A program made the position numbers and the translations under genes. A stretch of DNA of 64,000 nucleotides from Cytophagales bacterium (lineage in GTDB: Bacteria > Bacteroidota > Bacteroidia > Cytophagales > UBA9547): positions 1 through 64,000 of the forward strand of contig JAAFIH010000006.1 in NCBI GenBank assembly GCA_013297755.1, read 5' to 3'. Of this stretch, positions 1 through 64,000 are shown piece by piece. The notes beneath the pieces are model-generated. The model was not told where the DNA came from. It searched no databases and saw nothing but the letters and a program-made list of their open reading frames with translations. How positions within the stretch are numbered: position 1 is the first letter of the stretch; each line of letters begins with the position of its first letter.

Positions 1-457
1 ATAATCAGGTACTTACAAATTATTGGTATCGAAAATAAATTAAAAATACTCTAAAATAGATGAAAAAACTAAAAAATTAGGTCAGAATTTCAGGTTTTTG
101 GGTAGGGTAAATACAAGTTGGGTTAAGGAAAAAAATCTGATTCTTTGGTAAATGATATTGATTTAAAGATACAAAACCTAATTTTAAACTTACAAAATCC
201 ACCTTTTAGTTTTCAAAAACCATATCCAAGCCCAAGGCATCTCCACCCTCAAAACTTTGGTTTTGTACTTATCAATAGGAAGTCAATAGAGAAGCTTTTT
301 TTGAAATTCGAGAGGGCAACTACTAAAAAAATCATTTTAAAATTAGGTATGATTTTAATACAAATGATTGGTTTTTCAAAATAATTTCAAAAAAATTGAA
401 AAATTTTTTTTGAATCCAAATATTATTACTAATTTTATTTAATAAAACATCGTTTAC
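1..457. other. Non-coding leading segment
   Basis: No convincing gene is visible. An open frame at 145-384 has no recognisable family, a composition like the surrounding intergenic DNA and no signal or motif, so I leave it out. Positions about 134-160 resemble the right end of the ~90-bp dispersed palindrome found at 7.5, 10.7 and 48.0 kb, but the rest of that element is missing, so it may be a decayed remnant. Confidence 0.5.
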
Positions 458-2203
458 ATGAAAAAAATATCCCTGATATCAATCTATATTATTTGTAATG
501 CTATATATGCACAAAACTACAATTATTTATCTGCGAGTATTTCAGAACCAAGAGTTGGCAAATGGGGACAAGGTAGAATATCAAAAACCGAGATTGAAGT
601 AACTCCAAAAGGTCTTTTTGCTGAAATATCACTGATACTAACTTGCGAACCAGCAAGCAATAAAAATAATTATTACAAATTTTTGGATTCTGATACAGTT
701 GAGTTTAGTCTTTATTTTGGTCTTCCCAAAGAAGCCACAATCATAGATTCTTGGCTTTGGATAGACGATTCATATATTTCGCAGGCTTTGCACCTAGAGC
801 GTGGTGTAGCTTCTCAGACCTACGAAGGCATAGTAAAACGTAGAAAAGACCCTTCAATTTTATACAAAAATAGCAATGGCGACTATGAATTAAGAATCTA
901 TCCTATGAAATATAATAGCTCTAGAAAAGTAAAAATAAGCTATTTGATGCCTCTTAAATATAACAATAACAAGTTGACTTTTAGTTTACCCAGCAGTTTT
1001 GTTACAGAAAATAATAATAATTATTACTATTATTCAAACCAAATCGATACACTTAATCCAAAGAATATTACCACTAAAGTTATCTCAAATACTACTAATG
1101 GCCTACGATATTGTGTTCAAAGTATAAGTGGTACAACTATTACTAACTCTGAAATGAGGGTAGTAGCACCAAATGAAAACATCATTATCAATAGACAAAA
1201 ATGGGGAACAAACTTACTTTTTGAATTTGACTCGCCTTTTCAAAATGGCGTTTTTTATTCTCAATACCAAGTTGGAAACGAAGTTTTTTACCAATTTGGG
1301 TTAGTACCCAATCTTTTGGCTGATTTTCCAAGTACTATGTCTGGTACAAAAAATTTATTAGACTTTGATATAAATACAGATGTTGCTAAGAGTATTATTA
1401 ATTATAGACAAAAATTTCCAGAAAATTTTTTAAACTTCAAATCTAATACTATGTACTCAGAATATGGCGTATTCAAATCAAAAAGCTCTGGCTTTAAGGC
1501 TATTGCCAAATTTACCGATAATGATAACATCATTGAATCTGTACATTCTTTCATAGGTAATAATACTAATATTGTATCAGATTCTATGTTACGAAAAAAT
1601 TGGGCTGGACTCAGAATTTCTGATTTAGAAAACGATTATTCTATCTATAATTATTATTATTATAATAGCGATATTTGGTCAGATTCAAGCTATATCAAAA
1701 ACAGAAATCAAGTATTATTTTTGAGTTTAAAAAACAGAGTTTTGGCCACCAATACCTCCTTTTTAGCATTAGAGCCAGGCATGCAAAGCCCAGATTGTAT
1801 ACCTTGCTCTACTTCTCACACCAGTCAAACGTATTCAAATGCTACATTTAATCTCGAAAAATCAAATTTTAGTAGCTACAATGATCAAAATAAATTGTTT
1901 TTTCCACAAAATTTTAGTGCAATTACCCAAAGTGATAGTCAGAAAAATATCTCAAATGATTTTGAAATATATCCTAACCCAATAATTGATGAACTAAATA
2001 TAAATATATCAGAAAATATTACTATTTATAAAATACAACTTGTAGATATGGTAGGTAAAGTTGCCTTTGAATTGGATAAACCAACAACTGAAATAAACGA
2101 AACCATAAAACTGAATCTATCAGAAATATTAAATGGAATCTACTTTCTTAAAATTTACCATCAAGGTGGTATTTATATCAAAAAAATAGTGATAAAAAAG
2201 TAA
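458..2203 (+). CDS. Secreted VIT-like domain protein with T9SS sorting domain
   Basis: The 581-residue protein has an N-terminal signal peptide (hydrophobic core about residues 4-17, cleavage near Ala18-Gln19). Around residues 80-150 is a stretch typical of VIT (vault/inter-alpha-trypsin) domains, including ALHLERGVASQTYEGI and YELRIYPM. The last ~80 residues start with FEIYPNPIIDELNI and end in a basic strand (KKIVIKK), the pattern of a type A T9SS C-terminal sorting domain. It is therefore probably exported through the T9SS and anchored or released at the cell surface. The VWA domain that usually follows a VIT domain is not obvious here. The middle is rich in Asn and Tyr. Function is unknown; domain calls are from pattern recognition. 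Confidence 0.75.
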   Translation: MKKISLISIYIICNAIYAQNYNYLSASISEPRVGKWGQGRISKTEIEVTPKGLFAEISLILTCEPASNKNNYYKFLDSDTVEFSLYFGLPKEATIIDSWLWIDDSYISQALHLERGVASQTYEGIVKRRKDPSILYKNSNGDYELRIYPMKYNSSRKVKISYLMPLKYNNNKLTFSLPSSFVTENNNNYYYYSNQIDTLNPKNITTKVISNTTNGLRYCVQSISGTTITNSEMRVVAPNENIIINRQKWGTNLLFEFDSPFQNGVFYSQYQVGNEVFYQFGLVPNLLADFPSTMSGTKNLLDFDINTDVAKSIINYRQKFPENFLNFKSNTMYSEYGVFKSKSSGFKAIAKFTDNDNIIESVHSFIGNNTNIVSDSMLRKNWAGLRISDLENDYSIYNYYYYNSDIWSDSSYIKNRNQVLFLSLKNRVLATNTSFLALEPGMQSPDCIPCSTSHTSQTYSNATFNLEKSNFSSYNDQNKLFFPQNFSAITQSDSQKNISNDFEIYPNPIIDELNINISENITIYKIQLVDMVGKVAFELDKPTTEINETIKLNLSEILNGIYFLKIYHQGGIYIKKIVIKK

Positions 2204-2382
2204 AATAAGTATTTATCTTACTTTATATAAATTTTAAATACTCATAATCGGAATTTTTTGTCAATTTTACTTGAAATATAAATTTATAATATTTTTATTT
2301 TTCGATTTAGCTATATTTTTTTCGAGTGATTCTTGATTTTAAATTCAATAAATAACCTCAGCATAAATTTTAATGACAAAAA

Positions 2383-2916
2383 ATGGAAAATAAAATAGAT
2401 AAATTACTAGAGCAAGAAAGCCAACAACTAAAAAAATTACAAGACATTGTAAAAAAATCTATCATTGAAGAGAATATTTTGATAGATAATTTAATGCACC
2501 CACCAAAAGAAATTCTATCAAAAGGTCAGAAAATATCTGATAAAGTGGCCTCGTTTGGGGGTAGTTGGTCTTTTATTATTTCTTTTTTTATTATACTTGC
2601 ATTGTGGATAACTTTCAATGTTTTGGCTCCTTTTGAGAATCAGTTTGATAAATACCCATTTATTTTGATGAATCTAATTTTGTCGTGTATAGCAGCCTTA
2701 CAAGCACCCATTATAATGATGAGTCAAAATAGACAAGAAGAAAAAGACAGAAAAAGAAGCGAAAATGACTATTTAATAAACTTAAAAGCTGAATTAGAAA
2801 TTAGAGCTTTACATCAAAAAGTAGATTTATTACTAGAAGAACAAATTAAAATTTTATTTGAAAGCCAAGCAAAACAACTTCAGATTTTAGAAAATATAGA
2901 AAAGAAAATTCAATAA
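2383..2916 (+). CDS. DUF1003 family membrane protein
   Basis: This 177-residue protein has a hydrophilic N-terminal helix rich in Glu, Lys and Gln, then two transmembrane helices at about residues 58-78 and 92-112 joined by a short loop (FENQFDKYPFILMN). After these come the family signature APIIMMSQNRQEEKDR and a long charged C-terminal helix likely to form a coiled coil. This is the standard architecture of DUF1003 proteins. The biochemical role of the family is unknown. It stands alone in the plus direction, convergent with cca. Confidence 0.85.
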   Translation: MENKIDKLLEQESQQLKKLQDIVKKSIIEENILIDNLMHPPKEILSKGQKISDKVASFGGSWSFIISFFIILALWITFNVLAPFENQFDKYPFILMNLILSCIAALQAPIIMMSQNRQEEKDRKRSENDYLINLKAELEIRALHQKVDLLLEEQIKILFESQAKQLQILENIEKKIQ

Positions 2917-2981
2917 TTATATATAAAACTATTTTTTTATTGTAAAAAATAAATTATTTTGGTAATTTAAAATATTTCTTA

Positions 2982-4403
2982 CTATTTATTTACTGGATTT
3001 AAGCCCATTTCTTGAGCGATTTTTATCATATATTGGTAAGATTCCTCATAACTATTAGTGATTTCTCCCTCCAAAATGGCCTCTCTTATGGCAGTTTTGA
3101 TTTCGCCAACAGCCTTGCCTGGCGGCAGATTAAATATATCCATGATTTGTTGGCCATCTATCACAGGTTGAAAATTGCGAAGTTGGTCTTTGGCCTCTAC
3201 TTCTATCAATTTCTGCTCCACTCTTTCAAAATTTTGTATATATTTTTTTACTTTGTCGTTGTTTTTGGAGGTTATATCACACCTGCAAAGTATCATCAAT
3301 GATTCTATGGCATTGCCAGCATCAAATAGCAACCTACGAATGGCAGAATCTGTCACTTGTTCTTTGACAAGAGCAATAGGTCGAAGATGTAGCCTTACCA
3401 ATTTTTGTACAAAAACCATATTTTCGCCCATAGGTAATTTCATTTTTCTGAAAATATTTGGGGTCATACGAGCCCCTTTTTCTTCGTGTCCATGAAATGT
3501 CCAACCTTGTTTTGGAAAGTATTTTTTAGTAGCTGGCTTGGCTATGTCATGTAGTATGGCTGCCCACCTAAGCCACAAATCTGGCGACATTTCGGCCACA
3601 TTATCCAACACTTGTAAGGTATGAAAAAAATTATCTTTGTGGCCTCTTCCATCTTGGGTTTCTACCCCTTGTAGTGCCACCAATTCAGGAAAAATAAGTT
3701 GCAATAAACCACTGTAATACAGCATTTTAAATCCATACGATGGTTTAGCAGAAAGTATGATTTTATTTAATTCTACAATAATTCTTTCTTGCGAAACTAT
3801 TTCTATTCTTTCTTTATTTTGCTTTATGGCTTCAAATGTATCTGCATCAATATCAAAATTGAGTTGTGAGGCAAATCTACACGCTCGCATCATACGCAAT
3901 GGATCATCAGAAAATGTAATGTTGGCATCGAGCGGTGTTTTTAGTAATTTTTTTTCAATATGATGGATTCCATCAAAGGAATCTACTAAAAATCCAAAAT
4001 TTGTATTATTCAAAGAAATGGCAAGAGCATTGATAGTAAAATCACGCCTGTTTTGGTCGTCTTCTAAGGTGCCATTTTCTACCATAGGTTTCCTAGAATT
4101 TCTGTTGTATGACTCTTTTCTAGCTCCAACAAACTCAATTTCCATGTCATAGTACCTAACCATAGCTGTGCCAAAATTTTTGAAAATGGTAACATCAGCT
4201 TTTGGCACCAATGCGTCAGCAAAATTTTGAGCCAAATCTATGCCACTACCCACACACACAATATCTATGTCTTTGCAAGGTCGTTGCAAAATAGTATCTC
4301 TTACAAACCCACCCACCACATAAGCCTCTACATTAGTGTTTTCAATACATTTTTTTAAAATATCAAATACAGGAAACTGATTTAATTGGTCTGCAAAATT
4401 CAT
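2982..4403 (-). CDS. cca: CCA tRNA nucleotidyltransferase with HD domain
   Basis: This 473-residue class II tRNA nucleotidyltransferase adds or repairs the 3'-CCA end of tRNAs using CTP and ATP. The nucleotidyltransferase core is visible: GGFVRDTIL near residue 32, then the metal-binding DIDIV pair near residue 42. RRDFTINALAI follows near residue 140, and the neck helices after it. The C-terminal half carries an HD phosphohydrolase-like domain (HDIAKP near residue 285). Length and order match bacterial CCA-adding enzymes with an HD domain. Housekeeping gene. It could in principle be a poly(A) polymerase paralogue, but the family and context favour CCA addition. Confidence 0.93.
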   Translation of the reverse strand: MNFADQLNQFPVFDILKKCIENTNVEAYVVGGFVRDTILQRPCKDIDIVCVGSGIDLAQNFADALVPKADVTIFKNFGTAMVRYYDMEIEFVGARKESYNRNSRKPMVENGTLEDDQNRRDFTINALAISLNNTNFGFLVDSFDGIHHIEKKLLKTPLDANITFSDDPLRMMRACRFASQLNFDIDADTFEAIKQNKERIEIVSQERIIVELNKIILSAKPSYGFKMLYYSGLLQLIFPELVALQGVETQDGRGHKDNFFHTLQVLDNVAEMSPDLWLRWAAILHDIAKPATKKYFPKQGWTFHGHEEKGARMTPNIFRKMKLPMGENMVFVQKLVRLHLRPIALVKEQVTDSAIRRLLFDAGNAIESLMILCRCDITSKNNDKVKKYIQNFERVEQKLIEVEAKDQLRNFQPVIDGQQIMDIFNLPPGKAVGEIKTAIREAILEGEITNSYEESYQYMIKIAQEMGLNPVNK

Positions 4404-4717
4404 CGTTTATATTTATACACAAACATAGGTGCAAAACTTGATTTAAAAAAATAGAGGTTCTTATTATAAGCACCAATTATATAACTAAGACATTGAATAA
4501 ACATTTTAAAAAACAGCAAGTATTCAAACAACTTTGAGATGAATAAATTTCTAGGATCAGTAAATTATTCATCATAAAAAATAGCAAAAATACTTATAAA
4601 ATTTATTATAATTGCTATTATTATTACTTTTATTCGTTCAATTATTATGATTTAAAATATAATTTTTTTAATATTCTAACCTATAAAGAATATTGCAATA
4701 AAAGTAATAATATACAT
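4404..4717. other. Intergenic region with 16-bp inverted repeat
   Basis: This AT-rich gap lies between cysM (upstream on the minus strand) and cca. It holds a perfect 16-bp inverted repeat, TATTATTACTTTTATT at 4619-4634 and its complement at 4697-4712, separated by 62 bp. It starts 5 bp beyond the cysM stop. It may help 3' processing or transcription arrest, but it has no GC-rich stem. No gene is seen. Confidence 0.5.
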
Positions 4718-5599
4718 TTATCCAAACAAATCAGATGACAAATATCTATCTCCTCTATCACAAATGATACAAACAATGATACCACTTTGAAGTTGGTTGG
4801 CAAGTTGCACAGCCGCAAAAGCTGATCCACCACTGCTCATGCCTGCAAACACAGCCTCTTCTCTTGCCAATCGATTGGTCATGGCTCTAGCATCTGCTTC
4901 ACTTATGTCTATAATTTGGTCAACTCTGTGGGCTTCAAATATTTTGGGCAAATAGTCTGGTGTCCATCTTCGTATGCCTGGTATTTTTGAGCCTTCTGTT
5001 GGCTGGCAACCTACTATTTGTATAGCCGGGTTTTGCTCTTTCAAGAACCTAGATGTACCCATAATAGTGCCAGTAGTGCCCATTGAAGACACAAAATGGG
5101 TTACTTTGCCCATAGTATCACGCCAAATTTCGGGCCCAGTAGTTCTATAATGAGCCAAATAACTATCAGGGTTGTCAAACTGATTTAGCATAACATAGTC
5201 TGACGATTTTGTTTTATTTTCGGCATAATCTCTGGCTTCTTCCATAGAGCCTTTGGCAGATGTTAGGGTAACTTTGGCACCAAAAGCTTCCATAGTCAAG
5301 ATACGTTCTCGAGTAGAATTTTCGGGCATTACTAGCTCCATTTTTATGCCAAACAGGCGAGCTATCATGGCCAAAGCAATGCCAGTGTTGCCGCTGGTAG
5401 CTTCTATTACAGTAGTTCCTGGCTGTATTTGGCCTCTATCCAAAGCCCCTTTTAGTAAACTATATGCAGCTCTATCTTTGACACTGCCCCCTGGGTTGTG
5501 GCCTTCTAATTTGCCATAAATTTTGACATTAGGATTTGGATTTATTTTATTTAACTCGACTATGGGCGTATTGCCCACAAAATCTAAAAGCGTAGCCAT
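4718..5599 (-). CDS. cysM: Cysteine synthase (O-acetylserine sulfhydrylase, CysM type)
   Basis: This 293-residue PLP enzyme makes cysteine from O-acetylserine and sulfide (or thiosulfate for CysM types). The PLP lysine lies in NPGGSVKDRAA (Lys41). The substrate and phosphate-binding loop EATSGNTGIALA follows at about residues 66-77, and the second PLP-phosphate loop SSMGTTGTIMGTSRF near residue 170. The C-terminal MSSGGSAFA motif is intact. Length fits CysM better than the longer CysK. It is divergent from the aminotransferase at 5808 with a ~200-bp shared promoter region. The specific sulfur donor cannot be read from sequence. Confidence 0.9.
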   Translation of the reverse strand: MATLLDFVGNTPIVELNKINPNPNVKIYGKLEGHNPGGSVKDRAAYSLLKGALDRGQIQPGTTVIEATSGNTGIALAMIARLFGIKMELVMPENSTRERILTMEAFGAKVTLTSAKGSMEEARDYAENKTKSSDYVMLNQFDNPDSYLAHYRTTGPEIWRDTMGKVTHFVSSMGTTGTIMGTSRFLKEQNPAIQIVGCQPTEGSKIPGIRRWTPDYLPKIFEAHRVDQIIDISEADARAMTNRLAREEAVFAGMSSGGSAFAAVQLANQLQSGIIVCIICDRGDRYLSSDLFG

Positions 5600-5778
5600 T
5601 GTATTATATGTTTTTAAGTATTAGATCGTTATAATTTTAAAAATTGAGCATCAATTTTAGGTAAATAATTGAGTTTGGCAGTATAACAAAAGTATGCCTT
5701 TATTTCGTTCAAAATTAATTGGATTAATGAATTTTACAATTTTATAAAACAAAAAATTAAAAACATTCAAACCATTGT

Positions 5779-5787
5779 ATAATTTTG
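5779..5787 (+). promoter_or_regulatory. Bacteroidota -7 box (TAnnTTTG)
   Basis: TAATTTTG at 5780-5787 matches the -7 consensus TAnnTTTG and lies 20 bp upstream of the aminotransferase start codon. I see no good -33 TTTG at the usual distance, so the call rests on one box. Confidence 0.35.
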
Positions 5788-5807
5788 TAGCTTCAAATTA
5801 GAATAAT

Positions 5808-6971
5808 ATGATTATTACGCCTGCCAATACTTTAAATGAAACAAAAGAATATTATTTTTCAATTAAATTAAAGGAAATAAAAAAAATGCAAGAGCAAGGC
5901 ATTGATGTAATCAATGTAGGGATTGGTAGTCCTGATTTGCCCCCTTCAGAAAATACAATACAAAAATTAGTCGAAAGTGCTCAAAATCTTACTACACATG
6001 GGTATCAAAGTTATGTAGGATTAAAAGAATTTAGAAAAGGTTTTGCAGATAAATATTTGTCGTTGTATGGCGTAGATTTGAACGTAGATACAGAAGTATT
6101 GCCACTTTTGGGATCTAAAGAGGGCATTATGCACATTTCGCTTACTTTTTTAGATCCTGGCGATGCTGTATTGGTGCCCAATCCTGGCTACCCTACGTAT
6201 GCCTCGGCAAGTAGGATTGCTCATGCTACTATTCTTACATACGATTTGGTCGAAAAAAATGGATATTACCCTGATTTTGAAGCCATCGAAAAACAAGATT
6301 TATCAAAAGTAAAATTGATGTGGCTCAATTATCCAAATATGCCCACTGGGGCTCCAGCTACAGAGGAGGTATTTAAAAAATATATAGCTTTTGCTCATAA
6401 ACACAAAATATTGTTGGTACACGATAATCCATACAGCTCTATTTTGAATCATAATCAACTGAGTATTTTGGCATATCCAGGTGCCAAAGATGTGGCCATA
6501 GAACTCAATTCTATGAGCAAATCTCATAATATGGCTGGCTGGAGGGTTGGTCTTGTGGTGGGAGCAGCTGATTATATACAGTGTATTTTGAAGGTAAAAA
6601 GCAATATAGATTCTGGCCATTTCTTACCTATTCAATTAGCAGCAGCCGAAGCCTGCAACAATACTCCTCAATGGCACGCCAATCAAAACAGGATTTATGG
6701 AAGACGCAGAGAGATAGTGCGACAAATAATGGATTATATTGGTAGTGATTACGACCGTGAACAAGTTGGCATGTTTATGTGGGGAAGTATTCCTAAAAGA
6801 TTCAAAACTTCCGAAGATTTTACAGAATATTACTTACAAAAAACACATATATTTATGACACCAGGCTTTATTTTTGGCTCAAATGGCGAGGGATATTTAC
6901 GTATATCGCTATGTACAAGCGAAGAAAGGTTGCTTGAAGCACTCGAGAGAATAAAAAATTATTCAGAATAA
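5808..6971 (+). CDS. Class I/II pyridoxal-phosphate aminotransferase
   Basis: This 387-residue fold-type I aminotransferase has the usual landmarks. The N-terminal substrate segment is VNVGIGSPDLPP, and PNPGYPTYASA is the aromatic stacking region. NYPNMPTGAPA is the NPxNPTG-like segment. The PLP lysine is in SMSKSHNMAGWRVG (Lys238), and the carboxylate-binding arginine is in GYLRISL near the C terminus. It resembles the group that includes LL-diaminopimelate and aspartate/alanine aminotransferases. Substrate cannot be assigned. It is followed 23 bp later by a DUF4199 membrane protein. Confidence 0.85.
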   Translation: MIITPANTLNETKEYYFSIKLKEIKKMQEQGIDVINVGIGSPDLPPSENTIQKLVESAQNLTTHGYQSYVGLKEFRKGFADKYLSLYGVDLNVDTEVLPLLGSKEGIMHISLTFLDPGDAVLVPNPGYPTYASASRIAHATILTYDLVEKNGYYPDFEAIEKQDLSKVKLMWLNYPNMPTGAPATEEVFKKYIAFAHKHKILLVHDNPYSSILNHNQLSILAYPGAKDVAIELNSMSKSHNMAGWRVGLVVGAADYIQCILKVKSNIDSGHFLPIQLAAAEACNNTPQWHANQNRIYGRRREIVRQIMDYIGSDYDREQVGMFMWGSIPKRFKTSEDFTEYYLQKTHIFMTPGFIFGSNGEGYLRISLCTSEERLLEALERIKNYSE

Positions 6972-6994
6972 ATTACTCATTTATACATATACTA

Positions 6995-7507
6995 ATGATA
7001 AAACACGCATTAAAATTTGGCCTTATAGGAGCCATTGGAGTAATTTTTTGGTTTTGGATGAGCTTCAATTGGTTGCAAGCCAATGCGTTTTTTAGCTTTT
7101 GGGGCAATTTGGTCATATTGGTTGTGGGAATTTGCGTATTTTTTAGTTTATATTTTTATGCTAAAGTAAGAAATGAATTTTCGTTTGCTCAAGGATTGCT
7201 ATTGGGTGGAACAACTATTTTAGTGATTGTAATTTTTGCTGGTTTTTTTATTTTCTTACTTACCAATTACTGGCAACCCCAGATTATAACTTTATATAAA
7301 GCAGAATCTTTGATTCATTTACAAAAAAATAAGGATGCCCTGATTGCTGACTCAAGTAAAGAAATATACGAGATGTATTTGCAAAGTATCCCTCAAATAG
7401 ATGCTTATAATAGTGTAAAAAGATATATTTTCTCTAACCTCGTAGTGCCAGGCTTGATGCTTAGTATTTTGAGTGCATTGCCATTGCGTAAGAAAATTGA
7501 ATCTTAA
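6995..7507 (+). CDS. DUF4199 family membrane protein
   Basis: This 170-residue integral membrane protein has three N-terminal transmembrane helices (about residues 8-28, 35-56 and 68-92). A ~50-residue soluble segment follows, then a final hydrophobic helix near residues 148-163. The pattern, with FSFAQGLLLGG after the second helix, fits DUF4199, a family found largely in Bacteroidota and of unknown function. The 23-bp gap suggests cotranscription with the aminotransferase. Confidence 0.75.
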   Translation: MIKHALKFGLIGAIGVIFWFWMSFNWLQANAFFSFWGNLVILVVGICVFFSLYFYAKVRNEFSFAQGLLLGGTTILVIVIFAGFFIFLLTNYWQPQIITLYKAESLIHLQKNKDALIADSSKEIYEMYLQSIPQIDAYNSVKRYIFSNLVVPGLMLSILSALPLRKKIES

Positions 7508-7516
7508 TTATTATTT

Positions 7517-7607
7517 CAATATTGTTTACTTAAGCATTTTTTATTGCCTCTATTTTAGTCTTTCTCCAAAAGAAAAAGTTAATCTGATTCTTAAGTAAAC
7601 GACATTG
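7517..7607. repeat. ~90-bp dispersed palindromic element, copy 1
   Basis: The ends are inverted repeats: CAATATTGTTTACTTAAG at the left and CTTAAGTAAACGACATTG at the right. The interior contains TTGCCTCTATTTTAGTCTTT and GTTAATCTGATT. Near-identical elements occur at 10669-10760 and, in reverse orientation, at 48025-48113. Copies share both ends and interior, so this is one dispersed family (MITE-like or REP-like) rather than a chance hairpin. It lies just downstream of the DUF4199 gene. Confidence 0.85.
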
Positions 7608-7691
7608 ATTATTATTTTTTAAAATTAGTGAGTAATTTTTTAAAAATATCTTAAATGCGTTATTCTAGTTCCTTCTATATTACCTTGCAAT

Positions 7692-9227
7692 TTAAGCTGT
7701 TCTTAATTTACTATTTTTGATACTATATGTAAAGTAAATAATAATACCCACTCCTAACCAAATCAAAAATCTATACCAAGAATCTGCTGGTAATTGAAGT
7801 ATCAAGCAAGAATTAAATATAAGACCTAATGTTGGTATAAGCGAAAATTGATATATTATAGCAAGTGTACTTATTAAAAGTATTGAAGCAACTAATATTT
7901 TATTGAGTAATAAAACATTGAAATCAAAATCAAAATATACTCCTAAAATTATTAAACAAAAAATAGCTATTGATAAAAAAAACCTAGAGTTATAATAAGG
8001 TATACTAAAAGTGTTTGCATGTTGCGAGGTTTCTTCTACTCTAGTTTTGTAAATCACACCAGCACAAACTAAGCAAAAAGCAAATAGAGTGCCAATACTT
8101 GTCAAATCTACAATACTATTGATGTCGCAAAAAAGGGCAGGAAGCATAACTAAAATACCTGTAATAATGGTAGAAAAAGAAGGTGTTTTATATATAGGAT
8201 GAATCTTTGAAAAAATTTTGGGCAAAAGTCCATCTCTACTCATGGCCATCCAAATTCTGGGTTGTCCTAATTGATAAACCAAAATAACGCTACTCAAGGT
8301 AATAATTGAAATAAATGAAATAAACCCTGAAAACATATTTAATCCAATAGAAGTAAACACAAATGCTAGAGGATCGGCCACATTTAGTTTAGTGTAAGAT
8401 ATTATTCCAGTGATAACTAAAGTAATAAGTACATAAATTAAAGTTGAAATAACCAATGATAATAACATAGCTTTCGGTATATCTTTTTTAGGATTTTTGC
8501 ACTCTTCGGCAGTGGTTGATAGGGCATCGAAGCCAATATAAGCAAAAAATATAGATGATATACCTGTAATAATACCACTATATCCATTAGGAGCAAATGG
8601 TTGCCAGTTTTCGGTATGAACATAAAAAAAACCTATACCAATAATTAAAGCTAACACAGCTAACTTGATGATTACCAGTATGTTATTTATTTTTTTTGAC
8701 TCTTCTATACCTATATAACAAATATAAGTTATAATAATAGTGATAGCTGCTGCTGGAAAATCAATATGTAAATTTGAGTTAAAAAAAGAAAATTCAGTTG
8801 GAATAACAAAACCAAACCCTTTTATAAAATTTTGAAAATATCCACTCCAAGATATGGCTACGGCCACGTTGCTTACTGCATATTCCATAAACAAATCCCA
8901 TCCAATAATCCAAGCCAAAAATTCGCCAAAAATAATATATGTGTAAGTATAAGCACTACCTGAATTTGGAATCCTGGCAGCAAGATGTGCATAACAAACG
9001 GCCGAAAAGCCACAACTTATGGCCGTGAAGACAAACAATAAAATAACGCCAACCCCACCTTGATGAGCTGCTGTACCTATGGTACTAAAAATGCCAGCCC
9101 CTACTATGGCTGCTATCCCAAATAAAGTTAAATCTTTGACGCTAAGGGTTTTGTTTAGTTTAGAGTCTTCTTTTGAAGTTAATTCAAAAGATTTTTTTTG
9201 GAATAAATTTTTTAATGTAATCTGCAT
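7692..9227 (-). CDS. APC-family amino acid permease
   Basis: This 511-residue membrane transporter has about 12-14 hydrophobic helices. The family signature near the first helix, VKDLTLFGIAAIVGAGIF, is that of the amino acid-polyamine-cation superfamily. IARIPNSGSAYTYTYIIFGE and FFAYIGFDALSTTAEECKNP are typical of the cationic amino acid transporter-like branch. It would import amino acids by proton or sodium coupling. Substrate is not predictable from sequence; arginine or another basic amino acid is possible but unproven. It is transcribed alone, downstream of the NtrC-like regulator on the same strand. Confidence 0.88.
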   Translation of the reverse strand: MQITLKNLFQKKSFELTSKEDSKLNKTLSVKDLTLFGIAAIVGAGIFSTIGTAAHQGGVGVILLFVFTAISCGFSAVCYAHLAARIPNSGSAYTYTYIIFGEFLAWIIGWDLFMEYAVSNVAVAISWSGYFQNFIKGFGFVIPTEFSFFNSNLHIDFPAAAITIIITYICYIGIEESKKINNILVIIKLAVLALIIGIGFFYVHTENWQPFAPNGYSGIITGISSIFFAYIGFDALSTTAEECKNPKKDIPKAMLLSLVISTLIYVLITLVITGIISYTKLNVADPLAFVFTSIGLNMFSGFISFISIITLSSVILVYQLGQPRIWMAMSRDGLLPKIFSKIHPIYKTPSFSTIITGILVMLPALFCDINSIVDLTSIGTLFAFCLVCAGVIYKTRVEETSQHANTFSIPYYNSRFFLSIAIFCLIILGVYFDFDFNVLLLNKILVASILLISTLAIIYQFSLIPTLGLIFNSCLILQLPADSWYRFLIWLGVGIIIYFTYSIKNSKLRTA

Positions 9228-9279
9228 GGTGCTTCAAAAATAATCTAAAAGTCAAAAATATGATAATTATTTTATAAAA

Positions 9280-10446
9280 CTAACCATTTTTCAACACATA
9301 TTTTTGTGCATCCAGTATATTTATCTCATTATCACACATAATATACAACCTTTCTAATACATTTCTTAGTTCTCTGATATTGCCTTTCCAGTCGAGCTTA
9401 CACAAAAATTGAATTACTTCTTGTGTAATTTTTTTGGGCTTAGAATTATATTCAACCGTGATTTTATGCAATAAATATTCACACAATAAAGGTATATCTT
9501 CTTTTCTGGTGTGCAGAGCAGGCACTTCAATTTCTACAACTGCAAGCCTGTGAAATAAGTCTTCTCTGAAATTTTCTTTTTCAATTTCGGTTTTTAAAAT
9601 TTTATTGGTAGCAGCCACAATTCGCACATCTACATCAATTTCTTTTTCGCCACCTACACGCATTATTTTTTTTTCTTGTATCGCTCGCAATACTTTAGCC
9701 TGAGCGGCCAGGCTCATATCGCCTATCTCATCCAAAAAAAGAGTTCCACCAGAGGCTTGTTCAAATTTACCTACACGATTTTTAATGGCAGAAGTAAACG
9801 AGCCTTTTTCGTGCCCAAATAGTTCACTTTCGATCAACTCTGTGGGTATTGCCGCACAATTTACTTCTACAAAAGGAAACCTCGAGCGTTTACTTTGGCC
9901 ATGAATTTGCCGAGCTACTAATTCTTTGCCACTTCCATTAGGACCAGTTATAAGCACTTTTGCGTCTGTAGGAGCTACTTTTTCAATAATGTTTTTAACA
10001 TCTTTTATGGCCTCACTTTGTCCTACAATTTCATAATCTTTATTGATAATTTTAGATTTAAGCACTTTGGTTTCATTGCTAAGTAGCTGGTTTTCTAGGG
10101 CATTTCTTATAGTTATCAAAAGTCTATTTAGGTCTGGCGGTTTTTGAATAAAATCAAAAGCCCCTTTTTTGGTAGCTTCTACGGCAGTTTCTATGTTTCC
10201 ATGAGCCGAAATCATCACAAAAGCAGTAGAAATTCCTTCTTTACGAGCTGCCTCCAATACCTCTATACCATCTAATTTCGGCATTTTGATATCGCACAAT
10301 GCTACATCAAAATTAGTAATTTGCATTTTTTTGAGAGCATCCTCTCCATCTACTGCCTCTTCTGTAATGTAATTTTCGTAACGCAATATTTCTTTTAGCG
10401 TAGACCTAATCATTTTGTCATCATCAATAATCAATATTTTTGCCAT
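9280..10446 (-). CDS. NtrC-like response regulator lacking a DNA-binding domain
   Basis: I take the ATG at 10446 (MAKILIIDDDK), giving about 388 residues; an upstream start would add six residues. The receiver domain carries the phosphoacceptor Asp52 in LCDIKMPKLDG. An AAA+ domain follows with Walker A GPNGSGKELVA and Walker B GGTLFLDEIGD. The sigma-54 contact loop reads GSFTSA instead of GAFTGA. The protein stops just after the AAA+ lid (LERLYIMC...), so the Fis-type helix-turn-helix is absent. It may act on sigma-54 from solution, or through another mechanism. No histidine kinase lies beside it. Confidence 0.85.
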   Translation of the reverse strand: MAKILIIDDDKMIRSTLKEILRYENYITEEAVDGEDALKKMQITNFDVALCDIKMPKLDGIEVLEAARKEGISTAFVMISAHGNIETAVEATKKGAFDFIQKPPDLNRLLITIRNALENQLLSNETKVLKSKIINKDYEIVGQSEAIKDVKNIIEKVAPTDAKVLITGPNGSGKELVARQIHGQSKRSRFPFVEVNCAAIPTELIESELFGHEKGSFTSAIKNRVGKFEQASGGTLFLDEIGDMSLAAQAKVLRAIQEKKIMRVGGEKEIDVDVRIVAATNKILKTEIEKENFREDLFHRLAVVEIEVPALHTRKEDIPLLCEYLLHKITVEYNSKPKKITQEVIQFLCKLDWKGNIRELRNVLERLYIMCDNEINILDAQKYVLKNG

Positions 10447-10464
10447 AGTATTACAAATATACAA

Positions 10465-10862
10465 CCTAAATTTAAAAATAGATGATAAAGTTCATTTTCA
10501 TTTGCATAATACTACTATTTCAATATTTATTACTAATTTTGAAGTCAATCATTTCTGTTTTGTTTTAAAATTACAAAATATCAATAAATCAATGATTATA
10601 TTTATTAAATTCATTTATCTTTGCATTATATAAAATTATAGGCACAGAGGTTTTAGTTAATAAAATATCAATGTCGTTTATCTAAAGAATAAGATTATCT
10701 TTCCCTATTGGCGAAAGACTAAGATAGAGGCAAAATAAAATGCTCAAGTAAATGACAATGAATAAAAATATAGTCATATTTCTTAAACTTTATATATAAT
10801 TTGTTTATATTGCTAAACAAATAAAAATTTTGTTAGTTTTTTAAAATAAAGATAAAATTATA
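10465..10862. other. Intergenic region containing a dispersed palindrome
   Basis: This divergent region between the NtrC-like gene and nuoI contains the ~90-bp repeat at 10669-10760. The remainder is AT-rich and no gene is evident. Confidence 0.5.
10669..10760. repeat. ~90-bp dispersed palindromic element, copy 2
   Basis: It begins CAATGTCGTTTATCTAAAG and ends TCAAGTAAATGACAATG. The interior (AGACTAAGATAGAGGCAA) is the reverse complement of the corresponding part of copy 1, so it sits in the same orientation as copy 3 (48025-48113). The ends are more diverged than in the other two copies. Confidence 0.8.
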
Positions 10863-11459
10863 ATGCAATCATTAAGCAATCGCTCAAAATTAGTTACAGA
10901 CAAAAGCATGACCATGGCAGAGCGTATCTATTTGCCTGCAATTCTCAAAGGAATGTCAGTAACAATAAAGCATTTTTTTATGAAAAAAGTTACTATAAAG
11001 TATCCTGAGATAAAAAAAATGTTTTCAAAATCTTATAGAGGTTTGCATGTTCTCAAAAAAGACGAACAAGGAAAAGAAAGATGCACTGCCTGTGGACTTT
11101 GTGCTTTATCATGCCCAGCAGAAGCCATTACTATGACTGCTGCCGAGCGTACAAAAGACGAATTGCACTTATATAAAGAAGAAAAATATGCTTCTGTGTA
11201 CGAAATAAATATGCTTCGTTGTATTTATTGTGGATTATGCGAAGAGGCCTGCCCTAAGCAAGCCATTTTCCTGACCAACGAAGAAATAACTCCTGCTGAT
11301 TTTGATAGAGGAAATTTTATTTATGGCAAAGATAAATTGGTTGAAAAAGTACATGGCCCTATTGGCAAAGTACGTGGCGGTGGGCCATTGAATCAAAATT
11401 ATTATCATGGAAACGCTGAAGTAAACTCTGCTTTTCAAAACCTAGAACTTTCAAAATAG
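10863..11459 (+). CDS. nuoI: NADH-quinone oxidoreductase subunit I
   Basis: This 198-residue subunit of respiratory complex I carries two 4Fe-4S clusters. Both ferredoxin motifs are intact: CTACGLCALSCP near residue 77 and CIYCGLCEEACP near residue 121. The N-terminal part with YLPAILKGMSVTIKHFF is the usual membrane-proximal helix. It docks on the inner membrane in the peripheral arm and passes electrons towards quinone. Other nuo genes do not adjoin it here, which suggests a split nuo operon. Two unrelated genes follow closely. Confidence 0.92.
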   Translation: MQSLSNRSKLVTDKSMTMAERIYLPAILKGMSVTIKHFFMKKVTIKYPEIKKMFSKSYRGLHVLKKDEQGKERCTACGLCALSCPAEAITMTAAERTKDELHLYKEEKYASVYEINMLRCIYCGLCEEACPKQAIFLTNEEITPADFDRGNFIYGKDKLVEKVHGPIGKVRGGGPLNQNYYHGNAEVNSAFQNLELSK

Positions 11460-11488
11460 CTTTTTTCTATAATTTTATTTTTAAGCTA

Positions 11489-11854
11489 ATGAAAATTTTT
11501 ACCCTTGACAAGATTATAAAATTCATCATTGGAGAATTAGTAGGACGATTTATTGGTTTTTGTGTAGCCTTGTGGTGTAGCAAACTTTTTAGTCATCATA
11601 CTTATGAAAAGAAAAGTATCAAAAATTTATTTGGATTAGCAAAACGAAAAAAGATAGTTGTAAACGAAATGCCAGAATGGGCTCAAATGCTTACGATAGC
11701 TATTGTAGGATTTATTGTGATGGAATCTATCAATTATCTACTTGAGCATCCAAAAGTAAAATCGTATACAGATGCTAAAATTGATCAATTTTTGGCCCTT
11801 TTCAAAAAAAGAAACCCCATAAGTATCAATTCTGACATCAATCATACCCCTTGA
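11489..11854 (+). CDS. Small membrane protein of unknown function
   Basis: This 121-residue protein has one hydrophobic helix near residues 10-32, a basic loop (LFGLAKRKKIVV) and a second hydrophobic helix near residues 67-84, then a hydrophilic tail. I do not recognise the family. It starts 29 bp after nuoI and ends 4 bp before the deacetylase, so the three are probably cotranscribed. Confidence 0.6.
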   Translation: MKIFTLDKIIKFIIGELVGRFIGFCVALWCSKLFSHHTYEKKSIKNLFGLAKRKKIVVNEMPEWAQMLTIAIVGFIVMESINYLLEHPKVKSYTDAKIDQFLALFKKRNPISINSDINHTP

Positions 11855-11858
11855 TGAC

Positions 11859-12503
11859 ATGGCGATGTTGAATTATCGTTGGTACAAAATACCATTTTTT
11901 TATAAATGGTTATACCCAAATGGTTTGTATCGTGTTCCTACAAATAAAAAAGAAATTTTTATTACTTTTGACGATGGCCCTGTGCCAGAATTAACCCAGT
12001 TTGTGCTACAAGAACTGCAAAAACATGAGGCCAAAGCTACTTTTTTTTGTGTAGGAGATAATATTACAAAATACCCCTCAATTTTTGAATCTATTATTTC
12101 TCAAAATCATACCATAGGCAATCATACCTACAATCATTTGAACGGTTTTGAACACGACAACAACACCTATTTTGAAAACATTAAAAAATGCGATGACATC
12201 ATCAACCTAAATCATAGAGAAAGTAACAAATATTGGTATAGACCACCTTACGGAAAAATTACCTTTAATCAAATGAAGTATTTAGAAAAAATATACAAAA
12301 TTGTATTTTGGGATGTTATTTCTTATGATTTTGATAAATTATTATCTCCAGAAATGTGCCTCAAAAACGTAATCAAAAATACTACAAATGGATCTATTGT
12401 AGTATTTCATGATAACATAAAAGCAAAAAAAAACTTAGAATATGTGTTGCCTAGATACTTAGAGTATTACACATCAAAAGGATATACTTTTAAAGCTCTA
12501 TAA
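11859..12503 (+). CDS. Polysaccharide deacetylase (NodB homology domain)
   Basis: This 214-residue protein is essentially a single NodB domain. It has the metal and catalytic motif TFDDGP near residue 37, the zinc-binding NHTYNH near residue 87, the substrate groove RPPYGK and the motif WDVISYDFD. It would deacetylate N-acetylated sugars such as peptidoglycan or chitin oligomers. No signal peptide is obvious, although the first residues are aromatic and basic (NYRWYKIPFFYKWLYP). It starts 4 bp after the preceding small gene. Confidence 0.88.
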   Translation: MAMLNYRWYKIPFFYKWLYPNGLYRVPTNKKEIFITFDDGPVPELTQFVLQELQKHEAKATFFCVGDNITKYPSIFESIISQNHTIGNHTYNHLNGFEHDNNTYFENIKKCDDIINLNHRESNKYWYRPPYGKITFNQMKYLEKIYKIVFWDVISYDFDKLLSPEMCLKNVIKNTTNGSIVVFHDNIKAKKNLEYVLPRYLEYYTSKGYTFKAL

Positions 12504-12507
12504 AATT

Positions 12508-12915
12508 TTAAACACTAAATTCTTTTCGTATTTTTTCTAACGAGTTTATATTCAAGGGCTTAGTAATGTAATTAGAAACGACAGGAAAAGTTTTGGCACG
12601 TTTCATATCGCTATGCGAATTAGAAGAAGTTAGCAAATACAATTCTATATCTTTATTGAACAATGGTAGTAAGTTTTTATAGGATTCTAAAAAAGCCCAA
12701 CCGTCTATAAGAGGCATATTTAGGTCCAAAAAAATCACATCTGGTAGCTTTTGAACCCTATTTTTGGATTGTTCGTCCAAAAACTTTAAAGCCCTTTCAG
12801 GGTCAGAATAGTCATCTATGACAATACTTGAGTCAAAATGACGAATGGTGTGGCGTGCAATAATATTATTGATGGGATCGTCATCAATAATCATAATGTT
12901 TTGGATTATACGCAT
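12508..12915 (-). CDS. Stand-alone response regulator receiver protein
   Basis: This 135-residue single receiver domain has an acidic pair near the N terminus (IIDDDPINN), the phosphoacceptor Asp in VIFLDLNMPLIDGW, Thr/Ser in LLTSS and the lysine in YITKPLN. The NMPL form and DDPINN start are typical of Bacteroidota single-domain regulators (CheY/Rcp-like). There is no output domain, so it should act by protein contact. It converges on the deacetylase gene with a 4-bp gap. Confidence 0.9.
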   Translation of the reverse strand: MRIIQNIMIIDDDPINNIIARHTIRHFDSSIVIDDYSDPERALKFLDEQSKNRVQKLPDVIFLDLNMPLIDGWAFLESYKNLLPLFNKDIELYLLTSSNSHSDMKRAKTFPVVSNYITKPLNINSLEKIRKEFSV

Positions 12916-13741
12916 AACATTTAATTTAATATTTCAATATACGTAAATTTTTGAAAATGTATTAAAAAAATAATATTATTTTTATATTAAATATAATTAT
13001 TTTGACTAGAAATTTTTATCTTATTTTTTAAAAAACTAAAATAGCCCATAAAATAGCTATGTTTAAGTTTCGATTCCCACTTGTTATTTATTAGCTGTGG
13101 CGATTAGTCAAACAATACTTATTAAATAAATCTTACTAAATGTTTTATAAATGTACCTAATTCTTTAGTTCTAAAATAGACACAAAACATTCATTAAAAT
13201 AAACATAATATTAGACTAAATATTACTTATATATTTAAAGAAAAGAGCAAAATGATTAAAAAATAGATAGCAGATAGGGGCCCAAACTACAGGAATGAAT
13301 ATTGAATTAATACTGAACAAGCCAAAAGGTAAGTTAGTACTAAATATAACACATTAACTATTAATAAATTTATAAAACATCCTATATATTTGTAAGAAAA
13401 ACTTACCCAAACACCTGCTCATAGCTTTTCTCAAAACAATCGTTTTGCCGAAAAGGAGATATAATAAACGAAAGGTAGGTAGAAGTATCACATAAATAAA
13501 ATTGAAAACTAAAGGTCTAAAAATCACAATTCTAACAATAAATGCCACAATAAATATGAAAATTTCGCATTAAAAAATAAAAATTATTCTTAAAAGTATT
13601 ATATTTGAATTGGTTTAATGGATAATTCTTTAGTTAAAATTCTAAAATAAAATTTCAGCTAAATCATTCATTAATTACCAACAAAACATTTTAGTTATTA
13701 AAAATATATAAATTAGCTAAAAATTATCACATCATTTCAAT
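12916..13741. other. Long AT-rich intergenic region
   Basis: This 826-bp stretch has no convincing gene. A 64-residue hydrophobic open frame on the minus strand (13354-13548) has no recognisable family, and I do not call it. The sequence near 13069 (TTTCGATTCCC) resembles a tRNA T-loop, but there is no acceptor stem or anticodon arm. Confidence 0.5.
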
Positions 13742-14371
13742 ATGAATTTATCAAAAAATACAGGTATTAATCTGAGTAAAGGAAATAAAATTTCGTTAGA
13801 AAAAAATGGCTCAAAACTTACCGAAATAACCATTGGCCTCAACTGGGGAGCCATAAAAACGCCAGGTTTTTTGGGTATGTTTTCGAGTACCGAAACCGTA
13901 GATTTGGATGGCACAGTGGCCATGTTTGACGCTCAAGGGCAGTGGATGGATACCATTTATTATAAAAAATTGGTTTCTACCGACAAATCTGTACGCCACT
14001 CAGGCGATGATCGCTCGGGCGATACAGGCAACCCAGACGAAATCGACAACGAAACCATTTACATAGATTTGAATAAAGTAGACCCACGCACACAATCTAT
14101 TTTTGTATTCCTTAATTCTTACAAAAAACAAGATTTTGATGCCATTCCATACTCTAAAATAAAAATTTATGAAGGTAATCCAAGTAAGATTATAAGTACT
14201 TTTGCTACTTTTAATTTATCCAAAGAAGACAATTTTAAAGGAAAAATATCGATGATTATGGGCAAAGTAGAACGAGAAGCATCAGGCTGGCAGTTCAAAA
14301 CGATTGGCGATGCCATTGATGCCAAAAATATAGACCAAACAATAGATACCATCTTAGCAAAATATTTGTAA
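13742..14371 (+). CDS. TerD-family stress protein (divergent)
   Basis: This 209-residue protein begins NLSKNTGINLSKG, as TerD/TerZ proteins do. It has the family motif TIGLNWG and the acidic calcium-binding positions DLDGTVAMFD and RHSGDDRSGD. It continues with EIDNETIYIDL and ends with the usual beta-sandwich strand (GWQFKTIGD). Compared with classical TerD the second loop is longer and the first DLDAS-type motif is altered to DLDGT. TerD-domain proteins bind calcium and are linked to envelope or phage stress; the exact role is unknown. No other ter genes adjoin it; a closer TerD relative is at 47193-47750. Confidence 0.82.
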   Translation: MNLSKNTGINLSKGNKISLEKNGSKLTEITIGLNWGAIKTPGFLGMFSSTETVDLDGTVAMFDAQGQWMDTIYYKKLVSTDKSVRHSGDDRSGDTGNPDEIDNETIYIDLNKVDPRTQSIFVFLNSYKKQDFDAIPYSKIKIYEGNPSKIISTFATFNLSKEDNFKGKISMIMGKVEREASGWQFKTIGDAIDAKNIDQTIDTILAKYL

Positions 14372-14405
14372 GAATATCCACTAATTTCATCATTTATTTT
14401 AACCT

Positions 14406-14440
14406 AAAAGCTACCACATTCCTCGGTAGCTTTTATGATT
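14406..14440 (+). terminator. Intrinsic terminator after TerD-family gene
   Basis: AAAAGCTACC (14406-14415) pairs with GGTAGCTTTT (14425-14434) around a 9-nt loop, followed by a T-rich run. It lies 34 bp past the stop codon. Confidence 0.8.
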
Positions 14441-14524
14441 TTTTTGAGAATTACTATACATTATCCATTTTTTTGAAAAATAAATTGTTATTTGCAACTC
14501 AAATACATTTAAAACATATTTCTG

Positions 14525-16840
14525 ATGAAAAAACTTATTTTTCTTTCTTTATTTATAGCATTTTCGGCTTTTGCTCAAAACACCAAATCATACCTCAATT
14601 GGCAGATTGGCTATCATAATTCAGCCTTTGACCAACCCTTGAAATATTATCCATCTACAGTGCCTGGTGCTGTTCAATTAGATATTATGGTTGGCGAAAA
14701 AATGAAACAACCTTATTGGTTTGGTAATAATTTTGAACAATTTATTCCATTTGAACAAAAATGGTTTACTTATAAAACTTCTTTTGATAAACCAGTTTTA
14801 AAATCAGGACAAAAAATCCATTTTGTATCAAAAGGTATTGATTATCAGTTTATTATTTCATTAAATGGCGAAAAAATACATGAGCAAGAAGGCATGTTTA
14901 CTTATGTAGATTTGGATTTGACTTCAAAATTGAAAGATAAAAACGAACTAACGATTAAGATTTTGCCTGTGGTTACAGTGCCTGGCTCTCGCCAAACGAT
15001 TTGGCATTATAGAGACAATGCACGTACAAGTGCAAAACCAGCAGTAAGCTATGGTTGGGATTGGCATCCACGCTTAATTACACGTGGAATTTGGGACGAA
15101 ACTTACTTAGAAACCAGAAACTTAACTCAAATCAAAGAAGTAAACACCTATTATAACCTCAATCCAAATTCAAAATCTGCTTTTTTTAGATATGATGCAG
15201 AAGTAATGGATGGCGTTGGCAAAAACTATGAGTTAAAATTGACAAATGCTGCAGGTGCTGAAATTTTAGCCCTAAATGGTACAATAGCTGCTGACAAATT
15301 TAGCATTTCTCCTAAAGATTCGCTTAAAAATTTAGAATTATGGTGGCCAAATACTTATGGAAAACAAACTTTATATCATTTATCTTTTTCTATTAAAGAT
15401 GCCTCTGGAACAGTTTTAGATAAAAGAAATGCCAAAGTTGGTTTTAGAAAAATAGAAATGTTGATGAACGAAGGTGGCTGGGTAGATTTTACGGAATTTC
15501 CAAAACCAAGAGCTGTGGCCCCAACTCAAATTGTGGTCAATGGCAAAAAAGTTTTCGCCAAAGGCAGCAATTGGGTGCATCCTGAAATATTTATGGGATT
15601 GGCAACTAAAGAAACGTATGAAAGACAAATAAAACTAGCCAGAGAAGCCAACTTTAATATTTTTAGAGTTTGGGGTGGTGGAGTTACAAATAAAGAATCC
15701 TTTTTTGACCTTTGCGATGAATATGGAATAATGGTTTGGCAAGAATTTCCGTTGGCTTGCAACGAATATACCAACGACCCAAAATATTTGGATGTTTTGA
15801 AACAAGAAGCCACATCTATTATCAAACGTGTACGTCAGCACGCCAGTTTGGCATTGTGGTGTGGCGGAAACGAGCTTTTCAACGAATGGAGCCGCATGAC
15901 GGATCAACACCACGCTTTGCGATTGCTCGACCATCTCACTTATGGCATAGACCCACAAACACCTTTTATAATGACTTCGCCATTGAATGGCATGGGTCAT
16001 GGACACTATGTAATGTACGAACAAGCCAACGGAGGCGAGGTTTTTCAGTGGATGCCTAAAAAGAAATTTACTGCTTACACGGAGTTTGGAGTGCCATCAG
16101 TGGCAAATCTAGAAGTTCTAAAAGCCATGATGCCAGCAGGAGAGTTGTTTCCTCCAAAGCGTGGAACTTCTTGGGAATCTCATCATGCGTTTGGGGTTTG
16201 GGGAGCCAATCGTTGGCTCGAAATGCCCTTTCTGACTGAATATTTTGGAGAAATAAAATCTTTGGAAGATTTAGTGGCTTACTCACAACTCTCTCAATGC
16301 GAAGGATATAAATGTATTTTTGAAGAATCTCGCAGACAAAAACCATTTTGTGCGATGGCTGTAAATTGGGATTTTCAAGAGCCTTGGCCTTGTGCTGCCA
16401 ACAACTCATTAATCAATTGGCCCAATGCTCCAAAAGCTGCTTATTATCATGTAGGTAAGGCTTGCAGACCTGTATTGGCAAGTGCCAGAATACCAAAATG
16501 GCGTTGGGACGAAGGCGAAACTTTTTCTACTGAATTATTCATATTAAACGATATTCACGAAAAAGTTGGTGCCGCAAAAGTTACAGCCAAAATTGTGTAT
16601 GACGACAACAAAACCCTAAAACTACTGGATTGGGAGTTTGCAGGATGCAATGAATATGAAAACGCAGCTGGACCCACAGCCAGAGCAGCATTGCCAAAAA
16701 TGAAAAACAACCTTTTCAAATTAGTGATAGAAGTGGCAGGCAAACCAGAATACACATCAGAATATACGTGTATATATAGAGGAAACGATGTAATCAATGC
16801 CAAACCAAAAATTAAGTATTTGAATGGAGTGGTAGAGTAG
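14525..16840 (+). CDS. Glycoside hydrolase family 2 beta-mannosidase
   Basis: This 771-residue protein has a signal peptide ending near FSAFAQN. The N-terminal jelly-roll contains YKTSFDKPVL, and W-rich motifs such as YGWDWHPRL lead into the catalytic barrel. FRVWGGGVTNKESFFDLCDE and ALWCGGNELFNEW carry the acid/base Glu450. The nucleophile Glu520 is in AYTEFGVPS. WGGG and WQEFPLAC are characteristic of the GH2 beta-mannosidase branch rather than beta-galactosidase. It likely acts in the periplasm on mannosyl ends of oligosaccharides. Hairpin repeats of the adjacent RAYT system begin right after its stop codon. Confidence 0.9.
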   Translation: MKKLIFLSLFIAFSAFAQNTKSYLNWQIGYHNSAFDQPLKYYPSTVPGAVQLDIMVGEKMKQPYWFGNNFEQFIPFEQKWFTYKTSFDKPVLKSGQKIHFVSKGIDYQFIISLNGEKIHEQEGMFTYVDLDLTSKLKDKNELTIKILPVVTVPGSRQTIWHYRDNARTSAKPAVSYGWDWHPRLITRGIWDETYLETRNLTQIKEVNTYYNLNPNSKSAFFRYDAEVMDGVGKNYELKLTNAAGAEILALNGTIAADKFSISPKDSLKNLELWWPNTYGKQTLYHLSFSIKDASGTVLDKRNAKVGFRKIEMLMNEGGWVDFTEFPKPRAVAPTQIVVNGKKVFAKGSNWVHPEIFMGLATKETYERQIKLAREANFNIFRVWGGGVTNKESFFDLCDEYGIMVWQEFPLACNEYTNDPKYLDVLKQEATSIIKRVRQHASLALWCGGNELFNEWSRMTDQHHALRLLDHLTYGIDPQTPFIMTSPLNGMGHGHYVMYEQANGGEVFQWMPKKKFTAYTEFGVPSVANLEVLKAMMPAGELFPPKRGTSWESHHAFGVWGANRWLEMPFLTEYFGEIKSLEDLVAYSQLSQCEGYKCIFEESRRQKPFCAMAVNWDFQEPWPCAANNSLINWPNAPKAAYYHVGKACRPVLASARIPKWRWDEGETFSTELFILNDIHEKVGAAKVTAKIVYDDNKTLKLLDWEFAGCNEYENAAGPTARAALPKMKNNLFKLVIEVAGKPEYTSEYTCIYRGNDVINAKPKIKYLNGVVE

Positions 16841-16842
16841 GT

Positions 16843-17007
16843 GGCAACCCTTGTGGTTGCCCAAAAGAAGGTTTGGTTGCCAAAAAGAAGATTTGGTTGC
16901 CAAAAAAAAGATTTGGTTGCCAAAAAGAAGATTTGGTTGCCCAAAAAAAAGATTTGGTTGCCCAAAAAGACGATGATTTAATAATTGGGCAACCACAAGG
17001 GTTGCCC
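16843..17007 (+). repeat. REP-like hairpins bracketing a 20-bp tandem array
   Basis: Hairpin 1 at 16843-16861 is GGCAACC-CTTGT-GGTTGCC, starting two bases after the mannosidase stop. Hairpin 2 at 16987-17007 is the inverted copy, GGGCAACC-ACAAG-GGTTGCCC. Between them, 16861-16961 is about five tandem copies of a 20-bp unit of the form CAAAAAGAAGATTTGGTTGC with one-base variants. The same hairpin recurs at 17374-17400 inside the following transposase gene, which ties these repeats to that transposase. Confidence 0.85.
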
Positions 17008-17076
17008 CAACGATTGCCCCAACGATTCCCCCAACGATTGCCCCAACGATTCCCCCAACGATTCCCCCAACGATTA
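17005..17076 (+). repeat. Six 12-bp tandem repeats
   Basis: Six consecutive 12-bp units alternate CCCCAACGATTG and CCCCAACGATTC (the last ends in A). The first abuts hairpin 2 and the array ends 17 bp before the transposase start. The same CCCCAACG motif reappears within the transposase gene at about 17446-17490. Confidence 0.9.
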
Positions 17077-17093
17077 TTTGAAATTACACAACA

Positions 17094-17729
17094 ATGAACA
17101 CATACAATCCAAATATTCACCATCGCAAATCTATACGACTGAAAGGCTACGACTATTCGCAGGCGGGATTGTATTTTATTACCATTTGTGTTCAAAATCG
17201 TGAAAGTCTATTTGGGGAAATCGTAAATGAAAAAATGATTCTAAACGATGCAGGAAAGATGGTTCAAAATGAATGGTTGAAATTACCAAATCGATTTAAA
17301 AATATTGAATTACACGAATTTATTGTAATGCCCAATCATTTTCACGCTATTTTGGAAATCGTTGAGGCAACCGTTGGGGCAACCCTTGTGGTTGCCCCAA
17401 ATAAAAAAGACGATAGTTTATTGACAGGGCGGCCACAAGGGCACGCCCCAACGATTGATAACGCCCCAACGGTTGATAACGCCCCAACGGACGAAAAAGG
17501 CTCAACTGGCAAAACTCTTGGCGATATGGTTGGTGCATTTCAATCAATCATTACTGTAAATTATATTCGAGGCGTAAAAACATTGGGATGGCAACCATTT
17601 AATGGCAAATTGTTGCAAAGAAATTACTACGAAAATATTATTCGTAATGAAAAATCTTATCAAACTATTTCAGAATATATCATCAATAATCCACATAAAT
17701 GGAATAAAGATAAGTTTTATACAGTATGA
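17094..17729 (+). CDS. REP-associated tyrosine transposase (RAYT, IS200-like Y1)
   Basis: This 211-residue single-strand transposase of the Y1/HUH class has the start HHRKSIRLKGYDYSQAG. FITICVQNRESLFG is the first conserved strand, and MPNHFHAIL holds the HUH pair (His82, His84). The C-terminal helix has candidate catalytic tyrosines Tyr178/Tyr179 in NYYENIIRNEKSY, and the gene ends with the usual NNPHKW. Between the HUH motif and that helix is a ~45-residue low-complexity insert (about residues 92-140, with repeats of the NAPT type) encoded by the same repeats that lie upstream. RAYTs mobilise REP hairpins; activity of this copy is unknown. No flanking terminal repeats define an IS. Confidence 0.88.
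   Translation: MNTYNPNIHHRKSIRLKGYDYSQAGLYFITICVQNRESLFGEIVNEKMILNDAGKMVQNEWLKLPNRFKNIELHEFIVMPNHFHAILEIVEATVGATLVVAPNKKDDSLLTGRPQGHAPTIDNAPTVDNAPTDEKGSTGKTLGDMVGAFQSIITVNYIRGVKTLGWQPFNGKLLQRNYYENIIRNEKSYQTISEYIINNPHKWNKDKFYTV
17374..17400 (+). repeat. REP-like hairpin inside the transposase gene
   Basis: TTGGGGCAACC (17374-17384), loop CTTGT, then GGTTGCCCCAA (17390-17400) make an 11-bp perfect stem with the same loop as the hairpin at 16843. A degenerate relative follows at about 17427-17449. Both remain in frame with the coding sequence. Confidence 0.85.
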
Positions 17730-18174
17730 CATGGTAATATTTAGAAAATAATTTATTAGAAAAAACGGCCAATGATTTATGTTTCAATCAGCTCTTTGGC
17801 ATCTTCCAAATGCTGTTTAACAAGATAGCGTAGCGATTGTTGAAGTATTGATAAACGAAAAACCCCACTCTCCCTCGTTTGCAAGGGGACTGTCGAGATA
17901 ATCGTTTCCAACTGCTAACATACAAAAAAAAGCCCTTATTTCCGCCCCCATTTAAAGCTACAAGCTCTCTTTCTTTATTATTTTTAATCACTTCAAACCT
18001 TGCCTTTGGGCAAAGAGTGCAGTTCTGAAAACAATAAACACTAGCCTCTACGCAAAGGTTTAGAATCCAAAATTACATTTGTGAATGGAACTTATAACAA
18101 ATAAGTTTCATTTTTTAAAAAAAAGTAAAATTTTAGGGATTTTAAATTCACTTATATCATAATTTCTACAAAAA
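17730..18174. other. Intergenic region without recognised gene
   Basis: This 445-bp gap lies between convergent genes (transposase and MoxR ATPase). A 67-residue open frame on the minus strand (17788-17991) has no recognisable family and I do not call it. I see no clear terminator. Confidence 0.45.
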
Positions 18175-19596
18175 TTACATCAAAAATGCACTTTCGCTAT
18201 TGAGTTTATCTATTTTTTTGTTGATAGACAAGCACCAAACGACCATTTCCATACAAAATAGTTTATCGTAAGGGGATAGTTTGGGGCAGTATTCATCAAC
18301 TAGGTTTACCAAAGGTGTTATTTTGAGCAACGAATCATTGAAATCTTTGTCGGTATCTGTATAATTGAGTTCCAAATCTTTGGTATTAAACCAAGCAATG
18401 ATGTCGGTATAGGGTGTTTTTACGCCTTGTTTTTCTAGTTTTGGTATTTTAGGAAACAATTTCTCAAAAGCAGTGGACACAGCTTGGTCTATGAGCAATT
18501 GGGCTACTTCTGCGGCTCCTTCTTGTTCGCCTTCGTACACCAATTCTATTTTGCCAGTAATAGCAGGAATGATTGAGCCAAAATCTACTAGCCGAACGGC
18601 TGTTTTGTCGGCTCCAGTTTCTATTAATCGTAATTTGGCGGCAGCTATCAAGTTTTCCATGGCACTAATGGTGAGCCTGGCACTTACGCCACTTTTGGCA
18701 TCTACATATTCGCTATTGCGTGCCGAAAAGGCCACTTGTTCGAGCAAATCGCGGGCTATATCGCCAATGAAAATTGAGTTTTTATCATTTTCAGAAATAT
18801 GGGCTTCTTGCTCAGTTATTTTGCGCGCTAGGGCTATCGTTTTAGGATAGTGTGTAAAAATTTGAGAGCCAATTCTATCTTTTAGAGGTGTAACTATGCT
18901 GCCACGATTGGTATAATCTTCGGGGTTGGCCGTAAACACAAATTGAATATCCAAGGGCATTCGTAACTGAAAACCTCTGATTTGTATATCGCCTTCTTGT
19001 AAAATATTGAAAAGCGACACCTGTATTCTGGCTTGCAAATCGGGCAATTCGTTGATTACAAAAATACAACGATTGGCTCTAGGAATCATGCCATAGTGCA
19101 GTACACGCTCGTCTGAATAGGGCAATTTGAGGGTGGCCGCTTTGATAGGGTCTATATCTCCAATCAAATCTGAAACATTGACATCAGGAGTGGCCAGTTT
19201 TTCAAAAAATCTGTCGTTGCGATGTACCCAAGCTATGGGGGTATCGTCTCCTAATTCTTGGAGTAAGTTTATGGCATATTTTGAGATAGGATTATAGGGA
19301 CTATCGTTGATTTCTGATCCTTTCACTATAGGCATGTATTCGTCCAAGAGCTCTACCATGTTGCGAGCAATGCGTGTTTTGGCTTGCCCACGCAGGCCAA
19401 GCAAGTTGATATGATGGCCAGCTAAAATGGCTTTTTTTAGTTGTGGTATAACAGTGTCTTCGTATCCCCAAAGGCCTTCAAAAACGGGTAATTTGGCCTT
19501 TAATTTTGCAATTAAATTAGCTTTCATTTCCTCGTTGATACTTTGATTGATGTACTTTGATTTTTTAAGTTCTTTAAATGTGATTTCTTGTTTCAT
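18175..19596 (-). CDS. MoxR/magnesium-chelatase-like AAA+ ATPase
   Basis: This 473-residue AAA+ protein has Walker A GLRGQAKTR near residue 65. Its middle segment, LIGDIDPIKAATL then RCIFVINELPDL (Walker B region), is of the ChlI/MoxR kind. Sensor 1 is VFTANPEDYTNRG, and an arginine-rich lid follows. MoxR ATPases work with a VWA-domain partner as chaperone-like complexes for maturation or stress functions. Here the partner is encoded 31 bp upstream on the same strand. The client protein is unknown. The ATPase ends in an all-helical tail specific to this subgroup. Confidence 0.88.
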   Translation of the reverse strand: MKQEITFKELKKSKYINQSINEEMKANLIAKLKAKLPVFEGLWGYEDTVIPQLKKAILAGHHINLLGLRGQAKTRIARNMVELLDEYMPIVKGSEINDSPYNPISKYAINLLQELGDDTPIAWVHRNDRFFEKLATPDVNVSDLIGDIDPIKAATLKLPYSDERVLHYGMIPRANRCIFVINELPDLQARIQVSLFNILQEGDIQIRGFQLRMPLDIQFVFTANPEDYTNRGSIVTPLKDRIGSQIFTHYPKTIALARKITEQEAHISENDKNSIFIGDIARDLLEQVAFSARNSEYVDAKSGVSARLTISAMENLIAAAKLRLIETGADKTAVRLVDFGSIIPAITGKIELVYEGEQEGAAEVAQLLIDQAVSTAFEKLFPKIPKLEKQGVKTPYTDIIAWFNTKDLELNYTDTDKDFNDSLLKITPLVNLVDEYCPKLSPYDKLFCMEMVVWCLSINKKIDKLNSESAFLM

Positions 19597-19627
19597 TATT
19601 TAATATATTATTATTTTTTATATTTTA

Positions 19628-20782
19628 TTACTTTATTTTTTTAATTCTATTTTTTTCATAGTCTTCAAAAATCATTTCACCCAAACCTTTGAGGCCTGTT
19701 AAAAATGCTTTTCCTTTGTTTTGAGAGGTAAATAATTCTATAAATTCTCTCAAATAAGGGTCTTGAGCAATCATAAAAGTAGTGATGGGTATTTTTAGTT
19801 TTCGGGCTTGAGCGGCTTTGGTAAGGCACATATTTACTATCATTTCGTCTAGGCCATTGCTATTTTTGTAAAATTCGCCATTGGGCAGTTGCACACAGCT
19901 TGGCTTGCCATCTGTAATCATAAAAATCTGTTTATTGGTGTTTCGTTTTCTTCGCAATATGTCCATAGCAAGCTCTAATCCAGCTACAGTATTGGTATGG
20001 TATGGTCCTACTTTGAGGTAAGGCAAATCTTTGATTTGGATAGACCAGGCCTCGTTGCCAAACACAATTATATCAATGGTATCTTTGGGGTATTTTCTAT
20101 GGATTAGCTCTACTAAGGCCATAGCTACTTTTTTGGCAGGTGTAATTCTATCCTCGCCATATAGTATCATAGAGTGGCTGATGTCTATCATCAACACTGT
20201 ACTCATTTGGGCTTTGTGTTTTGACTCTTCTATGATTAGATCGTCTTCGGTGAGTTGCAAATCGCCAATGCCATGATTGATTTGAGCGTTTTTGAGGCTT
20301 TCGGTCATGTTGATCAAAGCCATATCATCGCCATAGTTGTAGGATCTATTTTCGCCATCACGCTCATCGCCAACCCCAAGTTTGGATGTACGATGATTGC
20401 CAATGCCGCTTTTTTTTAATTTTCCAAATATTTGGTCTAGGGCAAATTCACGTAGGGCAGTTTCCATTTTGGGGGTAAGTAATTTTTTGGATTCGCCACT
20501 TCCACCTTCCTCGCCATCTCCGTTTGATTCAAACTCTTCTCTGATAAAACCTTTATTTTTTAGGTCGTTTTCAAAATCCTCAAAGGTGTATTCGTCTGTA
20601 AAAATTTTATATTCTTTATCCAACATCTTAAGCCAATCAAAAGCCTCGTCCAAATCGCCAGAAGTGTGCGTAAGCAAATCTTTGAAAATGTCAAAAATCC
20701 TTTCAAATGGCGATACTTCTTTGGGTATGTGTTTGCTAAAAATATAGCCTTTACCAAAATCAAAATTTAAACCATCAATCAT
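19628..20782 (-). CDS. VWA-domain partner of the MoxR-like ATPase
   Basis: This 384-residue protein has an acidic, Gly-rich linker (NGDGEEGGSGES near residue 90). A C-terminal von Willebrand A domain follows, with the MIDAS motif DISHSM near residue 200, the conserved Thr in PYHTNTVAG and the Asp in MITDGKPS. It is the first gene of a two-gene operon with the MoxR ATPase, the standard arrangement. No signal peptide is seen, so the complex is probably cytoplasmic. Substrate unknown. Confidence 0.87.
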   Translation of the reverse strand: MIDGLNFDFGKGYIFSKHIPKEVSPFERIFDIFKDLLTHTSGDLDEAFDWLKMLDKEYKIFTDEYTFEDFENDLKNKGFIREEFESNGDGEEGGSGESKKLLTPKMETALREFALDQIFGKLKKSGIGNHRTSKLGVGDERDGENRSYNYGDDMALINMTESLKNAQINHGIGDLQLTEDDLIIEESKHKAQMSTVLMIDISHSMILYGEDRITPAKKVAMALVELIHRKYPKDTIDIIVFGNEAWSIQIKDLPYLKVGPYHTNTVAGLELAMDILRRKRNTNKQIFMITDGKPSCVQLPNGEFYKNSNGLDEMIVNMCLTKAAQARKLKIPITTFMIAQDPYLREFIELFTSQNKGKAFLTGLKGLGEMIFEDYEKNRIKKIK

Positions 20783-21289
20783 AATATTTTATTTGAAGCA
20801 AATATGTGCAAATGTTTAATGTTGAAACTAAACATGATTGATTAAGTTTGAGAAAAGTATAAAAAGGTTAATGTGGAATGTGGAATTAAAATAACAGACC
20901 TATAAGGTTTTTAAAACCTTATAGGTCTTAACCATTAACTCTACTGGAAACAGACCTACAAGGTTTTAACCATTAATCAGACTGGTTCAACTTTTGGAAA
21001 GTTTAGAACTTTCCAAAAGTTAGAATAGACGCTAAGACCTGTGATAGACTACTATAAACTTGAATTATTCATTTCCTGTAATATTTTATTTGGCTTAAAG
21101 TCAGATTATTATAAAATTAGTTTGACATTATATATTAAATATTTTTTGATTTTTTTTAGATATAGGTTTAAAATTGGATACTATTTATAAAATTTTAAAG
21201 TTTTTTTTATAAAGTGGGCTTTATTTTTAGCCTAATTTTAAATATTTTTATATATTTTTAAAAAATATTGTTAAAATTTTAAAAAAATA

Positions 21290-21321
21290 TTTGGAGAATA
21301 AAATTTTGTTTTCTACATTTG
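21290..21321 (+). promoter_or_regulatory. Bacteroidota-type promoter of the SusC operon
   Basis: TTTG at 21290-21293 (-33 box) and TACATTTG at 21314-21321 (-7 box, consensus TAnnTTTG) are separated by 20 bp, the expected spacing for the primary sigma factor of Bacteroidota. Transcription would start near 21328, leaving a leader of about 230 nt before the SusC start codon. Confidence 0.7.
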
Positions 21322-21384
21322 TATTGTAAGCAAAAGACATGAAAACTATTAAGTCAAAATTTGTTTATTTTTTTACAACATTGC

Positions 21385-21425
21385 GTTGCAAATCTCTCTC
21401 CCTAAAAGGTTTGCAACCAATTTTT
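21385..21425 (+). promoter_or_regulatory. Attenuator-like stem-loop in the SusC leader
   Basis: GTTGCAAA (21385-21392) pairs perfectly with TTTGCAAC (21410-21417), followed by CAATTTTT. It lies inside the predicted 5' leader, between promoter and start codon, so it could arrest transcription conditionally. It has only modest GC content; function is inferred. Confidence 0.45.
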
Positions 21426-21561
21426 AATAACTGATTTTTTTCGGTTTAGATTCCTATTATTTTCATTCATTTTAGATTCTTTATGTTCGGCTTCATTGGC
21501 TGATATATTTCTAAGGTTTTCCCAGTTTCATTTTATTTATTTATCTCATTCTTTTACTGTT

Positions 21562-24500
21562 ATGTATTCTACATTACTAAAGGGTTTATTGTGTTTTCTA
21601 TTATTTTTTAGTTTTTTGATTGATGCACAAATTTTGGTTAAAGGCACAGTGTCTGATGGCAAAGAACCCATGCCTGGTGTTACAGTTTCGCAAATGGGTA
21701 CTGCCAAAGGTGCTATTACTGATTTGGAAGGTAATTTTGAGGTTACAGTTTCGGACACTTCGGCTACGCTAGTTTTTTTATATCTTGGCTACAAAACCAA
21801 ATCTATACAAGTAAAAGACAAGACCAAAATTGATGTTGTCATGGAAGAAGAATCGAAAGTACTCGAGGATGTAATGGTAACAGCCATTGCTGTAAGAAAA
21901 GAAAAAAGAGAGCTAGGATTTGCAGCACAAGAAATAAAAAGCCAAGAAATATTAGATTCTAAAGAAACAAATATAGTAAACGCTATGAATGCCAAAGTGG
22001 CTGGTGTGCAGGTGGTTTCGTCTTCGGGTTCGCCTGGAGCGGCAGCTCGTATTCGCTTGCGTGGCAACACATCTATCACTCAAAACAACGACCCCTTGTT
22101 TGTAGTAGATGGTATTCCTATCGACAATACAGGTGGCGAACGAACCAGAGATATTGAAAGCTCCAACAGAGCTATTGATATTAACCCAGACGATGTGGCT
22201 TCGATGACTATATTGAAAGGCCCAGCTGCTACTGCTCTATATGGTATTCGTGCGGCCAATGGTGCCATTATCATAACTACAAAAACTGGCCAAGCGGGCA
22301 AAACAACAGTCAATTTTTCGTCTTCGTTTGGAATTGATGAGGTAAATAAATTGCCTGAATTACAACAAAAATTTGCTGGCGGACAAAATGGTATTTTTAT
22401 ACCCTACGACCAACGTACTGGCAAACCAACTTCATCGTCTTGGGGGCCTGCTTATGGCGACCCATCTCTGCCCGAAGGAGTGAAATTTTATGACAATAGA
22501 TCTAAATTTTTTACGCTTGGTACACAAAGAAACAATTTTTTGAGTATTTCGGGTGGCACAGAAAAATCGACTTCTTACTTTTCTATTGGTAATTTCAGAC
22601 AAACGGGGGTTGTACCTAACCAAGATTTTGAACGCACATCGCTCAAATTATCTAATGCTACACAGGTGGCCAAGTTTTTGAAAATAACTGGGTCTATCAA
22701 TTACAATTTATCCACGGCTACAAGGCTTAGAAAAGGAGGAAACTGGTCGGCACCTATGATTTCTTTGTTCAGGGGGGCAAGCGATTTCGACATAACTGGT
22801 GGCTACAAAGACCCACTAAATACCCAAGAGGCTTATTTGAAAGCTGATGAGTTATCTCAAAAAACAGGTTCTGTATATGATAATCCATTTTTTTCGGTTA
22901 ATAAAAATAAAAATACAGAAACTATCAATCGAGTGATAGGATTTGTGCAGGCCGACCTTACTATTACACCTTGGCTTACAGGTATGGCTCGCATAGGTGC
23001 CGATGTGTACAATCAAGTACTGACCGAAAATTATGATAAACGCTCGGCCGAAAACCATGCTCAAATTTCTTATAAAGGCTCTTACTATGAAAGCCAACAG
23101 TTTAAAAGAGATTTTAATAGCGATTTGATGATAAATGCTCAACATAAAGTGGGCAAAGATTTTGAAGTAGGGCTTAGGCTGGGCCACAACTTTTGGAGTT
23201 CAAACAATACCAGACTTGGTGTTCAAGGATATAATTATTTGTTTCAAGATTTTTATGATTTCAATGCTTTGGATGTATCGTCTAGCCCACTACAACTTAG
23301 TCCAGCTTCCCGTAATAGCCAAAGAGCCATCATGGCGACTTATGCTGATGCTAAAGTAAGTTTTAGGAATTACGCCTTTGTCAATTTTACCACTCGTATG
23401 GAGCAAGCATCTACCTTGCCAGCAAAGAAAAACACATTTTTGTATCCTACCATAAACATTGCTTTGGTGTTTTCGGATATGCTTGGGCTAACCAATGGCA
23501 GCATATTTAGTTATGGCAAAATAAGAGCTGCATGGGCACAGGTGGGCAATTTGCCAAATCCTTACTTAACATCAAATTATTATAGACCTGTAGTATCTGG
23601 TGGTTTTAGTGGCCAAAATTTGTTTGCCATAGGTGGCGATTTGGGTAATCCTAATATCAAACCCGAAATATCTACCTCAAGAGAATTAGGGCTTGAATTG
23701 AAGTTTTTTAAAAATAGAATTGGGGTTGATGTAACCTATTATAATAATGTAAATACAAACCTTATCATGGTGGCAGATGTAGCCCCAACATCAGGGTTTA
23801 GTTCGGCTTGGGTCAATGGTGGCAAACTGAGAAATACTGGATTAGAAATAGTATTAAACAGTACACCTATCAAAACAAATGATTTTAGTTGGGATGCTTC
23901 CGTGAATTTTACATCGCAACGCACTATGGTAGAAGAACTTGTTGGAGATTTTCAATATGTAGGCGGTGGGGCTGGGTTCAACAATGGGTCTAATGCTGTG
24001 TTTGTAGGAAATCAATATGGGATTTTGACAAGCCCACAAAGATTTAAAAGATATGGCCAAGATCGCAACGATATTACCTTACGCAACGACTTGCCCATAG
24101 TAGTAGATGCTGCTGGCAATCCAATAAAAGAATCGCCTGACAAAGGTTTTTATATCATCGGCAATCCAAATCCAGATTGGTTTGCTGGTCTTAGAAATTC
24201 GATTAGCTACAAAGGTGTTTATTTCTCGTTTCTGTGGGATTTTAGAAAAGGGGGCGATTTGATAAACCTAACTCGTGGTAGCATGAACTTTTTTGGACAA
24301 CACAAAGATACCGAAAACCGAAACGATGCTGCTGTACTCGAAAACTCAGTATATGCCGATGGCACCAAAAATACTACTCCCATCAAAAAAGATGCTGCCT
24401 ACTATGCCATAGCTGGCGAAAACTCCAATGTGGGCGAACTATGGATAGAAAAAGGATCTTGGCTTAGGTTAAGAGAAGTTACTTTAAGGTATGCTTTTGG

Positions 24501-24696
24501 CGAAAATATTACTAAAAAAATGTTTATGAAAAATCTAAGCCTGGCTTTTACAGTAAGAAATGCTTTACTATTTACTAGCTATTCTGGTATAGACCCTGAG
24601 ACCAATGCTGCCGGCAACGACCCAAGTTTAGGAAAAGATGCCTACAATATGCCCAATACCAGAAGTTTTCTGATGACACTAAACGCTACTTTCTAA
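21562..24696 (+). CDS. SusC/RagA-type TonB-dependent outer membrane transporter
   Basis: I choose the ATG at 21562, because MYSTLLKGLLCFLLFFSFLI is a good signal peptide ending at DAQ; an upstream start would add 22 unlikely residues. The mature protein (about 1044 residues in all) starts with a carboxypeptidase-like regulatory domain (GTVSDGKEPMPGVTV). The plug with GSPGAAARIRLRGNTS and PLFVVDGIPIDN follows. The rest is a 22-strand-type barrel ending in an aromatic residue (LNATF). SusC proteins import oligomers through the outer membrane with a SusD lid. From its neighbours the likely cargo is cyanophycin fragments rather than glycan; that is inference. Confidence 0.92.
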   Translation: MYSTLLKGLLCFLLFFSFLIDAQILVKGTVSDGKEPMPGVTVSQMGTAKGAITDLEGNFEVTVSDTSATLVFLYLGYKTKSIQVKDKTKIDVVMEEESKVLEDVMVTAIAVRKEKRELGFAAQEIKSQEILDSKETNIVNAMNAKVAGVQVVSSSGSPGAAARIRLRGNTSITQNNDPLFVVDGIPIDNTGGERTRDIESSNRAIDINPDDVASMTILKGPAATALYGIRAANGAIIITTKTGQAGKTTVNFSSSFGIDEVNKLPELQQKFAGGQNGIFIPYDQRTGKPTSSSWGPAYGDPSLPEGVKFYDNRSKFFTLGTQRNNFLSISGGTEKSTSYFSIGNFRQTGVVPNQDFERTSLKLSNATQVAKFLKITGSINYNLSTATRLRKGGNWSAPMISLFRGASDFDITGGYKDPLNTQEAYLKADELSQKTGSVYDNPFFSVNKNKNTETINRVIGFVQADLTITPWLTGMARIGADVYNQVLTENYDKRSAENHAQISYKGSYYESQQFKRDFNSDLMINAQHKVGKDFEVGLRLGHNFWSSNNTRLGVQGYNYLFQDFYDFNALDVSSSPLQLSPASRNSQRAIMATYADAKVSFRNYAFVNFTTRMEQASTLPAKKNTFLYPTINIALVFSDMLGLTNGSIFSYGKIRAAWAQVGNLPNPYLTSNYYRPVVSGGFSGQNLFAIGGDLGNPNIKPEISTSRELGLELKFFKNRIGVDVTYYNNVNTNLIMVADVAPTSGFSSAWVNGGKLRNTGLEIVLNSTPIKTNDFSWDASVNFTSQRTMVEELVGDFQYVGGGAGFNNGSNAVFVGNQYGILTSPQRFKRYGQDRNDITLRNDLPIVVDAAGNPIKESPDKGFYIIGNPNPDWFAGLRNSISYKGVYFSFLWDFRKGGDLINLTRGSMNFFGQHKDTENRNDAAVLENSVYADGTKNTTPIKKDAAYYAIAGENSNVGELWIEKGSWLRLREVTLRYAFGENITKKMFMKNLSLAFTVRNALLFTSYSGIDPETNAAGNDPSLGKDAYNMPNTRSFLMTLNATF

Positions 24697-24720
24697 CAAC
24701 GTAAAAAGAAATCTTAAGTT

Positions 24721-26151
24721 ATGAAAAATATATTTACAAAAACCGTTTTATTGGCTTTTTCCCTTGTTTTGATGGGTTGTGATTTTAGTAAATTAAACAT
24801 TGATCCCAACAATATTACTGGCGATAAACTATCGCTCAATCAAAGATTACCATCGTTGGAGTACTTTTTTGGTAATTATCTAGCCTCAGATGTGCCAAAA
24901 ACAATAAGCAACACTATGGGGCAGGTTGTGTATATACAAGGCAATGTTGGGCTCAATACTTATTCTTATGCAGCTGCTGATCCATCTAAAATGGCAATTT
25001 GGAACAATTTGTTTGCCAACGTGATGTACACGGCCGACCAAATCATACAAGAAGCTGATTTGAAAAAAATACCATATTATAGAGGTATTGCTAAAATTAT
25101 ATATGCCATTGGGCTTGCACACGCTACGGCCATTTGGGGAGATGTGCCTTATAGCCAGTTATTCAAAAATTCTGAATTTCCTAATCCAGTATTCGAAAGC
25201 CAAGAATCTATTTATGGAAATATACAAAAATTACTAGACCAAGCCATAGTAGATTTATCGACACCTGCCACTGGTATTGTACCCCTAGACGATGATTTTA
25301 TATTTAGAGGTAATACTGCCAAGTGGATAAAAACAGCAAATGCACTAAAAGCAAGATACTATTTGCATACCATAAAAGTAAGTAATTCGAGTTATGATTT
25401 GGCCGAAAGTGCTTTGGCAAACGCCTTGCAATCGAATGATGATAATTGCTTATTCAAATTTCAGATTGGCAACCCAGAACAGCAAAATCCATTGTATTCA
25501 GAAAGAGTTGGCACTCAAAACACCCAAATAGATGTAGCTTTTACAGATAATATGCGAGCAAAAAACGACCCACGTTTGCCATTTTATAGTACAGTACGCT
25601 CAAGTTTGGTTACTGGCCGCAGAGCACTCTATGGCCCATTGTATGCCTCCAGAGATTCGTATATTCCTATCGTAACTTACGAAGAATGTATGTTTATGAA
25701 AGCCGAAATAGCCATGTTTAAATCAGGAAAAGCAGCCGCAGAATCAGACTTTAGAAAAGCCATAAAAGCATCGCTAGAGCGAGTGTGTACCGAAAAAAAA
25801 TGGACTGCCGACTCTGGTGCTACTGCCCTAGCCACGATACCAATCACAAGTTCGGTTTTGGGTACATACATACAAGCACAAGGCAACTTAGATTCTATTG
25901 CTACTGACGAAGAGGTATGGAAACGCTTATTTGAACAAAAAAATATAGCCTTGTTTTTGCAAGCCGAAATATGGAACGACTACCGTAGAGCCACCAAATA
26001 TATAGCAGGAGTAGATGGTTTGCCACAAATTACGCCACGTACAGGCACTGCCATACCAAGACGATACAACTATCCATTTAATGAAGTAAACTACAACAAA
26101 AGCACACCAACCGACCCAGGTATATTTTCTAGGGTTTGGTGGGATAGATGA
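24721..26151 (+). CDS. SusD/RagB-family surface lipoprotein
   Basis: This 476-residue protein has a lipoprotein signal with lipobox LVLMGC, then FSKLNIDPNN, the usual start of mature SusD-like proteins. Helical TPR-like segments follow (AKIIYAIGLAHATAIWGDVPYS) and the C-terminal region contains WNDYRRATKY. It lies 24 bp after SusC, the invariant order for such pairs. It would cap the SusC barrel and bind substrate at the surface. Ligand is not predictable from sequence, and downstream genes point to cyanophycin. Confidence 0.9.
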   Translation: MKNIFTKTVLLAFSLVLMGCDFSKLNIDPNNITGDKLSLNQRLPSLEYFFGNYLASDVPKTISNTMGQVVYIQGNVGLNTYSYAAADPSKMAIWNNLFANVMYTADQIIQEADLKKIPYYRGIAKIIYAIGLAHATAIWGDVPYSQLFKNSEFPNPVFESQESIYGNIQKLLDQAIVDLSTPATGIVPLDDDFIFRGNTAKWIKTANALKARYYLHTIKVSNSSYDLAESALANALQSNDDNCLFKFQIGNPEQQNPLYSERVGTQNTQIDVAFTDNMRAKNDPRLPFYSTVRSSLVTGRRALYGPLYASRDSYIPIVTYEECMFMKAEIAMFKSGKAAAESDFRKAIKASLERVCTEKKWTADSGATALATIPITSSVLGTYIQAQGNLDSIATDEEVWKRLFEQKNIALFLQAEIWNDYRRATKYIAGVDGLPQITPRTGTAIPRRYNYPFNEVNYNKSTPTDPGIFSRVWWDR

Positions 26152-26278
26152 ATTGTTAATGTGTAAACATCCTTAAAATATTAAACTTTTTATTCAAGTC
26201 TAAAATGCAATAGGCTTGTCTTATTGTTGCATAAATCAATTTTATAACTATTTAATTAAACCTTTAAAAAAAAACAAA

Positions 26279-28282
26279 ATGAAAAATGTACTTCGATTGA
26301 TTAAAAAACAGACATTATTTGGAATACTGTCTGTCAGCTTAGGTGTTTTAGAAACGAAAGCACAAGAACCTATAATTACAGAGCAAAATTTGCCTTATGT
26401 AGTTAATTTTGGTACTGGGCATTTCAATAACTATCCTGCAGGATTAGCCACTTCTCGTGGTATTGCAAATAGTTTTAAAACAAACATTGCTGATGTTACG
26501 ACCTTTCCTGCAGCTAATTTTACTGAAACTAGAAGTTTATCAACAACTACACTTACTTCACCTTTATCAAATACCGTTGGAGGAAGTAATGTATCTGGAG
26601 GAGCTAACCCTCATAGCTACTTAGAAGGTGGAAACGATGCTAAGTTGTTAATTACACTTAGTACAAGACTTTGGTCTACTTTCTTTTCAGTAAAAACTAC
26701 TGACAATACAGATATTAAAATTGGCTATTCTTTGCAATTAACTGAAAGAGCTGAAAATAATGCCACTACATCACCTGGATTGAACTTAACAGCATATTTG
26801 CAATACAGAACAAGTTCAATATCAGGTTGGAATACAGTAATAGGTTCTGAATGGAATACAGAAAGTCTTACAGTTGGGGGAATTACCAATTTTAATTTAA
26901 CTTTACCTAGTAGTATAAATAATTTACCAAGAGTTGATTTTAGAATTGTTAATACTCAAACTGCTGGTGTTACAGTTTCTGACTTGTTGAGTTATGCTAT
27001 TGACAATATCTCTGTTACTGGCATACCTCCATTAGTAAATACAGTTACTGCTGTTGCTTTCAGGATTAAATCTGTAACCCCTACTTCTACAAGTGTACTT
27101 ACACAAGGTAAAGCATTTTCAGTTGAGGTAGAATCTATATCACAAAATGGTTCAACTTATGCAGTAACTTCTTCAGCAGGTTTTACATTAAGTGTATCGT
27201 CTGGGAGTGGTACACTTGGAGGTACTTTGACAGGGACTATTTTAGCAAGTACAACTAGTACAATTATTACTGGAATTACATATTCAAAAGGAGAGGTATT
27301 TACTTTGAGTGTAGTTTCTGTTTCTGGCCAACCTTTATTGTCTGCTAGCTTCGTTTTAACGATTGCAGGAGATCCATTGGCAGGTTTAAATGTTCTTTAT
27401 TCAGAAAATTTTGAAAACTTCAATAATGTACCAAAATTAAATAATTATAATGTTTCTGTTGCTGGAATGACTTCTTATAATATTGACAGAGCTGCGTTAA
27501 ATAGTGGGGGATCTCCAACATATGGAAATGCTGGATTTGTAGTTGTAAGAACAGCTAGAGGTCCTTGGTTTGGCAATGGAGCTGATAATATTGGAACTAC
27601 TACTTATTTTGACAATACAGGCTCAGACAATAAAGACTCTAATTTTGTTGCTGCTGCCACTTCTTACTTTATAAGCACTTCTACAGGTGCTAGTCGTTAT
27701 TTAGTTTTACCAGCAATTAATTTAGCTGGTAGTAATATTAAATTAAGTTGGCAAGCTATGTCTAGAGGCTCTTTTGCATTTAGAGATTCCTATAAAGTAA
27801 AGTATAGTGAAACAGCACCTTCAAGTCCATTTAATACTGAAGACTTTGAATTAATTAGCACAGTTCCTGGGGTTGCAGTAATTATAAATGAACCTTCAAG
27901 GAGAGTTACTAATCATTCAATAAGTATTCCAACTAATTTTGAAAATAAAATAATTTATTTCGCTTTTGAACTTTCAACACCTGGGCCTGGTGGCGATCGT
28001 ATTTTCTTAGATAATATTTTAGTTACTTCTGGTAGTTCTATTACTGGTTTTAATGAAAATACTCAAATGATTTCTACACCAATTCTTAAAGCCACTCCAA
28101 ATCCTGCTTCAGAATCTATCACTATACAATCGGCAGTTTCTGAAACTGTTAAAATTTATAACCTCATAGGTAATCAAGTTTTGACAGGTACTACAAATAC
28201 ATCTTTGGCTATTGGTTCGCTTACCAAAGGCATGTATGTGGCCGTTACTACCAAAGGAACTGTTAAATTTATTGTAGAGTAA
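26279..28282 (+). CDS. Large T9SS-secreted surface protein of unknown function
   Basis: I use the ATG at 26279 (about 667 residues), since MKNVLRLIKKQTLFGILSV leads into a signal peptide ending near TKAQ. The protein has three parts. The first is a beta-rich N-terminal region (to about residue 245) and the second an Ser/Thr-rich Ig-like stretch (about 250-370). The third is a choice-of-anchor J / cleaved-adhesin-like domain starting LYSENFENFNNVP. A T9SS type A sorting domain (ATPNPASESITI to the end) closes it. It sits directly after SusC/SusD and before the cyanophycinases, so it may bind polymer granules at the surface; no enzyme motif is seen. Confidence 0.75.
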   Translation: MKNVLRLIKKQTLFGILSVSLGVLETKAQEPIITEQNLPYVVNFGTGHFNNYPAGLATSRGIANSFKTNIADVTTFPAANFTETRSLSTTTLTSPLSNTVGGSNVSGGANPHSYLEGGNDAKLLITLSTRLWSTFFSVKTTDNTDIKIGYSLQLTERAENNATTSPGLNLTAYLQYRTSSISGWNTVIGSEWNTESLTVGGITNFNLTLPSSINNLPRVDFRIVNTQTAGVTVSDLLSYAIDNISVTGIPPLVNTVTAVAFRIKSVTPTSTSVLTQGKAFSVEVESISQNGSTYAVTSSAGFTLSVSSGSGTLGGTLTGTILASTTSTIITGITYSKGEVFTLSVVSVSGQPLLSASFVLTIAGDPLAGLNVLYSENFENFNNVPKLNNYNVSVAGMTSYNIDRAALNSGGSPTYGNAGFVVVRTARGPWFGNGADNIGTTTYFDNTGSDNKDSNFVAAATSYFISTSTGASRYLVLPAINLAGSNIKLSWQAMSRGSFAFRDSYKVKYSETAPSSPFNTEDFELISTVPGVAVIINEPSRRVTNHSISIPTNFENKIIYFAFELSTPGPGGDRIFLDNILVTSGSSITGFNENTQMISTPILKATPNPASESITIQSAVSETVKIYNLIGNQVLTGTTNTSLAIGSLTKGMYVAVTTKGTVKFIVE

Positions 28283-28308
28283 CTATAAAACAAAAAAATC
28301 CGCTTTTA

Positions 28309-28430
28309 AGCCCTCCCTTTGGGGTTCTGTGCATCGAACAGAATTTACTAAGGGTGGGGTTTTAAAGATTCAGTTTATTCTCCACCTTTTTTTATAGTTC
28401 TGTGCATCGAACAGAATTTCTAAGGGTGGG
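28309..28430 (+). repeat. Pair of hairpin repeats between surface protein and cyanophycinase
   Basis: Two units share the palindromic core TTCTGTGCATCGAACAGAA (28325-28343 and 28398-28416). Each is framed by complementary arms (CCCTCCCTT / AAGGGTGGG and CCACCTTT / AAGGGTGG), so each can fold into a long hairpin. They fill the gap between two genes of the cyanophycin locus and may reduce read-through or stabilise mRNA ends. Confidence 0.7.
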
Positions 28431-28515
28431 AAAATTAAATCTCAACTTTAAAATTACTAACCTATTCATTTGGGTAGGTTAGTAATTTATTCAAACCTTC
28501 TTATTGCCTAAAAAA

Positions 28516-30543
28516 ATGAAAAAGTTACTTGTAATATTCGCTTTATTGATTTTTGCTTCGCAAAACCTTTTTGCTATTTCAGGTAAACTTTTACTAGTGG
28601 GTGGCGGCACAGAACGTGATACTCCTAACTCTTGGAGTACACCTGCTTTCCAATGGGCTATCAACCAATCAGCCAACAAAAAAGCCTTGATTGTTCATTA
28701 TCAAACTACTTCTACTTTTTATCCAACCTACATGACTGGTCAGTGTGGAGCTATCGCTTCAAAAAATTTAATTATCGACAACACCAATGCAGACTTACAA
28801 GCGACTTTTGATACCATTATGAATTACGATTTTGTATTTTTCAGAGGTGGTGATCAATCACAATATTATAATTTTTATAAAAACACCAAAACTGCACAAG
28901 CCATACAAGCCAAATTCGATGCTGGTGGTGTCATTGGCGGTACATCGGCTGGTTTGCATATACTTTCAAAAGTGATTTACAATGCCCAAGATGCTTCTGT
29001 AACTCCACTCGAAACCATGCCCAATGTGGCCAACAGCAGCATTACACTTAGCGATGATTTATTCAATTTATTACCGGGATATGTATTCGATTCGCATGTG
29101 GCTGAGCGAGGCAGATTTCCCCGTTCGATTGGGTTTATAGCAAAATGGTTTAACGATACCAACGAAAAAATAAAAGCCTTAACTGTAGATGATATGACAG
29201 CCATGGGCATAGGCACTAACAATATAGGAACCGTTTTTGGCACTGGTGCTATTGGTATTTATGAAACCAAATCATTAAAACTAAACCCATTTTCGAGAAC
29301 AGGTAAAATGGTTGCAGATTCAATTTCTGTAAAACAGTTGCTTAACGGTTGGGTGTATGATTTTAACACACAAACCATCACAACATCAGGAGTGGTTTCA
29401 ACCACAGGTACTTTTGCTATTGAAACAAACCAAAGCACGGTAATGCTCTCTGGTGCAGACGATTTTGCTAATAATTCTAATTTTATTGCTCATTTTGTAA
29501 ATAATATTGGCACAAAAGAACTTCCTGTTGTGATTTTTTCGGGTACTGATACATCTGTTGCTCGACAGTTTAAAGTCAATATTTTATCGAGAGGGGCAAA
29601 AAGATGCAAAATCATTCGATTGATACCTTCTGGAATTGCAAACGCAACTTTGCTCGATACCATCAAACAAACCAATAAATTTATTTTTATTGGAAACACA
29701 TTGACACAATTAAATACTATTTTGGCAACAAACGGTATTGGAACTTTTATCAATACCAAAATTAGAGCAGCTGGCGTAGCCGTTGGTTTTGTAGGCAACA
29801 ATGCCCGCTTTGCTGGAAAAAGAGTGGTTAGTGATAATTATACAGTACAATATGCTGCCTACGATAATTTAATTCGCACAACAAAAGGCTTAGGTTTATT
29901 AACAAATACTATTATTTTCCCAAACGCTTTTTTTAACTCAAATACCAATGAAAATAGTGTTTGCACAATTCCTTACTTTATGGTTCAAGACACTGTTTTG
30001 CATGGTGTTTTGCTAACCAGCAATTCGTATTTAAAATATGCTCCTAAAGCAAACAACAAAGCCTATTTTACTTCCGATGGATTTCAGCCAGCCATTATTT
30101 TAAAAAATAAATCAAGTATAAAAACAGGATTTTCTAACACCACATCTGGAAAAACAGTTGGCATGAGTCCTCGCCAAATTGCAGGATTTGAAGAAATGTC
30201 GGTTTCGTTTTTAGATACTAACGCTAGGTTTGAAGTGGCAAATAATATTCCTTTCGCTCCAATAACAGATTCATTAAAATTATCTGTTTTAGAAAATGAT
30301 TACAAAAATATAAATGTTACTATTTATCCAAATCCTACATCAGAAGTTTTAAATATTATCACTAAAAATGTGAGTGAAATATTTGGCATCCAAATTTTTG
30401 ATATTACAGGTTCTGTAGTTTTTGAATCTCAAAAATTCACAAACCAAATTTCAACAGCTTCATTACCAAAAGGCATTTACATCATTTCTATAAAATCTAA
30501 AAAAGGAATTTATAAAAGTAAAATTATAAAAATTGATAATTAA
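28516..30543 (+). CDS. T9SS-secreted cyanophycinase with tandem degenerate S51 domain
   Basis: The ATG at 28516 (MKKLLVIFALLIFASQ signal peptide) gives about 675 residues. Domain 1 is a peptidase family S51 cyanophycinase: LLVGGGTERD at the start, FFRGGDQSQYYN in the middle and the nucleophile Ser144 in IGGTSAGLH. Later comes DSHVAERGR with the active-site histidine. Residues about 290-570 look like a second S51 fold (FIFIGNTLTQLN, then LGLLTNTIIFPN) whose nucleophile elbow has become AVGFVGNNA, so it is probably inactive. The last ~75 residues (VTIYPNPTSEVLNI to the end) are a T9SS type A sorting domain. It would cut cyanophycin into beta-Asp-Arg at the cell surface. Confidence 0.88.
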   Translation: MKKLLVIFALLIFASQNLFAISGKLLLVGGGTERDTPNSWSTPAFQWAINQSANKKALIVHYQTTSTFYPTYMTGQCGAIASKNLIIDNTNADLQATFDTIMNYDFVFFRGGDQSQYYNFYKNTKTAQAIQAKFDAGGVIGGTSAGLHILSKVIYNAQDASVTPLETMPNVANSSITLSDDLFNLLPGYVFDSHVAERGRFPRSIGFIAKWFNDTNEKIKALTVDDMTAMGIGTNNIGTVFGTGAIGIYETKSLKLNPFSRTGKMVADSISVKQLLNGWVYDFNTQTITTSGVVSTTGTFAIETNQSTVMLSGADDFANNSNFIAHFVNNIGTKELPVVIFSGTDTSVARQFKVNILSRGAKRCKIIRLIPSGIANATLLDTIKQTNKFIFIGNTLTQLNTILATNGIGTFINTKIRAAGVAVGFVGNNARFAGKRVVSDNYTVQYAAYDNLIRTTKGLGLLTNTIIFPNAFFNSNTNENSVCTIPYFMVQDTVLHGVLLTSNSYLKYAPKANNKAYFTSDGFQPAIILKNKSSIKTGFSNTTSGKTVGMSPRQIAGFEEMSVSFLDTNARFEVANNIPFAPITDSLKLSVLENDYKNINVTIYPNPTSEVLNIITKNVSEIFGIQIFDITGSVVFESQKFTNQISTASLPKGIYIISIKSKKGIYKSKIIKIDN

Positions 30544-30553
30544 ATTTTAAAAA

Positions 30554-30593
30554 CATTACGCATTACACATTATACATTACACATTACACATTA
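30554..30593 (+). repeat. Heptamer tandem repeat upstream of lipoprotein cyanophycinase
   Basis: Five and a half 7-bp units of the form CATTACG, CATTACA or CATTATA run from 30554 to 30593, ending 12 bp before the next start codon. The same repeat family occurs at 35885-36056 (reverse orientation) and 36696-36751. Confidence 0.85.
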
Positions 30594-30605
30594 AATTTTA
30601 AAACT

Positions 30606-31646
30606 ATGAATCTTAAATCAATCAGTGCCGGATTTCTTTCAGTTCTTTTGTTCGGATGTTCAAAAGAAGAAACATTAGTGAAAAACAATAATAATATGAG
30701 TGCTGCAGTGGGTTCAACCACAATGGGTTCGCTGGGTCGAATTGGTAGCACAACAGATGTGAGTCGTTCTACAACAGGTGGAACATTGCTTATGGGTGGC
30801 GGAACCGATGTAGATGCAGCCATGCGTTGGATGATTACCAAAGCAGGTGGTGGCGATATTGTAGTTTTGAGAGCTACTGGAACCGATGGTTACAATTCAT
30901 ATATTTTTGGTTTGCAAACTTGTAATTCAGTAGAAACAATTTTGATAAACTCACGAACCATTGCCAACGACCCAGGAGTAGAAGCCAAAATTCGTGCGGC
31001 AGAAGCTGTATTTATAGCAGGCGGAAATCAAGCCAATTATGTTAGTTTTTGGAAAGATACGCGTGTAGAAGATGCCTTAAATTTCTTACGCAACACAAAA
31101 GGCTGTGTAATTGGTGGTACTTCGGCAGGTTGTATGATTCAAGGTAGAGATTATTACATTGCTCAAAATGGCTCGGTACTTTCTGCGGCTGCTATGAATA
31201 ATCCATACAATGTAGATATGACTTTGGGAAGAAACGATTTCTTAAATAACCCTTATTTATCAAATGTAATTACAGATACCCATTTTGATAACCCAGACCG
31301 CAGAGGCAGATTAGTGTCTTTTATGGCTCGTATCAGCAGAGACAATGGTGTAGCTCCATCTGGTGTAGGCGTAGATGAAGCTACTGCCGTTTGTATTGAA
31401 GATAATGGTAGCTCACGTATTTTTGGCACAGGTTTAGCATTCTTTTTAAGACAAAATGGTTCAGTTCCAGAAACTTGTGTATCAGGTTCAAGATTAGATT
31501 GGTTTCGTTCACGCCAAGCTGTTCGTTGCTATAGAGTTGCAGGAACTGCAAATGGCACAAATACATTTAATTTCGTAAACTGGACTGGTACTGGCGGTGT
31601 TTCACAATTTTATTTTGTAGATAGAGGAGCTTTTGGAGTAAATTAA
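30606..31646 (+). CDS. Lipoprotein cyanophycinase (peptidase family S51)
   Basis: This 346-residue protein has a lipoprotein signal with lipobox VLLFGC (Cys18) and then a low-complexity Ser/Thr/Gly spacer. The S51 domain starts TLLMGGGTDVDAAM. AVFIAGGNQANYVSFW, the nucleophile Ser173 in VIGGTSAGCMIQG, the active-site region TDTHFDNPDRRGRL and GVGVDEATAVC follow. All match exo-acting cyanophycinases that release beta-Asp-Arg dipeptides. Membrane anchoring, probably in the outer membrane, separates it from the secreted enzyme upstream. No sorting domain is present. Confidence 0.9.
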   Translation: MNLKSISAGFLSVLLFGCSKEETLVKNNNNMSAAVGSTTMGSLGRIGSTTDVSRSTTGGTLLMGGGTDVDAAMRWMITKAGGGDIVVLRATGTDGYNSYIFGLQTCNSVETILINSRTIANDPGVEAKIRAAEAVFIAGGNQANYVSFWKDTRVEDALNFLRNTKGCVIGGTSAGCMIQGRDYYIAQNGSVLSAAAMNNPYNVDMTLGRNDFLNNPYLSNVITDTHFDNPDRRGRLVSFMARISRDNGVAPSGVGVDEATAVCIEDNGSSRIFGTGLAFFLRQNGSVPETCVSGSRLDWFRSRQAVRCYRVAGTANGTNTFNFVNWTGTGGVSQFYFVDRGAFGVN

Positions 31647-31653
31647 TTATTAC

Positions 31654-31690
31654 AGACATTCCAAGTTTTAAAAACTTGGAATGTCTAAAC
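31654..31690 (+). terminator. Perfect 16-bp palindrome (possible terminator)
   Basis: AGACATTCCAAGTTTT (31654-31669) and its exact complement (31671-31686) flank a single A, 8 bp past the stop of the lipoprotein cyanophycinase. The same architecture (AGAC...GTTTT, one base, AAAAC...GTCT) occurs at 20896-20928. It may be a partial terminator or a repeat family member. Confidence 0.55.
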
Positions 31691-31752
31691 CCGTTGTTAG
31701 TTGCACAGAGTCCATTGAAAAAGAAAAACATTAAATATTACGCATTAATCTT

Positions 31753-32583
31753 TTGAATAAAACATTTCTCTTACTTATTTTTTTAGTTTCAACCACATTT
31801 GCTCAAGGCAAATTGTTCATCATTGGTGGTGGAAAAAGACCAACTGCAATGGTTGAGCGAATGATTGCCGAAAGTGGCGTGGCTCAATCGGGCTATATCA
31901 TGATTTTGCCTTTTGCTAGCGAAGAGCAAGACAGTTCTATTTTTTATGCCAAAATACAATTTCAAAAAGTGGGCTTTACTTCTGTTTTTGGGTCAATTGT
32001 GGCTAAAAATCAAGTACTTAACAAACCATTTTTAGATAGCGTTTCTAATGCAAAATTCGTTTATATACCTGGTGGCGACCAAGTTAAATTTATGGACATT
32101 GTGAAATCAACAGGTTTGGATATTGCCATCAAAAAATGCTTTCAAAACGGTGGAATGATTGGTGGAACAAGTGCTGGAGCGGCTGTAATGAGCGAAAAAA
32201 TGATTACAGGTGTTGAACTAAACTATAAAAACACCACAGAAGAAACCGAAAAAGACGGCTTTAGAACCATTGAAGCGAACAATATTGAAATCTCTACAGG
32301 CTTGGGTTTTTTGAAAAACAGTATCATAGACCAACATTTTATTAAAAGAAAAAGACAAAACAGATTAATCGCTGTTGCTATCGAAAACCCAAATTTTTTG
32401 TGTGTAGGAATCGATGAAGCCACAGCCATTTTAGTAAAAAAAAATACCGCAGAAGTTATTGGCGATGCACAAGTTTTGACATTATTAAATACTGAGAAAA
32501 CCACTAAAAAAGATGGGAAATTATCAGCAAAAAATATAAAATTAAGTTTATATACTACTTCTCAAACCTTTAAAATAAAATAA
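31753..32583 (+). CDS. cphB: Cyanophycinase, periplasmic (CphB)
   Basis: This 276-residue protein starts at a TTG; no ATG lies between it and the upstream in-frame stop at 31732-31734, and the first residues form a signal peptide (NKTFLLLIFLVSTTFAQ). It is a canonical S51 enzyme: KLFIIGGG, YIPGGDQVKFM, the nucleophile Ser140 in IGGTSAGAAVMS, DQHFIKRKRQNRL and CVGIDEATAI. It hydrolyses cyanophycin or its fragments to beta-Asp-Arg. With no lipobox or sorting domain it should be periplasmic. Only 3 bp separate it from the transporter gene that follows. Confidence 0.92.
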   Translation: MNKTFLLLIFLVSTTFAQGKLFIIGGGKRPTAMVERMIAESGVAQSGYIMILPFASEEQDSSIFYAKIQFQKVGFTSVFGSIVAKNQVLNKPFLDSVSNAKFVYIPGGDQVKFMDIVKSTGLDIAIKKCFQNGGMIGGTSAGAAVMSEKMITGVELNYKNTTEETEKDGFRTIEANNIEISTGLGFLKNSIIDQHFIKRKRQNRLIAVAIENPNFLCVGIDEATAILVKKNTAEVIGDAQVLTLLNTEKTTKKDGKLSAKNIKLSLYTTSQTFKIK

Positions 32584-32586
32584 TTC

Positions 32587-33996
32587 ATGCTAAAAAAACT
32601 TCCAGATACACTTGTTATTATTTCAGTAGTATTGCTTGCTTTTGCTATTTTTTCGTGGATAATTCCTGCTGGCGAGTTTGATCGTGTGGAGAAAAACGGC
32701 TATGTAATGGTTGTTCAAAATTCATTTCATAATGTAAAACAAGTGCCTCAAGGCATTGCCGAACTTTTTCAAGCTCCCGTTAAAGGTTTTGCTGAAACTG
32801 CCTTAGTCATCGCTTTTGTGTTGTTTGTGGGTGGCGTTTTTGGGGTTGTCAATAGCACAGGCTCAATAGAATCTGGATTGACATTGGTGTTGAAAAAAAC
32901 CGAAAAAAACCCAAAATACAAACGTGTAATCATTCCACTTTTGATGGTGTTTTTTGCCATCACAGGTGCAACTTTTGGCTTGAGCGAAGAGGTTTTGATT
33001 TTTGTTTTAATCACTATTCCACTTTGCGTGTCGCTGGGGTATGATTCGATTGTTGGCGTAGCGGTTCCATTGGTTGGCACTGCTATTGGTTTTGGTGGTG
33101 CAGTTTCTAATCCATTTACAATTGGAATTGCCCAAAGTATTGCCGAAATCCCACTTTTTACAGGTTGGGAATATCGCCTTTTTTGTTTATTGATTTTTTC
33201 GGTTTTAGGTATTGGCTATTTGATTTTTTATATGCAAAAAATTGAGAAAAACCCACTTTCTAGTCCTGTTTATGAGCTTGATAATATTTTTAGAGCCAAA
33301 ATGAAAGATGAATCAAGTATAGAAATGGATTCAAAACTCGCTTTTACGATGAGAAGAAAATTAGTTGTACTTTTATTTTTTATTACTATTGTTATTTTGG
33401 TGGTTGGCTCAACGGCATTGAGTTGGTACATCAACGAAATTTGTGCCTTGTTTTTGGGATTAGCCATTCTCACTGCCTTAGTTTATCAAATAAAAGCCAA
33501 CGATTTAATAGCCACATTCTTGGCTGGAGCCAAAGATATGTTGCCTGCGTGTTTGGTTATTGCTTTTTCTAAAGGAATAATCATCATCGCAACCGAAGGC
33601 AAAATCATAGACCCCATTTTGTTTTCCATTGCACATGCTTTAGAAGGATTTCATCCCGTAATGTCTGTCGAAATCATGTTTTTTATCCAATCCTTAATAA
33701 ATATTATTGTTCCTTCAGGCTCAGGACAGGCAGCACTAACCATGCCTATTTTAGCTCCTTTGAGCGATATTATTGGTATTACACGCCAATTGGCTGTGTT
33801 GATTTTTCAAATGGGTGATGGCTTAAATAACATGATTATCCCAACCAGTGGCGTAACGATGGGCACTTTAGCCATCGCAAAAATTCCATATCATATTTGG
33901 GTAAAATGGATTTTTCCATTGATGGCAATTTTGTTTATAACTTCTATGTTATTACTTATTCCACCAGCAACATTTATGTATTATGGACCACGTTAA
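32587..33996 (+). CDS. YfcC-family transporter (basic amino acid or peptide)
   Basis: This 469-residue membrane protein starts with KLPDTLVIISVVLLAFAIF followed by WIIPAGEFDR, the signature of the YfcC/ArcD-like family. Family-typical motifs are ITGATFGLSEEVLIFVLI, GAVSNPFTIGIAQ and a C-terminal PSGSGQAALTMP. About 12 hydrophobic helices are visible. Relatives are annotated as basic amino acid antiporters or C4-dicarboxylate/peptide carriers. Between a periplasmic cyanophycinase (3 bp upstream) and a cytoplasmic isoaspartyl peptidase (33 bp downstream), it most likely carries beta-Asp-Arg across the inner membrane; that is inference from position. Confidence 0.85.
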   Translation: MLKKLPDTLVIISVVLLAFAIFSWIIPAGEFDRVEKNGYVMVVQNSFHNVKQVPQGIAELFQAPVKGFAETALVIAFVLFVGGVFGVVNSTGSIESGLTLVLKKTEKNPKYKRVIIPLLMVFFAITGATFGLSEEVLIFVLITIPLCVSLGYDSIVGVAVPLVGTAIGFGGAVSNPFTIGIAQSIAEIPLFTGWEYRLFCLLIFSVLGIGYLIFYMQKIEKNPLSSPVYELDNIFRAKMKDESSIEMDSKLAFTMRRKLVVLLFFITIVILVVGSTALSWYINEICALFLGLAILTALVYQIKANDLIATFLAGAKDMLPACLVIAFSKGIIIIATEGKIIDPILFSIAHALEGFHPVMSVEIMFFIQSLINIIVPSGSGQAALTMPILAPLSDIIGITRQLAVLIFQMGDGLNNMIIPTSGVTMGTLAIAKIPYHIWVKWIFPLMAILFITSMLLLIPPATFMYYGPR

Positions 33997-34029
33997 AAAT
34001 ATTAATTATTAGACAATACAAAAAATAGT

Positions 34030-34953
34030 ATGGCATATTCATTAGCAATTCATGGCGGTGCAGGTACGATGTCGAGAGCACAACTTACACCCGAAAAAGA
34101 ACTTTTATACCACAAGGCTTTGGAAAATGCACTCAAAGTAGGCGAAGATTACCTCATCAATGGCGGTAGTGCATTAGATGCAGTAGAGTTCACAGTTCGT
34201 TATCTCGAAAATGTAGATTTATTCAATGCTGGCAAGGGTTCTGTGTTTGGAAACGATGGCAAACACGAAATGGAGGCATCCATTATGTGTGGCAGAACCT
34301 TAAATGCTGGTGCTGTGGCTGGTATCAAAAATGTAAAAAACCCTATTCAATTGGCTCGTACCATTATGGTTGAGTCCGAATATGTGTATTTGCATGGCAT
34401 TGGAGCAGAAAATTTTGCTAAAAATTACCACATTCCTTTTGAAGATGATTTTTATTTTTTCACTCAAGAGCGATTCAATCAATTAAATGCCATTAGAGAT
34501 TCTGATAAAGTTATTTTAGACCATACAGACGTAGATTATAAATTTGGTACAGTTGGAGCAGTGGCGTTAGATAAATTAGGAAATTTGGCTTCTGCCACTT
34601 CTACAGGTGGATTAACAAATAAAAAATATGGCAGACTTGGAGATAGCTCCATCATTGGTGCTGGCACTTATGCCAATAATGCTACTTGTGCTATCTCTTG
34701 TACAGGCTATGGCGAATATTTTATCCGTTCGGTTGTGGCTCATGATATTTCATGTTTGATGGAATACAAAAATATGAGTCTTCAAGAAGCTAGCGAAGTG
34801 GTCGTTAAAGATAAATTAGTCAAAATGGGTGGAGAAGGCGGCATTATAGGTGTGGATAAAAATGGAAATATTTCCCTAACTTTTAACACCGAAGGTATGT
34901 ATAGAGGATATACATCAGAAAAAAATCCAAAATTAGTTACAAAAATATTTTAA
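34030..34953 (+). CDS. iaaA: Isoaspartyl peptidase / beta-aspartyl dipeptidase (Ntn hydrolase)
   Basis: This 307-residue member of the plant-type asparaginase family starts LAIHGGAGTMSR. It has VEFTVRYLEN and NAGKGSVFGNDG in the alpha part. The self-cleaving and nucleophilic Thr174 lies in KFGTVGAVALD, then ATSTGGLTNKKYGRLGDSSIIGAGTYA. Autoproteolysis before Thr174 should give alpha and beta subunits. The family cleaves beta-Asp dipeptides, including beta-Asp-Arg from cyanophycin, giving aspartate and arginine. No signal peptide, so it acts in the cytoplasm. One base separates it from the next gene. Confidence 0.92.
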   Translation: MAYSLAIHGGAGTMSRAQLTPEKELLYHKALENALKVGEDYLINGGSALDAVEFTVRYLENVDLFNAGKGSVFGNDGKHEMEASIMCGRTLNAGAVAGIKNVKNPIQLARTIMVESEYVYLHGIGAENFAKNYHIPFEDDFYFFTQERFNQLNAIRDSDKVILDHTDVDYKFGTVGAVALDKLGNLASATSTGGLTNKKYGRLGDSSIIGAGTYANNATCAISCTGYGEYFIRSVVAHDISCLMEYKNMSLQEASEVVVKDKLVKMGGEGGIIGVDKNGNISLTFNTEGMYRGYTSEKNPKLVTKIF

Positions 34954-34954
34954 A

Positions 34955-35881
34955 ATGAACGTAGAAAATAAAGCATATACGGCTAAAGAAGTCGATTTTA
35001 CTATTAACGACATAAAAGATAGAGCCGAACCAAGAAATATTTTAATGGCTTCGCCAGAGTATTTTGATGTGGTGGATGTCAAAAATGTACACATGGCTGG
35101 AAATGCTGGAAAAATAGACAAAAAATTGGCACATATTCAGTGGAACGAACTAAAATCTGCTTTTAATCATGCTGTAAAAGAAGGAATTTTAGATAAAGTT
35201 TTAGTCATTGATGGAGCAAAAGATTGTGAAGATATGGTTTTTACTGCCAATCAATCTTTTCCTTGGATTGCCGAAAATGGCGACAAAATTGTAGTCATGA
35301 GTAAAATGCGTCACGATTCTCGCAAACGTGAAGTGCCTTTTTTTGAAGCCTATTATAAAAATTTAGGTTATAATACCTTGCATCTGACCCAAACTCAACT
35401 GTTTGAAGGCATGGGAGATTTGATTCCACATATTGGAAAACGCTTGCTCTATGGCGGCTATGGACATAGAACAAACAAAGATGCTTACAAGGAACTAGCT
35501 GCAATTTTACAAGTTCCCATTGTGGCTTTAGAACTTATTGACGAACGATTTTATCATCTCGACACTTGTTATGTTTCGCTTGGAAATGAGGCAGTTATGA
35601 TTTGCAAAGAAGCGTTTACAGATGAAGGTTTGTCCGTTTTGGCAAAATTATATAAACGTGTTTACTATATTCCAATATCAGAAGCCATAGACAATTTTGC
35701 ACTCAATGCACACACTGTTTTTGATTATAAAACCAATAAAAAAATGGTGTTTATCCATAAAGGAACAACATTTACATACAATATTTTGAAAAAAGAAGGC
35801 TTTGAAATCTATGAAGTCGATACATCAGAATACATGAAATCTGGTGGAAGTGTGTTTTGTATGAAGATGATGGTTTACTAA
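34955..35881 (+). CDS. DDAH/ArgZ-like guanidine-modifying hydrolase
   Basis: This 308-residue amidinotransferase-fold protein resembles dimethylarginine dimethylaminohydrolases and the arginine dihydrolase module of ArgZ/AgrE. Key motifs are MASPEYFDVVDV, VFTANQSFPW, LFEGMGDLI, YGGYGHRTNKDA and the catalytic histidine in FYHLDTCYVSL. The catalytic Cys302 is in SGGSVFCMKM. An arginine dihydrolase would turn arginine straight into ornithine, ammonia and CO2, feeding rocD in this locus. A citrulline or arginine deiminase-like activity is also possible. Operon with iaaA (1-bp gap). Confidence 0.8.
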   Translation: MNVENKAYTAKEVDFTINDIKDRAEPRNILMASPEYFDVVDVKNVHMAGNAGKIDKKLAHIQWNELKSAFNHAVKEGILDKVLVIDGAKDCEDMVFTANQSFPWIAENGDKIVVMSKMRHDSRKREVPFFEAYYKNLGYNTLHLTQTQLFEGMGDLIPHIGKRLLYGGYGHRTNKDAYKELAAILQVPIVALELIDERFYHLDTCYVSLGNEAVMICKEAFTDEGLSVLAKLYKRVYYIPISEAIDNFALNAHTVFDYKTNKKMVFIHKGTTFTYNILKKEGFEIYEVDTSEYMKSGGSVFCMKMMVY

Positions 35882-35884
35882 TTT

Positions 35885-36056
35885 AATGTGGAATGCGTTA
35901 TGTGTAATGCGTGATGCGTAATGTGTAATGCGTAATGCGTAATGCGTAATGTGTAATGTGTAATGTGTAATGTGTAATGCGTAATGTGTAATGTGGAATG
36001 CGTAATGCGTAATGCGTGATGCGTGATGCGTGATGTGAAATGTGAAATGTGGAATG
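35885..36056 (+). repeat. Heptamer tandem array (AATGCGT type)
   Basis: About 170 bp consist of some two dozen 7-bp units, mainly AATGCGT and AATGTGT with GATGCGT and AATGTGA variants. It begins just past the hydrolase stop. Short related runs occur at 36468-36492. The reverse-complement form lies at 30554-30593 and 36696-36751. Confidence 0.92.
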
Positions 36057-36108
36057 CAAAAATTACAATTGCACAAACGTTTTATTAGTTTTACATTAAA
36101 AAGACAAA

Positions 36109-36462
36109 ATGAAAGAAAATATTGTAAAAAATAAAAGTTTTGAGTTTGCAGTTAGGGTTGTTAATCTATATAAATATTTAATTGAAAATAAAAAAGAATA
36201 TGTGATTTCTAAACAATTGCTAAGATCGGGAACCTCGGTTGGAGCAAATGTTAGAGAAGCAGATAATGCACAAACAAAAGCAGATTTTGTTTATTAATTA
36301 TCTATTGCACAAAAAGAATGTGATGAAACTTTGTATTGGCTAGAATTATTAAAAGCTACAAATTTTATAGATGAAAATGAATTTAAAAGTATTTATTCTG
36401 ATGCAGAAGAAATTTTAAAATTAATAAAACGAATAATTATTACTGCGAAATCAAAAGTGTAG
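36109..36462 (+). pseudogene. S23-type four-helix bundle protein, nonsense mutation
   Basis: The reading frame starts KENIVKNKSFEFAVRVVNLY and contains LLRSGTSVGANVREA. These are signatures of the four-helix bundle family related to proteins encoded in 23S rRNA intervening sequences. After residue 62 (KADFVY) a TAA at 36295-36297 interrupts it. The same frame then continues with LSIAQKECDETLYWLELL to a normal stop at 36460-36462. Relatives have a lysine at the stop position, so a single AAA to TAA change explains it. It is bracketed by heptamer arrays and inserted between two arginine-catabolic genes. Function of the family is unclear. Confidence 0.85.
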
Positions 36463-36753
36463 TAATTAATGTGTAATGCGTAATGTGTAATGATGAATTA
36501 GCAATTCAAAAATTACATTGTATAGTCTGTAATTAATAAAAATTTTCTTAAAGAATTACATAAAATAACAACAACAAACTAAACAATAAATACATGGTAT
36601 TAAAATGAGTATTTCATATTACGAATTTAAAAAATCATTTAACAATACACATAAAGAAAAAAAATACAATTATGAATTACACATTAAAAATCAAACATTA
36701 CGCATTAAACATTACGCATTAAACATTAAACATTAAACATTAAACATTAAAAA
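36463..36753. repeat. Intergenic region with heptamer array abutting a start codon
   Basis: A short AATGTGT run (36468-36492) is followed by AT-rich DNA. Eight 7-bp units at 36696-36751 (CATTACG then mostly CATTAAA) end two bases before the arginine deiminase ATG. The array therefore replaces what would normally be the ribosome-binding region. Confidence 0.8.
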
Positions 36754-38007
36754 ATGATAAGTGTTACTTCAGAAATAGGGAATTTAAGAAAAATCATCAT
36801 TCATAGCCCAGATGATGGCATTGAGATGGTAACGCCTGACAAGGCTGTGGAATATTTGTATGAAGATATTGTGTATTTGGACAAAATGCGCAAAGAACAT
36901 ACTGTTTTCAAAAAAGTATTGGAGGCTTTTGTTGGTGCTGAAAATGTTTTGGATATTCAAAATTTAATTGCCGAGGTTTGCGAAATCGAAAAAGTAAGAA
37001 TAGAAATTATTGATGCCATTTCTAAACTTGAAAAAAAGTCTGAATTAAAAACATTTTTGAGCAAATTATCGCCAAAAAATTTGGCTTATACCTGCATCAC
37101 AGGCATTTTGAAATCAAACAAAAAAGTATTGTTTTCTCCCATTTCAAACTATATTTTTTGTAGAGATATTGGTGTGGTGGTTCATAATTATTTGCTTATA
37201 ACCCAAGCCATGAAAAAAGCCAGAAGCAGAGAATCGCTTTTGAGTTGGTATGTATATCATTACAGCAAAGTTTTTGAGTTGGTTCAACGCAACGATTGGT
37301 TTATAAAATTGTCGGAAAATACCAACGATTTGGTCGAAAACATTGGGCACAACGAAAACGAGCTTTCTATCGAAGGCGGAGATGTGATGACTTTTGGCGG
37401 AGATTATTTGTTGATTGGCTGCAGCGAACGCACCAGTCGCTATGCTTTTGATAAAGTTAAAGAAATTGTTTTTCATCGCAAAACGATAAAATATGTGGTG
37501 ATGGTCGAAATTCCGAAAGACAGATATTGCATGCATTTGGATACGATTTTTACACGAATTAGTAAAGACGAGTGCGTGGTTTTTGCTCCTTTGATTTTAG
37601 AAAAAGGTAAATTATTAATCAAGAAATTTGAAAAAGGAATTGCTGAACCAAAAGTATATGAATCGCTCAAAGATTTGCTCTTGGAAATCAATCCAAATAT
37701 GAAATTTATTGCTTGTGGAGATGGAAAATCTCCCTATCAAGAGCGAGAACAATGGACAGATGGCTGCAATTTATTTGCCATAAAATCGGGAGTGGCTGTA
37801 ACTTACGATAGAAATAAAGTAACCACACAAACCATTCAAAAATATGGCTATAAAGTAATAAAAGCAGAGCAGTTACTGGCAAAATTCAAAACCAAAGAAT
37901 TAACTCCCGAAAATGTAGAAAAAACACTAATATTGATTCCATCCAACGAGCTTTCGAGAGCCAGAGGTGGTACACATTGTCTTACTTTTCCTATTTTGAG
38001 AGATTAA
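36754..38007 (+). CDS. arcA: Arginine deiminase
   Basis: This 417-residue enzyme of the guanidine-modifying family converts arginine to citrulline and ammonia. The start VTSEIGNLRKIIIHSP, the NYIFCRDIGVV motif, SIEGGDVMTFG, the catalytic histidine in CMHLDTIFTR, WTDGCNLFAI and the nucleophilic Cys409 in RARGGTHCLTFP all match arginine deiminases. Length is normal. No ornithine carbamoyltransferase or carbamate kinase is seen in the window, so the classical three-enzyme route is not complete here. It shares the locus with a second guanidine hydrolase at 34955. Confidence 0.88.
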   Translation: MISVTSEIGNLRKIIIHSPDDGIEMVTPDKAVEYLYEDIVYLDKMRKEHTVFKKVLEAFVGAENVLDIQNLIAEVCEIEKVRIEIIDAISKLEKKSELKTFLSKLSPKNLAYTCITGILKSNKKVLFSPISNYIFCRDIGVVVHNYLLITQAMKKARSRESLLSWYVYHYSKVFELVQRNDWFIKLSENTNDLVENIGHNENELSIEGGDVMTFGGDYLLIGCSERTSRYAFDKVKEIVFHRKTIKYVVMVEIPKDRYCMHLDTIFTRISKDECVVFAPLILEKGKLLIKKFEKGIAEPKVYESLKDLLLEINPNMKFIACGDGKSPYQEREQWTDGCNLFAIKSGVAVTYDRNKVTTQTIQKYGYKVIKAEQLLAKFKTKELTPENVEKTLILIPSNELSRARGGTHCLTFPILRD

Positions 38008-38014
38008 AAATTTG

Positions 38015-38022
38015 TATATTTG
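38015..38022 (+). promoter_or_regulatory. -7 box upstream of MNT-HEPN module
   Basis: TATATTTG matches TAnnTTTG and lies 22 bp upstream of the MNT start codon. A TTTG at 37995-37998 is nearer (16 bp) than usual, so the -33 assignment is uncertain. Confidence 0.4.
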
Positions 38023-38043
38023 CAAAATATTATTAAAAAATAA

Positions 38044-38352
38044 ATGAATATTACCACTATTTTAAAGGCTTTCAAATCAAAAGTTCAATTGCTTTATGGA
38101 GACAATTTAGTCCAGCTAAAGTTATTTGGCTCATTTGCAAGAGGCGACAATAACAATTATTCAGATATTGATATAATGGTTTTATTACATTCTAAAGAAG
38201 AGAATAAAGAAGAAATTTTATCAGATATTTCATATTCTTTTTTATTGAACGATGAGGTTGTAATAAATGCTATTTCAGTAATAAAACACGACTTTGAAAA
38301 TTCTTGGAATCCACTTTATATTAATATCAAAAAAGAAGGAACTTTGATATGA
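38044..38352 (+). CDS. MNT-type nucleotidyltransferase (antitoxin)
   Basis: This 102-residue minimal nucleotidyltransferase has the signature LFGSFARGDNNNYSDIDIMV: the GSxxRG loop followed by the two metal-binding Asp residues. Its stop overlaps the start of the HEPN gene by four bases (ATGA). MNT-HEPN pairs act as toxin-antitoxin modules in which the MNT protein can AMPylate and silence the HEPN RNase. Located between arginine deiminase and pruA, on the same strand. Confidence 0.88.
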   Translation: MNITTILKAFKSKVQLLYGDNLVQLKLFGSFARGDNNNYSDIDIMVLLHSKEENKEEILSDISYSFLLNDEVVINAISVIKHDFENSWNPLYINIKKEGTLI

Positions 38353-38735
38353 ATAAGGATGACTTAATAAAAATTGTTTTATCAAAAGCAGATGATTCTT
38401 TAAAAGCTGCTAATTTCTTATACAATCAAAAATTGTTTGGGTCGAGTATTTCAGAGTCATATTATGCCATGTATTATTTGGCTCAATCTTGTTTGTATTC
38501 AATAGATATTACCTTTAAAACCCATTCGGCTGTTATTTCTGCATTCTCAAAAAACTTTGTTAAAGAAGGTTTGATATCCTTGCAATCAGGACGCAGATTA
38601 TCAAAAGCATTTGAGGAAAGAATAAAAAGCGATTATGAATTTACACATCAACCAACTAAAGAAAAAGCTAATGATCTGTTAAATTACGCATCAGAACTGT
38701 CCATTGAAGTTAAAAAATTATTATTAAAATCATGA
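38349..38735 (+). CDS. HEPN-domain protein (toxin partner)
   Basis: This 128-residue all-helical protein has ADDSLKAANFLYNQ and SISESYYAMYYLAQSCLY typical of HEPN domains. The C-terminal motif region SDYEFTHQPTK is where HEPN RNases carry their RX4-6H motif; the exact canonical arginine spacing is not clear, so nuclease activity is uncertain. It overlaps the MNT gene by four bases. The gene's 3' end runs into a decayed pruA fragment whose ATG overlaps its stop codon. Confidence 0.82.
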   Translation: MNKDDLIKIVLSKADDSLKAANFLYNQKLFGSSISESYYAMYYLAQSCLYSIDITFKTHSAVISAFSKNFVKEGLISLQSGRRLSKAFEERIKSDYEFTHQPTKEKANDLLNYASELSIEVKKLLLKS

Positions 38736-38797
38736 ACGGAATATTTAAAATACCATTTCCAGTAAACGAACCTAAGTTGCAATAAGCTCCTGGTTTC
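38732..38797 (+). pseudogene. Decayed 5' fragment of pruA (copy A)
   Basis: Translation reads NGIFKIPFPVNEPKLQ, stop, APG. The intact pruA at 41073 reads NGTFKIPFPINEPTLQFAPG. The fragment is about 65 bp, has several substitutions and a nonsense codon, and is followed at once by a palindromic repeat. It is a duplicated, non-functional piece of the gene start. Confidence 0.88.
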
Positions 38798-38868
38798 TAA
38801 CCCGTGGTCTGTGGCACACAGAACACTTTTAAAAAAAATATTAATGTTCTGCGTGCCACAGACCATGG
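38798..38868 (+). repeat. Palindromic repeat, full copy
   Basis: A 23-bp arm at 38802-38824 (beginning CCGTGGTCTGTGG) and its complement at 38846-38868 with two mismatches flank a 21-bp AT-rich centre. The first 50 bp (38798-38847) recur exactly at 40733-40782. Confidence 0.88.
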
Positions 38869-38898
38869 AGAGAAATACCCTCAAACATACAATCAAGT

Positions 38899-40107
38899 AT
38901 GAAAATAGAAAAACTTAGAATCAAAAATTTTAAAGTATTTCAAGACACAGAAATTAGAGACTTGCCAAATCTTTGTGTTTTTTTAGGAGCGAATGGCTCT
39001 GGGAAATCAACTTTATTTGATGTTTTTGGGTTTATGAGCGATGCTTTAAAAAGCAATGTAAAAATGGCATTAAACAAACGAGGTGGGTATAAGGAAGTCT
39101 ATTCAAGAAATGGAGTTGGACCCATTGAATTTGAAATTAAATTCAGAAATCCTGAGATTAATGGCATAAAACAACCTTTAATTACTTATGAGTTGTCAAT
39201 AGAGATTAAAGAAGGTACTCAAATTCCTGTGGTTTCTAAAGAGATACTGAGTTATAGACGTGGACAATATGGTAGACCTTTTCGTTTTTTAGAATTTACA
39301 AAAGGATCAGGTTTTGCTATTGTAAACGAAGAAGAGTTTGAACTTGAAAAACAAGAATTTATTGAAAAAAGAGAAGAACAAATTTTAGATGCTCCAGATA
39401 TATTAGCACTTAAAGGCTTAGGACAATTTCAAAAATTTAAAGCAATAAATTCGTTCAGAAAGTTGTTAGAAAATTGGTATGTATCTAATTTTCAAATACA
39501 AGCTGCTCAAAATGTTGAAGATACAGGTCTTAGTGAACATTTATCTACAACTGGAAGCAATTTAGCACAAGTTACAAAATATATTTATGAAAATTATCCT
39601 TCAACTTTTCAATCTATATTAGATAAAATGAAGAAGAGAGTGCCAGGCATAGAAAAAGTAGAAGCTTCTGAAACTATTGATGGAAGAATAGTATTGCAGT
39701 TTCGAGATGGAAGTTTTAAAGACCCTTTTATTTCACGGTATGTTTCAGATGGTACAATAAAAATGTTTGCATATTTAATTTTACTAAACGATCCGCAACC
39801 ACATCCATTATTGTGCATAGAAGAGCCTGAGAATTATTTACATCCTGAATTATTAATTGAGTTAGCCGAAGAGTTTAGAGAATATGCAAATAAAGGTGGT
39901 CAAGTATTTATTTCATCACACTCGCCTGATTTTGTAAATGCACTTCGACTGACAGAATTATTCTGGTTAAGTAAAGAAAATGGACATACAAATATAAAAA
40001 GAGCCTCTGATGATGAGATGGTATCTAATCTTTTTAAAGAGGGTGAGCCATTAGGTTCAATTTGGAAACAGGGTTATTTGCTTGGTAGTGGACCTAAAAA
40101 GTGGTAG
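38899..40107 (+). CDS. AAA-family ATPase (RecF/OLD-like, AAA_21)
   Basis: This 402-residue ABC/SMC-type ATPase starts with IKNFKVFQDTEI, then Walker A LGANGSGKSTLFD near residue 30. A C-terminal Walker B LLCIEEPENYLHPELL follows, with the switch histidine in FISSHSPDF. The central region is helical and variable. It is followed directly by a DUF4276 gene, a recurrent ATPase-DUF4276 pair thought to serve in anti-phage or genome-maintenance roles. The two-gene cassette is bounded by 50-bp direct repeats and decayed pruA starts. Confidence 0.88.
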   Translation: MKIEKLRIKNFKVFQDTEIRDLPNLCVFLGANGSGKSTLFDVFGFMSDALKSNVKMALNKRGGYKEVYSRNGVGPIEFEIKFRNPEINGIKQPLITYELSIEIKEGTQIPVVSKEILSYRRGQYGRPFRFLEFTKGSGFAIVNEEEFELEKQEFIEKREEQILDAPDILALKGLGQFQKFKAINSFRKLLENWYVSNFQIQAAQNVEDTGLSEHLSTTGSNLAQVTKYIYENYPSTFQSILDKMKKRVPGIEKVEASETIDGRIVLQFRDGSFKDPFISRYVSDGTIKMFAYLILLNDPQPHPLLCIEEPENYLHPELLIELAEEFREYANKGGQVFISSHSPDFVNALRLTELFWLSKENGHTNIKRASDDEMVSNLFKEGEPLGSIWKQGYLLGSGPKKW

Positions 40108-40692
40108 ATGATGAATAGATTAGAAATTTTTGTAGAAGAGAAATCTATGGAAGAGTTTTTAAGGATTTTATTGCCAAAAATACTTTCCGATAATTGGCGG
40201 TTAGATCATAATTATTTTATCAGAAGTTTTGAAGGTAAAAACAATTTGCAAAAATCATTACCAAAACAAGTTAGAGCTTTTTCGTATTACTCAGAAAAAA
40301 TTGGTTTGGTTGTAGTCCAAGACCAAGATAGTGCAGATTGTAAAATACTAAAATCAAAGTTATCAAAATTAATTTTAGATAATAGCAACTTGCCACACAT
40401 GATAAGAATTGTTTGTAAAGAATTAGAGTCGTGGTATTTAGGAGATTTGAGTGCTATAAACAAAGCATATTCAAGTTTTAAGTATGAAAATTATCAAAAT
40501 AAAGCTAAATTTAGAACTCCTGATTCACTAAACAATGTTTCTGAAGAATTAATAAAAATATTGCCAGAATTTCAAAAAGTTACAACAGCTAAAAAAATTG
40601 CTCCTTTTTTAGAAATTCATAACAACCGTTCTCAGAGTTTTAATCAGTTTGTGTCAGGAATATTAAAATTTACTTCTAATATAAAAACTTAA
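40108..40692 (+). CDS. DUF4276 family protein (TOPRIM-like)
   Basis: This 194-residue protein has LEIFVEEKSMEEFL at the start, VVVQDQDSADC in the middle and VCKELESWYLGD further on. The Glu/Asp placement is that of DUF4276, which has a TOPRIM-like fold. It starts on the base after the ATPase stop. Such pairs probably form an ATP-dependent nuclease-like complex; this is family-level inference and no activity is known for this one. Confidence 0.82.
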   Translation: MMNRLEIFVEEKSMEEFLRILLPKILSDNWRLDHNYFIRSFEGKNNLQKSLPKQVRAFSYYSEKIGLVVVQDQDSADCKILKSKLSKLILDNSNLPHMIRIVCKELESWYLGDLSAINKAYSSFKYENYQNKAKFRTPDSLNNVSEELIKILPEFQKVTTAKKIAPFLEIHNNRSQSFNQFVSGILKFTSNIKT

Positions 40693-41072
40693 AAATATCT
40701 AATTAACTTATGAACGGAACATTCAAAATACCTAACCCGTGGTCTGTGGCACACAGAACACTTTTAAAAAAAATATTAATGTAAAGCTAATATGTATACA
40801 ACAGAACTTGTTAGGTTTTTTAAAAACAAAAACTTATTATTTAACTTTAAGAATTGGCATTAGGCATGGATATTTTGGTTTTATTTCTAATACAATTCCT
40901 AACAATTTCATAGTAAGATAATACGATTGTTTTTCAAAAAATTAAGAAAATAATTTGAATAATAAATGACAATTTTCGATAGCATTTACCTAATATTGCA
41001 ATGTAATAAATAAAAGTAACAATCAAATTGTTTATTACAAAAATCATATTTATCTTAATTCATTTATATCCC
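40693..41072. other. Intergenic region with second pruA fragment and repeat half-copy
   Basis: At 40710-40733 the first eight codons of pruA recur (NGTFKIP) and join, in mid-gene, to the 50-bp repeat at 40733-40782, which is an exact copy of 38798-38847 lacking the right arm. The remaining 290 bp up to the intact pruA are AT-rich, with no gene recognised. Confidence 0.8.
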
Positions 41073-42698
41073 ATGAACGGAACATTTAAAATACCTTTTC
41101 CAATCAACGAGCCTACACTACAATTTGCTCCTGGTTCAAAAGAACGCACACAAATCATGGATGTGCTAAAAACCATGAAATCGTCTGAAGTGGAAGTGCC
41201 AATGTATATTGGCAAATCAACCATAAAAGAAGGAACGAAAAAGCGAATGTCGCCTCCACACGAACACGCCTATACACTTGGCCACTATTGGGAGGGTACC
41301 GAAAAACATGTATCACAAGCCATAGACGCAGCTTTAGCTATAAAAGAAAGCTGGGAATTGTTGCCTTGGGAACAAAAAGCAACTATCTTTATGAAAATAG
41401 CAGACCTAGTTGCTGGTCCCTATCGCTACAAAATCAATGCTGCTACTATGCTTTGCCAGTCAAAAAATGTGTTTCAGGCAGAAATAGATGCAGCTTGCGA
41501 ATTTGCCGATTTCATACGTTTTAATGTGTATTATGTAGACGAAATCTACAAATCGCAACCTATTGTAAACTCGGCTGCTATTTGGAATCGTATGGAATAT
41601 AGACCTTTAGAGGGTTTTGTATATGCTCTTACGCCTTTCAATTTTACAGCCATTGCTGCCAATTTGCCACTTGCTCCAGCCATGATGGGCAATGTTGTGG
41701 TTTGGAAACCTTCTGACACTCAAGTATATTCTGCCAAAGTGATCATGGATATCCTAACAGAAGCTGGCTTGCCAGCTGGAGTTATCAATATGGTGATGTG
41801 CGATGGACAAAAAGCTGGTGATGTTGTTTTTTCGCATCGTGATTTTGCAGGTATCCATTTTACGGGCAGCACAGCCGTTTTCAAAAGTGTTTGGAAATCA
41901 ATATCCAACAACTTAGATAAGTACAAAAGTTACCCAAAAATCGTTGGCGAAACTGGTGGCAAAGATTTTATTTTTGCTCATCAATCTGCCGATGTCGAAG
42001 TTTTAGTTGCTGCTCTTATTCGTGGTTCGTTTGAATTTCAAGGTCAAAAATGTTCGGCTTGTTCTAGGGCTTACGTTCCAAAATCGCTTTGGGACAAAAC
42101 TTGGAAATTGATGGAATCTGAGCTTAAAACAATAAAAATAGGATCTACCGAAGATATGTCATGTTTTGTAAATGCTGTAATTGATGAAAAATCGTTTACT
42201 AAAATCTCAGGATATATTGAAAAAGCGAGAGCATTACCAGAAAATAAAATCATTTTTGGCGGAAAATACGATAAATCTAAAGGCTATTTTGTAGATCCAA
42301 CCGTTATTTTGACCACAAATCCACATTCGCTAACTATGGAAGAGGAAATTTTTGGTCCTGTTCTTACTATTTATGTGTATGAAGATGCCGATTTTGAAAA
42401 AACTTTGACAATCGTTGATTCTACCTCAGAGTATGCTCTTACAGGTGCTGTAATTGCAAATGATAAAATGGTAATAGCAAAAATGACAGAAAAATTACGT
42501 AACAGTGCAGGTAATTTCTACATCAATGACAAATGTACGGGTGCAGTAGTTGGGCAACAGCCTTTTGGAGGAGCTCGTATGAGTGGCACAAACGATAAAT
42601 CTGGCTCGTTTTTGAACTTACTACGTTGGGTTTCGCCACGTACTATCAAAGAAAATCTAGTTCCTGTAAAAGATTATAGATATTCGTTTTTAAATTAA
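41073..42698 (+). CDS. pruA: L-glutamate gamma-semialdehyde dehydrogenase (1-pyrroline-5-carboxylate dehydrogenase)
   Basis: I start at the ATG at 41073 (NGTFKIPFPINEP), which matches the duplicated fragments and gives about 541 residues. Aldehyde dehydrogenase landmarks are ALTPFNFTAIAAN, VVWKPSDTQVYS, HFTGSTAVF, GETGGKDF with the general-base Glu and FQGQKCSACSR with catalytic Cys327. EEEIFGPVLTIYVYED comes later. The GQKCSACSR form is specific to P5C dehydrogenases. It oxidises glutamate semialdehyde, the product of RocD, to glutamate with NAD+. Cytoplasmic. Confidence 0.93.
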   Translation: MNGTFKIPFPINEPTLQFAPGSKERTQIMDVLKTMKSSEVEVPMYIGKSTIKEGTKKRMSPPHEHAYTLGHYWEGTEKHVSQAIDAALAIKESWELLPWEQKATIFMKIADLVAGPYRYKINAATMLCQSKNVFQAEIDAACEFADFIRFNVYYVDEIYKSQPIVNSAAIWNRMEYRPLEGFVYALTPFNFTAIAANLPLAPAMMGNVVVWKPSDTQVYSAKVIMDILTEAGLPAGVINMVMCDGQKAGDVVFSHRDFAGIHFTGSTAVFKSVWKSISNNLDKYKSYPKIVGETGGKDFIFAHQSADVEVLVAALIRGSFEFQGQKCSACSRAYVPKSLWDKTWKLMESELKTIKIGSTEDMSCFVNAVIDEKSFTKISGYIEKARALPENKIIFGGKYDKSKGYFVDPTVILTTNPHSLTMEEEIFGPVLTIYVYEDADFEKTLTIVDSTSEYALTGAVIANDKMVIAKMTEKLRNSAGNFYINDKCTGAVVGQQPFGGARMSGTNDKSGSFLNLLRWVSPRTIKENLVPVKDYRYSFLN

Positions 42699-42711
42699 AT
42701 TGACAAATCTT

Positions 42712-42750
42712 AAAAACTTGACAACTTTAAAACTTGTCAAGTTTTTGTAA
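42712..42750 (+). terminator. Intrinsic terminator after pruA
   Basis: AAAAACTTGACAA (42712-42724) pairs perfectly with TTGTCAAGTTTTT (42734-42746) around a 9-nt loop, 13 bp past the pruA stop. The A and T tracts make it bidirectional in form. Confidence 0.75.
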
Positions 42751-42777
42751 CATTTGAAATAATTAAAATTTAAAAAT

Positions 42778-43032
42778 ATGATAACAGTTACAGTAGGAGA
42801 GTTTAAAGCAAATTTTTCAAAATATTATATAAAAGCTGAAAATGGCGAAAAAATTGCTGTTTCGTATGGTAAGAAAAAAGAAATTGTAGGTATGTTAGTT
42901 CCAATGGAAAAATCAGAAGTGTGTAAAAAGATAAAATTAGGAACTTTAAGAGAAAAAGGTGGCATTTTGTCTATAATGCCAGATTTTGAAATCTCTGATG
43001 AGGAATTATTGGGTAAAAAATTATACGATTAA
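42778..43032 (+). CDS. Phd/YefM-family antitoxin
   Basis: This 84-residue protein starts ITVTVGEFKANFSKYY, and IAVSYGKKKEIVGMLVP follows: the compact Phd/YefM fold in which the N terminus binds DNA. The C-terminal tail (PDFEISDEELLGKKLYD) is acidic and would wrap the toxin. Its TAA stop overlaps the toxin ATG by one base. It normally represses its own operon. Confidence 0.88.
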   Translation: MITVTVGEFKANFSKYYIKAENGEKIAVSYGKKKEIVGMLVPMEKSEVCKKIKLGTLREKGGILSIMPDFEISDEELLGKKLYD

Positions 43033-43430
43033 TGAAGCATCTTTTAGACACACATACTATATTATGGGCTTTGTTTAAGCCAGAAAAGCTGCCAAAATCT
43101 CATAAATTAATTATTGAAAACAATATAAAAGAATGCTGTGTAAGCACAATTACTTTTATAGAAATATCAATTAAATATGGATTAGGGAAATTAAATTTTG
43201 GAATATTAACTCCCAAGGATGTTTATGAGGAATTAGTCAAATTAGGTTTTAGTATAATAGAATTAAAATCCTACGATATGCTTGATTTTCATACTTTAAC
43301 TCAAACTACCCACAAAGACCCATTCGACCGAATGTTAGTTTGGCAAGCCATTAAAAACAACCTAACACTATTAAGCAAAGACTCAAAATTAGAAGTATAC
43401 AAACCTTATGGTTTAAAAATAGAAACTTAA
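43032..43430 (+). CDS. VapC-like PIN-domain toxin
   Basis: This 132-residue PIN-domain RNase has the acidic positions LLDTHTILWAL, a Glu in STITFIEISIKYGLGKL and the Asp pair in KDPFDRMLVWQA followed by LLSKDSKL. These are the four catalytic acids of VapC-type toxins, which cleave tRNA or rRNA. One-base overlap with the antitoxin. The module sits between pruA and rocD, with 16 bp to the rocD start. Confidence 0.9.
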   Translation: MKHLLDTHTILWALFKPEKLPKSHKLIIENNIKECCVSTITFIEISIKYGLGKLNFGILTPKDVYEELVKLGFSIIELKSYDMLDFHTLTQTTHKDPFDRMLVWQAIKNNLTLLSKDSKLEVYKPYGLKIET

Positions 43431-43446
43431 TATAACCTAAATCAAT

Positions 43447-44670
43447 ATGAAAAACTCAAAAAAATATATCGACCTCGAAGACCAATTTGGTGCCCACAAT
43501 TATCATCCCATTCCTGTTGTGTTAGAAAAAGGCTTAGGTGCCGAAGTTTGGGATGTGGATGGAAAAAAATATTTCGACTTCCTTTCAGCCTATAGTGCTG
43601 TCAATCAGGGGCATTGCCATCCAAAAATCATAAAAGCCCTTGTAGACCAAGCTCAAAAACTTACGCTTACTTCTCGAGCATTTCACAATAATTTACTTGG
43701 CGATTACGAAAAATTTATAACCGAATATTTTGGTTACGACCGTGTATTGCCCATGAATACAGGCGTAGAAGGTGGTGAAACTGCCATAAAACTTTGCAGA
43801 AAATGGGCATATAAAATCAAAAAAGTGCCAAACAATCAAGCTAAAATTATTTTTGTAGAAGGCAATTTTTGGGGCAGAACCCTGGCTGCCATTTCTTCGT
43901 CCACAGACCCAAGTAGCACTACAGACTTTGGCCCTTTTATGCCTGGTTACCAAATCATTCCTTATGACGATATTCCTGCTTTAGAAAAAGCTTTGGAAGA
44001 TCCCCATGTGGCAGGTTTTATGCTCGAACCCATTCAAGGCGAAGCAGGTGTAAAAATACCTAAAGATGGTTATCTAAAAAAAGCGTATGATTTGTGCAAA
44101 GCCAAAAACGTACTTTTCATTGCCGATGAAGTGCAAACAGGTATTGGCAGAACTGGCAAACTCTTGGCTTGCGACTATGAAAATGTAAAACCAGATATTT
44201 TAATCTTAGGAAAAGCCCTTTCAGGTGGTGTGTTGCCAGTTTCGTGCGTACTTACGAGCCACGAAATCATGCTAACCATAAAACCAGGCGAACATGGCTC
44301 TACTTTTGGAGGAAATCCATTGGCTTGTGCAGTTGCTATGGAAGCTCTAAACGTATTAAAAAACGAAAAAATGATTGAAAACGCAATCGAAATGGGAGAA
44401 TTGTTGCGTTCTGAGCTTAATAAACTTAAATTGAAATACGATTTTGTAGAAATTGTAAGAGGCAGAGGTTTATTAAATGCTATTGTCATCAAAGAATCTG
44501 ACAAAATAAATGCTTGGGATATATGTATGGAATTTGCAAAAAACGGACTGCTTGCAAAACCTACTCATGGAAATATTATACGTTTTGCTCCACCACTGGT
44601 CTTAAATCAAACCCAATTATTAGAAAGTATAGCAATTATTGAAAAATCTCTCTCAAAATTTGCATCTTAA
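43447..44670 (+). CDS. rocD: Ornithine aminotransferase
   Basis: This 407-residue class III aminotransferase starts [20 protein letters not shown], as ornithine-oxo-acid transaminases do. It has [16 protein letters not shown] and [18 protein letters not shown], then [27 protein letters not shown] and the PLP lysine in [16 protein letters not shown]. It transfers the delta-amino group of ornithine to 2-oxoglutarate, giving glutamate semialdehyde for PruA. Cytoplasmic. It is the last metabolic gene of the cyanophycin/arginine locus and is followed by a strong terminator. Confidence 0.94.
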
Positions 44671-44812
44671 ATTCAAAAATTGTATTTTGTAGAAAAGTAA
44701 TAAAAAAATACAATACTTGTATCAAGGCTTAAAATAGGTTTTGAAAGATACTAAAAATAAAGCCTTATTTGAGAGCTAAAATTGTATTTTTTTTAGAATT
44801 AAATTTGTTTTT

Positions 44813-44850
44813 AAAAGTTCAAAAAAATACAATTTTTTGAACTTTTTTTA
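44813..44850 (+). terminator. Intrinsic terminator after rocD
   Basis: AAAAGTTCAAAAAA (44813-44826) pairs with TTTTTTGAACTTTT (44833-44846) around a 6-nt loop, followed by more T. It closes the plus-strand locus before the sensor gene. Confidence 0.7.
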
Positions 44851-44874
44851 CCTACCTATTAAAATATCAATGAA

Positions 44875-46848
44875 ATGAAATATCTACCCTCAAAATTAAA
44901 TACAATAAAATTTAAGTTATCGTTTGCAATAGGTGTTTTAACTTGTATTTTTTCATTTTTTTTGATTGGATATTTTTATTACACCTTTAAATCAAATATT
45001 CTGGCATCGAGTATTGCCAACACTCAACTTACAGCCAAAGAGTGTGCTTCTAAAATTCAAAACGATTTTAATAAAGATATTTTAATAGCACGAAATTTGG
45101 CTTTAATTTTCAAAGAAGCCCAGTTACAAAGCAAAGAAGTAAACCTTGATCGTGAAACTTTAAAGCAAATACTCAAAGCCACACTCAAGGGCAATCCTTC
45201 ACTTTTAGGAATTTACTCAGCTTGGGAACCCAATGCTTTTGACGCTAAAGACGAATTATACAAAAACGAAGACCCAAGAAACAAAACAGGTGTTTTGGTA
45301 CCCTACTACTATTTTGATGAAAAAAAGAATATACAATACGAAGCCTTAATTTATTACAAAGATATTAACAAAGGTCAGTATTTTTTGATACCTCAAAGAA
45401 CCAAAAAAGAAGTTGCCATAGAACCTATGATGTATAAAGTTGGTGATTATGATATGTATTTGATGACAATGTCTGTGCCTATTATAGGAAAAAATAACCA
45501 ATTTTTGGGGGTTGTAGGTGTAGATATAAACGTAACAAATATCCAAAAAACGATACTCAATACCAATAATTTCGACAAAAAAGTAAGTATTGCTTTGGTT
45601 TCAAACAAAGGCCTCATTGTGGCATCTAGCACAAACAATGAATTTATTGGCGAAAACCTCAAAGACATAAATAAAAGTCTTTTTAAATCCATACAATCCA
45701 ACACACTTAATTTCCAAGAAAACGAAAATTTATATACCATAGTTCCTATAAAAATTGGCAATACTGATGAGCCTTGGCATATTATTGTGTCGTTTCCTAT
45801 GTCGATATTACATGATTCTGTTTATTACGAAATTATAAATTTATTACTAATATCGGCATTGTTTGTTTTTTTGCTTATCATTTTTACGACCCAGTCAATT
45901 GCACATTTTTTGAAACCAATGACCAATACAACCAAAGCAGCACAAGCTTTGGCCGTGGGCAATACCAATTTCGATTCGTTTGAAAACTCTTCAAATGAAA
46001 TAAAATTACTAAACGATGCTTTTGATAGCGTAGTTTCGGCCCATATAGACATTACTAAAGTGTGCGAAGCAGTAGCTCTTGGCGATTATAGCATAAAGGC
46101 GATTATAAAAAGCGAAAATGATTTATTGAGTAAATCAGTAAATAGCATGGTAGATAATTTAAAAAAATCCAAAGATCAAGAGTTGGCTCGTATTTGGATA
46201 AACGAAGGCTTTACTGCTTTTTCTGAAATCTTACGTTCTAATGCTCCCCTCAACGACCTTACACATCAGGCTTTGCATTTTTTGATAAAATATGTAAAAA
46301 TGGCTCAGGGTGGAATTTATCTTTTGCACGAAGACAAAAATGGTGGTTATTTAGAATTAAGTTCAGCTTACGCTTACGAACGAAAAAAATACATAGAACG
46401 AAGAATCGAATTTGGTGAGGGCTTAATAGGCCAAGCCTTTCTCGAAAAAGAGACTATTTATATGACCCAAGTTCCCAAAGATTACATCAAAATCACATCT
46501 GGATTAGGCGAAGCCCTACCAACAGTACTATTAATAATGCCATTGCAGAACAACAATACATCTGAAGGCATCCTTGAATTGGCATCTTTTGACGAGTTAG
46601 AGCCTCATAAATTAGATTTTTTGCATAAATGTGCCAAAGACCTGGCCGTAGTTGTAGGCAATGTTCGTAGTGTAGACCTTACCGCTCAGTTGCTCAAAGA
46701 AACCACCGAACAATCGCAAATGGTAAAATTACAAGAAGAAGAAATGCGTCAGAATTTGGAAGAGTTGCACGCCACCCAAGAACACATGAATCGTAGAGAA
46801 CAAGATTATATCAAAAAAATAGAAGAATTGATGGAGAAAATAAAATAG
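44875..46848 (+). CDS. Membrane sensor with Cache, HAMP and GAF domains
   Basis: This 657-residue protein has a transmembrane helix at about residues 14-37, an extracytoplasmic Cache domain (YFDEKKNIQYEALIYYKD, then PIIGKNNQFLGVVGVDIN) and a second helix near 318-342. HAMP-like helices (NTTKAAQALAVGNTNF) follow, and a GAF domain at about 455-600 (GEGLIGQAFLEKETIYM). It ends in a coiled coil (MRQNLEELHATQEHMNRREQ). No kinase, cyclase or chemoreceptor signalling domain is present, so output must go through a partner. Cache domains often bind amino acids; its position next to rocD allows, but does not prove, arginine or ornithine sensing. Confidence 0.8.
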   Translation: MKYLPSKLNTIKFKLSFAIGVLTCIFSFFLIGYFYYTFKSNILASSIANTQLTAKECASKIQNDFNKDILIARNLALIFKEAQLQSKEVNLDRETLKQILKATLKGNPSLLGIYSAWEPNAFDAKDELYKNEDPRNKTGVLVPYYYFDEKKNIQYEALIYYKDINKGQYFLIPQRTKKEVAIEPMMYKVGDYDMYLMTMSVPIIGKNNQFLGVVGVDINVTNIQKTILNTNNFDKKVSIALVSNKGLIVASSTNNEFIGENLKDINKSLFKSIQSNTLNFQENENLYTIVPIKIGNTDEPWHIIVSFPMSILHDSVYYEIINLLLISALFVFLLIIFTTQSIAHFLKPMTNTTKAAQALAVGNTNFDSFENSSNEIKLLNDAFDSVVSAHIDITKVCEAVALGDYSIKAIIKSENDLLSKSVNSMVDNLKKSKDQELARIWINEGFTAFSEILRSNAPLNDLTHQALHFLIKYVKMAQGGIYLLHEDKNGGYLELSSAYAYERKKYIERRIEFGEGLIGQAFLEKETIYMTQVPKDYIKITSGLGEALPTVLLIMPLQNNNTSEGILELASFDELEPHKLDFLHKCAKDLAVVVGNVRSVDLTAQLLKETTEQSQMVKLQEEEMRQNLEELHATQEHMNRREQDYIKKIEELMEKIK

Positions 46849-47192
46849 TAGTAGGGAGTTAGTGTCTTGGATAAAATTGATAATTTACTTAGTATTTTTA
46901 GCTTCTAAACCACAAAATGATATTGATGCTTCCTTAAAAATTAGTATTAAAAAACACAACATAATTAAAATATGTAATAATTAATCATATTTTAAGTTTG
47001 AAAATCATATTTTAATAAAATAAATTTTTCAAAATATGATATCCATAAAACTCTAATAAAGTTTTTACATTTTGAAAATCGAATTGAATAGGTACAATTT
47101 ATTGTCAATTTAATTCACAAAAAATTGATAATCAGCTATTTATGTTCTTAAAGAAAATCCTACATTAAAACCACAAAATGAAATAACTATTC
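46849..47192. other. AT-rich gap between convergent genes
   Basis: Only AT-rich DNA lies between the sensor and terD. No gene, clear hairpin or repeat copy was recognised. Confidence 0.5.
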
Positions 47193-47750
47193 TTAAGCAT
47201 ATATATCTACCAAGCCTTGCAAACCTTTGGTAGAACCATCGCCAACAGCATGAAATTTCCATTCGTTGTTTGATTTTTCTAATTTTCCAAAAATCACTAC
47301 TGTATCGTTGGGGTAGGAGGCATCTAAGTCAAATCTAGCCACTTCCCTTTTGGTATCTACATCGTACAAACGCATATAGGCATCGCTCAAGAGGCCAAAA
47401 GTGTGCCTTCGTGTTTCTGCATCATGGATAGACACTGCCACTACCAATTGTGTAACATCTGGATTGACTAGGTCTAAGTTTACGAGTACCATCTCATCAT
47501 CGTCATCGCCATAGCCAGTACGATTATCACCTGTATGTTGCGTAGAGCCGTCAGGTGATTTTAAATTATTATAAAAAATAAAATAATTATCATTAGGTAG
47601 TTTAGAGTTTTTGCCCAACATAAACACAGAAGCATCCAAATCTAAGGCATTGGTGCTGGGTTCCCAACCTAACCCTATCATTACTTTTTTTAATTTTGGC
47701 TCTTCTTTAGTAAGATTAAACGAGCCACCTTTTTTTAATACTATTGCCAT
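47193..47750 (-). CDS. terD: TerD-family tellurium/stress protein
   Basis: This 185-residue protein is a textbook TerD domain: ALDLDASVFML, QHTGDNRTGYGDDDDEM for calcium binding, then VVAVSIHDAETRRHTFG and ARFDLDASYPNDTVVIFGKL. TerD proteins bind calcium and are tied to tellurite, phage and envelope stress. It stands alone here, without terA, terB or terC. A more diverged relative is at 13742-14371. Confidence 0.92.
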   Translation of the reverse strand: MAIVLKKGGSFNLTKEEPKLKKVMIGLGWEPSTNALDLDASVFMLGKNSKLPNDNYFIFYNNLKSPDGSTQHTGDNRTGYGDDDDEMVLVNLDLVNPDVTQLVVAVSIHDAETRRHTFGLLSDAYMRLYDVDTKREVARFDLDASYPNDTVVIFGKLEKSNNEWKFHAVGDGSTKGLQGLVDIYA

Positions 47751-48264
47751 GAGTATATTATTTTATTAAATATTATATTGTTTTATTACTAATTTGATTT
47801 TTTATTAAACAATGTAATAATTATATTTTATTTTTTTAAAAATCTAATTTACACAATTAAACTTGTTTTTTGAATAAATATGTTCGCAAATTAATATAAT
47901 AAGTTCAAAAAATGACAAACTTTTTTTAATTTTTAGTGATTTAATGATTATAAAGTTTAAGATGTATACATTTGGTTTGTAAAATATAATTTTATAAGGA
48001 TTTGCTATATTTACTTATTTATTTCAATGTTGTTTATTTAGAATTAGATTAACTTTCTTATTTGGAGAAAGACTTAGATAGAGGCAATAAAAATGTCTAA
48101 GTAAACGACATTGTTATATATTTCGCAAAAGATTATGTATTTAAAATCAGTCAAAGAGTATTAATATTAGATTTTTGTATTAATTTTATTAGATTTTTAT
48201 AATAAAATCAACAAAGTCGTTTCTTTAAACATTAAAAAATTAAATTTTTGATTAAAATCATTTT
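47751..48264. other. Divergent promoter region of terD and mnmE with dispersed repeat
   Basis: This ~510-bp gap contains TACATTTG at 47967-47974 (a -7-like box pointing right) and the third copy of the dispersed ~90-bp palindrome at 48025-48113. The rest is AT-rich. Confidence 0.55.
48025..48113. repeat. ~90-bp dispersed palindromic element, copy 3
   Basis: It starts CAATGTTGTTTATTTAG and ends CTAAGTAAACGACATTG, with the interior AGACTTAGATAGAGGCAATA. It is the reverse-complement orientation of copy 1 (7517-7607) and very similar along its whole length. Confidence 0.85.
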
Positions 48265-49632
48265 ATGACAGATACTATTGTAGCTCTATCTACCCCACAA
48301 GGCATAGGGGCCATAGGTGTAATACGAATATCTGGGCCTGAGGCTTTAGAAACAACTCAAAAAATTTTTAAAGGCAAAAATCTTACCACTCAAGCATCCC
48401 ACACATTACATTTTGGGTATATTATGGATAAGCAAGAGGTCATTGATGAAGTTGTGGTGGGTATTTTCAAAGCCCCAAATTCCTTTACTAAAGAGAATGT
48501 AGCCGAAATATCTTGTCATGGATCAGGATATATTATAAATAAAATCATACAATTATTACTTCAACATGGAGCTAGATACGCCAAAGCGGGCGAATTTACA
48601 CAAAGGGCTTTTATAAATGGCCGATTTGATTTGGCACAGGCCGAGGCTGTGGCCGATTTGATAGCCTCCGACAATGAGGCCTCTCACAAGGCAGCTCTCA
48701 ATCAAATGAGGGGTGGCTTTTCGTTAGAATTAAAAGAATTGAGAAACGAATTGCTTAATTTTGCATCGCTCTTAGAGCTAGAACTCGACTTTGCTGAGGA
48801 AGATGTAGATTTTGTGCATAGAGATGACTTAAAAAAAACTGTTATAAAATTAAACACTTTTATTCTTACTTTATTGCAATCGTTTTCTTATGGCAATGCT
48901 ATCAAAAATGGTGTGCCAACTGTGATTGCAGGCCGCCCAAATGCAGGAAAATCTACTTTATTAAATACATTATTCAACGAGGAAAAAGCCATAGTTTCGT
49001 CTATTGCTGGTACAACTAGAGATGTAATAGAAGACGAATTAGTAATAAATGGCATTAAATTTAGACTTGTAGATACTGCTGGTCTTCGACAAACCAAAGA
49101 CACTTTAGAGGCTTTAGGTATAGAAAAAACAAAACAAAAAATTGCTAAAGCCAGTCTTTTGTTATATATATATGATATTAAGACTGAATCTATGGCTGAT
49201 TTATTACAGATTGTCCAATCAAATCAGCATCTTAAAATTATATTTGTGGCCAACCAAATAGACAAATATACTGAAATTGAGATTCAAAACCATATTTTAC
49301 AAGCAAAAAACAATGAATTGGACATAGTATTTATTTCTGCCAAAAACAAAACTGGAATTGATGCACTAAAAAATAAAATAATTGCCACTGTTTTAAGTAG
49401 CAATTTCTCAACTGGCGATACTTTTGTAACTAATATGCGCCATTACGAAAGTCTAAAAAATGCTAACTTTGCTCTCGAAAATATACTTCTAGGTATTGAA
49501 AATGCAATTTACACTGATTTGTTGGCTCAAGAAATTAGACAAGCCAATTATTATATTGGAGAAATCACTGGACAAGTTACCAATGATGAAATTCTAGGAA
49601 ATATCTTTAGTAAGTTTTGCATCGGAAAATAG
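48265..49632 (+). CDS. mnmE: tRNA uridine-5-carboxymethylaminomethyl modification GTPase
   Basis: This 455-residue protein starts TDTIVALSTPQGIGAIGVIR (folate-binding N-terminal domain). Its central helical domain and inserted G domain show G1 AGRPNAGKSTLLN, G2 GTTRD, G3 DTAGLRQ and G4 NQID. It ends with the invariant FCIGK, whose cysteine is essential. With MnmG it modifies the wobble uridine of several tRNAs. The last ~180 bp are duplicated at about 51943-52126. Confidence 0.96.
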   Translation: MTDTIVALSTPQGIGAIGVIRISGPEALETTQKIFKGKNLTTQASHTLHFGYIMDKQEVIDEVVVGIFKAPNSFTKENVAEISCHGSGYIINKIIQLLLQHGARYAKAGEFTQRAFINGRFDLAQAEAVADLIASDNEASHKAALNQMRGGFSLELKELRNELLNFASLLELELDFAEEDVDFVHRDDLKKTVIKLNTFILTLLQSFSYGNAIKNGVPTVIAGRPNAGKSTLLNTLFNEEKAIVSSIAGTTRDVIEDELVINGIKFRLVDTAGLRQTKDTLEALGIEKTKQKIAKASLLLYIYDIKTESMADLLQIVQSNQHLKIIFVANQIDKYTEIEIQNHILQAKNNELDIVFISAKNKTGIDALKNKIIATVLSSNFSTGDTFVTNMRHYESLKNANFALENILLGIENAIYTDLLAQEIRQANYYIGEITGQVTNDEILGNIFSKFCIGK

Positions 49633-49842
49633 CTTTTTTTCATCTAAATATTTATAAACTTTATATCATGTCTACAATCAAAATCGTTTTTTTACCTGTA
49701 TTTCTATATTTTTGTTTGGCTGCTTTGCTTTGCATCAAGGCAAGTACAATTCTAGTACTGCTATTTCAAATGCAAATTTTAAAATTATAGGTCAGGTAAA
49801 AAGAATAGGCAGAGTTTATTACTTTTTGGGTATAGGTGGTTT

Positions 49843-49977
49843 GTACAAGGATTTGGGTATTAGCGAAAAAAGGAATTAAAAGCTCATATATTCATTTTTT
49901 AACAAAATGTTTATTAGAATTTCAATTGTTTAGTTTAGAATTAAACTTTCATTTTTGCTAAATCCTTGTTACTGTAC
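49843..49977. repeat. Inverted repeat at the left edge of the dinD insertion
   Basis: GTACAAGGATTT near 49843 and, with small gaps, its complement ending AAATCCTTGTTACTGTAC near 49977 form imperfect inverted arms, with TTAGCGAAAAA / TTTTTGCTAA further in. It could be a terminator for dinD or the remnant of a mobile element end. Confidence 0.55.
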
Positions 49978-50042
49978 TTTATTTTTTCTTATTTTTTTTG
50001 TCTTCGTTAAGCATTTTTTTATGCCCTTGCTTAATTTCTTTT

Positions 50043-50810
50043 TTAACTAACGTCTGACAGTTGTTTCTCTTGAATTAAATTTTCAGGTGATTTACCTACG
50101 TTTTTTTGTACAATTTCTCTTACTTCTTTACCTACTTGATAATGCGTTTGTTCTAAATTTGCTTGTCCTGTAACGCTTTTATTTTTAATTCTTTCTTCTG
50201 TTTGTGTAACTCTAAATAGGTTAGCAGCAAGTTCTGTTCTTTCCATATATTCCATTAGTTTTCCTTTTTTAATACCTCGCCTTTTTTCAAGTTGCCAAGA
50301 TGGCATATTATACATTCCTAAATATCCTGCATTTTGAAATTTTGCATAATCAAATCCAACTCCTCCTGCTTGCCTTCCAACAGAAGCAAGTGATTTATTT
50401 CCTTCTGTAAGTTCCTCCCTAATTAATAATCTTTCTATTTCATTTTGTCCTTCTAAAAATATTTCAAATTTTCTTGTTTGTTGAGCAAAATATGCCTGTG
50501 CTTCTGCAACCTCAACTTTTTTAGGGTCACCATTCATGACAGTAATATAACAAGCAAATCGAGATAATTTAAAATCTTGCATTTGAACATTTTGAATAAC
50601 CCTTTGTTCTGCTATTATATTTTCATAATGTGGAATATTTAATGAAACAAATGCTTTTGTAGCTCTGTCCAATACTTTTTGAAAGGATTTCATATCTTTA
50701 TATCCAAGCATAGTCATTAAGTCAGTTGCCCACCAAAAAGTAATTCCATTCTCGTTTTTAAAGTCCTCAAAAGAAGGATTTTTATTGTCAGACGTTTGTA
50801 ATTCGTTCAT
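50043..50810 (-). CDS. dinD: DNA damage-inducible protein D (DinD)
   Basis: This 255-residue protein contains NENGITFWWATDLMTMLGYKD, a BRO-N-like segment. SRFACYITVMNGDPKKVEVAEAQAYFAQQTR and LASVGRQAGGVGFDYAKFQNAGYLGMYN continue into the DinD core, all typical. DinD modulates RecA filaments in E. coli; Bacteroidota copies are scattered and often mobile. Here it is inserted, on the opposite strand, in a duplicated lipoprotein gene, and has no operon partner. Confidence 0.9.
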   Translation of the reverse strand: MNELQTSDNKNPSFEDFKNENGITFWWATDLMTMLGYKDMKSFQKVLDRATKAFVSLNIPHYENIIAEQRVIQNVQMQDFKLSRFACYITVMNGDPKKVEVAEAQAYFAQQTRKFEIFLEGQNEIERLLIREELTEGNKSLASVGRQAGGVGFDYAKFQNAGYLGMYNMPSWQLEKRRGIKKGKLMEYMERTELAANLFRVTQTEERIKNKSVTGQANLEQTHYQVGKEVREIVQKNVGKSPENLIQEKQLSDVS

Positions 50811-51225
50811 TTTATTATTTATTAAATGCGTTCAGAAATGTACAAAAATAATGATAAATTTGTAGCTTAATGTGTCAATTATAGGATTACACTATAATTC
50901 TAGATAACAATGGTCTTTTATCACAAGCTAGAAATAATATATTTTAAAATTATTCTTTGCCTCAAGGTGTTTGTTTGGCCAACGAAACAGTAGACTACAA
51001 AACCGTATTTTTTTATTATACATTGAAAAAATCGCTATTACTTTACCTCAGTCGATCGGCTCTGCTGAGTGAAGAATATGAATTGGCAACTTGCAAAATT
51101 TAACCCCCACCTCTGGTCTTTGAGTCTCGCTAAGATTCATTTATAGTAATTTTCGATTTAGTACAATTGAATTTTGAAAAGTATAATCTTAAAACTATAT
51201 TTGTATTTGGATAAATTGCATATTT

Positions 51226-51438
51226 ATGAACACATTTACACTAAAAATAGAGGAAACAAATCAAATAGAAGTTATTCAAGCATTTTTAACAGCTTTAAAA
51301 ATTAAATTTACCATTGCAGAACAAAAGCAACCTTACAAGCAAGAATTTGTAACTTCTATACTAAAAGCTGAAAAACAAATCAAAAACGGACAATCAAAAA
51401 CTTTGTCATCTACCGAATTTGATGGTTTATGGAAATAG
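51226..51438 (+). CDS. Small antitoxin-like protein of a YoeB-type module
   Basis: This 70-residue protein (start NTFTLKIEETNQIEVIQAFL, end STEFDGLWK) has the form of the DUF2683-like antitoxins that precede Txe/YoeB toxins in Bacteroidota. It overlaps the toxin reading frame by 10 bp. The toxin is broken, so this antitoxin may be an orphan. Confidence 0.72.
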   Translation: MNTFTLKIEETNQIEVIQAFLTALKIKFTIAEQKQPYKQEFVTSILKAEKQIKNGQSKTLSSTEFDGLWK

Positions 51439-51689
51439 TTATTTCCCAAGAAGCCTTAGAGCATATTGATTACTGGAAAAAAACAAACAACACTGTTATT
51501 CAACAAAAAATTTCTTAACTTAAAAATTCTATTTTAGAAAATCCATACAAGGGTATTGGCAAACCTGAGCCGCTCAAGCATCAACTTTCAGGAAAATGGT
51601 CTCGCAGAATTGACAAGAAAAATCGTTTCATATACAATATCATAGAAAATAAATTGATTATTTATTCTTTAAAAGGTCATTATGAATAA
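51429..51689 (+). pseudogene. Txe/YoeB-family toxin with internal stop
   Basis: The frame reads EIVISQEALEHIDYWKK, then TAA at 51516-51518 (codon 30), then continues LKNSILENPYKGIGKPEPLK and LSGKWSRRIDKKNRFIYNI to a stop at 51687-51689. GKPEPLKH and WSRRI are diagnostic for YoeB mRNA interferases. A lysine-to-stop change is the likely cause. The toxin should be inactive. Confidence 0.88.
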
Positions 51690-51862
51690 AAATATTGTTT
51701 ATTCCAGCTATCCATAGTAGCTTTGATGGAAGTGGTATGTGTTTTGGTGCTGAAAAACGAAAAAGAAAATCGAAATCTAAAAAATTGTACTATTCTACTA
51801 TTATCAATTAAGTAAGAGTAATAATAAAAAAATATTTTTAAAAATATAATACTTTTAAGTTT

Positions 51863-52126
51863 ATGATTGAGATGAAAAAAATAATTTTAAGGGGAACTCT
51901 AAGTAATAATTTCGCAAGATTTGATACTTATGTAAAAAATATGAGTCTAAAAAATGCTAACTCTGCTATCGAAAATATACTTCTAGGTATTGAAAATGCA
52001 ATTTATACTGATTTGTTGGCTCAAGAAATTAGACAAGCCAATTATTATATTGGAGAAATCACTTGGCAAGTTACCAATGATGAAATTCTAGGAAATATCT
52101 TTAGTAAGTTTTGTATCGGTAAATAG
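51863..52126 (+). pseudogene. Duplicated 3' fragment of mnmE
   Basis: From about 51943 the frame matches the end of mnmE (IENILLGIENAIYTDLLAQE through FCIGK) with few substitutions; Gly is replaced by Trp in ITWQVTN. The first ~27 residues of the open frame are unrelated. The whole G domain and N-terminal domain are missing, so it cannot function as MnmE. The duplication continues into the lipoprotein gene downstream. Confidence 0.88.
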
Positions 52127-52159
52127 CTTTTTTTTATCTAAATATTTTATAAACTTTAT

Positions 52160-52732
52160 ATGATGTCTACAATTAAAATCGTTTTATTTACCTGTATTTC
52201 TATATTTTTGTATGGTTGCTTTGCTTTGCATCAAGGCCAGTACAATTCTAGTACTGCTATATCAAGTGCAAATTTTAAAATTATAGGTCAGGTAAAAGGA
52301 ATGGGCAGAGTTTATTACTTTTTGGGTATAGGTGGTTTAGGTAACAATGGTCTTTTATCACAAGCTAGAAATAATATATTTGAAAATTATTCTTTGCCTC
52401 AAGGTGTTTGTTTGGCCAACGAAACGGTAGACTACAAAACCGTATTTTTTTTCTTATACTTTGAAAAAACTGCCATTATTACTGCAGATGTAGTCGATTT
52501 TAATGTGCCTTCTAGTCTTAAAATGTCAGATCTTATAAAACCTAAATCCAAGTTTACTATCAATAGTTTTGTTATTGGCGATTCGGTCAGTTTTAGTTAC
52601 AAAAATGTTATCAGAAAAGGACGAGTTACTAATATTAATCCAAGTTTTAATTCTATTGATGTAATTTTTAAATCATTAACTGGTCAAGAAAAGACAATAA
52701 AATTAGATATAAAAAGAATACTAAATAAGTAA
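52160..52732 (+). CDS. Small lipoprotein, intact copy 2
   Basis: This 190-residue protein has a lipoprotein signal with lipobox FLYGC (Cys20). A domain with FKIIGQVKGMGRVYYFLGIGGLGNNGLL follows, similar to DUF6567/TRL-like envelope proteins. Next is an N-rich central region, then a basic C terminus with SVSFSYKNVIRKGRVTNINP. Function unknown. It is the surviving member of a tandem duplication of the mnmE 3' end and this gene; copy 1 is at 49668-51056. Confidence 0.75.
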   Translation: MMSTIKIVLFTCISIFLYGCFALHQGQYNSSTAISSANFKIIGQVKGMGRVYYFLGIGGLGNNGLLSQARNNIFENYSLPQGVCLANETVDYKTVFFFLYFEKTAIITADVVDFNVPSSLKMSDLIKPKSKFTINSFVIGDSVSFSYKNVIRKGRVTNINPSFNSIDVIFKSLTGQEKTIKLDIKRILNK

Positions 52733-52749
52733 TATTTTTTAAGATATAA

Positions 52750-53694
52750 TTATATGCGTTCAGCAATTCTCAATTTGGCACTTCTGGCTCTTGGGTTTAG
52801 TGCCAATTCAGTTTCTGAGGCCTCTATGGGTTTTCGTGTAATACTTTCAAATGGTTTATTTACATTTCCAAACAAATCTTTGGGGGCTTCGCCTTGTAGC
52901 AACCCATGTTTTATATAGTTTTTTACAGGCCTGTCTTCCAGCGAGTGATACGTCATTATGACCAATCGACCACCTAATTTTAAAACCTCTCCAGTTTGGG
53001 GTAGCATCTCTTCTAATGCTATCATTTCTTCGTTTACTACAATTCTGAGTGCCTGAAAAACTTGAGCTAGGTATTTATTTTCTTGTCCACGTTTTGCAAT
53101 CTTGGAAGCCAGTAGTTTCAGTTCAGTCGTTGAATTTATTACTTTATTGGTTCTACTTGTGCAAATCAGGTTGGCCAAAGTTTTACTATTAATGATTTCG
53201 CCATAGTAAGAAAAAATATGAACTAAATCTTTTTCTTCGTATTCGTTTATTACTTTTTTTGCTGTTAATTCATGGTTTTGTGCATCCATACGCATATCAA
53301 GGGTCGCATCAAACCTAAACGAAAACCCTCGATTGGCGGTATCAAATTGATGAGAAGATACTCCCAAATCAGCAATGATTCCATCTATGGCTGATTGCCC
53401 ATGTAGTCGTAGGAATTTTTTTAAATATCGAAAATTTGAAGGCACAAATATTACTTTTTCAGACAAATCGGCTTCTGCCATCCATTGTTGATAATTTGCA
53501 TAAGCATCTGCATCTTGGTCGAACACATACAATTTGCCAGTTGTCAATTTTTGGGCAATGGCTTTGGAGTGTCCACCACCACCAAAAGTAAGATCTGCAT
53601 AAATGCCATCAGGCTTTATCTCTAAACCATCCAAGCACTCTTGTAGCATTACAGGAATGTGGTAAGGGGCAGTTTGTGCGTCTATTTGTGTCAT
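52750..53694 (-). CDS. rsmH: 16S rRNA (cytosine1402-N4)-methyltransferase
   Basis: This 314-residue SAM-dependent enzyme has the start YHIPVMLQECLDGLEIK and the motif ADLTFGGGGHSKAI. The family hallmark GIIADLGVSSHQFD, GFSFR and VIMTYHSLEDRPVKNYIKH follow, and the end LNPRARSAKLRIAE is also conserved. It methylates N4 of C1402 in 16S rRNA. It usually leads the cell-wall mra cluster, but here only efflux genes lie upstream on the same strand, so the classical cluster is not adjacent in this direction. Confidence 0.95.
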   Translation of the reverse strand: MTQIDAQTAPYHIPVMLQECLDGLEIKPDGIYADLTFGGGGHSKAIAQKLTTGKLYVFDQDADAYANYQQWMAEADLSEKVIFVPSNFRYLKKFLRLHGQSAIDGIIADLGVSSHQFDTANRGFSFRFDATLDMRMDAQNHELTAKKVINEYEEKDLVHIFSYYGEIINSKTLANLICTSRTNKVINSTTELKLLASKIAKRGQENKYLAQVFQALRIVVNEEMIALEEMLPQTGEVLKLGGRLVIMTYHSLEDRPVKNYIKHGLLQGEAPKDLFGNVNKPFESITRKPIEASETELALNPRARSAKLRIAERI

Positions 53695-53767
53695 ATTTAT
53701 TGCAAAAATAACAATACAATTAAGTTTTTTTGCAAAATTGTTACAAAAGAAGTTTTATCAGCCTGTA

Positions 53768-54952
53768 TTAATTGGCTTTTTCATTTTTAGCAAATTCGCT
53801 TTGCAAATTGCTCACATTGGATGTAGCTATGGATATATTGTGTGGCACCGTTTGTTCAAACATTATTTCTACATTTTTGCCATCAGTAGCGCCTAGTTTT
53901 ACTTTTGCTTTATAAAATTTAAAAGACTTAGAATCTTTGTTATTGGCACTGGTATAAAACAAATAGCTTTGCTCAGTTTCTTCATAAATGGCAGTAAGTG
54001 GTACAGTTTTGGCATTTTTACCTGCATTTACACCCAATATTTTGGCTGTTATGGCCATTTCGGGCATTACCAAAAACCCTTTGGGCGATTTAAAAACCGA
54101 GTGCATGATGATAGACCTAGTGTCTTTGTCTACTGATCGTGAGATTCTAAAAATCTTACCTGTGGCTGGTGGTATATTTTTGTTTATAAACTTGATTTCT
54201 ACATTTTGATTTTCGCCTACCAAAGCCAAGTCTTTTTCATAACAATAAATATCTGCATGCAACTCAGATAGGTCTATAATTTCGGCAAGCAAAGTTGTAG
54301 CATCTACATTCATACCTATTTTGGCATTTAGTTTATAAATAAAGCCATCCAAAGGCGAGGTTACTATTTTTTGATTTACAATTTTTGCTGTAATAGGGTT
54401 GTTGAGGGCTTCTGGGTTGATGTCGAGTAGCTTTAGTTTTTGCTCCATTGTTTTTTGGTTAGCTACCGCAGATTGGTATTTGTTTTCGGCTTGTTGCAAA
54501 TCGGCCACTGCACCTATATTGTTTTTTCTTAGTTCCAATTGGCGGTCGTATTCTAGTTTGTATAATTGCATATTTACAACTGCATTCATATAGTCTTGTT
54601 GCGTTTGTATCAATTCTGGGCTACTTATCAAAAATAGGGCTTCGCCTTTGCGTACATTATTACCTTCTAATACAAAAATTTTGTCCAACATTCCCCCCAC
54701 ACGTGGTGTTACTGAGGCTTCGTGGTTGGGCTTTGGTTTGATTACCCCATTGGCTTGTATGGATGGATAAAGTAATTTTTCTTCAATTGCATTTAATTTT
54801 ATATCCATTAATTTTAGCTGTTCGGCAGATATATTCAGGCTTGTAACTAAAGATTCAACTTCTGATACTTTTACTTCAGTATGCTTTTCTTCTGTACAAG
54901 AGATTGATAAAATGGCAATATTGGCAATGATTATATATATGATTTTTCTCAT
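53768..54952 (-). CDS. RND efflux periplasmic adaptor (CusB/CzcB-like lipoprotein)
   Basis: This 394-residue protein has lipobox LSISC (Cys19). The membrane-fusion fold follows: PNHEASVTPRVGGMLDKIFV (lipoyl half), a helical hairpin rich in Gln and Leu, SPLDGFIYKLNAKIGM, then beta-barrel and membrane-proximal parts. It links the inner-membrane pump encoded 59 bp upstream with an outer-membrane channel. Metal-binding His/Met clusters are not obvious, so the substrate is uncertain. Confidence 0.87.
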   Translation of the reverse strand: MRKIIYIIIANIAILSISCTEEKHTEVKVSEVESLVTSLNISAEQLKLMDIKLNAIEEKLLYPSIQANGVIKPKPNHEASVTPRVGGMLDKIFVLEGNNVRKGEALFLISSPELIQTQQDYMNAVVNMQLYKLEYDRQLELRKNNIGAVADLQQAENKYQSAVANQKTMEQKLKLLDINPEALNNPITAKIVNQKIVTSPLDGFIYKLNAKIGMNVDATTLLAEIIDLSELHADIYCYEKDLALVGENQNVEIKFINKNIPPATGKIFRISRSVDKDTRSIIMHSVFKSPKGFLVMPEMAITAKILGVNAGKNAKTVPLTAIYEETEQSYLFYTSANNKDSKSFKFYKAKVKLGATDGKNVEIMFEQTVPHNISIATSNVSNLQSEFAKNEKAN

Positions 54953-55011
54953 TTTTAAATTTATATAAGGGTAATATTTAATATTTTATTAGTTCGATTT
55001 TTAAAATTAAT

Positions 55012-58000
55012 TTATATACGAAGTTTAATTTTTCGGTCATTAAAAACAATGTATAGTATAGGCAATACAACTAATGTAAGTATAGTTGAAGTTATCAATC
55101 CACCAATAACTACTGTGGCCAATGGTTTTTGAATTTCAGAACCAGCCCCATGCGACAAAGCCATAGGCAAAAAGCCAAGTGCTGCTGTGGCCGATGTCAT
55201 CAATACCTGTCTAAATCGTTCTTTGATTCCTATCTCTACACGTTCGTAAATATTGTCGATTCCTCTGCGACTTTCGAGCGTTTTGAAATGACCAATAAGT
55301 AATATTCCATTCAAAACTGCTATACCAAACAACGAAATAAATCCAATACCAGCAGAAATACTAAAAGCCATACCTGACAAAGATAATGCAATAATGCCCC
55401 CAACTGCCGAAAGTGGAATGCCACTAAAAACCAACAAACTATCGCCAAATGTGCCAAATGTGGCATATAGTAAGAAGAAAATAATTAGCAACGAAAGTGG
55501 CAATACTACTGATAATCGACCTTTGGCTCTGATTAAGTTTTCAAAAGCACCACCATAATCTAATTTATATCCTGGCGGAAGTGTTACAGTCGAGTTGATA
55601 ATTGACTGAGCTTCTGATACTATACTTTCTATATCTCGACCCCTTACATTGAAACCTACATTGAGTTTTCGTTGTCCATTTTCTCTTGAAATTTCAGAAG
55701 CCCCTTTTTCTATTTTTATATCTGCTACTTCTCGCAGTGGTATAGTAATGCCTTTGTTGGTATTGATTTGCATATTCAATAAGTCTTCTATACCATTTCT
55801 ATTTTCGTTATCGAGCCTTACTGATAAATCAAACCTATTTTCACCTTCGTATATTTTGCCAGTTTTGGCACCTGCAAATCCAACCTGAATTAGATTGTTG
55901 ATGTCTTTTACCTGAATACCATAGTAAGAAATTAGTCTTCTATCATATTTTAGCATAATTTGAGGTAGCCCACCAAGTTGTTGAACTTGTACATCGGCCG
56001 AGCCTTGTAGTTTTCTCAGTATACCAGCCAACTGATTGCCAACTTTGGTCAATTTATCTAAATCATCGCCAAAAACTTTGATTACAACATCGGTTTTGGC
56101 ACCAGAAAGCATATCGTTAAATCTATTCTCAATAGGCTGCGAGAATGATACTGTCAATCCTGGATATTTTGATAAATCATTTGAAATCAATGCTGTAAGC
56201 TCATCTTTAGTTTTTGCTAATTTCCAAACAGATTTGTCATTCAATGTTATAATTAAGTCAAAACATTCAAAAGGAACAGGATCTGTGGGGATTTCTGATG
56301 TACCTACTTTGGCTACCAAGGTTTTGATTTCGTTGGGGTATTTTGTTTTCAATAATTTTTCTATTTTATTAGAAAATTCTAATGATTGCGATAATGATGT
56401 ACCCACTGGATTTCTTACCTCTATGTTGTAATCTCCTTCGTCTAGTTTTGGTATAAATTCGCCCCCCATAGCATTAAAAATCATATAAGCTGCATACAAA
56501 AGTGCAAACGAAACTATTATTATACTATATTGAAATTTGAATGCAAATTTGAGAATTGGGGCATATCCACGGTGCATGGCATCTACCATTTTGTCAGCAA
56601 AATTTTTGTGTTCTGGGTCGTGTGGTTTTAGCACCAACGCACTCATCATGGGCACATACGTTAAAGCCAAAATAATAGCTCCTATAATAGCAAAACTTAC
56701 TGCCAAAGCCATTGGTGTAAACATTTTGCCTTCTATTCCACTTAGGGTCATAATAGGGAAATAAACTATCAAAATAATTAATCCACCATAAATTACAGAG
56801 CGTTTAATCTCAAAAGTAGCATTTCTTACTACCAAATCTTTAGCATCTTGCAGTAGATGAGGTTTTACATTTTTGAGCCCCAAAGCGAGCGATACCACCA
56901 CACTCTCTACTACTATAATGGCCGGATCCACAGTAAGCCCAAAATCTATGGCCCCCAACGACATCAAATTGCCACCTACATGAAAATAATTCATTAATAT
57001 AATCATTGTAAACAGCGAAAGTGGTATAACAGAGGCCACCAACAAACTGGCCCTGATATCGCCAAGAAAGATAAATACCACAAAAACTACAATGATAAAG
57101 GCCTCAAAAAGATTTTTGACAACAGTTTGAATAGCACGATTTACCAAACTTTCACGATCTATAAAGACATCAATTTTAAGGTCATCAGGCAAAAATTCTT
57201 CAATAGATTTTATCCTTTCTTTGATATTTTTTACAACTTTTGAGGCATTTTCGCCTTTTCTCATCAATACTACTGCCCCCACTACTTCGCCATTGCCATC
57301 CATAGTCATGCCACCATAGCGTACACTAAAACCAAACTCTACTTCGGCCACATCTTTCACATATACAGGCACAGAGCCATTCGATTTTATCAAAATATCT
57401 TTGATGTCGTCAATCGATTTGGCCAAACCTATACCTCTGATAAGGTAGGCAGTACCTTCGTTTTCTATATAAGCACCCCCAGTATTGTTGTTGCCATTTT
57501 CGAGAGCTGTAAACAATTCTTGCATCGTTACGCCAGTCGATCGTAGCAATTCTGGTTTAACTTTGGCTTGATATTCTTTTACTTTTCCACCAAATGAACT
57601 TACATCGGCCACGCCCTCTGTACCCAGCAATTTTTTGCGCACTATCCAGTCTTGTATCGTACGCAAATCCATGAGCGAGTAAGTAGTATCGCCTTCGTTT
57701 TTGGGTCTAAGCACATACTGATATACCTCGCTAAGCCCTGTAGCCACAGGTGCCAGTGTAGGCACGCCCATTTCTTTGGGTATGTCTTGTTCCAAATCTT
57801 TGAGCCGCTCCATCACCAATTGTCGAGCCCTATACACTTCGGTTTCATCGTCAAAAACCAAAATGACACTAGATAAACCAAATTTTGACATAGACCTCAT
57901 TTCGAGCAATCCAGGGGTGTTGGCCATGGCCAATTCGATAGGAGAGGTTATAAACTTCTCCATTTCGTAAGGTGCAAGATTTGGATTTTGGGTAATGATT

Positions 58001-58143
58001 TGTACCTGATTGTTGGTTACATCTGGTACAGCATCTATGGGTAATTTTGATATGGAATATGTACCAAATATGACTAATATAAGTGTAAGAATCCCAATGG
58101 TGAGCTTATGCGAAATACTATATTCTATTATTTTATCAATCAT
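55012..58143 (-). CDS. Heavy-metal efflux RND pump (CusA/CzcA-like)
   Basis: This 1043-residue inner-membrane transporter has SKLPIDAVPDVTNNQVQI at the N terminus, a hallmark of the heavy-metal branch. Helix 4 carries DFGLTVDPAIIVVES, with the proton-relay acids, and the porter region has GGEFIPKLDEGDYNIE. Twelve hydrophobic helices surround two large periplasmic loops. The usual DGA is DPA in the helix-4 motif. It would pump Cu/Ag or Zn/Co/Cd with the adaptor downstream. A TolC-type outer-membrane gene is not in the adjacent 500 bp. Confidence 0.9.
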   Translation of the reverse strand: MIDKIIEYSISHKLTIGILTLILVIFGTYSISKLPIDAVPDVTNNQVQIITQNPNLAPYEMEKFITSPIELAMANTPGLLEMRSMSKFGLSSVILVFDDETEVYRARQLVMERLKDLEQDIPKEMGVPTLAPVATGLSEVYQYVLRPKNEGDTTYSLMDLRTIQDWIVRKKLLGTEGVADVSSFGGKVKEYQAKVKPELLRSTGVTMQELFTALENGNNNTGGAYIENEGTAYLIRGIGLAKSIDDIKDILIKSNGSVPVYVKDVAEVEFGFSVRYGGMTMDGNGEVVGAVVLMRKGENASKVVKNIKERIKSIEEFLPDDLKIDVFIDRESLVNRAIQTVVKNLFEAFIIVVFVVFIFLGDIRASLLVASVIPLSLFTMIILMNYFHVGGNLMSLGAIDFGLTVDPAIIVVESVVVSLALGLKNVKPHLLQDAKDLVVRNATFEIKRSVIYGGLIILIVYFPIMTLSGIEGKMFTPMALAVSFAIIGAIILALTYVPMMSALVLKPHDPEHKNFADKMVDAMHRGYAPILKFAFKFQYSIIIVSFALLYAAYMIFNAMGGEFIPKLDEGDYNIEVRNPVGTSLSQSLEFSNKIEKLLKTKYPNEIKTLVAKVGTSEIPTDPVPFECFDLIITLNDKSVWKLAKTKDELTALISNDLSKYPGLTVSFSQPIENRFNDMLSGAKTDVVIKVFGDDLDKLTKVGNQLAGILRKLQGSADVQVQQLGGLPQIMLKYDRRLISYYGIQVKDINNLIQVGFAGAKTGKIYEGENRFDLSVRLDNENRNGIEDLLNMQINTNKGITIPLREVADIKIEKGASEISRENGQRKLNVGFNVRGRDIESIVSEAQSIINSTVTLPPGYKLDYGGAFENLIRAKGRLSVVLPLSLLIIFFLLYATFGTFGDSLLVFSGIPLSAVGGIIALSLSGMAFSISAGIGFISLFGIAVLNGILLIGHFKTLESRRGIDNIYERVEIGIKERFRQVLMTSATAALGFLPMALSHGAGSEIQKPLATVVIGGLITSTILTLVVLPILYIVFNDRKIKLRI

Positions 58144-58644
58144 TGGTACAACTATATTTGGGTAATGGCTTAATTTTAGCTATTTAGTAATTATTTGTTG
58201 ATATATTTCTATTAAAAATTAAAAATTATTAAAAAAAAATTATTTTAAACATAAACTATAATTTTTCAAATAAAAAATTTTACATTTCTAATGTAATTTA
58301 AGACTTTTTTAAAATTTTAAGTTTTGTAAATTACTAATGAAAGTAGTTTCATTAATTCTAATTATTATTTGACTTTAGTAAACTCCAATTTTTTATAAAT
58401 GTTGAAAAATGACTAATTTTTTTTATTTTTATAAATCAACACTTGCAAGTAAAAATGTATATATTATTAGTTGTCAAAAATAAAGGCTGTAAATATAGAA
58501 CGATTGTAAAAAAAAGTAATATTCTTGATGACAATTGAGAACAAAATGCCCAAGCACCACCCCTAAAATTATTTTGAACATTTCTTTACTATCGAATTTA
58601 TTTACATTACATTTGCCAAATAATGTCAAGTCAAATAAAAGACA
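58144..58644. other. Non-coding gap before the restriction-modification island
   Basis: AT-rich divergent region between the efflux pump and the XRE gene. A -7-like box TACATTTG at 58608-58615 lies 30 bp before the XRE start. No -33 TTTG is found at the right distance. No other feature was recognised. Confidence 0.5.
58608..58615 (+). promoter_or_regulatory. -7 box of the restriction-modification operon
   Basis: TACATTTG matches the Bacteroidota -7 consensus and is well placed, 30 bp from the XRE start codon. The upstream box is not evident. Confidence 0.45.
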
Positions 58645-58953
58645 ATGAGTAGCCAATTCGGAAATAAAATAAGGACTTTAAGAGAACAGCAAAACTTACT
58701 TTTAAGACAAGTTGCATCTATACTTGAAATGGACACAGCTCAATTAAGTAAAATTGAACGTGGAGAACGACAGGCAAAAAAAGAAACAGTTTTAAAAATT
58801 GCTGTAATACTTAAAGTTAAAGACGATGAATTATTGACACTTTGGCTTGCCGACCAAATTTATGACGTTGTAAAAGACGAAAAGAATGCTTTAAAAGCTA
58901 TGATGGTGGCTGAAGAGAAAGTTGAATATTTAAAAACACATAAACAAAAATGA
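58645..58953 (+). CDS. XRE-family regulator (restriction-modification controller)
   Basis: This 102-residue protein has a helix-turn-helix: FGNKIRTLREQQNLLLRQVA, then MDTAQLSKIERGERQAKK. A helical C-terminal tail follows. Its stop overlaps the methyltransferase start (ATGA), so it likely regulates timing of the island, as controller (C) proteins do. The operator sequence is not identified. Confidence 0.85.
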   Translation: MSSQFGNKIRTLREQQNLLLRQVASILEMDTAQLSKIERGERQAKKETVLKIAVILKVKDDELLTLWLADQIYDVVKDEKNALKAMMVAEEKVEYLKTHKQK

Positions 58954-59972
58954 GTAATTCAAAACCAACGGTTATAGACTTATTTTGTGGTTGTGGTGGA
59001 CTTTCTTTTGGCTTTATAGAAGCTGGTTATAATGTTGTTTTAGGTATTGACCATTGGAAAGATGCAATTGCAACTTTTAAAAATATACATAACAATTCTA
59101 AAGGTTTGGTTGCTGACTTATTCACTGAAACTCCTAAAGAAATAAGTACCAAAACTGGAATAAAAAAAGTTGATTTAATAATTGGTGGTCCGCCTTGTCA
59201 AGGCTTCTCTATTGCTGGAAAACGAATAATTGACGATGAGCGAAATAAACTATATAAATCTTTTGTAGACTTCGTAAAGTTCTATAAACCCAGCGTGTTT
59301 CTAATGGAAAATGTCCCTAACATCGTTTCTATGGGGAAAGGAATAGTAAAAGAAACAATAATAAAAGACTTTGAAAAATTAGGTTATAAAGTTGTTTGTA
59401 AAGTTTTATTGGCTTCTGAATTTGGAGTTCCTCAAAATAGAAAACGAGCATTTTTTATTGGAACAAAAAATAAAGAGGAATTTATATTTCCATTACCAAT
59501 CAATCAAAAAACAGTTACTTCAAAAGAAGCAATTTCTGATTTAACAGAAAATACAATTTCTGATGGAACAAAATATAAAACAGTACCAAAATCTGATTAT
59601 CAAAAAATGATTAGAAAAGGCTCATATTCAATATTCAATCACGAAATAACAAACCACAGCGAACAAACAGTTGAAATTATTTCATTGGTTCCTGATGGTG
59701 GTAATTATAAAAATCTTCCAGAACACTTACATAAGACTAGAAATGTAAATATTGCTTGGACAAGATTAAACAGCCAAAAACCAAGTTTCACAATAGACAC
59801 TGGACACAGACATCATTTTCATTACAAATATAATCGAGTGCCGACTGTTAGAGAAAGTGCGAGAATACAATCGTTTCCCGACACGTTCATTTTTTTAGGA
59901 AGCAAAACAAGTCAGTATAAACAAGTCGGTAATGCAGTACCGCCATTATTTGTAAAAGTGTTTTTAAATTAA
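58950..59972 (+). CDS. DNA (cytosine-5) methyltransferase, first
   Basis: This 340-residue enzyme has motif I VIDLFCGCGGLSFGF, motif IV GGPPCQGFSIAGKR with the catalytic Cys, motif VI MENVPNIV, motif VIII QNRKRAFFIG and the final QVGNAVPPLF. The variable region between VIII and IX is about 100 residues, enough for one target-recognition domain. It overlaps the XRE gene by 4 bp. Recognition sequence unknown. Confidence 0.94.
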   Translation: MSNSKPTVIDLFCGCGGLSFGFIEAGYNVVLGIDHWKDAIATFKNIHNNSKGLVADLFTETPKEISTKTGIKKVDLIIGGPPCQGFSIAGKRIIDDERNKLYKSFVDFVKFYKPSVFLMENVPNIVSMGKGIVKETIIKDFEKLGYKVVCKVLLASEFGVPQNRKRAFFIGTKNKEEFIFPLPINQKTVTSKEAISDLTENTISDGTKYKTVPKSDYQKMIRKGSYSIFNHEITNHSEQTVEIISLVPDGGNYKNLPEHLHKTRNVNIAWTRLNSQKPSFTIDTGHRHHFHYKYNRVPTVRESARIQSFPDTFIFLGSKTSQYKQVGNAVPPLFVKVFLN

Positions 59973-59977
59973 TTTTT

Positions 59978-60175
59978 ATGAAAAATAACGATATGATTTT
60001 TGATGATTTAGTAATTGAAGAAAAAGGAACTTGGACACAAGTATGTAAATCGTGTGCAGAAAAATCTAATGAATTAGGCTTTTTAGAAGAAATAGCAATT
60101 GAAGGATTAATCTGCGGAGTTGATGGTTGCCAAAATGAAGCACATTATTATTTAGATTTGAATAATGAGAAATAA
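59978..60175 (+). CDS. Small Cys-rich protein of unknown function
   Basis: This 65-residue protein has paired cysteines in VCKSCAEK and ICGVDGCQNEAHYYLDL that could bind zinc. I do not recognise the family. It begins 5 bp after the methyltransferase and overlaps the HNH gene by 11 bp, so it is part of the island operon. Confidence 0.65.
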   Translation: MKNNDMIFDDLVIEEKGTWTQVCKSCAEKSNELGFLEEIAIEGLICGVDGCQNEAHYYLDLNNEK

Positions 60176-60929
60176 CTGGACAAGAGAAGAATTGATTTTA
60201 GCTTTTAATCTGTATTGCAAATTGCCTTATGGTCAATTTAATAATCGAAATTCAGAAGTGAAAATTTTAGCAGATATTTTAGGAAGAACACCTGGTGCAA
60301 TTGCATATAAACTTGTAAATTTTGTAAGTCTTGACCCAAAACAAAAATTACTTGGAAGAAAAGGAGCAACAAATATTGGTAAATTGGATAAAGAAATTTT
60401 CAAAGAGTTTACTGAAAATTTCGACAACCTTTTTATTGAAAGTGAAGAGTTATTAATGGCAAAAATAGAAGTTGAAAAACCGATAAAAAATATTGATGAT
60501 TTAATTGATGAGAACAAAAAAGGCGAGTATAAAATAAGAGAAACAAAAGTTAGGCAAAATCAAGATTATTTTAGAACTATTGTAATGTCAAACTATGCCA
60601 ATAATTGTGCAATTACAGGAATTTCAATTCCAGAATTGTTAATAGCTTCACACATAAAACCTTGGTCTAAAGATGAGAATAATAGATTAAATCCTGCAAA
60701 CGGAATTTGTTTATCGGCTACACTCGATAAAGCATTTGACAAGGGTTTGATTACAATTGACAATGAATACAAAATTGTGTTTTCTTCAAAAATAAAAAAG
60801 TTTTCAAAGGACACTTTTTATGATATTGAATTAGGAAGATTTGAAAACCAACAGATGATTTTACCAATTAAATTTCTTCCCAATGAAGAGTTTTTAAAGT
60901 ATCATAACGATGTTGTTTTTTTGCACTAA
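60165..60929 (+). CDS. HNH endonuclease (probable restriction enzyme)
   Basis: This 254-residue protein has an N-terminal helical region (WTREELILAFNLYCKLPYGQ) of the kind found in HNH restriction enzymes. The C-terminal HNH domain begins CAITGISIPELLIASHIKPW and continues NPANGICLSATLDKAFDKGL, with His and Asn of the fold visible. This is the HNH_2-type arrangement. It pairs with the methyltransferase upstream as a type II-like system. Confidence 0.87.
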   Translation: MRNNWTREELILAFNLYCKLPYGQFNNRNSEVKILADILGRTPGAIAYKLVNFVSLDPKQKLLGRKGATNIGKLDKEIFKEFTENFDNLFIESEELLMAKIEVEKPIKNIDDLIDENKKGEYKIRETKVRQNQDYFRTIVMSNYANNCAITGISIPELLIASHIKPWSKDENNRLNPANGICLSATLDKAFDKGLITIDNEYKIVFSSKIKKFSKDTFYDIELGRFENQQMILPIKFLPNEEFLKYHNDVVFLH

Positions 60930-60931
60930 TT

Positions 60932-61018
60932 GCGTGAGGGATAGAAGCGAAAAGCCCACAGCGAAGTGCAACGGAGCGAGGACTTGTAGCGGATAGCCCG
61001 ACCCGAAGGGACACGCCC
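60932..61018 (+). repeat. GC-rich structured segment
   Basis: Unlike the AT-rich flanks, this 87-bp stretch is strongly GC-rich and has complementary ends (GCGTG at 60932-60936, CACGC at 61012-61016) and an internal GACCCGAAGGGA. It resembles repeats seen between genes in Flavobacteriia-type genomes, from memory. No coding sense is apparent. It separates the HNH and DUF3883 genes. Confidence 0.5.
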
Positions 61019-61061
61019 AAAAGAAAATATTTCAAGTTTAATACAAGAGTATTATTCTCGA

Positions 61062-61496
61062 ATGACTGGAGATAGAAAAGTTCCAACAAAAATAATTGGC
61101 GATTATGGCGAAAGTTTAATTTTAGCTCACGAATATTTAAGAACTAAAGAAAAATCAAATCGACAACATTTAATTAATAAAATCCCAACTCCTCTTGGCG
61201 TTGGTTACGATATTCAAAGTATTGAAATTGAGAAAAAGAAAAGATACATTGAAGTAAAAACTACCAAATCTCGAAAAGCGATTAATAATAATCGTTTCAA
61301 ATTAACTCCAAACGAATGGGATACAGCGGAAACGATGGGAGAAAACTATTTTATCTATTATTTGGTAGTAAACGATAGCGAGAAAAACATTTTCGTTATT
61401 CAAAATCCCGTAAAACAGCATTCTCAAGGAAATATTAAAGTGGACAAAAATTTAGTAGTTGAATTTTATAAAACATCAGGACAATGGCAAAACTAA
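61062..61496 (+). CDS. DUF3883 / PD-(D/E)XK-like nuclease domain protein
   Basis: This 144-residue protein contains IGDYGESLILAHEYLR, then GVGYDIQSIEIEKKKRYIEVK. The Glu, Asp and ExK positions are those of a PD-(D/E)XK nuclease fold, as in DUF3883. It overlaps the second methyltransferase frame by 38 bp. It could be a second restriction subunit. Its activity cannot be confirmed from sequence. Confidence 0.8.
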   Translation: MTGDRKVPTKIIGDYGESLILAHEYLRTKEKSNRQHLINKIPTPLGVGYDIQSIEIEKKKRYIEVKTTKSRKAINNNRFKLTPNEWDTAETMGENYFIYYLVVNDSEKNIFVIQNPVKQHSQGNIKVDKNLVVEFYKTSGQWQN

Positions 61497-62523
61497 TGGA
61501 AATACAAAACTAAAAGTCGCATCACTTATTTACGGTTGTGGCGGAATGGATTTAGGTATTCAAGGAGATTTCAATTTCCTTAATAAGCATTTTGGTGCTC
61601 TACCTTTTGAAGTTGTTTATGCCGTTGACAATGATGCCTATGCGACTAAAATATATAATAATAATTTTTCGCATAAATGTGAATTAAAAGATGTTCGAGA
61701 TATTGTACCAAGTGAAGTACCCGACCACGATATTTTATTGGGCGGATTTCCTTGTCAATCATTTTCAATAAGTGCTCAAAATCCTCCTAGACTTGGCTTT
61801 AAAGACGACAGAGGTAAATTATTTTTTGAAATGGTTAATGTTTTAAAAGAAAAAAAACCAAGGTTTTTTATTGGAGAAAATGTTAAAGGTTTGCTTTCAG
61901 CAAACAAAGGCAAAGCATTTCCAATGATAGTTAAAGAATTTGAAAAGGCAGGTTATTATATTCATCACAAACTTCTAAATGCTTCGGAATTTGGCGTTCC
62001 TCAAAAAAGAGAACGTGTATTTATTGTTGGATTTAGGGACTTTGAAGATTATTTTAATTTTCGTTTTCCTCAACCATCGACTTTAAATGGTTCTAAAATT
62101 AAACTGAAACAAGTAATTGACAAAAAAGCCAATAAAGATGAAAAATGGTTTTTCAGTCAAAGAGCTGTTGACGGTATGTTGAGAGTAAGAGAAAAAATGA
62201 ATAAAGGTCGTGTACAAGACTTAAATCAGCCTTGCAATACAATTAGTTCGCATTTAGCAAAAGTTAGTTTAAACGGAACAGACCCTGTATTAATGGTTGA
62301 CGAAAGATACAGAAGATTAACGCCAAGAGAAGCGTCAAGTATTCAATCTTTTCCTGAAAGTTTCAATCTTGACATAGTTTCAGAAAACAGACAATATAAA
62401 GCAATTGGTAATGCTGTCCCACCAGTTTTAATGTGGCACGTTGCCAACGCATTGACAAATAATTTATTGACAGATAAACAACAAGAAATTAATGAAACAA
62501 AACTTGAATTAAGTGAATTATAG
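61459..62523 (+). CDS. DNA (cytosine-5) methyltransferase, second
   Basis: This 354-residue enzyme has VASLIYGCGGMDLGIQG (motif I, SLFSGCGG-like), GGFPCQSFSISAQN with the catalytic Cys, GENVKGLLS (motif VI), KRERVFIVGF (motif VIII) and AIGNAVPPVLMWHVA at the end. The exact start is uncertain because the first ~20 residues overlap the DUF3883 gene. It is clearly distinct from the first methyltransferase, so the island may recognise an asymmetric site or two sites. Confidence 0.9.
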   Translation: MNFIKHQDNGKTNGNTKLKVASLIYGCGGMDLGIQGDFNFLNKHFGALPFEVVYAVDNDAYATKIYNNNFSHKCELKDVRDIVPSEVPDHDILLGGFPCQSFSISAQNPPRLGFKDDRGKLFFEMVNVLKEKKPRFFIGENVKGLLSANKGKAFPMIVKEFEKAGYYIHHKLLNASEFGVPQKRERVFIVGFRDFEDYFNFRFPQPSTLNGSKIKLKQVIDKKANKDEKWFFSQRAVDGMLRVREKMNKGRVQDLNQPCNTISSHLAKVSLNGTDPVLMVDERYRRLTPREASSIQSFPESFNLDIVSENRQYKAIGNAVPPVLMWHVANALTNNLLTDKQQEINETKLELSEL

Positions 62524-62860
62524 CCAACGCTTTTATTAGCACATTTATATTATTTTCTAATACACAAAACCAAACAAAAAAAGCCAAAAATGCAACCAAG
62601 CCAGACCAATATGAAGCAAAAAACCATTACAAAAAAAACAACAAAGCAAAACTGTGGTTTTGCAAAAAAGCAGGTTTCGAGCTTTAATGAAAACTTATGC
62701 TTGGTTTCAATTTCAGTGCTTAGAAATCCTCTTCTTCACTAATCACCAAAATGATACTTCAAACTTTTTTAAAAAACTAAGGTTAAAAATGTATTCTTAT
62801 TTTTAAAATAAAATTTATATATAATTTTACAAAAATTAAATCTATATCCTAAATTACCAA
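62524..62860. other. Gap between the restriction island and hemL
   Basis: AT-rich, with no gene recognised. It marks the right edge of the island; no direct repeats or integrase gene were noticed. Confidence 0.5.
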
Positions 62861-64000
62861 ATGCAAAGAATCAATAGTAAAAATTTATTTGAAAAAGCCA
62901 AACAAATAATCCCTGGTGGTGTCAATTCGCCTGTTCGTGCCTTTAGAGCTGTTGGTGGAAACCCTGTTTTTATGAAATCTGCCAAAGGAGCTTTTCTAAC
63001 TGACGTAGATAATAATCAATACATAGATTTAATAGGTTCTTGGGGGCCAATGATTTTGGGCCATGCTTACCCAATTATAGAAGAAGCAATTTTAAAAGCT
63101 GTTGTAGACTCTACCTCGTTTGGCACGCCATCAAGTAGAGAAGTAGAAATGGCAGAGCTAATTATCAGCATGATGCCTTCTGTTGAAAAAGTAAGAATGG
63201 TAAATTCTGGAACAGAGGCCTGTATGGCAGCCATCAGGGCTGCTCGTGGATTTACTGGTCGTAATAAAATTATTAAATTTGAAGGCTGTTATCATGGCCA
63301 TGCAGATAGTTTTTTGATAGCAGCAGGCAGTGGTATGGCCACATTTGGCGAGCCAGATAGCTTGGGTGTTACTCAAGGTGTAGCCAATGATACCCTGACA
63401 GTACCTTACAATAATATTGAAAAACTTTTAGAAATTATTGAACTAAATAGAAATCAAATAGCCTGTTTAATCATAGAACCAGTTGTAGGAAATATGGGTT
63501 GTGTCATTCCCAAGAACGGGTACTTGCAACAGTTAAGAGATATTTGCACAAAAGAAAACATTATTCTTATTTTCGATGAAGTTATGACTGGATTTAGGCT
63601 CTCAAAAGGGGGAGCTCAATCACTTTTTGGAATTTTACCTGATATGTGCACGATGGGAAAAATCATTGGCGGGGGCTTGCCTGTGGGTGCTTATGGAGGC
63701 AAAAAAGAAATAATGGATTGCATATCTCCTGTGGGCAAAGTATATCAGGCTGGCACACTTTCGGGCAATCCTGTAGCTATGGCTGCTGGGCTTGCTATGT
63801 TAGGATTTCTAAACAAAAATCCTCAAGTCTATTCTCAACTTGATAAAATAACAAATAAAATTGCCTCTGGAATTCAAAAAGGGGCCGAAAATATTGGCTT
63901 AGATGTTTCTTTAAATCAAATAGGTTCTATGTATAGTGTATTTTTTACAAAAAAAGAAGTAGTAGATTTTGATACTGCCAAGACCTCAAATTTAGATTAT
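62861..64000 (+). CDS. hemL: Glutamate-1-semialdehyde 2,1-aminomutase, truncated by window end
   Basis: 380 codons are present, open to the window edge. The ATG at 62861 starts QRINSKNLFEKAKQIIPGGV, and the family signature NSPVRAF follows. Further on are GTEACMAAIRAARGFTGR, then FEGCYHGHADS, FDEVMTGFRLSKGG and the PLP Lys267 in MGKIIGGGLPVGAYGG. The enzyme makes 5-aminolevulinate from glutamate-1-semialdehyde, the second step of C5 haem synthesis. About 50 residues are missing at the C terminus. Confidence 0.95.
   Translation, partial: MQRINSKNLFEKAKQIIPGGVNSPVRAFRAVGGNPVFMKSAKGAFLTDVDNNQYIDLIGSWGPMILGHAYPIIEEAILKAVVDSTSFGTPSSREVEMAELIISMMPSVEKVRMVNSGTEACMAAIRAARGFTGRNKIIKFEGCYHGHADSFLIAAGSGMATFGEPDSLGVTQGVANDTLTVPYNNIEKLLEIIELNRNQIACLIIEPVVGNMGCVIPKNGYLQQLRDICTKENIILIFDEVMTGFRLSKGGAQSLFGILPDMCTMGKIIGGGLPVGAYGGKKEIMDCISPVGKVYQAGTLSGNPVAMAAGLAMLGFLNKNPQVYSQLDKITNKIASGIQKGAENIGLDVSLNQIGSMYSVFFTKKEVVDFDTAKTSNLDY

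Follow-up and report, generated by a model that had tools for sequence, protein, structure and literature searches.

Within the window, the whole 64,000-nucleotide stretch analyzed here (contig JAAFIH010000006.1, positions 1 to 64,000), three consecutive genes on the forward strand encode peptidases of the S51 family, designated S51-1, S51-2, and S51-3 for the proteins of the window and S51_1, S51_2, and S51_3 for the families to which they belong. S51-1 (28516..30543, 675 aa) combines a signal peptide, an S51 domain, a second, degenerate S51-like region, and a T9SS type A tail; its start is likely the ATG at 28516, the TTG at 28504 being an upstream extension. S51-2 (30606..31646, 346 aa) is an S51 lipoprotein whose N-terminus, MNLKSISAGFLSVLLFGCSKEET, contains a lipobox (LFGC), with C-S-K-E-E-T after it. 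S51-3 (31753..32583, 276 aa), predicted to be an exported canonical cyanophycinase, begins with a plain Sec signal, MNKTFLLLIFLVSTTFAQGK, and its TTG start codon is an ATG in the ortholog of the same-genus genome G001. The three proteins exceeded the cut-off of the Pfam S51 profile (PF03575, 23.9 bits) with 38.0, 41.7, and 75.5 bits, respectively, and searching all 4.24 Mb of the genome (G000, rated 100% complete) returned PF03575 matches in these three proteins only; since the genome's only members are encoded by three consecutive genes, their clustering is not a matter of chance. An earlier, sequence-only reading of this DNA had described consecutive S51 genes bearing a T9SS domain, a lipobox, and a plain signal peptide, all with the GGTSAG motif, and both observations were borne out: the motif is present in all three proteins, and the T9SS-domain prediction proposed there as a check placed residues 603-672 of S51-1 above two cut-offs (TIGR04183, 51.8 bits against 23; Por_Secre_tail of Pfam, 50.2 bits against 27), signal peptides and lipobox being read by eye.

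The genes surrounding the S51 cluster, all on the forward strand, are consistent with the uptake and breakdown of a peptide polymer. Upstream lie a SusC/RagA TonB-linked outer-membrane transporter (21550..24696, with an approximate start, the ORF opening at 21496 with TTG; TIGR04056, 624 bits against a cut-off of 368) and a SusD-like surface lipoprotein of the SusD-like_2 family (24721..26151; PF12771, 158 bits against 27), which, being adjacent, constitute a SusCD uptake system by these two profiles. The genome holds one PF12771 protein, that of the locus, and one PF07980 protein, so SusCD pairs seem scarce in it as judged on these two families. Between the SusCD pair and S51-1 is a choice-of-anchor-J protein with a T9SS tail (26276..28282; NF038128, 41.8 bits, and TIGR04183, 27.2 bits, both over cut-off), a candidate surface polymer binder that is far longer in G001 (1293 aa). 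Downstream of S51-3, a DcuC/YfcC-type inner-membrane carrier (32587..33996; PF03606, 348 bits; NF008611, 372 bits, under the cut-off of 500) probably imports beta-Asp-Arg or the constituent amino acids, and is followed by an IaaA-type isoaspartyl peptidase that has no signal peptide and is predicted to be cytoplasmic (34030..34953; PF01112, 350 bits; NF007589, 344 bits, under cut-off). Next come an arginine-dihydrolase/dimethylargininase-like enzyme (34955..35881; PF19420; NF052232, 155 bits, and NF045659, 160 bits, both under cut-off), an arginine-deiminase-like enzyme (ADI; 36754..38007; PF02274, 196 bits; TIGR01078, 254 bits, under the cut-off of 489), an aldehyde dehydrogenase that is probably a 1-pyrroline-5-carboxylate (P5C) dehydrogenase (41073..42698; PF00171, 321 bits) and is conserved beside the ADI gene in G001, and a class-III aminotransferase, probably an ornithine aminotransferase (43447..44670; PF00202, 407 bits), a 59-61% identical counterpart of which ends the related locus of the genus g210. 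Because several of these downstream enzymes fall under NCBIfam equivalog cut-offs, their exact activities are given as the probable ones. None of the locus proteins was recognised as a carbohydrate enzyme. Cyanophycin is a branched peptide that serves cyanobacteria as a nitrogen store. No cyanophycin synthetase (CphA1) exceeded the cut-off in G000, in which the best TIGR02068 match reached 121 bits against 850, nor in G001, the same-genus genome G002, or five g210 genomes. Clustered cyanophycinase, isoaspartyl dipeptidase, and transporter genes with no CphA1 over cut-off are what defines a scavenging locus in PMC10206079, and this is the combination found here.

The three proteins differ in how closely they follow characterized cyanophycinases, for which critical residues, Arg178 among them, have been reported in Synechocystis CphB (PMC3235067). 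S51-3 passes the curated cyanophycinase equivalog TIGR02069 (148.6 bits, cut-off 126.6) and shares with CphB (3EN0) all nine residues, namely Q101, S132, D172, Q173, H174, R178, R180, R183, and E201, which are likewise complete (9/9) in 23/23 sequences of its family; by these features S51-3 is a textbook cyanophycinase, although CphB is intracellular and S51-3 is exported. S51-1 and S51-2 missed the same cut-off (77.5 and 80.6 bits) and depart from CphB at two positions each, E201D and Q173S in the former and Q173T and R178P in the latter. Among the 13 homologues of the S51_1 family, Q101, S132, D172, H174, R178, R180, and R183 are invariant, position 173 is Ser or, mostly, Thr (Ser in S51-1), and E201D, at D226 in S51-1, is universal (13/13), giving S51-1 a Ser-His-Asp triad; in MccG, another S51 enzyme, a triad Asp goes together with activity (PMC9239234), and of the CphB pocket residues (Q101, D172, Q173, R178, R180, R183) S51-1 retains all but Q173. 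S51-2 has the Ser-His-Glu triad of S51-3, and its family keeps the triad, Q101, D172, R180, and R183 in 40/40 homologues; position 173 is usually Thr, as in the window, and R178 is lost in 23/40, S51-2 having Pro there. The extracellular CphE of Pseudomonas (PMC3235067) is also exported and likewise has Thr in place of Gln173, as do S51-2 and most S51-1 homologues; by its description it has a plain Sec signal and retains Arg178, unlike S51-2, and the triad Glu, unlike S51-1. Given E201D in S51-1 and the loss of R178 in S51-2, predicted cyanophycin activity is well supported for S51-3 alone. The proposal of three cyanophycinases holds for S51-3 on both TIGR02069 and the nine residues, and an equivalence of the three was not supported.

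The middle third of S51-1 revealed a further feature. The protein comprises an active-looking S51 domain (residues ~22-285), a region at ~298-600, and the T9SS tail (603-672). Residues 298-600 gave no Pfam S51 match over threshold and no other Pfam match, so the assignment of this region draws on profile comparison and on a profile search of PDB. A profile built from 13 homologues scored 31.0 against the protein's own first domain and 33.2 against S51_3, above 60 column-shuffled controls (maxima 21.2 and 23.3, respectively) and reversed ones (maximum 17.5); against the S51_2 profile it scored 19.1, not over the shuffles (maximum 22.0). With an 11-sequence profile searched against 177,635 PDB sequences, the top match was the cyanophycinase 7UQV, at a weak E-value of 0.053 but with a collinear alignment over 5-170 and 3-170. 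The GGTSAG site reads VGFVGNN in this region of the window protein, and the DxHxxxRxRxxR motif is gone. From the profile scores, the 7UQV match, and these two altered sites, the middle third is very probably a degenerate second S51 domain, newly found here, which has lost catalysis and probably helps to bind the polymer or takes the place of a dimer partner within the protein. The AlphaFold models were of unusable quality (pLDDT 33.9 for S51-1 with 2 sequences, 45.6 for S51-2 with 5 sequences). The helix and strand order predicted for the second domain resembles that of the first, an observation that was not counted as evidence.

In a tree of 95 sequences, S51_1, S51_2, and S51_3 formed three deep clades (support 100/98, 100/99, and 99/93), with S51_1 and S51_2 as sisters (100/99) and S51_3 lying with CphB across the branch, the root being a midpoint drawing. 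Because each of the three proteins sits to one side of a well-supported deep branch, a recent tandem duplication of the window genes was ruled out. The sisterhood of S51_1 and S51_2 bears on where the enzymes act, as does the lipoprotein signal of S51-2: the optimal surface-export signal in Capnocytophaga, a flavobacterium, is C-X-K-(D/E)2-X (PMC5080379), and it is matched exactly by C-S-K-E-E-T in S51-2 and by C-A-K-E-E-T in the G002 ortholog, though as a Capnocytophaga rule it may not hold in this order. S51-2 is therefore predicted, as a lead, to stand on the surface beside the T9SS-delivered S51-1, with S51-3 in the periplasm. An automatic lipobox survey found Lys at +3 in 10/22 S51_2 and 0/8 S51_3 sequences (p 0.03); some of its lipobox calls were false, and it was left unused.

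Related loci were found in several other genomes. In the sister species G001, the order SusC-SusD-anchor J-S51_1-S51_3-YfcC-IaaA-dihydrolase-ADI-P5CDH is conserved and S51_2 is missing from the genome, which makes S51-2 dispensable. The Cytophagales MAG G002 (REAG01000222.1) preserves SusC-SusD-anchor J-S51_1-S51_2, after which its contig ends. In another family, five genomes of the genus g210 have the single locus S51_1-SusC-SusD-lipoprotein-S51_3-IaaA-YfcC-S51_2-OAT, in which the same three clades appear with the export signals swapped relative to the window: a T9SS tail is present on S51_2 in 4/4 proteins scanned (43-51 bits), and none was detected on S51_1 at E-values up to 0.5 in the two proteins scanned. 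Five regions in other orders, selected solely for having two S51 genes a few kilobases or less apart, each hold SusC, SusD, one S51_2, and one S51_3. In total, SusCD occurs together with one outer and one inner S51 enzyme in six families. S51_2 members with and without R178 both occur in such SusCD/S51_3 loci. Where a locus includes YfcC, its IaaA lacks a signal peptide, and the IaaA of two loci that have no YfcC (G116 and G559) carries one, a pattern that fits YfcC as the dipeptide importer. Most S51_2 genes of the order, outside this genus and g210, are solitary, and the family may therefore have other substrates; outside the genus, the SusC proteins of these loci share only 24-38% identity with that of the window, and the loci may therefore have been assembled separately. 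A search of genome contigs with a single sequence returned only three loci.

On the basis of the genes present, their three export signals, the catalytic residues, and the synteny, we infer the substrate, the location of the enzymes, and the order of steps. The locus is likely a PUL-like scavenging locus for external cyanophycin with the steps divided as follows. Outside the cell, insoluble cyanophycin would be shortened by S51-1, displayed through T9SS, and by the lipoprotein S51-2, which probably flips across to the cell surface, the dead second domain of S51-1 probably helping to hold the polymer or acting as a built-in dimer partner. Oligomers or dipeptides would be imported via SusCD, periplasmic S51-3 would cut the incoming pieces to beta-Asp-Arg, and the YfcC-type carrier would move the dipeptide inside, where IaaA would release Asp and Arg; the two guanidine hydrolases, ornithine aminotransferase, and P5C dehydrogenase would then convert Arg to ammonia and glutamate. 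Support for this assignment comes from the three consecutive, sole PF03575 genes, the lack of CphA1 over cut-off, and a full pathway that lies in order in both the window and G001, and also from the g210 locus, the five regions in other orders, the S51_3 residues, the IaaA/YfcC pattern, the T9SS tail, and the surface-export consensus. Of the sequence-only reading, import through SusCD with S51 enzymes on either side of it, in what is here read as a scavenging locus for cyanophycin, is supported by the recurrence of SusCD with S51-2 and S51-3 in six families and by the occurrence of all three clades in one locus of a second genus. The sub-cut-off TIGR02069 scores of S51-1 and S51-2, the missing Arg178 of S51-2, and the G001 locus that does without S51-2 were counted against the cyanophycin assignment, as were the solitary S51_2 relatives, the Capnocytophaga-derived export rule, and the SusC identity of 24-38%. 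More tentatively, we consider a class-wide extension, in which Bacteroidota would take up a peptide polymer through SusCD with an outer S51 clade (S51-1/S51-2) and an inner S51-3, the outer anchors (T9SS or lipoprotein) swapping between lineages, and in which S51-1 would be a tandem S51 protein whose dead second domain binds cyanophycin or replaces a dimer partner.

Where the three enzymes reside was also open to another arrangement, the one originally claimed, with S51-1 at the surface or secreted, S51-2 on a periplasm-facing membrane, and S51-3 soluble in the periplasm, acting in sequence on cyanophycin. The three different signals and the presence of SusCD agree with it, but it appears unlikely in view of the C-X-K-(D/E)2-X signal on S51-2, which makes two S51 enzymes outside and one periplasmic the more likely prediction, and in view of the sister clades of S51-1 and S51-2 standing apart from S51-3 (100/99). 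In other genera, moreover, the T9SS tail shifts from one of these two proteins to the other, and G001 manages without S51-2; a fixed role for each enzyme was not upheld either.

A separate doubt concerns the substrate of S51-2. Only S51-3, perhaps with S51-1, might be a cyanophycinase, S51-2 being a newly acquired chance neighbour acting on another isoaspartyl or arginine-rich peptide, as its Pro at position 178, the missing Arg in 23/40 of its homologues, its absence from G001, and the solitary S51_2 genes in many genomes of the order would all allow. We regard this as doubtful, although less so than the three-compartment arrangement, since five class-level regions and 5/5 g210 genomes hold S51_2 together with SusCD and S51_3, and since this family keeps Q101, D172, R180, R183, and the triad in 40/40 members and occurs in SusCD/S51_3 loci both with and without R178. 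That the locus instead turns over the cell's own cyanophycin is highly improbable: CphA1 does occur in some relatives that have S51_1 and S51_3 (G033, G399, and G422), but all three window enzymes are exported by their signals, and storage-polymer turnover was rejected on the lack of CphA1 over cut-off in a genome rated 100% complete.

Cyanophycin utilization loci have already been described, and the window locus is an elaboration of them. Those of Salinivirga cyanobacteriivorans L21-Spi-D4 (Ben Hania et al. 2017) and Flammeovirga pacifica contain, according to PMC10206079, cyanophycinases, an isoaspartyl dipeptidase, and a transporter, and in Salinivirga one cyanophycinase with a T9SS signal stands beside a plain one (PMC6243061). 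Like the window locus, these are scavenging clusters of Bacteroidota in which cyanophycinases are grouped with a transporter and an isoaspartyl dipeptidase; as far as the descriptions consulted go, the window differs in its three S51 proteins from three deep clades, IaaA rather than IadA, SusCD, and full arginine catabolism. In the alphaproteobacterium Citromicrobium, a TonB-dependent receptor lies beside one cyanophycinase and cyanophycin was proposed as the substrate, with no SusD, T9SS, or multiple S51 proteins reported (PMC3400609), and PMC11573002, in the portion available, names cyanophycin and SusD and draws no link between them. Glycan PULs share with the window locus a SusC/SusD pair and, as predicted here, outer surface enzymes and a periplasmic trimming enzyme, whereas the enzymes of the window locus are peptidases, predicted to act on a branched peptide. 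New are the combination of three clades with exchanged signals, the pairing with SusCD across the class, and the tandem S51 protein. If the proposed reading is true, PUL logic, with cutting at the surface, import by SusCD, and trimming in the periplasm, extends from glycans to a branched peptide, and the genes by which Bacteroidota could recycle the stored nitrogen of cyanobacteria can be named. Isoaspartyl dipeptidases were termed undiscovered for many CphA1-bearing Bacteroidota genomes (PMC10206079), a matter on which the IaaA of these clusters bears. The swapped export signals on the same three clades amount to an unusual natural experiment on whether an enzyme's role follows from its location or from its type.

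Between S51-2 and S51-3 lies a hairpin with a 15-bp stem and no T tract (31655..31685, no strand assigned). It occurs as a single copy in the genome, which ruled out a dispersed repeat, and it is a possible processing or attenuation element.

Two cyanophycin-type loci in other genomes, both without YfcC (the inner-membrane carrier presumed to import the dipeptide), encode an IaaA isoaspartyl peptidase bearing a signal peptide (L200, 7525-8571; L203, 8853-9917). This combination of a signal peptide on IaaA and a missing YfcC suggests that the dipeptide is cleaved in the periplasm in these loci. The S51_2 clade, to which the second of the three consecutive S51 peptidase genes belongs, may have additional, other roles, since Hymenobacter sp. 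BT18 carries two S51_2 lipoproteins in tandem (L073, 9908-12106), near which neither the SusCD uptake pair nor IaaA was found.

Within the window, the gap preceding S51-1 harbors an exact 22-base direct repeat, TTCTGTGCATCGAACAGAATTT, in two copies separated by 73 bases (28325-28419). Between S51-2 and S51-3 lies a hairpin with a near-perfect 15-bp stem (31655-31685), which occurs only once in the genome, lacks a T tract and exhibits a stability far above that of shuffled sequences (RNA z -3.65, DNA z -7.7).

Comparison of gene order with the same-genus relative G001, in which the probable P5C dehydrogenase gene lies directly 3' of the arginine-deiminase-like gene, revealed an insertion of ~3 kb parting these arginine genes in the window (38044-40692). 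It contains a nucleotidyltransferase/HEPN pair as well as a second pair, AAA ATPase + DUF4276, that matches HEC-01, a candidate defence system in PADLOC (588 and 174 bits). A PIN-domain (VapC-like) gene (43032-43430) is located between the P5C dehydrogenase and probable ornithine aminotransferase genes. Further downstream, two C5 cytosine methyltransferases flank HNH endonuclease-like and small nuclease-like genes in what is probably a type II restriction-modification island (58950-62523). Judged by eye, the gene at 17094-17729 resembles a REP-associated Y1 transposase, and low-complexity repeats lie immediately upstream of it.
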